Shown here in pieces: positions 1-32,006 of a stretch of 32,006 nucleotides of DNA. The position numbers and the translations under genes were made by a program. The notes under the pieces are model-generated. The model was not told the origin of the DNA and searched no databases. It saw only the letters and a program-made list of their open reading frames with translations. The DNA is from a virus. The first letter of the stretch is position 1, and every line of letters begins with the position of its first letter. The stretch covers positions 1 through 32,006 of IMG/VR virus record IMGVR_UViG_3300037587_000334; one strand, given 5' to 3'.

Positions 1-987
1 GTACCAGACGCCGAAGGTACAGAGGTAATCTATGAGTCAACAGCCAACGGTATAGGCAACTTCTTTCATGAACAGTGGAAGCTTGCAGAGAAAGGGTTGT
101 CAGAGTTTCAGGCTATCTTCGTGCCCTGGTTCTGGCAGTCAGAATACAGGAAGGTACCACCAGAGGATTTCAGCCTCAATGATGAAGAATCAAAGTTAGC
201 ACGGCATTACAAGCTAGATAATGATCAGTTGTTCTGGCGCAGGATGAAGATTGCAGAACTTACAACCGATGGGGTAGATGGCACCAAGGCGTTTAAGCAA
301 GAGTACCCAATGAACGCAGCCGAAGCCTTCCAAGTGTCAGGCGGTGATGGGCTGATAAGCGCCGATACCTGTATGCAAGCAAGGCAGAACCAGGCAAACG
401 GAAATGGCCCCTTGGTTGTAGGGGTTGACCCATCAAGGGGCGGCGACAGGTTTGCGATCATACGCAGGCAAGGGCGCAAGATGTACGGTATGGAGTCATA
501 CATAGGGGAGCAGTGCGACAAGCTAGGAAAGAACGTTGCTATCTGTAAGCGGATACTCGATACAGTGGATGAGTCAGCCCAGAAGAAGCCGGATATGATG
601 TTTATAGACTTCGGAGCGGGTGCTGACATCGTTGATAGGCTGCACGAGCTTGGATACAAAGATAGGGTTAAATCTGTACATTTTGGCTCTACGCCTCTCG
701 ATCCGTTAAAATACAAGAACAAGCGCAATGAGTTATGGGGTGAGATGTCAGCTTGGCTTAATGACGAAAGCTTGCCCCCTAGCATTCCAGATGATGACGA
801 GTTACAAGCCGACTTATGCGCAAGCCCTTACGAAACTGACTCGAACGACAGGAAAGTATTATGGGCAAAAGATAAGATCAAAAGTAAATACGGCTTTAGT
901 CCTGATTACGGTGATGCAGGCGGTTTAACATTTGCTGAGCCGGTGAATATAAATAAAGTGGAACTAAATTTCGCCTCTGAATGGTAA
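1..987 (+). CDS. terL: Terminase large subunit, C-terminal part (5' end outside window)
   Basis: The reading frame is open from base 1, so the N-terminal Walker A/B part of the packaging ATPase lies upstream. Codons 12-17 read ESTANG, like the coupling motif between ATPase and nuclease domains. The nuclease domain follows: VVGVDPSRGG with acidic D143, MFIDFGAGAD with D203, and a third acidic site in SPDYGDAGGLTF near codons 302-305, matching the usual D...D...D metal-binding set of large terminases. It would cut concatemeric DNA and drive it into the procapsid through the portal encoded 4 bases downstream. An internal TTG at 97 is only an apparent start, since the homologous frame continues upstream. 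The family is sure; the packaging type (headful or cos) cannot be told. Confidence 0.95.
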   Translation, partial: VPDAEGTEVIYESTANGIGNFFHEQWKLAEKGLSEFQAIFVPWFWQSEYRKVPPEDFSLNDEESKLARHYKLDNDQLFWRRMKIAELTTDGVDGTKAFKQEYPMNAAEAFQVSGGDGLISADTCMQARQNQANGNGPLVVGVDPSRGGDRFAIIRRQGRKMYGMESYIGEQCDKLGKNVAICKRILDTVDESAQKKPDMMFIDFGAGADIVDRLHELGYKDRVKSVHFGSTPLDPLKYKNKRNELWGEMSAWLNDESLPPSIPDDDELQADLCASPYETDSNDRKVLWAKDKIKSKYGFSPDYGDAGGLTFAEPVNINKVELNFASEW

Positions 988-991
988 CAAC

Positions 992-3058
992 ATGGCAGAC
1001 GACAAAGACAAGACAGACCACGACCTGGCCTTGAAGCGGTTCGGAGTCGTGCAGGACAACGAGAAGAACCAGCGTGAGCTAGGCGTCGAAGATATCCGTT
1101 TTGCTCATACTGAAGATGGGCAATGGGATAACCTGGCCAAGCAGAAGCGGGCCGGTCGCCCTATGTATACCATCAACCGCATTGCAGGCGCTCTCGATCA
1201 AGTGACAGGCGATCAACGGCAGAACCGTACGGATATCAAGGTGCGACCTGTATCGGGTGGTGCTGACGAGGATAGAGCCGACATCTTCAACGGTTTGATT
1301 CGCAACATTGAAGCACAATCCAAAGCATCTAACGCATATGACTCAGCCTTCGATGAGCAGATTGCTGGTGGCTATGGCGGATGGAGAGTCATTACAGAGT
1401 TCAATGATGACGATAGCTTTGAGCAGGACATCAAGATCAAACCTATTGCCTCAGCTACTACATCTCTATGGTTTGATCCATCAGCTAAGGAGTATGACAA
1501 GCGTGATGGAAAGTGGGCGTTCTTAACCACGGAGATGCAACTAGAGGATTTTGAGGAGCAGTTCCCAGACGCAGACCCAACAAGTTTTGATCAGAATGTT
1601 ACAAACCTGCGCTCATGCTCTTGGTTTAACCGCGAAAACAACACAGTCAGAGTTGCGGAGTATTGGGTAAAGAAGCCTATTACCAGGCAGATTGCTTTGA
1701 TGTCTGACGGCCGAGTCATTGACCTTGACGAAGAGAAGGCGGTTATTGATGAGTTGGCCCTTGAAGGCGTGACGATTGAGCGAGAGCGTTCGGTTGATTC
1801 GTTCCGTGTAGAAATGCGCAAGATGAACGGATCAGGCTTTATTTCTAAGGCCCAAAAGTGGGCAGGTAAGTACATCCCGTTGATTCCACTGTTCGGCAAG
1901 GTCACAGAGATTGAGGGTCAAACGTTTGTACGTGGATTGGTACGCTTTGCAAAAGACCCGGCACGGATCTACAACTACACAACATCGGCGAAGGTCGAGA
2001 CAACTGCACTCACACCTAAAGATCCTTACTGGTTGACTACTAAGCAGGCAGAAGGCCACACGGATCAGATGGAAACCTTCAACACGCAAAACCATCCGTT
2101 CATGCTCTACAACCCAGACCCTGACGCGCCAGGCTCGCCACAGCGAAGCGGGGCGCCATCGGTACAGCAAGCGATGATGGAGCAGACAGCACAGGCAGAG
2201 GGCGATATACACGCCACTACAGGCATCTATCCGCCGGCACTAGGCAACGCTCCGCAACTACTGAGTGAGAAGTCAGTTATATCTCAGGCTCAGAAGGGTG
2301 AGCGAGGATCGTTTATATTTGTTGATAACCTTGGCAAGTCCATCGAGTACACAGGCGAGATACTCGTTGACCTGATCCCTAAGATCTACGACACAGAGCG
2401 GATTGTTCGGGTTATGAATATCGACGGATCCAGCGAAGAGGTACAGATTAACCAAGAGTCTCTTGACAATTTCAATCAGCCGATCATTGACGAACAGACC
2501 GGAGATCAGGTGATTGTTAACGATCTGTCCACTGGTAAATATGACGTAGTGATAGAGACGGGGCCTGCATTTGATACCCAGCGCCAGGAGTCAGCATCGC
2601 AACTGATTGAACTGGCTAACGGTAATCCTATCTTCGGAGAGGTTGCCATTGACCTGATTGCTAAGAACTTGAACATCTTGGAGAACGACGAGCTAACCAA
2701 GCGTGTTAGACGCCTGATGATTCAGAAAGGTCTGGTTGATCCTACTGAGGAGGAGATTGAGGAGTTAGGGCTTAATAAGCCACAAGCGCCAGATCCACAG
2801 CAGGCAGCTATCACTGACAATATCAACATGCAGACAGAAGACCTGATTAGCAACATCGAGAACAAAGATGCCAAGACGCAGCAGATTCTAATGCAAGCAC
2901 AGGGCGAGACGATCAAGACCTACAAGACGCTGATTGAAGCATACAAAGCACAACTGGAGGCAGGTATACCGCTTGGGATTGATGATCACAATATTAGGAA
3001 AGACCAACAAGCGCTGGTGGAGTTAGGACAAGATGGGGTTGTCTTGCCACAGCAATAA
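992..3058 (+). CDS. Portal protein, P22 gp1-like
   Basis: A 688-residue acidic protein directly after the terminase, close to the 725 residues of the P22 portal. The N-terminus contains the sequence AGRPMYTINRIAGALDQVTG followed by a QNR element, typical of P22-type portals (established family pattern, recognised from memory). The C-terminal third is rich in Q, E and K and ends in a likely helical region, as in the barrel of long P22-like portals. It would form the dodecameric ring at the capsid vertex that docks the terminase and later the gp4-like adaptor. Shine-Dalgarno complementarity before the ATG is poor, so coupling to the terminase stop 4 bases upstream is likely. Confidence 0.93.
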   Translation: MADDKDKTDHDLALKRFGVVQDNEKNQRELGVEDIRFAHTEDGQWDNLAKQKRAGRPMYTINRIAGALDQVTGDQRQNRTDIKVRPVSGGADEDRADIFNGLIRNIEAQSKASNAYDSAFDEQIAGGYGGWRVITEFNDDDSFEQDIKIKPIASATTSLWFDPSAKEYDKRDGKWAFLTTEMQLEDFEEQFPDADPTSFDQNVTNLRSCSWFNRENNTVRVAEYWVKKPITRQIALMSDGRVIDLDEEKAVIDELALEGVTIERERSVDSFRVEMRKMNGSGFISKAQKWAGKYIPLIPLFGKVTEIEGQTFVRGLVRFAKDPARIYNYTTSAKVETTALTPKDPYWLTTKQAEGHTDQMETFNTQNHPFMLYNPDPDAPGSPQRSGAPSVQQAMMEQTAQAEGDIHATTGIYPPALGNAPQLLSEKSVISQAQKGERGSFIFVDNLGKSIEYTGEILVDLIPKIYDTERIVRVMNIDGSSEEVQINQESLDNFNQPIIDEQTGDQVIVNDLSTGKYDVVIETGPAFDTQRQESASQLIELANGNPIFGEVAIDLIAKNLNILENDELTKRVRRLMIQKGLVDPTEEEIEELGLNKPQAPDPQQAAITDNINMQTEDLISNIENKDAKTQQILMQAQGETIKTYKTLIEAYKAQLEAGIPLGIDDHNIRKDQQALVELGQDGVVLPQQ

Positions 3059-3068
3059 ATAAAATTTA

Positions 3069-3077
3069 TGGTATAAT
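3069..3077 (+). promoter_or_regulatory. Extended -10 promoter candidate before scaffold gene
   Basis: TGGTATAAT gives a perfect TATAAT with the TGn extension, in an AT-rich gap of 81 bases between portal and scaffold. The nearest -35-like TTGCCA (3044-3049) is 22 bases away, too far for normal spacing, so this would have to act as an extended -10 promoter. An internal promoter here could raise scaffold and coat expression over the upstream genes. Inference only. Confidence 0.45.
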
Positions 3078-3139
3078 TATCGGCAACAAGGTTTACGTTA
3101 TACCTCAAATAACGGCTGAGACTCTTAGAGGCTATTCAA

Positions 3140-3952
3140 ATGACAGAAGCTGCACAGGCTGGAGAACACGACATCTTTGCGAATGACACACAAGCTGAGC
3201 CAGAAGTTGAGGCGCAACCTGAAGTCCAAGCGGAGGCGGTCGTAGGGGACGGTCAGGCCGAATCAGCACCGGCAGAAAAGAAAGGCCTTGAACGTGAAGC
3301 CTTTGACTCTGAAGGCAATCCTATTGATTTAACTGAGCTTGCTCAAAGTAGGATCAACAAGGTAACGGCTGATAAGTACGGAGAGAAACGACGAGCTGAC
3401 GCGCTACAAGAAAGGCTTGAAGCCTTAGAAGCGCAACAGCCGGTAGTTACTCAAACAACTAGCGTAGAGCCTACGTTAGAAAGCTGTGACCACGACGAGG
3501 AGAAGTTCTACACCGCGTTGATGGATTATAAGCTTGACAAGCGTATGGCGCAGTTACAGGCACAACAGGGACAATCAACGGAACAAGCACGGGTAACGGC
3601 AATCAACAAGAGCTTTGATGCTCAAGTCGCAGCCATCGTAGAGACTAAACCTGACTATCAGGAAGTCATTGCAAACGTGCCGACATTGCCGAATGAGACT
3701 CTGCAAACTGTTATGTCAATGGACAACGGAGCGGATATCGCATATTACCTCGGCAAGCATTTGGATGTTGCTGATGAGATTGCTTCCGCAAGTCCGATAA
3801 TGGCTGCAATGCGTCTGGGTGAGATTCGTGCACAATTGGCCAATGGTAAACCAAAACCAAAACATAGTGCAGCGCCTGATCCAATCGACCCAATTTCTGC
3901 TGGTGGTAAGATCGCAAGCGAGCGAGGGCCGAAGGGTGCAACATTTGAATAA
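3140..3952 (+). CDS. Scaffolding protein (P22 gp8-like by position)
   Basis: A 270-residue, highly charged protein between portal and coat, the invariant position of the scaffold in P22-like phages (P22 scaffold: 303 residues). The first 60 residues are Glu/Ala/Gln rich and acidic, the middle (about 90-150) is likely coiled coil, and a short basic stretch KPKPKH occurs near residues 238-243, a plausible coat-binding site like the basic C-terminal end of P22 scaffold. No catalytic motif. The function comes from position and composition, not from motif recognition. GAGG lies 8 bases before the ATG. It would direct procapsid assembly and leave before DNA packaging. Confidence 0.8.
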   Translation: MTEAAQAGEHDIFANDTQAEPEVEAQPEVQAEAVVGDGQAESAPAEKKGLEREAFDSEGNPIDLTELAQSRINKVTADKYGEKRRADALQERLEALEAQQPVVTQTTSVEPTLESCDHDEEKFYTALMDYKLDKRMAQLQAQQGQSTEQARVTAINKSFDAQVAAIVETKPDYQEVIANVPTLPNETLQTVMSMDNGADIAYYLGKHLDVADEIASASPIMAAMRLGEIRAQLANGKPKPKHSAAPDPIDPISAGGKIASERGPKGATFE

Positions 3953-3963
3953 AGGAACATCCC

Positions 3964-5241
3964 ATGCCTAACAATTTTGACAGTAACTTCACGCGGAAAC
4001 TAGCCCGCGTGTTTTTGGAGAAGTTCGAAAGTAAGCGGGTGATGTCTAAGAACGTAGACACCCAGCTTCTTCAAGGTCGTTTCGCCCCTGACACTGGTGA
4101 TACGGTAGACTTTAAACGCCCAACTGACTACACCAGCAAGCGTACTCCTGACGGTGACGTTTCGGGAGAAACAAAGAACAGCATCATCACAGGCAAAGCC
4201 TCTGGTGTTGTTCAGGATTACTTCACTGTATTTGTTGATTACGACGAAGCAGACGAAGCGATCAAAATGGATCAGCTTGATGAGCTGCTTGCACCTATGG
4301 CGACTCGGATCGTTACGGATCTAGAGCTTGATTTTGCTAGCTTTATGCTCAAGAACACGGCACTCCTTGCGGGTACTGTGGGTACTGCAGCAGATACCTG
4401 GGATGATATCGCTGAAGCAGGCGCTATGATGGAGGCGACCGGCGTGCCACAGGATGGCGATTGGATGTATGCGGTCAACCCGTTTACCCAGCGGAAACTT
4501 GCTAGCACCAACCGTAGCCTCGGCGCTGGCGGTGTAGCTGGAAGTCTGGTCAAGGACGCTGTAGACAAGGCGATCATTGCCGACAACTTTGCAGGCATGA
4601 AGGTTATGACTGCGACAACTCTGGCTAGCTATAACACTCAAGTAGGCGCTGACCGCGCGGGCACCTTGTCCGGCAACCCCGATGTCACTTATGTGACGGC
4701 CAAGGACACAATGACTCAGGTTCTGCCTGTAACAGCGTTCCAGGCTAACTTAGTTGTTAAGGCTGGTGAAACAATCCAGATCACGGGCCGTAACCGTCTC
4801 AACTTGTCTACCCGTAAAGTCGTTCTTGATGAGACTGGTGCGGTTGTTGTGTGGACTGCAACGGTCACAACCGACGTGACTCTTGGAGGGGCTGGTGAAG
4901 GTAATATCACCGTTACCGGGCCAGCGATCTTTGAGTCAGGTGGTCAGTACAACACGACCGACACAGCGGCAGTTAGTGGCGACGTAGTAACCCTTCTGGG
5001 TGCTGCAAATACCATCATACAGCCGAACCTATTCTGGCATAAGCAAGCCTTCTCTATCGGCTCTGTACCGATTAAGAAGCTGCACTCCACTGATACCCTG
5101 GCGACCACCGAGGACGGCTTGCAGTTCCGTGTCTCGAAAGGCGTCGGCTTCTTGGAGAACAACCAGAAGGTTCGTTTCGACTTCCGTCCGGCTTATGCGG
5201 CACTGAACCAGTTCTTCGCTGGTCAGGGCTTCGGCTCTTAA
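3964..5241 (+). CDS. Major capsid (coat) protein, Sf6/CUS-3 gp5-like
   Basis: 425 residues, near the usual length of P22-group coats. The N-terminus MPNN-DSN, then VDTQLLQGRF, TGDTVDFKRP, RTPDGDVSG and RIVTDLE match the pattern I remember for Sf6/CUS-3 coat proteins. The central part (about 225-330, rich in V, T and G) corresponds to the inserted I-domain, and the C-terminus has a PNLFWHKQAFSIGSVPI-KLHS block, also conserved in Sf6. It forms the HK97-fold icosahedral shell with the upstream scaffold. AAAGGA lies 7 bases before the ATG. A terminator hairpin follows at once, as expected for a strongly expressed gene. Confidence 0.95.
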   Translation: MPNNFDSNFTRKLARVFLEKFESKRVMSKNVDTQLLQGRFAPDTGDTVDFKRPTDYTSKRTPDGDVSGETKNSIITGKASGVVQDYFTVFVDYDEADEAIKMDQLDELLAPMATRIVTDLELDFASFMLKNTALLAGTVGTAADTWDDIAEAGAMMEATGVPQDGDWMYAVNPFTQRKLASTNRSLGAGGVAGSLVKDAVDKAIIADNFAGMKVMTATTLASYNTQVGADRAGTLSGNPDVTYVTAKDTMTQVLPVTAFQANLVVKAGETIQITGRNRLNLSTRKVVLDETGAVVVWTATVTTDVTLGGAGEGNITVTGPAIFESGGQYNTTDTAAVSGDVVTLLGAANTIIQPNLFWHKQAFSIGSVPIKKLHSTDTLATTEDGLQFRVSKGVGFLENNQKVRFDFRPAYAALNQFFAGQGFGS

Positions 5242-5253
5242 TAACCCAATAAT

Positions 5254-5280
5254 CCCCGTTTCGGCGGGGCTTTCTCTCTT
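5254..5280 (+). terminator. Rho-independent terminator after coat gene
   Basis: CCCCG (5254-5258) pairs with CGGGG (5265-5269) across a 6-base loop and is followed by CTTTCTCTCTT, a broken T tract. It lies 12 bases after the coat stop codon and just before the Shine-Dalgarno of the next gene. The stem is short, so it probably attenuates rather than fully stops read-through into the remaining late genes. Confidence 0.65.
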
Positions 5281-5292
5281 GAGGATAAGAAA

Positions 5293-5829
5293 ATGGCTTT
5301 TGATTCTACTGGTTTAAAAGCAATGGGTGGCAAAGGTAAAGCCTTTGATAAGGGTAAGATGTTTGCTTATACAACCTCCGATGCGATGGCAACGGTGCGA
5401 GCCTCTGGGTATTTCGATGGTATCTCATCCGAATTGGATGCTGAGTATTTCATTGCGGTGAAGGCATCAGACGGCGTGAGTCTTTTAGCGCTAACGCGAG
5501 ACTCTACCGGGCTGATTCTTACCACCGACACGAACATCCAGGCAATCACTGGTGCTGGCGCTGTTGATGTTATCACCGGCGTGACTCAGTTCACCTCTGA
5601 CGGTGCAGCACAGGCATTGACTATCGCAGATGGGTATATTGGCCAACGAAAGATCGTTGTTCATGTAGTTGATGGAGGTAGTGGCGTACTAACCCCGGCG
5701 AATGGACTTGGGTACTCGACTATCACTTTCACGACTGCTGGCGAAGCTGTTGAGTTGATGTTCCTAGCAGGTGGATGGGCAGTAATCGGGTTTGGCGGCC
5801 TCACCGCTACACTACCGGCTATCGCTTAA
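5293..5829 (+). CDS. Putative capsid decoration or minor virion protein
   Basis: 178 residues, not part of the P22 core order. The N-terminus (GLKAMGGKGKA, MFAYTTSDAMATV, then ASGYF) resembles a group of small phage proteins often encoded right after coat genes, recognised from memory and without a named family. The rest is rich in T, V, G and A, predicted mostly beta, with no membrane segment or catalytic motif. It sits between two terminator-like hairpins, so it may be expressed at a level separate from coat and tail genes. GAGGA lies 7 bases before the ATG. A surface decoration or cement role is an inference from position and composition. Confidence 0.7.
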   Translation: MAFDSTGLKAMGGKGKAFDKGKMFAYTTSDAMATVRASGYFDGISSELDAEYFIAVKASDGVSLLALTRDSTGLILTTDTNIQAITGAGAVDVITGVTQFTSDGAAQALTIADGYIGQRKIVVHVVDGGSGVLTPANGLGYSTITFTTAGEAVELMFLAGGWAVIGFGGLTATLPAIA

Positions 5830-5847
5830 TTGGCACCATAACCAATC

Positions 5848-5872
5848 AAGGGGCTTCGGCCCCTTCGTTCTG
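5848..5872 (+). terminator. TTCG-loop terminator hairpin
   Basis: AAGGGGC (5848-5854) pairs with GCCCCTT (5859-5865) around a TTCG tetraloop, a very stable 7-bp stem. The following CGTTCTG is a poor T tract, so it may act as a partial terminator or as an RNA-stabilising hairpin. It lies 19 bases after the stop of the preceding gene. Confidence 0.6.
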
Positions 5873-5891
5873 ACTGATGAGTGATAAACCA

Positions 5892-6029
5892 ATGAGTGAT
5901 AAACCTAAATTTACGATCTGGGTAAAAGAGAACAAGACCGAGATCAAGTTAAACGACGCGCCCGCAACGATTGCCCAAGCGAAAGCGAATGGCTGGAAAC
6001 GTAAAGCAGGCCGTAAAGCAGCGGAATAG
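5892..6029 (+). CDS. Small basic hypothetical protein
   Basis: 45 residues, lysine rich (C-terminal WKRKAGRKAAE), no membrane segment. The start is ambiguous: a 15-bp direct repeat duplicates the start region, giving an in-frame ATG at 5877 (50 residues, beginning MSDKPMSDKP) and another at 5892. Neither has a good Shine-Dalgarno. It lies between the decoration-like gene and the gp4-like adaptor gene in the same direction. No family recognised; a minor head or DNA-contacting role is possible from its charge, but this is a guess. Confidence 0.6.
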   Translation: MSDKPKFTIWVKENKTEIKLNDAPATIAQAKANGWKRKAGRKAAE

Positions 6030-6035
6030 AGCACA

Positions 6036-6054
6036 GCCCGAGCCATTATCGGGC
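6036..6054 (+). other. Intergenic hairpin before gp4-like gene
   Basis: GCCCGA (6036-6041) pairs with TCGGGC (6049-6054) over a 7-base loop. There is no T tract, so this is probably an RNA-stabilising or processing hairpin rather than a terminator. Confidence 0.4.
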
Positions 6055-6073
6055 ACTAGCACAGGGTTCTAGC

Positions 6074-6508
6074 ATGGCTACAGCACAGTATTTCGTAGAC
6101 AGGGCGATGTCTAGAGTCGGGATCAAGACAGCAGAGATAAGCCTTGAGCCGCCAGAGGCGCAAACAGGGCTTGATCTGCTTAACGATATGATGAGTTCAT
6201 GGGAGGTTGTGCGGCCTATTGGGTTTGTGGCAGCAGAAAATCTAGACGCTGCTGTCCGCATCCCGAGGTTTGCGTTCGGAGCCGTGGTAGACAACCTCGC
6301 AATTCTTATTGCACCAGAATTTCAGAAGGCTGTCAGTGTCGAGCTAGCGGCCACGGCGCGCGGTCTAAAAGACGACATGCGCACGGCGTTAGTTAAAATC
6401 AAACGTGTACAATACCCGTCAACACTGCCAACAGGATCAGGCAACCAGTGTCATGATTCGTTTTTGGATGATCGGTTCTTTCCTGCTGACATAGAGAAGA
6501 ACTTCTAA
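6074..6508 (+). CDS. Head-to-tail adaptor, P22 gp4-like
   Basis: 144 residues against 166 in P22 gp4. It keeps the hallmark YPSTLPTGSGNQ near the C-terminus (P22: YPSRMPTGSGN) and VVDNLAILIAPEF (P22: VFHNLACRIAPDY). An N-terminal helix holds the conserved ALxxLG-like and EPPEAQTGLDLLNDMMSSW segments. It would form a ring below the portal, closing the packaged head and giving the platform for tailspikes and gp10. The stop overlaps the next start as TAATG, so the two tail-machine proteins are probably translationally coupled, fitting their joint assembly. Confidence 0.9.
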   Translation: MATAQYFVDRAMSRVGIKTAEISLEPPEAQTGLDLLNDMMSSWEVVRPIGFVAAENLDAAVRIPRFAFGAVVDNLAILIAPEFQKAVSVELAATARGLKDDMRTALVKIKRVQYPSTLPTGSGNQCHDSFLDDRFFPADIEKNF

Positions 6509-7980
6509 TGCCGCGCGTACCCTTAGAGATAGGCACAGGATTCTATCAGAGCGCGTCTCTGCCCTTATCTGCTCAAAGGTGTATCAACCTATACCCTGTC
6601 ATCCCTCAAGCCACAGCGTTAAACCAGCGCTCTCTGTTCGGCTGTCCTGGCACTAAGACACATCCGACTACCGGCGCAACTATTACGGGCTCTAATCGTG
6701 GCTCGCAAGTCATGAAGGGGGTTGGTTATTTTATTAACGGATCACGGCTTTATTCTGTGACTACCGCAGGTGTGGTTGTTGATATCGGCACCGTAACAGG
6801 ATCGGGCAGAGTTTCACTGGCCAACAACGGCCAGTTTCTTGTAATCGTAGCACCAGGCGGAGATGCATTTGCTTATGACAACGTTGCAGACACAATTACT
6901 CAAATCACAGATGTCGATTTCATTACGTCTAGTACAGTCGTCTTTAAAGATGGCTTCTTTGTATTCAGTGCCGCAGATGGCAGCGTGTTTTTCAATTCTG
7001 CCCTCAATGACCCTTTTACATATGACGCGCTCGACTTCGGAACCGCCGAAATCAACCCCGACCGAATAGTAGCCCTACACGTTAACCACAACGAGTTGTT
7101 TGTTGAGGGTGAGAAGACAGGGGAGTTATTCCAGAATATAGGCGGATCAGGTTTCCCGTTTCAGCGCATACCGGGTGCGAATATCCAGAAAGGATGCTAT
7201 GCAAGATTCACGCTTGCAGAGTTTGACAATACGTTTGTATTTGTTGGCGGTGGCGAGAACGAGCAGGCGGCTGTATGGAAGGTGACAGGTTCAAGTTCTG
7301 TGCAGAAGATTTCGACGAGTGCGATTGACAACGCTATTCAGCAGTTTACTGAAGCTGAGATTTCAGCGTCTTTCTCTTGGGTGTACGCAGAGGGCGGCGA
7401 CTTCTTTGTTGGGTTCACGTTTGTAAGCTCTAGAATCCCCTCTAAGACGTTTGTTTATGATGCGACCACCTCAGCACTAGCTGGGCAATCAACATGGCAT
7501 GAGCGGCAGTCTGGAGTCACTGATAATAGGTGGCGGGTTAACTCCATAATGCGGCTAGGTGGCAAGTTGTTAGTTGGTGATCAAATCGATGGCAGAATTG
7601 GCGAGTTGGATTTAGAAACATTTGATGAATATGGAGAGGCTTTATTCTGGCTTAAGTCTACAGCACCATTTTCCAATCAGGGAAAAACATCGTTCTTTGG
7701 CGAAGTAGAGTTATTTATGCAGGCAGGCGTAGGTCTAACGGTCGGCCAAGGTTCTGATCCTGTTGTACGAATGGCGTTCTCAGATGAAGGAGGAGAGCCG
7801 GGAACCTTCTCCAGTGAGTTCAGCCGCAACTATGGTAAAATCGGAAAACGTAAACAGCGCACTATTTGGCGCAGGCAAGGCAATATCCCTAATTCACGAG
7901 TTTTACAATTTAGCGGAACAGACCCAGTTAAGCGCAATATTCTCAAGCTGGAAGCCAACGCAGAAGGAGGCACACAATGA
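6508..7980 (+). CDS. Tail hub / packaged-DNA stabilisation protein, P22 gp10-like
   Basis: 490 residues (P22 gp10: 472). Shared patterns with P22 gp10, from memory, include SGRVSLANNGQ (P22 SGRVSMAHG), an IxxLHVNHNELFVEGEKTGELF block matching the IGIGTWRDFIVCFGSSTIEYF region, QKGCYARF, and a TFVYDATTS segment before a conserved Trp. The predicted fold is an all-beta propeller. It would follow gp4 in the tail and seal the DNA channel. It starts inside the gp4-like stop (TAATG) and ends in an ATGA overlap with the next gene, continuing the coupled run. Confidence 0.88.
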   Translation: MPRVPLEIGTGFYQSASLPLSAQRCINLYPVIPQATALNQRSLFGCPGTKTHPTTGATITGSNRGSQVMKGVGYFINGSRLYSVTTAGVVVDIGTVTGSGRVSLANNGQFLVIVAPGGDAFAYDNVADTITQITDVDFITSSTVVFKDGFFVFSAADGSVFFNSALNDPFTYDALDFGTAEINPDRIVALHVNHNELFVEGEKTGELFQNIGGSGFPFQRIPGANIQKGCYARFTLAEFDNTFVFVGGGENEQAAVWKVTGSSSVQKISTSAIDNAIQQFTEAEISASFSWVYAEGGDFFVGFTFVSSRIPSKTFVYDATTSALAGQSTWHERQSGVTDNRWRVNSIMRLGGKLLVGDQIDGRIGELDLETFDEYGEALFWLKSTAPFSNQGKTSFFGEVELFMQAGVGLTVGQGSDPVVRMAFSDEGGEPGTFSSEFSRNYGKIGKRKQRTIWRRQGNIPNSRVLQFSGTDPVKRNILKLEANAEGGTQ

Positions 7981-8240
7981 CGCACATCATACCTCCTAGA
8001 CGAGGCGAGGTTTTATCCAACAGAGGAATTGGCACCACTCGCTTGATGGAGTATCTAGAGCGGCTGACTGCAACTGTTAACGAATCTTCTGACGCCGTAG
8101 ATGCCTCTATTATCCAGAATCTTTCGGCGGCAGTATCCGCTCTGCAAGAACAAATAGGGTCTGGCCAGCCGTTAACATGGGATTGCGATAGTTTAACGTG
8201 GGATTCTACTGAGTTCACATTTGATATGGATGAGGCGTAA
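7977..8240 (+). CDS. Small virion-associated protein with coiled coil and LTWD repeats
   Basis: 87 residues. Residues 20-62 look like an amphipathic helix or coiled coil (MEYLERLTATVNES through SALQEQIG). The C-terminal part holds an imperfect repeat, PLTWDCDSLTWDS then TEFTFD, typical of short phage tail-module proteins. It begins in ATGA overlap with the gp10-like gene and ends in TAATG overlap with the next. This is where P22 and Sf6 encode the tail needle, so a needle-plug role is possible but not shown. Function unknown. Confidence 0.75.
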   Translation: MTHIIPPRRGEVLSNRGIGTTRLMEYLERLTATVNESSDAVDASIIQNLSAAVSALQEQIGSGQPLTWDCDSLTWDSTEFTFDMDEA

Positions 8241-9493
8241 TGGCTCAGCAGATAATTAATATAGGCGCAGCAGCCAACGACAGAACTGGCGACACTTGGC
8301 GTACTGGTGGCGATAAGATCAATGACAACTTCACGGAGTTGTTTGATTTAGTAGCTTCTGGGTCGAGGGTTATTGTTAGCGAGTTATCGGACTTTCCCGC
8401 CCCGGCCGCAGGGGTTATTACCTTGTTGGCGAGCACTCAATACTTCCTAACTGCTAATATAACTCTAGGGACAAATAGAATTGTGTGGGCCGACTCATCA
8501 GCAATCTCTAGCATAGAGTCCACGATAATTAGCCTGACCTACACCGGCACAGGAGATATGTTCACCTTCTCCGATACCACGGCCCGTATTAACAACATCA
8601 CCCTGGATGCCCCTAACGGAAGGTTATTCAATTGGACTGATACGACAACGAAGATAGGTCGATTCAACGATGTGACGGTTCTCTCTTGTGACAAAATAGG
8701 CCGATTTAATGGCACATCAGGAATATTGCGGTTCACTAACTTCTCTCCCGCAACAGTAACAACAGACGGGCTTGAGTTTCTTGGTAATTTCAGAAACCTT
8801 CTTTGGGAGGTGTCTGCGTTTACTATCTCGGCGGGGGCAATATTCAACCTAGGGACAGCCACCTTCGATTCGTTTATTGCTGATACAATTCTAGCAACCC
8901 TCAATGGCTCTTCTAATCTCATCAGTGGCGCAGCGTCCTCGGCAAATATCAATACGGGTGGCTCAGGCCTGATCAAAGTTATGCGCATATCTGGAGCAGG
9001 GACGCCATTAAGCGGGCTATCTGTTAGTGATGCACTATGGGAATTCAGGCAAAACGATGACATAGCAGACACAAGAGCTGACGGACTACTATCGATGCAG
9101 TCGAACGCAACGGACACTGTAATAGCGGCAGCGGGAACACCTGTCCTAGTAGCTGGCACATGGGTCGTGGAGCGAGAGAGTCAGTTCACAGGGACGGCAG
9201 CAGGCCGGTTAACGTATAACGGTGGTAAAGACACCACAGTGCCAATCACCGCCTCATTAACCGTAGAGCCAACTTCGGGTGGCGCGGTAAACATATCGGT
9301 AGAGATCGCTGTAAACGGATCTGTAATAGCAAACTCTGAACGCACTGCTAATGCTTCGTCTGGCAATCCCACATCAATAACTGTTCCTTGGCAGGAAGTA
9401 TTGTCCACGACGGATTTTGTTGAAGTCTTCGTCTCAAACGAGACGACCACAGTGGATGTTCTCGTTTCTAGCGCAATATTGAGGATTAACTGA
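8240..9493 (+). CDS. Putative tail fibre/needle-like virion protein
   Basis: 417 residues. The N-terminus INIGAAANDRTGDTW followed by KINDNFTELF is a tag shared by many phage fibre and baseplate-attached proteins. Residues about 60-290 are rich in short T/N/G/I repeats, suggesting a beta-helix. Residues about 310-417 have alternating hydrophobic strands ending in AILRIN, compatible with a jelly-roll tip domain. No catalytic residues can be assigned. Its position between the gp10-like gene and the ejection-type genes suggests a replacement for the P22 needle gp26, or an extra fibre. TAATG overlap at the start and TGATG at the end suggest coupling. Confidence 0.75.
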   Translation: MAQQIINIGAAANDRTGDTWRTGGDKINDNFTELFDLVASGSRVIVSELSDFPAPAAGVITLLASTQYFLTANITLGTNRIVWADSSAISSIESTIISLTYTGTGDMFTFSDTTARINNITLDAPNGRLFNWTDTTTKIGRFNDVTVLSCDKIGRFNGTSGILRFTNFSPATVTTDGLEFLGNFRNLLWEVSAFTISAGAIFNLGTATFDSFIADTILATLNGSSNLISGAASSANINTGGSGLIKVMRISGAGTPLSGLSVSDALWEFRQNDDIADTRADGLLSMQSNATDTVIAAAGTPVLVAGTWVVERESQFTGTAAGRLTYNGGKDTTVPITASLTVEPTSGGAVNISVEIAVNGSVIANSERTANASSGNPTSITVPWQEVLSTTDFVEVFVSNETTTVDVLVSSAILRIN

Positions 9494-9828
9494 TGGCTAC
9501 TGTAGTATTGGTTAATGGTGCCCAAAATACCGTAGCGGACACAGTGCAGGCTTTCTACACAGCGCCTGCCGATAAGGCAGGCACCGTCATAACCGCATTC
9601 ACAGCAACCAACAACACAGACTCGAATAAAACGTACAGAGCCTACATATTTGCTCCCGGTGCCACAACAGCAGAGGCGACAACACCGTTAAAGATATTAG
9701 TTATAGATGCTTTCGACCCTGGGAATGCAATTGTCAATCACTTAATACCAGCTGGCGGGACTTTAAGAATGGAAAGCAGCTTTGCGGACTCAGTTGCTTA
9801 CCGAGTAACAGGCAACGAACTGTCATAG
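9493..9828 (+). CDS. Small beta-rich virion protein
   Basis: 111 residues, starting inside the stop of the fibre-like gene (TGATG). Composition (V, T, A, N) and alternating pattern suggest an Ig-like or jelly-roll beta sandwich, e.g. the stretch TVITAFTATNNTDSNKTYRA followed by GNAIVNHLIPAGGTLRM. Such proteins are common near phage tail tips, but no family is recognised. It may bind or cap the preceding fibre protein (inference from coupling). Confidence 0.7.
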   Translation: MATVVLVNGAQNTVADTVQAFYTAPADKAGTVITAFTATNNTDSNKTYRAYIFAPGATTAEATTPLKILVIDAFDPGNAIVNHLIPAGGTLRMESSFADSVAYRVTGNELS

Positions 9829-9837
9829 GGCAATATT

Positions 9838-10563
9838 ATGATTTGGAATGACGACAAGATAAACCGCCTGATGTCGTTTGGCATGATGCATGGTATCGCT
9901 GGCCCAGGTGGCGAGGGTAATGCTGCTGCTGCCAGCGGCGGTGATAGCGAAGGAGGTAGCGATTCAGGGTTTGGTGCCGCTGACCTGTCTGTTGATCTAG
10001 GCGGCGGTCTTAGTGTTGGTATTGACGGTCAGACTGGTGATGTCACCGGGTTCTCTGGCCCTGGAGTAGAAGGCGGAGTAGAAGGCGCAACGGCAATCGC
10101 TGAAGGACTGGAGACCGCAGCCCCGTCAGCGTTTGGAGATTTCCTGTCGAGCCTAACAAGCAAGCAAAAAGGGGCAGCCATAGGGGCGCTCGCTGGAACC
10201 CTTTTGGGCGTCGGGCCATTGGCCGGTGCCACAGTTGGCTCTAGATTTGGGCGGAAATCTGATGACGCGCCAACACAAGCGCCACCAGGAGGGTTTGCGC
10301 CTACCCAAGCAGCACCGGGTGCCGTATCACCAGCAGCAGGGGTTGCGCTTGGCGGATCACAGCTTGGCGGACTACCAGGCGAAGGCGTTGGAGGGGGCGG
10401 TGTAGTTGGCCAGCCAGCTCAACAACTAGCAGCAGCAGGGCGCCAATCAGGAATAGCAGCACCACCGGCGATTAACCCATTTCTACCAAAACAGAATCAA
10501 TTTCTAAACGGGTTGCCAACGGTGAACCTTGGACAATTCCCCAATTCCCTAGGGAGGGTTTAA
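9838..10563 (+). CDS. Glycine-rich putative ejection/internal virion protein
   Basis: 241 residues with very high Gly, Ala and Pro content. A helical hydrophobic segment SKQKGAAIGALAGTLLGVGP (about residues 107-126) resembles a glycine-zipper membrane element, and the C-terminal half is low-complexity Pro/Gly/Gln. In P22 the same interval holds gp14/gp7, needed for the ejection apparatus. The glycine-zipper-like segment suggests membrane insertion during DNA entry, but no family is recognised. The stop is followed after one base by the next start. Confidence 0.65.
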   Translation: MIWNDDKINRLMSFGMMHGIAGPGGEGNAAAASGGDSEGGSDSGFGAADLSVDLGGGLSVGIDGQTGDVTGFSGPGVEGGVEGATAIAEGLETAAPSAFGDFLSSLTSKQKGAAIGALAGTLLGVGPLAGATVGSRFGRKSDDAPTQAPPGGFAPTQAAPGAVSPAAGVALGGSQLGGLPGEGVGGGGVVGQPAQQLAAAGRQSGIAAPPAINPFLPKQNQFLNGLPTVNLGQFPNSLGRV

Positions 10564-10564
10564 C

Positions 10565-11158
10565 ATGGTTGATTTCTTAGACCCTACAGGCGCACAGGAT
10601 GCGGCTTTACAAGCCGGAGGAATACAGGCCGGAGCCGCGCAGGCGGCAATACCTCTACAATTAGAGGCATTCGAGGGGGCACAACAACGCCTTGCTCCAT
10701 TTGAGCAGGTAGGACAAGCCGCATTAGGTAGTCGTGCAGCTCTGGCTGGTCTGGGTGGCATTGAGGGGCAGCAGGCCGCATTTGCTCAGATTACAGAGTC
10801 GCCCGGTCAAAAGTTCATCCGTGAACGACAACAACGTGCACTACTACGAAACTCTTCTGCAATTGGTGGGTTAGGTGGAGGTAACATCAGGACAGCGTTA
10901 CTGGAACAAGGCACCGGCTTTGCACTACAGGACATCAACGCTCAACGGCAAGAACTAGCCCAGTTGTCAGGCGGTGGATTACAAGCAGGTACGTTCTTAG
11001 GTGCTGCAGGGCTAGAAACAGCTAGCACTGTTGGCGACTTAACCCAAGCAGAAGCTGCGGCGCGCGCAACAGGTATACTAGGCGCACAACAAGCACAGGC
11101 GTCAAACCTTGAGCAGGCTATCGGCCTTGGAACCACATTAGCGGATATCTTCGGGTGA
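10565..11158 (+). CDS. Ejection-type (DNA transfer) protein, P22 gp7-like by position
   Basis: 197 residues, Ala/Gln/Gly rich and helical. The central block ESPGQKFIRERQQRALLRN followed by GGLGGGNIRTAL is a pattern seen in many podovirus DNA-transfer or internal proteins (recognised from memory). GGGAGGG precedes the ATG by 6 bases, one of the better ribosome sites of the late operon. In P22, gp7, gp20 and gp16 are packaged and ejected with DNA to make a trans-envelope channel; this gene is first of the corresponding trio here. Confidence 0.72.
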   Translation: MVDFLDPTGAQDAALQAGGIQAGAAQAAIPLQLEAFEGAQQRLAPFEQVGQAALGSRAALAGLGGIEGQQAAFAQITESPGQKFIRERQQRALLRNSSAIGGLGGGNIRTALLEQGTGFALQDINAQRQELAQLSGGGLQAGTFLGAAGLETASTVGDLTQAEAAARATGILGAQQAQASNLEQAIGLGTTLADIFG

Positions 11159-11162
11159 TCTC

Positions 11163-12509
11163 ATGGTATTAGCACCATTACAATTCAGCGGGCGGGGTTT
11201 GACGCCTGATGTGCTTGGCGGTATCCAGCAGGGCCAGCAGGTGCTTCAGGGTGAGAATATCCTTCAGCAGCAGCGGCAGGGGATAGAAGCTACCCAGCGC
11301 AAGCAAGGGCAGCAACAACAGGCGAGTCAGTTAATCCGTCGTCAGCAAGCCGGGGAGCAGATCCAAACAGGCGCGGAATTGGCCCAGCTTATGGTTGATA
11401 ATCCTCAGTTAGCTGAAAACGTACTGAAGGCTTCCGGTATCTCAACTGAGTTTCAAAAGAACGATCTTGCACAGTTCGGTTTCCAGCTTGAGCAAGCCAA
11501 TCCAGCACAACAGCAGCAGCTTATCCAACAACGTATTCAGGCAGTACAAGCGAGAGGCGGCAACCCACAAGACACGGCAGCGCTGGTTGGTGCCGATCCT
11601 CAGAAGGTTGGGCAATTTGCGCGGACGGTTCAACTCGCGGCTTTGAGCAATGCAGAGAGGCTAGAGATTGCGCGGGGTGGGAAACAAGGACTAGCCTCTG
11701 CCAAGACATTGATTAACCCTGACGGCTCCACTATCCAGGCATTACCGAATGGCCAAGTAGATGTTCGCAACCCTGCGGGAAAGGTTGTAACTGGCGATGA
11801 GCGGCTTGCGGTTCTGAAGCAGGCTGCGGAACAGCAGCGAATTAAGAAACAGCAGGAAGCAGATATCAAGGTAGGTCAGGCAGGTGGCGAGGCGGCGGCA
11901 AAGGCTGAAGTTAAGCTTGAGACTGAGCCAGAGATACAAGCAAGGGTTAAACAAGCTTCTACGGAGGCGGCAAAGAAAGAGATCAGAGAACAGGCTTCTA
12001 TCGATAGAGGTTTAACTGCTGCCGACTCAACCGCTAACATTCGCAGGGCTATATCACTACTAGACACTGTTGCTACTGGCGGCATTGATGCAGTCAGAGT
12101 TAGAGCAAAGCAGATATTCGGCATAGAAGGCGCAGACGAGGGAGAGTTATCCTCAAACCTAGGCAAGGCGATTGTTGCCCAATTGCGCGAAACATTCGGA
12201 GCTGCATTCACCAAGTCAGAAGGTGACAAGTTAGAAAGGATCGAGGCGGCATTTGGCAAATCACCAGCGGCTAACCGCAGGCTGCTAAACAACACACTGA
12301 AGACAATGGAGCGTCTAGCGAACCGAGGCCTGGAAGCAGCCGAATCTAGAGAGGATGACTTTGCTATTCAGTCAATCAGTGAGGCTCTGACATTCGAACT
12401 TGGCGACGAGAAGCAAGCAGGGGCCGGAGGTCAGGATGTGATCACGGCCACTAACCCAACAACAGGCGAGAAAGTGCAGTTAATTAACGGGCAATGGGTA
12501 CCTCTATAA
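11163..12509 (+). CDS. Ejection-type protein, P22 gp20-like by position
   Basis: 448 residues (P22 gp20: about 470), Gln/Ala/Lys rich with long predicted helices. Residues 20-75 are a Q-rich low-complexity helix, and residues about 215-290 are a KEAEVK-type charged coiled coil. No catalytic motif. Length, composition and the position between the gp7-like and gp16-like genes support the assignment, not sequence identity. The stop TAA overlaps the ATG at 12509 (TAATG). Confidence 0.7.
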   Translation: MVLAPLQFSGRGLTPDVLGGIQQGQQVLQGENILQQQRQGIEATQRKQGQQQQASQLIRRQQAGEQIQTGAELAQLMVDNPQLAENVLKASGISTEFQKNDLAQFGFQLEQANPAQQQQLIQQRIQAVQARGGNPQDTAALVGADPQKVGQFARTVQLAALSNAERLEIARGGKQGLASAKTLINPDGSTIQALPNGQVDVRNPAGKVVTGDERLAVLKQAAEQQRIKKQQEADIKVGQAGGEAAAKAEVKLETEPEIQARVKQASTEAAKKEIREQASIDRGLTAADSTANIRRAISLLDTVATGGIDAVRVRAKQIFGIEGADEGELSSNLGKAIVAQLRETFGAAFTKSEGDKLERIEAAFGKSPAANRRLLNNTLKTMERLANRGLEAAESREDDFAIQSISEALTFELGDEKQAGAGGQDVITATNPTTGEKVQLINGQWVPL

Positions 12510-14167
12510 TGGCGACATTACCTGAAGGATTTGTGCTTGATCAACCACAACAGACAGCACTAGCGCCTCCTGCTGGGTTTAAGATAGATCAACCCACAAC
12601 GCAGCAGCCCGGCGCACCAGATACCCAGCAGCAAGCAGCACAGCAACCAGAAGCCGACTTACTAAGGCAGGGTGGGCAGCTTGCCGCTGAGAACATACCG
12701 GGCTTCAGCGCTGCTGCAGAGTTTGCTGGCGGTGCAAACGAAGCGATTGTTGAGTTGGTAGACTTTTTCGGAACTAAGCCGATCAATGCAATTTTAGAAT
12801 TGTCAGGCTCCGATGCTAGGATTCCAGAAATAGCAGAGACAGAATTCGGACAGCGCATAACTGCCCAACAACTGCCAGAAGGATTGGCGCAAGATGTACT
12901 AAGAAGCGCAGGACAGCTTTCAACTCAAGCGGCTGGATTTGGTGGCTTGGTGAGAGGAATAGCAAAACAACTGCCTAAATTATCAGCCTTGACTGGCGGA
13001 ACCGTGTCTGCAGACATTGCAGCCGGGGCCGGTGCTGGCGTAGGTGCTGAGTTAGGCGAGGAGGTTGGTGGTGAGACCGGAAGAATTATTGGTTCTGTTG
13101 CTGGTGCTTTCGCTCCTGGGGCTAGTCTGATAGCGGCTAAGCAATCAGCCAAGGGGCTTATTGCAGCAGCGTCGCCAGATGTTGCCTTGATCAAAAAAGC
13201 AGCCAGAGATGTATATAAGCGTATTGATGGACTTGGCGTCACAGTCAAGCCTCAAGCAATCGAGGGCCTTAGTAAAGGTTTAGCCGCGACTGTTAGGAAA
13301 GAGGGTTTTAATGCCAGAATTCACCCAAAAGTGGCCGCCGCGCTAGATGAGTTCCAAGCAGCCGCAGCAAGTGGGCCCCAGACGCTATCAGAAGTTGACA
13401 TCCTGCGCCGTGTTGCACAGTCAGCAGCCAAAAGTATAGAGCCAGATGAGGCCCGACTGGGGTCGATAATGGTCAACAAGATCGATGATTTCCTAGATGG
13501 TCTAGGGCCTGCTAGCTTAACGGGCGGCAAACAATCAGACGCAGGCGTTCTCTTTAAGCAGGCTCGCGGCCTTTGGGGCCGAGCTAAGAAAGGTGAGTTG
13601 ATAGAAGAGGCTTTCACGAAGGCAGACCTGGGGGCTAGCGGTTTTGAAAACGGGTTGAGGATACAGTTCAGATCGATCTTGAATAACAAAAAGAAGTCGA
13701 AGGGTTTTAACCAGGATGAGCTTTCGGCTATGCGCAAGGTGGTTAAGGGCGGCCCCGTAGAGAATATAGCCAAATTACTAGGAAGATTCGGATTCACTGA
13801 AGGGCAGGCTACTAGCTCACTGATGGGATACCTAGGGGTGGCTGGCGGCGCGGCGGTCGGGGGAGTGCCTGGAGCTATAGCGGTTCCATTCTTGGGACAG
13901 TTATCTAAGAACCTAGCGCAAAGGCTTACACGCAAGAATGCCGAGTTTGCATCACAAGTCGTTAGAGCAGGCAAAGACGGTAAAAAGATAGCCGAGGCAT
14001 ACATTAAAAACACGCCTAAAAGCCAGCGAAGTACTGCAGAGTTGACGCAACTATTAGTCAACACGAAGGCCGCTCTCGGCGGGATTAAAAACTCACCAAA
14101 CAAGATATTTAGCGATTCAGCGTTTTTTGCAGCGTTCTTAGCTGATCAAAATCAGGAGCAACAATAA
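12509..14167 (+). CDS. Ejection-type protein, P22 gp16-like by position
   Basis: About 552 residues (P22 gp16: 609). The N-terminus has two related elements, LPEGFVLDQP and APPAGFKIDQP, a repeat common at the start of phage internal virion proteins. Gly/Ala-rich hydrophobic stretches occur near residues 175-215 and 435-460 (AGGAAVGGVPGAIAVPF), plausible for membrane contact during DNA delivery. I chose ATG 12509 because it overlaps the preceding stop as TAATG, like other starts in this operon; an in-frame ATG at 12494 would add five residues. The long antisense frame here is a shadow. Confidence 0.7.
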   Translation: MATLPEGFVLDQPQQTALAPPAGFKIDQPTTQQPGAPDTQQQAAQQPEADLLRQGGQLAAENIPGFSAAAEFAGGANEAIVELVDFFGTKPINAILELSGSDARIPEIAETEFGQRITAQQLPEGLAQDVLRSAGQLSTQAAGFGGLVRGIAKQLPKLSALTGGTVSADIAAGAGAGVGAELGEEVGGETGRIIGSVAGAFAPGASLIAAKQSAKGLIAAASPDVALIKKAARDVYKRIDGLGVTVKPQAIEGLSKGLAATVRKEGFNARIHPKVAAALDEFQAAAASGPQTLSEVDILRRVAQSAAKSIEPDEARLGSIMVNKIDDFLDGLGPASLTGGKQSDAGVLFKQARGLWGRAKKGELIEEAFTKADLGASGFENGLRIQFRSILNNKKKSKGFNQDELSAMRKVVKGGPVENIAKLLGRFGFTEGQATSSLMGYLGVAGGAAVGGVPGAIAVPFLGQLSKNLAQRLTRKNAEFASQVVRAGKDGKKIAEAYIKNTPKSQRSTAELTQLLVNTKAALGGIKNSPNKIFSDSAFFAAFLADQNQEQQ

Positions 14168-16408
14168 ATGGCCTCTCGTTTCGTATTACCTAACGCCGAT
14201 GTCGGGAACGGGATAGCTCCCAGCGATGGAGCGCAGCTGTTCTTCTTCGCCACTGGCACATCTACGCCAAAAGCCACCTTTAAAGACGCTGCTGGTGCTA
14301 CTCCAAACTCTAACCCCGTAATAGCTGATAGCGATGGAGTGTTTCCTGATATCTTCATCTCAGGCACGTACAAGGTGCAACTGAAGGATAAGAACGGCGT
14401 GGGGGTCGGTTTTGTAGAAACAGACCCAGTAGATGAGTTTTCATTAGAGTCATCTGTTACCGCTGCGGTGCCGTTAAACGACAAGCGATATGCACCGAAG
14501 TTCGCCACTATCGCAGCGATGGTAGCGGCCAGCCCTGTTGCTCTGGATGGCTTGGTAGTCGTTCCAGCAGTCGGGATGATCATAGCCATAGATGATTACG
14601 CCACAGGTAACAACTCAGGCCTCTTGTTTGGCCTAGTAGTCACAGGAGGCACAGGCACTGCAGATGGCGGTTCGTTTATCGATTTGGATAATGGGCTTCA
14701 GTGGCGTCAGAACTTCCCGAGCCAGATTACAACCAAGATGTTTGGTGCCAGGCTGGACGGCGTACAAGACGTTACAGCGGCAACCCAAGCAGCATTCACT
14801 TATGCAGAGTCTACTGGCAATAATGAGCTTGTCCTTCTTCCTGCTGGAAGGCATCTTATAACTGATACCATCAATACTTACGAAGGCGCTAAGTTCGAAG
14901 GGCAAAACATCGATTACGGCGGTATCGCAGGAGCAACCAGCTTTCCTGACCAGCTTTCAGACGCGCGCGGCACAGTGATCATATTTAACCCATCTTCTCA
15001 GAAATCCTTGTTCGTTCCTGCGCTACCAAAAGGTGGCTCGGCTGCTTGGTCAGGCATAGGCATACGCAACATGAGTATCTGGGGTAACTCATCAATGGAT
15101 GATTATCACAGGGGTATTTTCGGGGATACCGATCCGGTTGTGACTGATAGCCTTTATGCTATCGACTTCAAAGAGGTTCAATTTTCTAATGTTGAAAACG
15201 TCGCGATTATGGGATTCGTCTCTGGAGTTCGCGAAGCAGATCGCAGCCAAGGGAATACATTTAACCGAGTTAACATTCAGCGCTGCCGTGAAGCGTCTAT
15301 TCTATACGGAGAGATTACTACCGGCGTAGCTGCAACATCATCGGTATGGAATCAATGCGTATTACGCATCTGTTTGATGGTTGTCGAAGAGCAGGAAGCC
15401 GTTAACCAAGCAAATAACCTACAGCCCAGATTCACAGACTGCTACTTTGAGGACATGGCGTCGTATGGTTTCCGGTTAGGTAAATCTATCCAGAATTGGA
15501 CGCTCACTAACTGTTATGCTGAGGCAGTCCCGTCTGATACGGGTGTAGCAGATCGAGCCATGTTTAGTGTTGGTAAGTTTGGCGTAGGGACAGTTAATCC
15601 GACGGTTGGGCTTAACGTCATAGGCGGTCAATATGCAGGCTTTAGTACTGGGGTCTTCCTGGATATTGATGCGAGTAATGGTGTTAATCTAATTGGATGT
15701 GAAGCCAAGAGATATACGACTGTCTTTAACCCAACAGCCAACACCCGCGACCGCAGCATCTTCATGGCTGGTTTCACATACAATGCGACAGCTACGTTTA
15801 ACGGAGGCACAGCAGGCAAATTTGTCGGGACGTACAAGACAACGGGCTTGGATAACCCATCAACTACAGTTCTGATAGATAACGAGTTCATAGGCAATGC
15901 TGTTTCTGGCTCAACGCTTAACTTGCTTGGAGGAATTATCCGACTAGGTGACGGGTCATCGACTTCAGCCAACCCAGGGGCGGATAACACACAGAATTTA
16001 GGCACAGGGGCTTTGCGCTGGAAGGAGGTCTTCGCAGTTGCTCCCGCTATCAACACATCTGATGCACGCTCTAAGCAGCAGGACAGACCTTTAAATGAGG
16101 CCGAGAAGGCTGTAGCGGTTAAAGCCAAAGCATTGCTTAAGACGTACAAATTTAATCACGCTGTCGAAGATAAAGGCGATGGAGCAAGGATTCACGTCGG
16201 CATCTATGTTCAGGAATTGATAGCTGCGTTTGAATCTGAAGGTCTTGATGCTTTTGACTACGCGCTGGTCTGCTATGACGAGTGGCCAGAGCGTACCGAT
16301 AAGGACATTGCAGAGGATGGCACAGTGACCGAGGTGGTAACGCCAGCGGGTAACTCATATGGTGTGCGGTATTCTGAGTTACTCGCCTTTATCATCGCTG
16401 CTATTTAG
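14168..16408 (+). CDS. Tailspike with beta-helix and S74 self-cleaving chaperone
   Basis: 746 residues. An N-terminal virion-binding domain (about 1-95) begins SRFVLPNADVGNGIAP and contains the GAQLFFFATGTSTPKATF block common to many phage spikes. A linker is followed by a pectate-lyase-like start, TTKMFGARLDGVQD then TAATQAAF (about 192-215), and a right-handed beta-helix to about residue 600. The last part has a peptidase S74 intramolecular chaperone: LRWKEVFA then NTSDARSKQ, with expected cleavage between S631 and D632 and release of about 115 residues. The spike would bind and probably depolymerise host surface polysaccharide; the substrate cannot be read. AGGAG precedes the start by 8 bases. 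Confidence 0.9.
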   Translation: MASRFVLPNADVGNGIAPSDGAQLFFFATGTSTPKATFKDAAGATPNSNPVIADSDGVFPDIFISGTYKVQLKDKNGVGVGFVETDPVDEFSLESSVTAAVPLNDKRYAPKFATIAAMVAASPVALDGLVVVPAVGMIIAIDDYATGNNSGLLFGLVVTGGTGTADGGSFIDLDNGLQWRQNFPSQITTKMFGARLDGVQDVTAATQAAFTYAESTGNNELVLLPAGRHLITDTINTYEGAKFEGQNIDYGGIAGATSFPDQLSDARGTVIIFNPSSQKSLFVPALPKGGSAAWSGIGIRNMSIWGNSSMDDYHRGIFGDTDPVVTDSLYAIDFKEVQFSNVENVAIMGFVSGVREADRSQGNTFNRVNIQRCREASILYGEITTGVAATSSVWNQCVLRICLMVVEEQEAVNQANNLQPRFTDCYFEDMASYGFRLGKSIQNWTLTNCYAEAVPSDTGVADRAMFSVGKFGVGTVNPTVGLNVIGGQYAGFSTGVFLDIDASNGVNLIGCEAKRYTTVFNPTANTRDRSIFMAGFTYNATATFNGGTAGKFVGTYKTTGLDNPSTTVLIDNEFIGNAVSGSTLNLLGGIIRLGDGSSTSANPGADNTQNLGTGALRWKEVFAVAPAINTSDARSKQQDRPLNEAEKAVAVKAKALLKTYKFNHAVEDKGDGARIHVGIYVQELIAAFESEGLDAFDYALVCYDEWPERTDKDIAEDGTVTEVVTPAGNSYGVRYSELLAFIIAAI

Positions 16409-16415
16409 AAATAGC
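16400..16415. terminator. Palindrome at convergent gene ends, possible bidirectional terminator
   Basis: GCTATTT-AG-AAATAGC is a perfect 7-bp inverted repeat placed exactly over the overlapping stop codons of the tailspike (plus) and HNH gene (minus). It is AT-rich and has no long T tract on either strand, so its strength as a terminator is doubtful, but no other terminator separates the two converging operons. Confidence 0.4.
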
Positions 16416-16830
16416 CTGTAAACTCTACCCGCTCTGCGTTGAACTCCCCGCGCAGATCCACCATCTTCTGATGCTCGTCGCGGTAGTGCTTGGCAATCGG
16501 CCCTTTACCCTTCGTCTTCCTTGCTTCCCGTCCTAGAGAGGTGTCGCGCATCTTCTCAAACAGCAAGTCTTGCTCGGCATCTGTCAATACTTCCTCTCTG
16601 CGTTGTTGCGTTCCTCCCTCTAGGAAGTGGCACCCTGTGCACAGGCACTCCGCGTTCATCGGATCGAACCGAATGGACCAGTTACCCCTTGAATGGTGGT
16701 GAGAGCACTCTATGCCATTCCTAGAGCCTTCAGGGTAGTATTTGCCGCATCGTTCACAAGTCCAGTTTGCTCGCTCCCTGATGCACTTAGAGAAAGCCTT
16801 ATCGGCCTGCGTTGTCTTTATAGCACCCAT
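16405..16830 (-). CDS. HNH-type nuclease, NinG/recombination-endonuclease-like
   Basis: 141 residues. Zinc-type pairs C25xxC28 and C64xxC67 frame ECSHHHSRG (His 44-46) and RFDPMNAECLCTGCH, the layout of treble-clef HNH proteins such as NinG/Rap-like recombination nucleases. It probably cuts DNA; a role in packaging or in resolving replication intermediates is inferred. I chose ATG 16830, placed TGA-G-ATG after the previous stop with GGTGG upstream; an in-frame GTG at 16839 has its Shine-Dalgarno too close. It is the last gene of the minus-strand operon and overlaps the tailspike 3' end by 4 bases. Confidence 0.8.
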   Translation of the reverse strand: MGAIKTTQADKAFSKCIRERANWTCERCGKYYPEGSRNGIECSHHHSRGNWSIRFDPMNAECLCTGCHFLEGGTQQRREEVLTDAEQDLLFEKMRDTSLGREARKTKGKGPIAKHYRDEHQKMVDLRGEFNAERVEFTGYF

Positions 16831-16831
16831 C

Positions 16832-17035
16832 TCATCCACCCTTCATTTTTATCGGCTTAATGGTCACGAAGAACGGCGCGCCATCCAGATCGATATCTAG
16901 ATCGGCAGCACCAAATCCAATCCCGCCACCGGTTACCTTTGCGCCCTTAGCCTTCAGAGCTTCAGCCAGCCACTCGCGCATATTAAAGAACGCCTCAACG
17001 TCCATTTCATCTAGGCTTTCACCGAAGTCGCCCAT
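16832..17035 (-). CDS. Small conserved-looking phage protein
   Basis: 67 residues, starting ATGGGC with AGGAGG about 5 bases upstream. The N-terminal helix (DEMDVEAFFNMREWLAEALK) is followed by a glycine turn and beta strands (DLDIDLDGAPFFVTIKP). Soluble, no cysteines. No family recognised. It is coupled to the HNH gene (stop TGA, one base, ATG). Confidence 0.75.
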   Translation of the reverse strand: MGDFGESLDEMDVEAFFNMREWLAEALKAKGAKVTGGGIGFGAADLDIDLDGAPFFVTIKPIKMKGG

Positions 17036-17068
17036 CTCATCCTCCTATCTCTATACGTTGGCCCGATA

Positions 17069-17266
17069 TCAATGAACAGTGTCAACTTCGTCTGGATTGA
17101 CTGACATCGTTACTCTAAATCCAGGCGGAAAGTCTCCGTCTGGGTTGCAACAGCAGGCCGTACCAGCCCCGCCGCAATTACAAGATCGTTCGCTGCCTGA
17201 ATCCTCCCACGGTCTATCTAAATGAGACTCGCAAAGCCAGCCTGTATCGTCACATTTCCTACACAT
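17069..17266 (-). CDS. Small cysteine-rich zinc-binding protein
   Basis: 65 residues with eight cysteines in CRKCDDTGWLC, then CNCGGAG and CCCNPDG, a DnaJ-like zinc-finger arrangement seen in many small phage proteins of unknown role. GAGAGG precedes the ATG by 6 bases. It probably binds one or two zinc ions; function unknown. Confidence 0.8.
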   Translation of the reverse strand: MCRKCDDTGWLCESHLDRPWEDSGSERSCNCGGAGTACCCNPDGDFPPGFRVTMSVNPDEVDTVH

Positions 17267-17319
17267 ATCAGCCTCTCAAATTATCAATCACTCAGCAATC
17301 CCGTAATCATCCCGAATCG

Positions 17320-17514
17320 TTAGACTTGCATCCATGTTTGATGATCGGCCTCAGTCAGCTTATCGTCTTCCTGTTCGTGTTTAGCCATTTCTGCTTTATG
17401 CCCAGCGCAGCAAAAATATCCGTGCCACCCGGTCTGTACGTAAACAGCTCTTGTTGTCTTAGCCGCGCAGAATGAACACCACGGCCCTAGCTGATTCCGC
17501 TTAAGTCTATTCAT
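17320..17514 (-). CDS. Small zinc-ribbon-like protein
   Basis: 64 residues with WCSFCAAKTTRAV and a second pair CC-AGHK (about residues 35-39), a likely CxxC...CC/H zinc knuckle. The charged helical tail ends in Trp-Met-Gln-Val. GGAGG lies about 6 bases before the ATG, and the start overlaps the preceding gene's stop by 8 bases (ATGAATAG). Function unknown. Confidence 0.75.
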   Translation of the reverse strand: MNRLKRNQLGPWCSFCAAKTTRAVYVQTGWHGYFCCAGHKAEMAKHEQEDDKLTEADHQTWMQV

Positions 17515-17680
17515 CCCAAACCTCCCTCACCGCGTCATCTTCACGCCGATTAGTCAGGATACTATCGATCTCCACGCGCTTGGCGTATTCCTTCGATTCG
17601 AAGTACACGTCTTTCTCTGGCTGCCGGGTTCGCAGTCGCATCACTCCGTCAGTCGCTTGCTTGATCTGTTCGTCGTTCAT
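17507..17680 (-). CDS. Small charged hypothetical protein
   Basis: 57 residues reading from MNDEQIKQATDGV to VREVWDE, strongly charged and helical (EKDVYFESKEYAKRVEID). GAGGA lies about 10 bases upstream. It starts 2 bases after the preceding stop, and its own stop lies inside the next gene's start region, so it fits the packed operon exactly. No family recognised. Confidence 0.7.
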   Translation of the reverse strand: MNDEQIKQATDGVMRLRTRQPEKDVYFESKEYAKRVEIDSILTNRREDDAVREVWDE

Positions 17681-17682
17681 GA

Positions 17683-18072
17683 TTACTCGTCCTCAATCAG
17701 AGGCTGAAAGAAAAACCGTGGGTCAAAGGTTCCAGTGTTCCTTGATCCTTTCGTTAGCAGATCAAGCGTGGCTTGGATGAAGTCGCGTATAGTGTCCACT
17801 TCAGCATCAAATCGGTCATGTGTGCACTTCGGGTTGTAAAGCGGCCCATAAGGGATACCCAACCCGCCCGCAATCCCTAGCGCAGCGACTAATTTTATTT
17901 TCTCTTTCAGATGCAGCCTGCCTGTCCCGATCATAAACTTTTCGATGAGCGGAAGGATTTCCCAAATATGCTGAAGGGCAAGCCCTTTATTCTGAACTTC
18001 GCTCACCCACCACTTCATCGCGGCTATCTGATTCACAGGGTCGCCCCATTCGCATTCAGACGGGTTCATCAT
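17683..18072 (-). CDS. Hypothetical phage protein
   Basis: 129 residues preceded by AAGGAGG; the double ATG at 18072/18069 leaves the exact start open by one residue. It begins MMNPSECEWGDPVNQIAAMKWW and is rich in Trp and Phe with helices about 20-50 and 85-110. No metal or catalytic motif is evident. Antitermination- and Holliday-junction-type proteins occupy this end of similar operons, but nothing in the sequence supports either here. Function unknown. Confidence 0.75.
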   Translation of the reverse strand: MMNPSECEWGDPVNQIAAMKWWVSEVQNKGLALQHIWEILPLIEKFMIGTGRLHLKEKIKLVAALGIAGGLGIPYGPLYNPKCTHDRFDAEVDTIRDFIQATLDLLTKGSRNTGTFDPRFFFQPLIEDE

Positions 18073-18081
18073 TCTGCCTCC

Positions 18082-18321
18082 TTATTCGTGCTGTGATGAA
18101 ACTAGCAGTTCAAATCCATAACCCTTTAAGCTACCCACGCAGGACAGCAATCGATATTCGCCCCACACGCTTAGCATTGCATAGTAATAGTCGTCAGGGC
18201 AGTGCATAACACCAACAAACGTATGTATATCTCCATTTTTGTCATTGAAAAGCCTGCCCATCAGATTGTTGCTTTCATTGATGATAGACCGCCAATTGCC
18301 TTCACAAATACACTCACTCAT
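18082..18321 (-). CDS. Hypothetical phage protein
   Basis: 79 residues starting MSECICEGNWRSI, with GGAGG 4-5 bases before the ATG. The alternating pattern (HTFVGVMHCPDDYYYAMLSV then YRLLSCVGS) suggests a small alpha/beta or all-beta fold. No family recognised. Confidence 0.72.
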   Translation of the reverse strand: MSECICEGNWRSIINESNNLMGRLFNDKNGDIHTFVGVMHCPDDYYYAMLSVWGEYRLLSCVGSLKGYGFELLVSSQHE

Positions 18322-18336
18322 GCTGCCTCCTCGTCA

Positions 18337-18538
18337 TCCCAATAGTGGTGTTATATTTCTTCCATTTCTCGGTAGTACTCGAGCTTTACAAATTCAATCG
18401 CGCCGATAACATCTGTGATAATAAGAGAGCCGCCTATATGGACTTTATGTTTCTCAATAACATCTCTCAAGTCATTGACTAGACTCTCCCGCTGTTTTCG
18501 TACTTGTTCGGGTGTCATTATCTCACTCCCAATAGTGG
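18337..18538. repeat. 12-bp direct repeats flanking a small gene
   Basis: TCCCAATAGTGG occurs exactly at 18337-18348 and 18527-18538, in the two leader gaps on either side of the 55-residue gene at 18351-18518. A second shared element, TAGTGGTGTT, follows each copy. The repeats bracket the gene as one cassette. Confidence 0.7.
18351..18518 (-). CDS. Small helical hypothetical protein (cassette gene)
   Basis: 55 residues, MTPEQVRKQRESLVNDLRD through KLEYYREMEEI, charged and largely helical with a central hydrophobic stretch (SLIITDVIGAIEFV). GGGAG lies about 8 bases before the ATG. It sits between 12-bp direct repeats. No family recognised. Confidence 0.68.
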   Translation of the reverse strand: MTPEQVRKQRESLVNDLRDVIEKHKVHIGGSLIITDVIGAIEFVKLEYYREMEEI

Positions 18539-18539
18539 A

Positions 18540-18722
18540 TTAGTGGTGTTGCTTGCTTATGCGCCACTCTTTTGTAGGGACAGGATCATTGTAACGCTCA
18601 GTTTTAAACGGTCCTGTACCTTCATCGTGCCAGCATATGCAGGAGTCATCCTTAGAGGTCCGCGCCTTGCATCCATTTACGCGGTAATAATATTGCAAAA
18701 CTCTTTGTTCACTCACAGTCAT
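18540..18722 (-). CDS. Small hypothetical protein
   Basis: 60 residues. MTVSEQRVLQYYYRVNGCKAR then DDSCICWHDEGTG contains three cysteines and a histidine that could bind metal. AGGAG directly precedes the ATG with short spacing. It is in line with its neighbours in the same operon. Function unknown. Confidence 0.65.
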   Translation of the reverse strand: MTVSEQRVLQYYYRVNGCKARTSKDDSCICWHDEGTGPFKTERYNDPVPTKEWRISKQHH

Positions 18723-18726
18723 TCTC

Positions 18727-19056
18727 CTATTGGTGCGCCTTATCGATCCTACGGTTTGAGGACTCCTGAGAGCGCCATACGTCCACTTTAAGGTTTGCCG
18801 CCACCATCAGCCATCTTAGCCGCTCTTCTTCCTCTACGGCCACCCTGAGGCCCTCTAGCACCTCAATATAAAGCTCATGGCTGTACGCGTAGGCTTCTTT
18901 AGCTAAAACCGTCTTGCAATCATCAGGAGCCTGAGTGAACAGCAGCGCCCTTTGGCTCTTTCTCCATTGCTCCAGATATACACGAGTTGCCTTGGCCTCT
19001 GCCAGCTTCTTTGCGTTGTCGCGCATGAAGTCCAAAGCTTTTTCAGGGTCAATCAT
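18727..19056 (-). CDS. Conserved helical phage protein
   Basis: 109 residues. I chose ATG 19056 (MIDPEKALDFMRDNAKKLAE) because GGAGGAAGAGGAACC lies just upstream and the start overlaps the previous stop as ATGA; a frame opening at 19098 has no such support. The sequence resembles a small phage protein often seen near replication genes (YLEQWRKSQRALL and AYAYSHELYIEVLEGL), recognised from memory without an assigned function. All-helical, with charged faces suggesting an oligomer. Function unknown. Confidence 0.82.
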   Translation of the reverse strand: MIDPEKALDFMRDNAKKLAEAKATRVYLEQWRKSQRALLFTQAPDDCKTVLAKEAYAYSHELYIEVLEGLRVAVEEEERLRWLMVAANLKVDVWRSQESSNRRIDKAHQ

Positions 19057-19250
19057 GGTTCCTCTTCCTCCGTAGGAACATCTGTCCACAGCGTCCATAT
19101 AGGCGATTGGAGATCATTTGCCACGTCAACAACATTCCTGACTTGCCGCCATTGCAGGATTTTAACCTTCTTCATCTTGCAAGGTTCGCCATAAACAACA
19201 TGCTCTGGCCAGTCTGGAACTTCGCGCTCTACGAATCTTAAGTCAAACAT
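19053..19250 (-). CDS. Small hypothetical protein
   Basis: 65 residues from MFDLRFVEREVPDWPEHVV. ATG 19250 is preferred over the upstream 19277 because AAGGAG lies 8 bases before it. Trp- and Val-rich, soluble, probably a small beta fold. The stop overlaps the next start as ATGA. No family recognised. Confidence 0.72.
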   Translation of the reverse strand: MFDLRFVEREVPDWPEHVVYGEPCKMKKVKILQWRQVRNVVDVANDLQSPIWTLWTDVPTEEEEP

Positions 19251-19252
19251 CG

Positions 19253-19408
19253 CTACTTCTCCTTCTCCATAGCCCAAGCTACGGCAAACGAAAGCATCAG
19301 GAACGATTGTGCGCCTATGCTTTTTTGCCCAAAGACGCCAACCGACACCACCTCGAAGGCTAAGATAAGAGCCATGCAGAAGAGTAATAGTTTGAGTCTA
19401 CTGGTCAT
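19253..19408 (-). CDS. Small membrane protein, two segments
   Basis: 51 residues: MTSRLKLLLFCMALILAFEV then VSVGVFG, and a second hydrophobic part (AQSFLMLSFAVAWAM), ending in charged EKEK. This predicts two inner-membrane helices. It starts inside the end of the preceding gene and ends just before the next gene's start codon. The lambdoid operon position makes a lysis, exclusion or regulatory membrane peptide possible, but nothing specific is recognised. Confidence 0.65.
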   Translation of the reverse strand: MTSRLKLLLFCMALILAFEVVSVGVFGQKSIGAQSFLMLSFAVAWAMEKEK

Positions 19409-19679
19409 CACTCTTCGCCTCGTTGACTGCTGTGAACAAGCCTTCAGGCTCTATGGCTACCCGATACACCGCTTCGGAGATGTCGTCATAGGTTAATTCC
19501 ATCCTATCCATTGTTCCTTGTATGGTCATGCCGATCGATGCGATTCTCAACCCAGTCGGCTCCAGCGGCACCGCCACAAAACCATGCTCTACCAGCGCTG
19601 CTTTAAGATCATCGAGCGTGGCAACACACATGCTTGAATAGTCGCCATCTTGACGATCAACGTTTTCTTTATACAGCAT
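19398..19679 (-). CDS. Hypothetical phage protein
   Basis: 93 residues, MLYKENVDRQDGDYSS then VATLDDLKAALVEHGFVAVPL. ATG 19679 overlaps the previous stop (TGATG), so it is preferred to the GTG at 19682. Soluble alpha/beta, with an acidic C-terminus. No family recognised. Confidence 0.72.
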   Translation of the reverse strand: MLYKENVDRQDGDYSSMCVATLDDLKAALVEHGFVAVPLEPTGLRIASIGMTIQGTMDRMELTYDDISEAVYRVAIEPEGLFTAVNEAKSDDQ

Positions 19680-20128
19680 CACTCTGTCTCCTGTTCGATT
19701 CGGTCGGCCATCCCAATCAATTCATCAGCATAAACTGATCTGCAACCGATGCTCCCAGCTTCATCGTGCCACTTACCAGCCACCTTCCGCAGCACTGCCG
19801 CTTCTATTGCGCTGGTGTCGCGAGTGTTCCAAGCATCGACATTGTAACTTCCGTCCATACTGCACTCGTGATTTTGACACATCACCCTCGGTCCATATCC
19901 TTGTACCTCTGCCGAAACGTATGGATTGTCGCCACAAAGCGGACACGTCTTCAACTCGTCGCCCCGCTTAGCCTCTGACTCTGCTGCCATGCGTAGGTGA
20001 TCGCGCTCTTGCTCTACCTCTCTGACCACGATGCAAGCGTTACACATGCATTGCAGTGGTTGAGCCACCATGCTATTTCCGAACCGGCAAGCTGGCTTCG
20101 CGTCTTCTTCAACAATTGCCATACTCAT
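19679..20128 (-). CDS. Lar-like zinc protein (restriction alleviation family)
   Basis: 149 residues. A coiled-coil-like N-terminus carries C14, C27, C29 and C32. The Lar-type domain is LKTCPLCGDNPYVSAEVQGY then VMCQNHEC, with Cys 62, 65, 84 and 89, closing with the conserved AWNTR (W100, N101, R103). Rac-prophage Lar lowers type I restriction by promoting modification; most phage homologues are untested, so the role here is inferred from the motif. A C-terminal extension of 45 residues is unusual for the short family. The start overlaps the preceding membrane peptide by ATGA. Confidence 0.8.
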   Translation of the reverse strand: MSMAIVEEDAKPACRFGNSMVAQPLQCMCNACIVVREVEQERDHLRMAAESEAKRGDELKTCPLCGDNPYVSAEVQGYGPRVMCQNHECSMDGSYNVDAWNTRDTSAIEAAVLRKVAGKWHDEAGSIGCRSVYADELIGMADRIEQETE

Positions 20129-20226
20129 CCCGCATCTCCCATCTGTTTTGACTTAGTGTGCCACCAGCAAAGTATCGTTGCTGTAACAATGCACCCGGCT
20201 GCAAATCCGATTAGTAACTCAGCCAT
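20125..20226 (-). CDS. 33-residue single-helix membrane peptide
   Basis: MAELLIGFAAGCIVTATILC then a Trp pair and a polar tail (HTKSKQMGDAG): one transmembrane helix with a cytoplasmic-type tail. It overlaps the preceding gene's end by 8 bases and the Lar-like gene's start by ATGA, which argues that it is translated. Function unknown. Confidence 0.6.
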   Translation of the reverse strand: MAELLIGFAAGCIVTATILCWWHTKSKQMGDAG

Positions 20227-20638
20227 CACTCTCACCATTCGGATCAATGCCTAGCCGTGCTTTACAGGAGGCTATGGCACCCTCTTTGGTGGCGTGGGCT
20301 ATGCCTCGATGAAGTTGCATTTGGTCATATTTCTCCGCGTCAACCGCGCCTCCACCCCAGAACTCGATAATGTAAAACTCAGACACGTTCGGTGCCTCTA
20401 TAAAGTACTCATCACCGTCTGCTAGAGCTTCCTTCAAAGGCGCTGGCACTTCAAACCCGTTGATCTTTACTGTCTGCGGCTTGCGGCGGTATTGTCGGCC
20501 TTCATACCAAAATGGATTCGAATCACAATCCTCGTATTTAATGGCAAGCTTCTCCTGCCACCTCTCCCAAGGCTTATCAGTCTCCATTGCGTCCTGTGCG
20601 TACTGCAACATTAGTTCTGCATGTATGTACTTGCTCAT
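20219..20638 (-). CDS. Conserved phage protein with YRRKP/NGFEVP block
   Basis: 139 residues. The N-terminal LMLQYAQDAMETDKPWERWQ is followed by NPFWYEGRQYRRKPQTVKIN, then GFEVPAPLKEAL, and a C-terminal HRGIAHATKEGAIASCKARL. This is a widely seen temperate-phage protein pattern (recognised from memory) with no established activity. AAAGGAGAG precedes the ATG. The start is in ATGA overlap with the previous gene. The aromatic-rich first half may recognise nucleic acid or protein; this is speculation. Confidence 0.82.
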   Translation of the reverse strand: MSKYIHAELMLQYAQDAMETDKPWERWQEKLAIKYEDCDSNPFWYEGRQYRRKPQTVKINGFEVPAPLKEALADGDEYFIEAPNVSEFYIIEFWGGGAVDAEKYDQMQLHRGIAHATKEGAIASCKARLGIDPNGESDG

Positions 20639-20841
20639 GATTTGCTCTCCTTTTCCGTGGGTGGCTCATGGTTTAACTTGACGGTCAGCGTTGCTGACTG
20701 CCCTGGTTCAATCCCGTCCCAAAGGTCCATCTCAGCGAAATACATGATTGCCTCATTGGCAGAGTTATCACAATTCGCAGTAACAACCTCCGTGGCGCCG
20801 TCGCCCTTGGTTATGCTTATTTCCCACTTGTCGTCGCTCAT
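20635..20841 (-). CDS. Small hypothetical protein
   Basis: 68 residues from MSDDKWEISITKGDGATEVV, acidic, predicted beta-rich. GGAG lies 9 bases before the ATG at 20841, which directly follows the previous gene's stop; the GTG one codon earlier is less likely. No family recognised. Confidence 0.7.
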   Translation of the reverse strand: MSDDKWEISITKGDGATEVVTANCDNSANEAIMYFAEMDLWDGIEPGQSATLTVKLNHEPPTEKESKS

Positions 20842-20844
20842 CAC

Positions 20845-21015
20845 TCAATCTCCAATAGTCGGGCCGTTGCTCGGCATAGGCTTGATTTTAGTTCTGGTCA
20901 CTGTCCAGCCATCAGGTATGCATTCCATCCGCATAGCCTGAAGCGCATCATCCAAGTCGGTACCCGATACGTGGAACTTCAGCTTACCGGCTTTCTTGAA
21001 TGTGAACTTGTCCAT
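20845..21015 (-). CDS. Small basic hypothetical protein
   Basis: 56 residues, MDKFTFKKAGKLKFHVSG then DLDDALQAMRMECIPDGWTV. Basic N-terminus, alpha/beta. It begins 2 bases after the stop of the ASCH-like gene with little Shine-Dalgarno, so coupling is likely. No family recognised. Confidence 0.65.
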   Translation of the reverse strand: MDKFTFKKAGKLKFHVSGTDLDDALQAMRMECIPDGWTVTRTKIKPMPSNGPTIGD

Positions 21016-21017
21016 GG

Positions 21018-21722
21018 TTATGCCGCTATAGTCTCGTTGCTGACCTGGTCAACGTTGCCGCTGATGACTTCAAAATCAAGCACCCAGGCCCATTGATTGA
21101 TGCCGCCATAAAGCTCATCCCATAGGCCCATATACACGTAATCAGGGCGGTCAGCATGAAAGTGGGTGCCATCCTCTATGTGATAACCTTCCATGCCGTG
21201 ACTGTACTGAACACCGTCTCTAATCGCATCCTCACAACTGATATCGGACACCTTCTCAACCCGAACATCGGTGATTCGTAGGGTTAACCGGGAAGCCTTG
21301 CGAGGCATGTGAATCGATGGTCGCCACTTCTCACCAACCATGCAGCAATCCTCTCCGGCGAACGCGTCAGAAAAAGGGTCGTTATCAGCTGGCCAATCTG
21401 CCCGGTAGGTAAGCAGTTCGCCAGTGTGGTTCTCGTGCCATGTTTCGCGGACATAGAGCAGGTCACCAGGCTTGCCGAACGGGCAGCATGATTTGAATTC
21501 GTTGCCATAGTTAGCCATACACGACTCTTCGGTATCACCGAACACACCAAAACCGTATCGTGAATGCCGCTGAGCGATCGAAATATACTGATCTTTGTCG
21601 TAGGTCAGCTTCGGCAACTGCCACACTGGGACCGGACGCCGCGTCTGGGTTTTGCGGCCATCCAGAAGCGCCCGAACCATTGCACCGTTGAATAAAACTG
21701 GTCTGACTTTTATCGCCTTCAT
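21018..21722 (-). CDS. ASCH/PUA-like phage protein
   Basis: 234 residues. The N-terminus KVRPVLFNGAMVRALLDGRK then TQTRRPV, the central CPFGKPGDLLYVRETW and the RASRLTLRITDVRVEKVSDI-type block (here PRKASRLTLRITDVRVE) are the known layout of phage ASCH-like proteins. ASCH folds resemble PUA RNA-binding domains; some have nuclease or deaminase-related activity, and phage members are mostly untested. ATG 21722 is chosen (TGA-G-ATG after the previous gene, GGTGGG upstream). Role in RNA or nucleotide handling is an inference. Confidence 0.85.
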   Translation of the reverse strand: MKAIKVRPVLFNGAMVRALLDGRKTQTRRPVPVWQLPKLTYDKDQYISIAQRHSRYGFGVFGDTEESCMANYGNEFKSCCPFGKPGDLLYVRETWHENHTGELLTYRADWPADNDPFSDAFAGEDCCMVGEKWRPSIHMPRKASRLTLRITDVRVEKVSDISCEDAIRDGVQYSHGMEGYHIEDGTHFHADRPDYVYMGLWDELYGGINQWAWVLDFEVISGNVDQVSNETIAA

Positions 21723-21723
21723 C

Positions 21724-22056
21724 TCACCCACCCATCTCAGTATTCATGATCGCACCAATACGCTGAGCCTCTGCAATGCCGACCACAACGTCCCTAGCGC
21801 CACCACCCGGCACTGCAAAGGTGATAACGCCAGCGTCGTCGCAATCAATCGCCACCACCGTTGCATCACCTACTTTGACATCGTGGCACTCTTCAACTTT
21901 GATAGCTTTGCGAGAGATACCATACTTCGAAAACAGCTGGTTGATTGTGCCAGTCGTCACGCCGTAAAACTCCGCTATGTCTTCGATCGTTAAGCCAGCA
22001 GCGATGTCTTTTTGTAGTACTGTTTTTGATGGGCACTTTCTTGTGATTGAATTCAT
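21724..22056 (-). CDS. HTH DNA-binding protein
   Basis: 110 residues from MNSITRKCPSKTVLQ. Residues 18-45 (AAGLTIEDIAEFYGVTTGTI then NQLFSKYGISRK) read as a helix-turn-helix of the sigma/transposase-like kind. The second half (VVAIDCDDAGVITFAVPGGG) is beta-rich and may bind a ligand or dimerise. GAGGAATCAATC precedes the ATG, which overlaps the upstream stop as ATGA. A role as middle-operon regulator is inferred. Confidence 0.78.
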   Translation of the reverse strand: MNSITRKCPSKTVLQKDIAAGLTIEDIAEFYGVTTGTINQLFSKYGISRKAIKVEECHDVKVGDATVVAIDCDDAGVITFAVPGGGARDVVVGIAEAQRIGAIMNTEMGG

Positions 22057-22319
22057 GATTGATTCCTCATCTGCTCGATTATCATTGCGCGAAACTCGTC
22101 GTTTTCTTCGAGGTTCAGCCATTCCATGAACGTCTCAGCGCACTCGATGATCGGATATTTGGCTTCGTACTCGATTTCTTCAGCATCGCCCTCGTCGTCA
22201 TATCCAGGCGAGTCAGGCGTCTGCGCGAAGGGGGCGGGTCGTTCTGGCGTGTATGAATAATCGACAACCATCGTCAGGCCATTGAACTCTACGTCGATGC
22301 TGTTATTATAATCGCTCAT
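22053..22319 (-). CDS. Acidic hypothetical protein
   Basis: 88 residues, MSDYNNSIDVEFNGLTMVVD followed by a Pro-rich linker and an acidic stretch (DDEGDAEEIEYEAKY), ending in a helical WLNLEENDEFRAMIIEQM. GGAGATGAGA precedes ATG 22319. The strong negative charge would suit a DNA-mimic or protein-binding role, but this is speculative. Confidence 0.72.
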   Translation of the reverse strand: MSDYNNSIDVEFNGLTMVVDYSYTPERPAPFAQTPDSPGYDDEGDAEEIEYEAKYPIIECAETFMEWLNLEENDEFRAMIIEQMRNQS

Positions 22320-22328
22320 TCTCATCTC

Positions 22329-22430
22329 CTACACACCACCAAATACAATCGACAACTGACTATCTGCCAGCGCCGCCAAATAACACATCACAATTAGATA
22401 CAGCGGGTAAAATTCTATATGCGGGTTCAT
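22329..22430 (-). CDS. Small membrane peptide
   Basis: 33 residues, MNPHIEFYPLYLIVMCYLAA then LADSQLSIVFGGV: one hydrophobic helix. ATG 22430 has GGGAG 8 bases upstream; in-frame ATGs at 22436 and 22460 are alternatives, the last overlapping the previous stop (ATGAATAA). Function unknown. Confidence 0.5.
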   Translation of the reverse strand: MNPHIEFYPLYLIVMCYLAALADSQLSIVFGGV

Positions 22431-22452
22431 GTCCATATCTCCCACGGCTCCG

Positions 22453-22608
22453 TTATTCATCGTTAACCAGAGCCTTCATGTAGTTATCGTTGAGCCTGCC
22501 AAACTCTTTCATCCAGTCACACCAGGGCGCAGTGTTGATCGGATAGGGGTTGTCTGAGCTATACGCGCCAGAGTTGAAGGCTTCTTTTGCTTCTTCGATT
22601 GGTGACAT
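22453..22608 (-). CDS. Small hypothetical protein
   Basis: 51 residues, MSPIEEAKEAFNSGAYSSDN then PYPINTAPWCDWMKEFGRLN, helical ends and a Trp/Pro middle. AAAGGAGATCAGCAA before the ATG is one of the best ribosome sites in the window, so expression is likely. The pattern resembles very short phage proteins of the restriction-evasion or regulatory gene belts, without assigned function. Confidence 0.7.
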   Translation of the reverse strand: MSPIEEAKEAFNSGAYSSDNPYPINTAPWCDWMKEFGRLNDNYMKALVNDE

Positions 22609-22672
22609 TTGCTGATCTCCTTTTCTTCTAGATTAGCGCTGTTTGGCTGTGGTGGGTATACGACCTTTGGTG

Positions 22673-22687
22673 TAGGAATAATTCCTA
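22673..22687. promoter_or_regulatory. 15-bp perfect palindrome, operator candidate
   Basis: TAGGAAT-A-ATTCCTA is a perfect inverted repeat with 7-bp arms in the 88-base gap between the genes ending at 22697 and starting at 22608 on the minus strand. No T tract follows, so a dimeric repressor site is more likely than a terminator. No clear promoter pair was found beside it. Confidence 0.4.
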
Positions 22688-22696
22688 GATTGAGGG

Positions 22697-22972
22697 TTAG
22701 ACGTCGGCTGTTTCGCCATACTTCAGAACCGGGAACTTGATGTGTTTATTCTTCGACTTGAAAAAGCCTATCCACAGTTCGCCCTCTGGCCACTCTCCGT
22801 CATATGGCGCAGTAACTTTGTTATCGAAAACCAGCGCCTCATAATGCGGCGTATTGAATGCTCCCACATTACGTATTTTGGTTACAGCTAGATACGCTGG
22901 CTGGCTTCCGATCCTTCTACCTCCTGGTATGATCACAGGCTCTGAACTTATGCTGGTGTTTATGTATCTCAT
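22697..22972 (-). CDS. Hypothetical protein downstream of structured leader
   Basis: 91 residues from MRYINTSISSEPVIIPGGRR. Strand-rich (EALVFDNKVTAPYD, WPEGELWIGFFKSKNKHIKF), basic and soluble. AGGAGG lies 5 bases before ATG 22972; the first ATG at 22975 is too close. The gene follows a 10-bp tandem repeat and a switch-like structured region, so its expression is probably specially controlled. No family recognised. Confidence 0.75.
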   Translation of the reverse strand: MRYINTSISSEPVIIPGGRRIGSQPAYLAVTKIRNVGAFNTPHYEALVFDNKVTAPYDGEWPEGELWIGFFKSKNKHIKFPVLKYGETADV

Positions 22973-22981
22973 CATGTCCTC

Positions 22982-23031
22982 CTATAGCGCTCTATGGCGC
23001 TCTATGGCGCTCTATGGCGCTCTATGGCGCT
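22982..23031. repeat. 10-bp tandem repeat, about five copies
   Basis: Four exact head-to-tail copies of TCTATGGCGC occupy 22991-23030, preceded by a diverged copy, CTATAGCGC (22982-22990). On the minus strand the array forms the 5' leader of the 91-residue gene and runs directly into its Shine-Dalgarno. The 10-bp period is close to one helical turn, as in protein-binding iterons. No open frame crosses it. Confidence 0.9.
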
Positions 23032-23050
23032 GGGTTTGTTAAAATCCGCG

Positions 23051-23185
23051 CACAAAAAACCCGTTCCGGTCAAAGCTTGATGGTAGTGTCGATCAACGTC
23101 TAGGTGCGCTAACCGACTCAAGCCTTGCCACAACGGGCTACACCTAGATTATCTGAACCGCTACCAAACGGCTATATCAGATGGG
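23051..23185 (-). ncRNA. Structured non-coding region, attenuator or small-RNA candidate
   Basis: Read on the minus strand: a hairpin (23182-23177 with 23156-23151, plus an inner CCG/CGG pair), then four long-range complementary sets. Helix a pairs 23148-23141 with 23106-23099 (8 bp, TCTAGGTG/CACCTAGA). Helix b pairs 23137-23132 with 23065-23060 (CCCGTT/AACGGG). Helix c pairs 23123-23118 with 23080-23075 (GCTTGA/TCAAGC), with GTCG/CGAC inside it. Helix b ends in TTTTTT (23059-23054). Helix a crosses b and c, so the sets form either a pseudoknot or two exclusive folds, as in transcription attenuators. No gene fits here. All pairs are seen directly; function is inferred. Confidence 0.5.
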
Positions 23186-23187
23186 TG

Positions 23188-23484
23188 TTACTTCTTTTTA
23201 GAATGTTTCTTTTTGGCCTTGTTGAACGCCTTAACATCAACCTTACTTTTTTTAGTTGGCCCGGAACTGTCTTTTTTGGCTCCCCGGATTTTCCCTGCTA
23301 GGTTGGCGGGTGGATTCTTGACGCCGCCCTTCTCGATCAACGCGATAGTCTTAGGGTCGCGCATAGCGGCTTTGGCGATGGATGTAGCGCTGGCCCCTTT
23401 CTTCCTGGCTGTTGCTATTGCCTTTCGTGTCTTAACTCCTGTCTTCTTGCCAGCTACGCCCTTCTTCGGTTTCGCCACGGTCAT
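23188..23484 (-). CDS. Basic HTH-containing DNA-binding protein
   Basis: 98 residues, about one third Lys/Arg, with lysine-rich ends (KKHSKKK). The core ARKKGASATSIAKAAMRDPK then TIALIEKGGVKNPPANLAGK is an HTH-like pattern found in phage proteins with basic tails, in which the IEkGgxkNPP segment forms the recognition region. The charge suggests DNA or RNA binding, perhaps to the structured region that begins 3 bases after its stop. GAGG precedes the ATG. Family recognised only by pattern. Confidence 0.75.
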   Translation of the reverse strand: MTVAKPKKGVAGKKTGVKTRKAIATARKKGASATSIAKAAMRDPKTIALIEKGGVKNPPANLAGKIRGAKKDSSGPTKKSKVDVKAFNKAKKKHSKKK

Positions 23485-23514
23485 ATCCTCTGTAATGGGG
23501 ATTGTAGTTTAACA

Positions 23515-24372
23515 CTAATCATTGCATACCACACATGGGTCATTATCACCAACAAACCCGGTAAACAAGTCCCCTTGCCCAACCACGTTGTCCCAAGACC
23601 AAGATCTTCCTAGCCCTGCGATATTTCTGAGATTACCCTCCCTCTTAGCTTTACCCTCCATCTCTAATGCTTTGGCTAAAAGTTCTGGATGATTACGCCC
23701 TAGTTCAAATATTTCATGCGCTTTCATCGACGGGCAGAAATAGCATGAGCTTTTGGGTGGCACAGGCAGGCCAGAATTCATAATCTCAACAATGCAATCA
23801 TCTCTGTCCATTCTCCAATCTACCAAAGGGAAGACGATCTCATATTTCTTGTTCTGATCTTCGACCGACTTAGCTGTGGAGGATAAAAATTGATTTATGC
23901 GGTGGGATTCACCGTAATCAATGCCTATAACACGAATCACCTTTTTTGTTATCTCATCCAGCTTGTTGTACTTGCCCCAGGCATCTTTACAGATTGGGTG
24001 ACGGTTTAAGAATTTAGTGACTTGACGGGTCTTGTGTTTATCTGAGCAGGATGGATTCCCATACGCCTTCGATGGTAAGTCGCCGTTGTTGTAGCAGAAA
24101 TCATAAAGGTCTATAGCTACGCCGTGTTTGTCCGTAGCTTTCACAATGTCTATTCCAGGCCACCCGATAGAGAACAGCCAATTTTGCGTTAGTGCGATAT
24201 CTTGGTACGTCTTGGGAACCTCCCCGCCAGTATCTGCGAAAACAATAATATCGGGTCTAATCCCCTCTCGGTATAACCGGCACAAGATAGACTTACTATT
24301 CACCCCTCCGCCATATGTGACTACGATAGGTGCTCCATCGTCTAAACACGATCTAAAGTCTTTTATTTTCAT
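23515..24372 (-). CDS. PP-loop ATPase, phage PAPS-reductase-like
   Basis: 285 residues. A modified PP-loop TYGGGVNSKSI (residues 19-29) aligns with the SGGxDS pyrophosphate-binding motif. VFADTGGEVPKTY (44-56), SCSDKHKTRQVTKFL (108-122), IGIDYGESHR (149-158) and FPLVDW (181-186) follow the CysH/DndC order, then CYFCPSMK (C210, C213) and a C-terminal CVVC (C280, C283). Such enzymes adenylate a substrate and act in sulfate reduction, tRNA thiolation or DNA phosphorothioation; phage members have no proven substrate. Cys109, 210, 213, 280 and 283 could hold an iron-sulfur cluster. The start overlaps the preceding gene by 20 bases; GAGGT lies upstream. Confidence 0.88.
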   Translation of the reverse strand: MKIKDFRSCLDDGAPIVVTYGGGVNSKSILCRLYREGIRPDIIVFADTGGEVPKTYQDIALTQNWLFSIGWPGIDIVKATDKHGVAIDLYDFCYNNGDLPSKAYGNPSCSDKHKTRQVTKFLNRHPICKDAWGKYNKLDEITKKVIRVIGIDYGESHRINQFLSSTAKSVEDQNKKYEIVFPLVDWRMDRDDCIVEIMNSGLPVPPKSSCYFCPSMKAHEIFELGRNHPELLAKALEMEGKAKREGNLRNIAGLGRSWSWDNVVGQGDLFTGFVGDNDPCVVCND

Positions 24373-24520
24373 CTGTGACCTCTGCTATTGTCACGCCGCC
24401 ATCTTTGTTTACATATGGATATATGGATATATCAACATTATAGTATCCATCATAAGCTACGCTAACCTCCGCGCAACTAGGCATCCTGCTAAGCACGTCT
24501 ATCAGCTCTTCAACTTTCAT
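24353..24520 (-). CDS. Small hypothetical protein
   Basis: 55 residues, MKVEELIDVLSRMPSCAEVS then VAYDGYYNVDISIYPYVN. A helix followed by beta strands, resembling small phage proteins of the form 'helix-MP-x-x-xVxV' (loose pattern). GGGGAATAGAGA precedes the ATG. It starts 3 bases after the preceding stop and overlaps the PP-loop gene. Function unknown. Confidence 0.7.
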   Translation of the reverse strand: MKVEELIDVLSRMPSCAEVSVAYDGYYNVDISIYPYVNKDGGVTIAEVTDENKRL

Positions 24521-24523
24521 TCT

Positions 24524-24718
24524 CTATTCCCCTATGATTCCATCATCTGTTTGATTGCTGCTACTTTCGTGATCCGCTTCCAGATCGCGAGCCTTTTCAC
24601 GCGGGTCGCGAAGGTCTAGTTTTCGCATCTCTTCCATCGCACGATCATGCGCGGTTTGGTTCGGCTGTGTTACCCGGCGTCTGCGGCTGTTTTGTGGAAG
24701 GTATGGGCGCACAGTCAT
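24524..24718 (-). CDS. Small charged protein downstream of replication gene
   Basis: 64 residues, MTVRPYLPQNSRRRR through EEMRKLDLRDPREKARDLEA, highly charged with a basic N-terminus and an acidic Ser/Asn-rich tail. It starts in ATGA overlap with the O-like gene, a position where lambda-type phages encode a helicase loader, but it is too short and has no ATPase motif. Perhaps a replication accessory protein (inference). Confidence 0.7.
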   Translation of the reverse strand: MTVRPYLPQNSRRRRVTQPNQTAHDRAMEEMRKLDLRDPREKARDLEADHESSSNQTDDGIIGE

Positions 24719-25494
24719 ATCCAGTCAATGTTGTGGACGTCCATCACACTGGCAGTCACGGTTTGGCGCGTTTGTGCTTTGTCAGATGGTTGTCGATGCT
24801 GCCCATTGCTGCCCCCTAATCGGTTGTGTACCCAATCTGCTTTCATTGATTTCCATGTTCCCGATTCCCATTCGGTTAGACAGTCATCGAAGCTGTAGCC
24901 CATCTGAGCCGCTTTATCAAACTCCTTAGCCAGTGAGTTAACAACGCGCTGACTAAGTGCACCACCCTTCCCTAACTTTCTTATCCGCTTCATTTCAGAT
25001 ATTTGTTCGTCCGAAGCGTTGAATACAGAGAAATCTACAGCAGGGGTTGGTGGCTTCTCCTTACCCTTATTATCATTCTTTTCTTTCTTTAACTTCTTAA
25101 TAGTGTCCCGTTTCTTGTCCGTCTCTTGTCCGTCTGTTGTACTATCTGTTGTATCATCAGGCTGTTCGGCACCTTGGAATTCGTCATAGTTACAGATAGT
25201 TATCAGGCTTTTTCTCCTGTCTTTCTGTTGTACTATCATTTGTTCGCTTTCAAGCTCACTTAAAAACCGCCTGACCTTTCCTCTTGACCATTTCCAGCGT
25301 TCAGATAGGCGTATTTCTGACCACCCTAGCTGCCCTCTATTTACGGCTATTTTCATGCCGTTGGATCTGATGTAACCCGGCTTGTAATTTGTGAGCATTA
25401 GGATATCAACCCAAGCCTTCCCTCTATCGAATGGCTCAGATGTCCATAGGTCGCTATCCATTAGCTGCCGGTGGAGTTTTATCCAGCCCGGCAT
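24715..25494 (-). CDS. Replication initiator, O-like with winged-helix domain
   Basis: 259 residues. The N-terminus PGWIKLHRQLMDSDLW then FDRGKAWVDILMLTNY and the winged helix (NRGQLGWSEIRLSERWKWSR, then KVRRFLSELESEQMIV, about 52-90) match phage replication-organiser proteins. A Lys/Asp/Thr-rich linker (about 107-150) carries an origin-like repeat cluster in the DNA. The C-terminal part (SDEQISEMKRIRKLGKGGAL and the DCLTEWESGTWKSMKADW element) is typical of phage O/DnaT-like helicase-loading regions. AGGAG lies 7 bases before the ATG. It would open the origin and recruit host DnaB. Confidence 0.87.
   Translation of the reverse strand: MPGWIKLHRQLMDSDLWTSEPFDRGKAWVDILMLTNYKPGYIRSNGMKIAVNRGQLGWSEIRLSERWKWSRGKVRRFLSELESEQMIVQQKDRRKSLITICNYDEFQGAEQPDDTTDSTTDGQETDKKRDTIKKLKKEKNDNKGKEKPPTPAVDFSVFNASDEQISEMKRIRKLGKGGALSQRVVNSLAKEFDKAAQMGYSFDDCLTEWESGTWKSMKADWVHNRLGGSNGQHRQPSDKAQTRQTVTASVMDVHNIDWI
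25113..25237. other. Iteron-like repeats, candidate replication origin
   Basis: Plus-strand reading: TCTTGTCCGTC occurs twice head to tail (25113-25123, 25124-25134), then TGTTGTACTATC (25135-25146), its near copy TGTTGTATCATC (25147-25158), and another exact copy at 25226-25237. An AT-rich pyrimidine tract adjoins it (about 25058-25101). Iterons beside an asymmetric AT-rich stretch inside the initiator gene is the lambda origin plan. The 11-bp unit is not a codon multiple, so the repeat is at DNA level. Confidence 0.5.
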
Positions 25495-25496
25495 AG

Positions 25497-25703
25497 CTAC
25501 TCCTGCTCTATAACGCGGTAAGCGATGATGTGGCTATCAGGATCTCTTGTGGCGCTATGAATCCACCAGTTCTCAGACCCGCCAGCCCACCATCCAGCGT
25601 TGTTTCTATTGTTGAGGCATCCGGTTTTAAACAGAACTTCAACACACACATCATCATCAACCGGCTGCTTCTTGCCTGTATGAGCTATATATCTAGGCTT
25701 CAT
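25497..25703 (-). CDS. Small Trp-rich hypothetical protein
   Basis: 68 residues from MKPRYIAHTGKKQPVDDDVC. The block NAGWWAGGSENWWIHSATRD is unusually rich in Trp, and the C-terminus IIAYRVIEQE resembles a small phage protein family with an 'xxYRv' ending (loose memory). The start overlaps the previous stop by 11 bases; ATG 25709 is an alternative. It lies between the Cro-side genes and the replication gene. Function unknown. Confidence 0.7.
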   Translation of the reverse strand: MKPRYIAHTGKKQPVDDDVCVEVLFKTGCLNNRNNAGWWAGGSENWWIHSATRDPDSHIIAYRVIEQE

Positions 25704-25941
25704 CGTCATCACCGATCCGCATCACTTCGATACAGCCTGACAAGTCGTTGAAGGTGTCGTTTTCATCATCGAAAATACAATTAAACATACCAACGTTCTG
25801 GGCTGCATCGTTGAAATATTCATTAAGTTGATTAATGTCAATGCAATGCTCGATATCTGGGGCGATCGATTTTAAGAACTCGCCGAGATTATTCATATTA
25901 GCTGTGGCCGATCTTCTAAGCCCATCCATGTTTATATTCAT
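25693..25941 (-). CDS. Acidic hypothetical protein
   Basis: 82 residues from MNINMDGLRRSATANMNNLG, with an acidic second half (DDENDTFNDLSG, IGDDDEA). GGGAG lies 8 bases before ATG 25941. Second gene of the minus-strand operon, placed like lambda cII, but no HTH is seen. Function unknown. Confidence 0.7.
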   Translation of the reverse strand: MNINMDGLRRSATANMNNLGEFLKSIAPDIEHCIDINQLNEYFNDAAQNVGMFNCIFDDENDTFNDLSGCIEVMRIGDDDEA

Positions 25942-25943
25942 CA

Positions 25944-26141
25944 CTATTCTCCCAGCGCAATAAAGTCAGACGCCTTCATCTCGAACACTTCGCAGAGATT
26001 ATCGAGTGCTTGGCCGGTGCAGGTGCTGGACTTTACGAGGTTGCTGATAGTCGATCTTGTCACACCCATCTTGTCTGCCAGGTCTTTCTTCTGCCATCCC
26101 TTGTCGATCAAGGCGATCTGGATTGATTTGCCTATATTCAT
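25944..26141 (-). CDS. Cro/XRE-family repressor
   Basis: 65 residues, Cro-sized. Residues 19-38 (KDLADKMGVTRSTISNLVKS) form a classic HTH and the rest completes a four-helix XRE fold; there is no extra oligomerisation domain as in CI. ATG 26141 has GGGGAA 7 bases upstream; an upstream frame to 26198 would place the protein over its own promoter. First gene of the minus-strand operon, right after the divergent promoters. It probably represses both promoters through the repeats at 26185 and 26206 (inference). Confidence 0.85.
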   Translation of the reverse strand: MNIGKSIQIALIDKGWQKKDLADKMGVTRSTISNLVKSSTCTGQALDNLCEVFEMKASDFIALGE

Positions 26142-26169
26142 GCTTATTCCCCGTGGTTGAGTTTTATCT

Positions 26170-26198
26170 ATAGTATGGCGGCGGTCCGAAGGAGTCAA
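26170..26198 (-). promoter_or_regulatory. Sigma70-type promoter for minus-strand early operon
   Basis: On the minus strand TTGACT (26198-26193), a 17-base spacer and TACTAT (26175-26170) make a near-consensus promoter 29 bases before the Cro-like start codon. The spacer contains one copy of the repeated TCCGAAGG element, so a protein bound there would block it. Confidence 0.75.
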
Positions 26199-26213
26199 TA
26201 ATTAATCCGAAAG
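26185..26213. promoter_or_regulatory. Repeated operator candidate, 21-bp spacing
   Basis: TCCGAAGG (26185-26192) and TCCGAAAG (26206-26213) are direct repeats whose starts are 21 bp apart, two turns of DNA. The first lies inside the minus-strand promoter spacer and the second just upstream of the plus-strand -35. This is the expected place for the Cro-like repressor to bind; direct repeats rather than inverted ones are atypical. Confidence 0.5.
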
Positions 26214-26216
26214 GTC

Positions 26217-26245
26217 TTGAACTAATCGCAACGAGGCGCTACAGT
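26217..26245 (+). promoter_or_regulatory. Sigma70-type promoter for plus-strand early operon
   Basis: TTGAAC (26217-26222), a 17-base spacer and TACAGT (26240-26245). The -10 matches four of six consensus bases. Transcription would start near 26252 and make a 145-base leader before the first gene. It is divergent from the minus-strand promoter, with -35 boxes 18 bases apart. Confidence 0.65.
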
Positions 26246-26301
26246 GGATCACGTAGAACGAAGTTATTTGAATAGGCAGACGCCTTAACCAACACAGGAC
26301 A

Positions 26302-26360
26302 CGACGATGCAACCGCAGGGGTAACTCCCGCCCACGAGCCGCTTGATTGCGGTTTCGTCG
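26302..26360 (+). promoter_or_regulatory. Stable hairpin in early leader RNA
   Basis: CGACGA (26302-26307) pairs with TCGTCG (26355-26360), and after a 3-base bulge AACCGC (26311-26316) pairs with GCGGTT (26349-26354). The apical part may form GGG/CCC as well. Twelve pairs in a leader between promoter and first start codon suggest an RNA control element. There is no T tract, so it is not a simple terminator; an antitermination site is one possibility. Confidence 0.55.
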
Positions 26361-26396
26361 GTAACACCAAACGACAAACCAGAAAGGTAGATAACG

Positions 26397-26834
26397 ATGA
26401 ACGACTGCATCGCACAAATGGAAATGCCTAAGTACTCATGCCACAAGAAAGTGTGGGCGCTGAAAATCAAAGCTGTTGACGGGTTGGTGATCACGCCTGA
26501 AGACAAAGGCTTCGCGCCGTTCACCGTTGAGGCTGATTGGATGCAGCGAAATAACTGTGAAATTGGCGGATATTACGTGGTCTACAAAGACGGCTACAAA
26601 TCATTCTCGCCTGCCGCAGCATTCGAAGATGGCTATACCAGCGAGCAAGAGCGCGGCGCTGGCATGTACGAAGTAAACGACCCCTCCTTCCCGCAGGTTA
26701 AAACTGGCGAGTACACCATTTGCCGACAGGATGATAAAGGCGTGTGGATACAGATGGATGACGGCGAAGGTGCTGCGTTCTCTGATACGGCTTTCTCTGC
26801 GGCCATAAAGGAATTTTACGATAAGAATTTCTAA
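26397..26834 (+). CDS. Two-domain conserved phage early protein
   Basis: 145 residues. Residues about 9-83 (PKYSCHKKVWALKIKAVDG through GGYYVVYKDGYKSFSPAAAF) match a very common small phage protein with a conserved GGYYVVYxDGYxSxSPAxAF ending. Residues about 92-145 (KTGEYTICRQDDKGVWIQMD then GEGAAFSDTAF) look like a second small phage domain that I know as a separate protein. No activity is established for either. First gene of the plus-strand operon, so an immediate-early role is likely. An internal ATG lies at residue 8. Confidence 0.82.
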   Translation: MNDCIAQMEMPKYSCHKKVWALKIKAVDGLVITPEDKGFAPFTVEADWMQRNNCEIGGYYVVYKDGYKSFSPAAAFEDGYTSEQERGAGMYEVNDPSFPQVKTGEYTICRQDDKGVWIQMDDGEGAAFSDTAFSAAIKEFYDKNF

Positions 26835-26897
26835 CCACCCACAAGCCCCTCTATTAGGGTTGGTAACACTAAACAGATAACGAACGAGGACGCAGAG

Positions 26898-27137
26898 ATG
26901 GCAGCTAAAAAATTAACTGTCGGTAATAGCCCGATGACAAATACCATATTTGCAGGGACGTTGCTTAAAGACGGCAGGACGTGGGGAGCGAATAAACAGG
27001 ATGTAACAATTGATGCGCTTTCAGCTGTGATTTCGCACTGCATGCAGCACCAAGAAAGGTATGCTGGCGAGAAAGTAGCGCTTACCGGTGGCGACACTAC
27101 ATATGTTATCAGCGTCGAGAAAGTAATCGCCCCCTAG
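26898..27137 (+). CDS. Conserved small phage protein
   Basis: 79 residues, AKKLTVGNSPMTNTIFAGTL then LKDGRTWGANKQDVTIDAL. This N-terminal pattern is widespread in siphovirus and podovirus early regions and has no proven function. The fold is probably alpha/beta with a C-terminal ligand- or nucleotide-like strand pair. ACGAGGACGCAGAG precedes the ATG, the same initiation pattern as its neighbours. Confidence 0.82.
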   Translation: MAAKKLTVGNSPMTNTIFAGTLLKDGRTWGANKQDVTIDALSAVISHCMQHQERYAGEKVALTGGDTTYVISVEKVIAP

Positions 27138-27190
27138 CCTAGCCACCTAACGCAGCTAAGTAGGTAACAAACAACAACGAGGATTTAGAG

Positions 27191-27454
27191 ATGATTGATC
27201 GATACGCACAGACAGGCGAGATTATGAAGTATCGCAACCCTTCGCCCAAGCAGTCTGAGATCATCAAGAAGCATAAGCGTGGGAGGTGGTGCTTATGGGG
27301 TGATGTTAAAAAGCTTGTCAGTTGTGCTGATGATGCGGAGCGTATGGGTTGGTCTAAATTCACCTCTGCCAGTGGTGAGCGTATGGTGATCTCAACTCAA
27401 GCAGACCTTGACGAGCTTATTGCTCAAGCCAAGAAAGGCAACCAACCAGCCTAA
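27191..27454 (+). CDS. Small basic hypothetical protein
   Basis: 87 residues, MIDRYAQTGEIMKYRNPSPK then QSEIIKKHKRGRWCLWGDVK. Basic first half, helical C-terminus with LDELIAQAKKG. ACGAGGATTTAGAG precedes the ATG. A nucleic-acid-binding or host-binding role is possible from the charge only. No family recognised. Confidence 0.72.
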   Translation: MIDRYAQTGEIMKYRNPSPKQSEIIKKHKRGRWCLWGDVKKLVSCADDAERMGWSKFTSASGERMVISTQADLDELIAQAKKGNQPA

Positions 27455-27488
27455 CGGCTATACGGTAAACAACATAGAGAGAATGAAT

Positions 27489-27761
27489 ATGAAAGCAGCA
27501 GCGACTGTGTTGGTAATAGCCTTAGCACTAACAGGATGTGGCGACACGAAAGTTATTGATGGTGTTGAATATGATACTTATGGTCTATTCGATGAATCAG
27601 ATAAACGAAACCCGAACATCAAGTACGAGCTCATTGTGGGCAACGTCGTATGGTCTGTGGTGCTAGTTGAGACTGTAGTAGCGCCGATCTACTTTCTTGG
27701 ATTCTCTCTATGGGAGCCTGTCGGATTGAAGGGCGACCATGTGCCCGGAGTGATTAATTAA
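27489..27761 (+). CDS. Small lipoprotein with membrane segment
   Basis: 90 residues. MKAAATVLVIALALTGC is a lipoprotein signal peptide with lipobox LTGC; Cys17 would be lipidated. After a short polar part (DGVEYDTYGLFDESDKRNPN) a second hydrophobic stretch (about 47-72, VGNVVWSVVLVETVVAPIYF) leads to WEPVGLKGDHVPGVIN. The same layout occurs in temperate-phage early lipoproteins (from memory). ATG 27489 is chosen because AGAGAG precedes it and the signal peptide starts there; ATG 27483 is possible. Superinfection exclusion at the envelope is a reasonable but untested guess. Confidence 0.8.
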   Translation: MKAAATVLVIALALTGCGDTKVIDGVEYDTYGLFDESDKRNPNIKYELIVGNVVWSVVLVETVVAPIYFLGFSLWEPVGLKGDHVPGVIN

Positions 27762-27781
27762 CCATAACGAGGACCGCCATC

Positions 27782-27904
27782 ATGACCAGACTCAAATGGA
27801 AGCGCATCAAAACCACGCTGATGATCATAGCGCTGGTAATCGTAGTAACTGGCGGATTCTGCCTAGCTGCTGAGTTGGATCATATGGCGGCGGCGATTGG
27901 ATAA
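27782..27904 (+). CDS. Small single-helix membrane protein
   Basis: 40 residues: a basic start (MTRLKWKRIKT), one strongly hydrophobic helix (about 12-31, LMIIALVIVVTGGFCLAA) and a short tail. The positive-inside rule puts the N-terminus in the cytoplasm. AACGAGGACCGCCATC precedes the ATG. It follows the lipoprotein gene and may act with it at the envelope (inference). Confidence 0.7.
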   Translation: MTRLKWKRIKTTLMIIALVIVVTGGFCLAAELDHMAAAIG

Positions 27905-27915
27905 GGGAGAGTGAG

Positions 27916-28170
27916 ATGAGTTATGAAAGCATCAAAGATCCTAAAGAGGTTAAGTGCAGAAAGAAGCACGGATGCGCGTGGTGTGGGGAAAAGATCAATA
28001 TAGGCGACAAGGCTGTGTCGAGAGCATATAAATTCGAAGGGTCTTTCCTTAGCGACTACCTTCACCCTGAGTGCTGGGGAGCATTGCTTGATACAGATTC
28101 ATTGTATCTTGAGGACGGATTTACTGAGGGAGACCAGGAAAGAGGCCGACCATTGGACCAAGACAGGTAG
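27916..28170 (+). CDS. Zinc-finger-like phage protein
   Basis: 84 residues. KCRKKHGCAWCGEKINIGDK gives C14, C19 and C22, and YLHPECWGALL supplies His and a further Cys, consistent with a C-x2-C...H-x2-C zinc site of a common small phage family. The C-terminus is acidic. AAGGGAGAGTGAG precedes the ATG. Function unknown. Confidence 0.75.
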   Translation: MSYESIKDPKEVKCRKKHGCAWCGEKINIGDKAVSRAYKFEGSFLSDYLHPECWGALLDTDSLYLEDGFTEGDQERGRPLDQDR

Positions 28171-28213
28171 TACGCATAAACCCCAATAGCGGCCAACCGC
28201 AAAGGAGACCGAG

Positions 28214-28426
28214 ATGGAGAAGTATTTATTCAAAATTTCTCTGAAAAAGAAAGGCATCCCGCTTTGTTACGCAGCATCAAAATCAAAGCCTATTTATCTG
28301 GTAGCAACCGGCAAGAGCGAGGCGCGTGATATTGCGAAAAAGCATCTACACAGCGGCCTTGAGATACGGTCAGTTTCTTGTATGGCGAGGCAAGTGGCCA
28401 ACATCATTTTCAGCGGCGACCTATAA
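28214..28426 (+). CDS. Small basic hypothetical protein
   Basis: 70 residues, MEKYLFKISLKKKGIPLCYA, basic with a likely beta-beta-alpha fold (YLVATGKSEARDIAKKHL). The pattern resembles small phage proteins of ribbon-helix type, not certain. AAGGAGACCGAG precedes the ATG. Function unknown. Confidence 0.7.
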   Translation: MEKYLFKISLKKKGIPLCYAASKSKPIYLVATGKSEARDIAKKHLHSGLEIRSVSCMARQVANIIFSGDL

Positions 28427-28464
28427 GCCCACCCAGCTAATCGAACTGCTGTAAGGAGAACGAG

Positions 28465-28650
28465 ATGAGCAGGCAGATAAAATGTACCGTTTGCCGGAAA
28501 CCTATGGGAGAAATCCGTGATGCAAGCCTTCGCAAAGGTATTCGATATATCTGCGAGAAATGCGACATGCGGAGAATGGACGCTATGGTGGAGTTGCATA
28601 AGAAGAAAAGCCCACTGGATGCGTTGTTCGGCAAAGACTTCTTTAAATAA
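28465..28650 (+). CDS. Small zinc-finger protein
   Basis: 61 residues with KCTVCRKPMGEIRDASLRKG then YICEKCDMRR, two CxxC pairs 26 residues apart, a zinc-ribbon. The basic helix and C-terminal LDALFGKDFFK may contact a partner. AAGGAGAACGAG precedes the ATG. Function unknown. Confidence 0.75.
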   Translation: MSRQIKCTVCRKPMGEIRDASLRKGIRYICEKCDMRRMDAMVELHKKKSPLDALFGKDFFK

Positions 28651-28665
28651 GCAAAGGGGATAAAG

Positions 28666-28923
28666 ATGAACAAGCAAAAAGTAACTGGCACAGTCTGGGT
28701 ATACGACACGCCACACGGACTTACTTTCTTCATGGCGTCAATGGATACAATCCCTGGTTATGTTTGCCGTGGGAAGTCTGAGGTAACCGTAGAGATTGAT
28801 CCTATCGACAAAGACCGTGCAATTCAGGATCTGCACAACTCTGCCGAAGATGTGAACGCCGAGGCAACAGCAACGGTCCGGTCAATCATGCAGCAGATTA
28901 AAGAGATTGAGGCTGAGTCATGA
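28666..28923 (+). CDS. Small hypothetical protein
   Basis: 85 residues, NKQKVTGTVWVYDTPHGLTF then a C-terminal helix (VNAEATATVRSIMQQIKEIE). GTVWVYDTPHG and VCRGKSEVTVEID suggest a small beta domain. The stop overlaps the next start as ATGA. No family recognised. Confidence 0.75.
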   Translation: MNKQKVTGTVWVYDTPHGLTFFMASMDTIPGYVCRGKSEVTVEIDPIDKDRAIQDLHNSAEDVNAEATATVRSIMQQIKEIEAES

Positions 28924-29099
28924 CCGGCACAAAGAATACCGAGCATGACCCTATCTACATGGCTCGTCGGCTGTTTGGTGAGGGCCAGGGCGTTGAGAGC
29001 GATCCTTTCAAGGACGAGCCTATTTCATCTCTGGCGTTTAAGTACGAAATGGAGCTATTGCAGCTTGACGATGCGAAGCGGGAGGCGGAATCACCATGA
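28920..29099 (+). CDS. Small charged hypothetical protein
   Basis: 59 residues, MTGTKNTEHDPIYMARRLFG through LAFKYEMELLQLDDAKREAE. Acidic, helical at both ends. ATGA overlaps on both sides (28920 and 29096) fix both start and stop, which strongly supports translation. It directly precedes the annealing protein gene and may be its accessory (inference). Confidence 0.72.
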   Translation: MTGTKNTEHDPIYMARRLFGEGQGVESDPFKDEPISSLAFKYEMELLQLDDAKREAESP

Positions 29100-29650
29100 G
29101 TGCATGGGAAACATTATCTGCGATTGATTGCAGCGCGAAGGTTGAAAAGAAGGGTAATCTGTCCTATCTGTCGTGGGCGTGGGCATGGGCTGAGGTGATG
29201 GGCCACTACCCTACTGCCACTTATGAGTTTCAGCCCCCTGTGTTCTTCAACGACGGCTCCTGTGAGGTCTGGGTAGCCGTCACTATCGAGGAGATTAGCC
29301 ATTCGATGTGGTTGCCGGTGATGGACAATCGCAATAACGCTGTCATGAACCCTGATAGCCGGAAGATCAGTGATGCCAGGATGCGGTGCCTTACCAAGTG
29401 CCTAGCAATGTTTGGGCTTGGTCACTACATCTATGCCGGTGAGGATATCCCGCAGGTGAGTACGGACGGCAACCAAGCGAGCAGACCAGCAGCTAGGCAG
29501 TCCACAGCCAATCAATCTAGCGGTGTCACGTTATCTTTTGCCGATAAACAGTGGATTGAGGCTATTAACTGCGGCGGTTCGGCTCTTGAAGATATTAATG
29601 ATCCAGAGCACCGAGCATTCATCAAGTCACAGCTAGGGAGTCAACAATGA
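29096..29650 (+). CDS. Sak-type single-strand annealing protein (DUF1071-like)
   Basis: 184 residues. GNLSYLSWAWAWAEVMGHYP (about 20-39) is the signature of the DUF1071/Sak family, followed by DGSCEVWVAVTI and SDARMRCLTKCLAMFGLGHY. Sak proteins are RAD52-like rings that anneal single strands during phage recombination. The Ser/Gln-rich linker (about 123-143) and C-terminal segment SFADKQWIEAINC may bind the host SSB. Coupled by ATGA with both neighbours. With Gp157 next to it this forms the recombination pair of the early operon. Confidence 0.87.
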   Translation: MSAWETLSAIDCSAKVEKKGNLSYLSWAWAWAEVMGHYPTATYEFQPPVFFNDGSCEVWVAVTIEEISHSMWLPVMDNRNNAVMNPDSRKISDARMRCLTKCLAMFGLGHYIYAGEDIPQVSTDGNQASRPAARQSTANQSSGVTLSFADKQWIEAINCGGSALEDINDPEHRAFIKSQLGSQQ

Positions 29651-30141
29651 CAGCACTACACCAGATCACCAAAGAACACCGAGAGCTTGCGTTGTTGGTT
29701 GAGCGTGACGAGCTAACCGCAGAGGACGTCAAGGATACCTTTGAGGCACTGGAGGGCGAGGTTTCAGCCAAGGCGGCTTCTTTGGTTGCGGTAGTGGATA
29801 ACATCAATTCAGACGTTAAGGCTGTTGACGACGAGATTAAGCGTCTTCAGGCGCGTAAGAAGGTGATGGTGAGCAAGCAGCAGTCATTGCGCGATTATCT
29901 CAAGATGAATATGCAGGCGACCGGTATCAGCAATATCAAATGTCCATTGTTCTCGATCACCCTGGCTAAAGGCCGGGACGTTGTAGTAATTGACGATCCA
30001 GAGCAAATCCCTAATTGCTACAAGACCGTCACCGAGACGACAGCAATAAGCAAAGCCGGAATCATGGCCGACATGAAAATAGATATTAAGGTTCCTGGCG
30101 CACACATCGAGAAGTCAGACGAATCATTGCGTATTAAATAA
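29647..30141 (+). CDS. Gp157-like phage protein
   Basis: 164 residues. A helical N-terminal half (about 35-95, coiled coil VVDNINSDVKAVDDEIKRLQ) then MNMQATGISNIKCPLFSITL and the conserved VVVIDDPEQIPNCY-KTV and PGAHIEKSDESLRIK blocks, the layout of the Siphovirus Gp157 family. Gp157 is linked to phage resistance in Streptococcus; its biochemical role is unknown. It follows the annealing protein with ATGA overlap, the usual pairing in phages. The basic coiled coil suggests DNA or SSAP contact (inference). Confidence 0.87.
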   Translation: MTALHQITKEHRELALLVERDELTAEDVKDTFEALEGEVSAKAASLVAVVDNINSDVKAVDDEIKRLQARKKVMVSKQQSLRDYLKMNMQATGISNIKCPLFSITLAKGRDVVVIDDPEQIPNCYKTVTETTAISKAGIMADMKIDIKVPGAHIEKSDESLRIK

Positions 30142-30151
30142 CCATACAAGC

Positions 30152-30391
30152 GGAGAGGATGATGAACTATCGAGATATCAGGGTAGCAAGGGATCAAGCC
30201 GAGCAGGATATTGAAAGGGCCGATCAAGCTGTTCGAGAAGCAGTAAAGCTAATTACAGGCAGACTCAAGTCGGCTGGCGTTAGATGGAACTATCTAGATG
30301 AGCTAAAGCGCGAGCTAAAAGACTACAACATGCAAACAAACTGCTGGAAGGACTAACCAGCCACAAGGGCATAGGGGGAGAGGATGATGAA
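30152..30391 (+). repeat. 15-bp repeated initiation region
   Basis: GGAGAGGATGATGAA occurs at 30152-30166 and 30377-30391, in each case holding the Shine-Dalgarno and a double ATG. The two copies bracket the 64-residue gene between them. Upstream of both copies the similar CCATACAAG / CCACAAGGG stretch also recurs. Confidence 0.75.
30162..30356 (+). CDS. Small helical hypothetical protein
   Basis: 64 residues, MNYRDIRVARDQAEQDIERA then VKLITGRLKSAGVRWNYLDE, almost fully helical. The second ATG (30162) has GGAG 6 bases upstream and is preferred to 30159. No family recognised; it lies between the Gp157-like and the radical-SAM-like genes. A helical adaptor role is possible. Confidence 0.7.
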   Translation: MNYRDIRVARDQAEQDIERADQAVREAVKLITGRLKSAGVRWNYLDELKRELKDYNMQTNCWKD

Positions 30392-30902
30392 TAAGCTACG
30401 GTTAGTGATGTTTGAGGAGTGCAACCGATCATGCGAGGGTTGCTGCAACAAGGACTGGAACTTAAACGGCCTTGATGTGTGTGAAAGCTTTGAAGGCTAC
30501 GACATGATAATGCTGACAGGCGGTGAGCCTATGCTTAGGCCGATGTTGGTCATGCAGATATGTAATGAGATCCGAAGCTGTGGGTCAACGGCAGATATCA
30601 TTCTTTACACAGCGAAGTCTCGACGGGCGATAGATTTGATCGCTATGCTGTTGTGCGTCGATGGTATCACGCTAACGCTGCACGAGCAGTATGATGTTGA
30701 TGCGTTCGTTGAGTTGCAGTCATTTATTTGGAAGTTAGAGAATCCTAACAAATACCACCTTAGGCTGAATGTGTTTTCTAACGTCGATATAACAGGCGTC
30801 AACACCACATGCTGGGAAGTCAAAGAGGGCATTGAATGGATTAAAGACTGCCCCCTGCCTGAGGGTGAGGTAATACAGCGTCTTTGGAGTTACAACCCAT
30901 GA
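30387..30902 (+). CDS. Minimal radical-SAM-like protein
   Basis: 171 residues from the second ATG (GGAG upstream). CNRSCEGCC (C12, C16, C19) is the CX3CX2C iron-sulfur motif of the radical SAM family, and MLTGGEPML (GGEP at 45-48) the SAM-binding GGE motif; LYTAKSRRAIDLI and ITLTLHEQYDVDAF fit later strands of a partial TIM barrel. It is shorter than most family members, as in activating enzymes such as NrdG. Substrate unknown. The gene is coupled by ATGA to the following small exported protein. Proper iron-sulfur assembly would depend on the host. Confidence 0.82.
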   Translation: MNKLRLVMFEECNRSCEGCCNKDWNLNGLDVCESFEGYDMIMLTGGEPMLRPMLVMQICNEIRSCGSTADIILYTAKSRRAIDLIAMLLCVDGITLTLHEQYDVDAFVELQSFIWKLENPNKYHLRLNVFSNVDITGVNTTCWEVKEGIEWIKDCPLPEGEVIQRLWSYNP

Positions 30903-31144
30903 AGGCATTAATTCTCGCACTACTCATAAGCACCCCGGCACTGGCAGTAGAGCCTGCAACGAGTCCCAATGGTATCGCATGGAGTTGCCTGAATTTCGGC
31001 CTGTTCGTATTGGCAGCTATCGACAAGGAAACCGGCAAGATGATTTATTCGACGTATCGGCGTGATCACCTATTCGACAGCTTCCAGCCACCAACGCGGC
31101 CAGAAGACCAAAAGCGCGCCGATAAAGCCACAACGATGATGTGA
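30899..31144 (+). CDS. Small exported protein coupled to radical-SAM gene
   Basis: 81 residues. MKALILALLISTPALA is a Sec signal peptide with an ALA cleavage site before Val17. The mature part has a short hydrophobic stretch (NFGLFVLAAIDKETGKMIYS) and a basic, Pro-rich tail. ATG 30899 is in ATGA overlap with the radical-SAM stop. Whether it is a periplasmic partner, a substrate or independent cannot be told. Confidence 0.72.
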   Translation: MKALILALLISTPALAVEPATSPNGIAWSCLNFGLFVLAAIDKETGKMIYSTYRRDHLFDSFQPPTRPEDQKRADKATTMM

Positions 31145-31158
31145 TGGGAGAGATAGAG

Positions 31159-31332
31159 ATGGCAGACGTTGAGAAATTCACAAAGTCAAAGACTACTGAG
31201 CGCCCACACGCTGGCGAGTTGTGCGCCAGAATCAACAAGCTGATTATAGAATATGACGGTGATTTGGGTTTAGCCGAGGCGATTGGCGTTTTAGAGATTG
31301 TAAAACAGGGGTTAATCAGCAATGGCAAATAG
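31159..31332 (+). CDS. Small hypothetical protein
   Basis: 57 residues from MADVEKFTKSKTTERPHAGE. ATG 31159 has GGGAGAGATAGAG upstream, the operon's usual initiation pattern; a GTG at 31141 is rejected. The helical C-terminus (LGLAEAIGVLEIVKQGLI) resembles small phage oligomers. It overlaps the next gene by 11 bases. Function unknown. Confidence 0.68.
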   Translation: MADVEKFTKSKTTERPHAGELCARINKLIIEYDGDLGLAEAIGVLEIVKQGLISNGK

Positions 31333-31570
31333 ATGCGGAAACGACAATTGCAACGGGATTAATAGTGGTATCGATGAGTGCATCAAGCCTATCGTTGAGG
31401 CGCTAAACACAGCAGGGGTAGAGACTGTAGCAAGCTGCTGCGGACACGGGAACACTAACGGGAATATAGCGCTGGCTGATGGCAGAGAGATTATCATTGT
31501 GCCTGATTATGAGACGGCGAGGGCGATAGACAAGATGTTCCCAGACATCCACGGCAACAGCCCTAATTAA
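31322..31570 (+). CDS. Conserved small phage protein with SCCGHG motif
   Basis: 82 residues. NRCGNDNCNGINSGIDECIK, then VEALNTAGVETVASCCGHGN and IALADGREIIIVPDYETA. The 'PI..L...G..T..SCCGHG' pattern followed by a DGRxIxI strand is common in phage genomes, with no known function; the Cys/His cluster suggests metal binding. It starts within the end of the preceding gene. Confidence 0.78.
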   Translation: MANRCGNDNCNGINSGIDECIKPIVEALNTAGVETVASCCGHGNTNGNIALADGREIIIVPDYETARAIDKMFPDIHGNSPN

Positions 31571-31588
31571 CACAGTGGAGGTAGAGAG

Positions 31589-31861
31589 ATGAGCGACGTA
31601 ATAGAATTCCCCGGCGCAGGCGGTGAGTTAAAGCACACAAGCTACACAGACAACGGCGGTGACTTGGGCGTAGGCACCCTCGACAAGGGGATTCAAGTCA
31701 TAAGGCTAAATGACACAGACTTCCTTGTGGTGACGCCTGATGGTGAGCAAGTCCATAAGCGCGAGTCACTGGCAGAGTTCGCTTGGTTGCTGGCGCTATT
31801 CATAGATAGCGAGGAAAGGTTTAGGCCGGTCAATATCAAATTAGTTGGATGCGACTATTAA
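31589..31861 (+). CDS. Small hypothetical protein
   Basis: 90 residues, MSDVIEFPGAGGELKHTSYT then LVVTPDGEQVHKRESLAEFA, with a C-terminal helix WLLALFIDSEERF. GGAGGTAGAG precedes the ATG. Soluble alpha/beta; no family recognised. Confidence 0.72.
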   Translation: MSDVIEFPGAGGELKHTSYTDNGGDLGVGTLDKGIQVIRLNDTDFLVVTPDGEQVHKRESLAEFAWLLALFIDSEERFRPVNIKLVGCDY

Positions 31862-31862
31862 C

Positions 31863-31891
31863 TTGCAAATCCGCCTGCGATTGGCGATAAT
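31863..31891 (+). promoter_or_regulatory. Sigma70-type promoter candidate
   Basis: TTGCAA (31863-31868), a 17-base spacer and GATAAT (31886-31891) lie just after the last complete gene. It would drive transcription out of the window's right end, toward whatever gene follows. Confidence 0.6.
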
Positions 31892-31930
31892 TTAACAGCG
31901 TTTTGGTCGACGCATAGTTTTATGACAGGA

Positions 31931-32006
31931 ATGGAAGTCGTTAGGAATGAGCTGAGTTTTATGTCTGCACCTGTCAGTGGATATGAACGAACCAGCAGCT
32001 CATCCC
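31931..32006 (+). CDS. Possible start of a further gene, cut by window end
   Basis: An open frame from ATG 31931 (MTGMEVVRNELSFMSA) runs to the end of the window, about 39 bases after the promoter candidate's -10 box. No Shine-Dalgarno is seen before this ATG. Too short to judge; listed as possible. Confidence 0.3.
   Translation, partial: MEVVRNELSFMSAPVSGYERTSSSS

Follow-up and report, generated by a model that had tools for sequence, protein, structure and literature searches.

A bulged terminator hairpin complementary to an upstream loop as a candidate attenuator in the early operon of a P22-like phage

Locus and gene neighbourhood

Here, we describe a structured RNA element in IMGVR_UViG_3300037587_000334, a viral contig of 32,006 bases from IMG/VR that was studied over its whole length (positions 1-32,006) and is referred to below as the window. 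Its plus strand carries genes for terminase, P22-type portal, scaffold, coat, head closure and tail proteins (97-16408), and the early operon runs on the minus strand from 26198 to 16405, with the RNA element placed between the replication genes and ninG (Table 1). The same gene layout is found in Vibrio phage 1.211 and Shewanella phage X14, and in the nin region of lambda terminators are similarly situated between the replication genes and ninG. The first-pass annotation had placed the element between a basic HTH protein gene and an unknown gene, which agrees with the gene content found here, the HTH resemblance of the upstream protein being weak. Neither of these two flanking genes has protein relatives in IMG/VR or among annotated phages, and no close relatives of the nearby PAPS-reductase-like protein were found in the same collections. 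Additionally, no sigma-70-like site was found on the minus strand between 24365 and 18470, and the genes from 22975 to 16405, up to ninG, thus probably depend on read-through, phage-specific promoters still being possible. Next to the element, the tandem repeats GCGCCATAGA (22982-23031, minus strand) run into the Shine-Dalgarno sequence of the next gene and represent a possible operator or slippage array. The rightward early operon encodes, at 30384-30902, a small 4Fe-4S single-cluster (radical-SAM-like) protein (Pfam Fer4_12).

Table 1 Coordinates of genes and RNA features in and around the element
Feature	Position	Strand	Remarks
DnaD/O-like helicase loader	24715-25494	minus	Early operon
PAPS-reductase-like protein	23515-24372	minus	Early operon
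Basic lysine-rich protein, 98 aa, orphan	23188-23484	minus	Upstream gene; weak HTH resemblance; stop codon adjoins the RNA
5' hairpin	23151-23182	minus	AUCUGA-UAUA-GCCG..CGGU-UCAGAU, loop with UGGUAG; MFE structure
Pseudoknot strand 1, UGGUAG in the 5' hairpin loop	23161-23166	minus	Six Watson-Crick pairs with 23086-23081
Helix a, 5' strand UCUAGGUG	23141-23148	minus	In the linker between the two hairpins; exact complement of 23106-23099; not conserved
Helix b, 5' strand (terminator stem base)	23132-23138	minus	3' strand 23065-23059
Helix c, 5' strand (terminator stem middle, 10+3 bp)	23118-23130	minus	3' strand 23080-23067
Helix d, 5' strand (inner helix, 11 bp)	23107-23117	minus	3' strand 23098-23088
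Apical loop CACCUAGA, 8 nt	23099-23106	minus	Also 3' strand of helix a
3'-arm bulge ACUACCA, 7 nt	23081-23087	minus	21 nt before the U-run
Pseudoknot strand 2, CUACCA	23086-23081	minus	Within the bulge
U6 run	23054-23059	minus	Intrinsic-terminator anatomy; predicted 3' end of terminated transcripts
Five 10-bp tandem repeats GCGCCATAGA	22982-23031	minus	Between terminator and Shine-Dalgarno sequence of the next gene
Orphan protein, 92 aa	22697-22975	minus	Downstream gene
NinG-like protein	16405-16839	minus	Last gene of the early operon

Fold of the element

The minus-strand RNA from 23182 to 23054 folds at -59.5 kcal/mol, compared with -37.7 +/- 3.6 kcal/mol for shuffled sequences (z -6.0; 0 of 200 shuffles as good). 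When 120-nt windows covering both strands of the 32 kb are ranked, the element comes first (z -6.3), and the next unrelated one reaches -4.4. The element comprises, in this order, the 5' hairpin (23182-23151), 12 nt of linker and a 31-bp hairpin (23138-23059) followed by U6; in step-wise folding, the 5' hairpin is the preferred structure once about 38 nt of the transcript have been made. Several of these parts had been described earlier and were recovered here, namely the upstream hairpin, which is part of the MFE structure, helix b (23137-23132 with 23065-23060, extended here to 7 bp), helix c (23123-23118 with 23080-23075, extended to 10 bp plus 3 bp towards b) and the six Ts after helix b (23059-23054). 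The earlier description had overlooked the 11-bp helix d, which links b and c into a single 31-bp hairpin with an 8-nt apical loop, and the 7-nt bulge in the 3' arm (23087-23081). Six of the 31 hairpin pairs are G-U, so that the minus-strand RNA is more stable than its complement (-44.6 versus -30.6 kcal/mol, a difference of 14 kcal/mol); this strand-specific stability assigns the structure to the minus-strand RNA and argues for selection having acted on that RNA. Since a stable hairpin is followed immediately by a U-run, the main fold is predicted to be an intrinsic terminator, and the earlier notion of a terminator-like minus-strand RNA within an early phage operon is supported.

The bulge and the loop of the 5' hairpin are complementary over six Watson-Crick base pairs, the next position being a C-A mismatch, which is one pair fewer than in the relatives described below (7-8 bp); loop shuffling gives such a match by chance in about 2% of cases. 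The UGGUAG of the window sits at the same position as the covarying loop of these relatives. With regard to known RNAs, no Rfam family (release 15, gathering threshold) was found in the window, and none over the element in the relatives. Identity with the COG3943 RNA (RF02941) was rejected, as the 5' hairpin region reaches 17.5 bits (E 0.64) against a gathering score of 71.8, a chance-level match that leaves the terminator uncovered. ARAGORN reported 0 tRNA or tmRNA genes, in line with the earlier dismissal of a tRNA resemblance.

Relatives and covariation of the loop-bulge pairing

Relatives were collected using seeds that did not include the pseudoknot pairing. A gapped DNA pattern of the stem base, GCCCGTT..AACGGGTTTTTT, returned 12 loci from IMG/VR, of which eight, falling into three sequence groups, feature a 5' hairpin together with a long terminator hairpin whose 3' arm contains a 7-nt bulge complementary to the 5' loop. 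The loop/bulge letters are GUAGAAA/UUUCUAC in two of the three groups and GUCGAAA/UUUCGAU in L099, and L098 (CUGUCAG/CUGACAG), which has an extra inner hairpin, fits the plan. Further members are L301 (GUUGAGU/ACUCAAC), found by searching upstream of the Betaproteobacteria-1 RNA, and L314 (GUUGCAC/GUGCAAC), found with model R1, and a pairing-independent seed downstream of the element added eight that an automatic descriptor picked out and three recognised by eye (L349, L350 and L352), nearly all with differing yet complementary letters. Seventeen phage or prophage sequences follow the plan of a 5' hairpin succeeded by a long terminator hairpin whose 3' arm carries a bulge of 7-8 nt matching the 5' hairpin loop by complementarity; the apical part varies widely among them, while the distance from bulge to U-run stays at 18-21 nt (21 nt in the window). 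Close relatives of the window locus itself were not found, and the covariation evidence comes from other phages and prophages: the DNA of the element has no meaningful similarity to phages and plasmids, the element is absent from the P22-like relatives examined, and close P22-like relatives, as judged by the portal protein, have early regions unrelated to that of the window. Genome searches with models R1-R3 (about 1,570 genome scans in three groups) returned real members only in one Burkholderiales MAG, and the other matches inspected (L315 left out) were plain terminators.

Every one of the 105 pseudoknot cells is paired in the 15 relatives compared, 104 of them by Watson-Crick pairs, whereas shuffles give 61% on average and 0 of 10,000 reach the observed value; a shifted register abolishes the pairing, and for the three relatives found by eye the register was set by complementarity. 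In the structure-fitted alignment A6, from which L098 was excluded, double changes occur at five of the seven loop-bulge pairs and no pair has one-sided changes only. Over the whole structure of A6, there are 100 double-change cells compared with 34.5 after shuffling (0/500), and the covariation is 0.495, compared with 0.192 for shuffled and at most 0.124 for slid sequences (0/500). Cognate loops and bulges share 6-9 bp and non-cognate ones 5 or fewer. The conserved tertiary pairing is that of the 5' hairpin loop with the bulge and not helix a. A background set of 27 further long terminator hairpins, each bulged on the 3' side, served for comparison: bulge size and position matched in four of these, an upstream complement of at least 6 occurred in one, inside a stem 55 nt away, and the bulge matched the loop of an adjacent hairpin in none.

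A sigma-70-like site lies upstream of the element in most relatives, in many of them with the -10 positioned 10-17 nt before the loop, and termination would there release an RNA of about 105-140 nt. The promoter score before the 5' hairpin is 8-10 in most relatives, whereas the window has no promoter just upstream of it (best 5 of 12 matches). The linker comprises only 0-3 nt in L301, L351 and L345 compared with 12 nt in the window, and most relatives are also followed by a second structured RNA, which the window lacks.

The existence of a kissing-bulge phage terminator class, as defined here by A6 and R3, is well supported, and we consider it likely that the window element belongs to it. The element has the long hairpin ending in a U-run (31 bp, U6), the 7-8 nt bulge in the 3' arm 18-21 nt before that run (7 nt and 21 nt) and the complementarity of the bulge to the adjacent 5' loop (6 bp), and it lacks a typical but non-defining feature, the promoter just upstream of the 5' hairpin. 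Counting for membership are thus the size and position of the bulge, its distance to the U-run, the complementarity to the adjacent loop and the first rank that R3 gives to the element within the window, and counting against it are the fewer pairs, the longer linker, the missing promoter and downstream RNA, and the weak scores. Membership is short of proven since the covariance models detect the element only weakly, with E 0.12 for R1, no match for R2, and 15.7 bits at E 0.056 for R3. Stem-base letters common to the window and the L094 group are no evidence in this regard, as these letters served as the search seed.

Candidate mechanism, alternatives and known systems

We lean, by a little, towards reading the element as a conditional intrinsic terminator, that is, an attenuator, gated by loop-bulge docking and located in the leftward-transcribed early operon of a P22-like phage. 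Transcripts of the minus strand coming from the replication genes would contain the 5' hairpin and then the long bulged hairpin, with an end in U6 at 23054, and the 5' loop could dock into the bulge (6 bp) as soon as the latter has left RNA polymerase. Docking would compete with, or time, the closing of the stem base beside the U-run and would thereby set the amount of transcription reaching the genes from 22975 to 16405. About 14 nt of RNA reside inside the polymerase, so the bulge would just have emerged when the U-run is reached, and the constant spacing from bulge to U-run in combination with freely varying loop letters suggests that the pairing is tied to termination and not to a target in trans. 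The docked state might correspond to read-through and the free state to stop or, in the opposite direction, docking might speed up hairpin formation. With low confidence, we prefer docked as read-through, because with linkers of 0-3 nt, as in L301, L351 and L345, docking would need about four basal pairs to be open according to our own estimate of linker reach, which uses A-form geometry with 2.8 A per bp and 6 A per nt.

Further, it seems to us marginally probable that these elements constitute a new class of phage cis-regulatory RNA, in which the docking of an upstream loop into a bulge that keeps a fixed distance to the U-run sets terminator efficiency, and, jointly with that reading, that the class includes promoter-proximal leaders, in phage contigs and a Burkholderiales prophage, as well as a form within an operon, as in the window.

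The element could also be an ordinary strong intrinsic terminator of the lambda tR2 type in a nin-like early region, read through by general antitermination and with loop-bulge and helix-a complements that arose by chance. Its site between the replication genes and ninG agrees with this, a closed 31-bp hairpin with U6 would suffice, the loop-bulge match of the window taken alone has a chance level of about 2%, and terminators are common in the early genes of lambdoid phages (PMC9378689). We nevertheless judge this rather unlikely, as bulge size, position, the 21-nt distance and complementarity jointly fit a covarying class and the adjacent-loop match is found in 0 of 27 background terminators. 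Less probable again is a reading in which the element functions in trans as a discrete small RNA (about 130 nt), or persists as a stable 3' fragment, the terminator supplying no more than its 3' end and the pseudoknot serving stability: the promoter directly preceding the 5' hairpin of the relatives and the predicted release of about 105-140 nt point in this direction, but the window element is without such a promoter (best 5/12), and what is conserved is the pairing and the U-run distance, with no seed sequence and with loop letters that vary freely.

Quite improbable, in our view, is the switch proposed by the first-pass annotation, in which helix a acts as an antiterminator against a terminator formed by b and c. 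Helix a does exist as an exact 8-bp match between linker and apical loop (23148-23141 with 23106-23099), and in step-wise folding it is part of the best structure of the nascent RNA, but only at a length of about 86-98 nt, after which helices d, c and b displace it as the transcript lengthens. It is incompatible with the 31-bp hairpin, the best fold with a forced reaching -41.5 compared with -59.5 kcal/mol, and at a penalty of about 18 kcal/mol once the full hairpin is made it would be transient at most and no equilibrium rival of b and c. Helix a is also not kept in the relatives. A pseudoknot of a, b and c together was ruled out on geometry, as a single nucleotide would need to bridge the hairpin base and the apical loop. 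By our estimate, the exact 8-nt match has a chance probability of about 0.001, and helix a may for this reason be a kinetic intermediate, possibly slowing hairpin closure in the window phage only. Of the attenuator or riboswitch logic proposed earlier, tertiary-pairing or switch logic is thus retained, relocated to loop and bulge, while a ligand-binding riboswitch has no support.

Among known systems, attenuators and phage leader RNAs such as HK022 put come nearest to the element, which differs from them in its defining loop-bulge pairing. With terminators and attenuators in the early operons of lambdoid phages it shares a G+C-rich stem, a U-run and the place in an early operon before ninG, and it differs in its 31-bp stem and in the fixed 7-nt 3' bulge complementary to the adjacent 5' loop. 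HK022 putL and putR are likewise phage early leader RNAs with two stem-loops that act on transcription elongation. The put RNA is about 70 nt long and V-shaped, contains an RNA triplex and contacts RNAP, and no pseudoknot or kissing pair is mentioned for it (PMC9378689). Compared by description, put is an RNAP-bound two-stem RNA for factor-independent antitermination and is not itself a terminator. In the part of the open literature covered, no loop-bulge terminator is described. The T-box riboswitch antiterminator offers a resemblance only: there too, a helix of the terminator region carries a 7-nt bulge that base-pairs with another RNA element. Its partner is the 3' end of a tRNA, whereas in the window it is a loop of the same RNA, and an Rfam match is lacking. 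If our reading is true, different phage groups share an RNA device that controls early transcription by tertiary pairing inside a terminator, with this pairing replacing a protein or a rival secondary structure as the control. The conserved distance of 18-21 nt between bulge and U-run is a sharp prediction of such a class, which is absent from Rfam 15.

The surroundings of the relatives yielded some further observations. PAPS-reductase-like genes adjoin the element in both the window (23515-24372) and L345 (reverse strand 1833-2678, the gene being judged by eye from sequence), which may be a coincidence. Many of L094, L314 and L340-L358 carry a second conserved non-coding stretch after the terminator (GGGTTACACGGTAAGC and flanks, about 100 nt or more), for example on the minus strand of L344 about 70 nt past the U-run; the copies in L094 and L314 have no Rfam match, and the stretch is possibly another structured leader RNA. 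In L097/L102/L105 and L301, the Betaproteobacteria-1 RNA (RF02932) is located directly downstream of the element, a separate motif that is absent from the window and has other copies without the element upstream. Its positions directly after the kissing-bulge terminator, at 2566-2691 in L102 and 123-242 in L301, suggest that the RF02932 motif can be a phage early-leader element.
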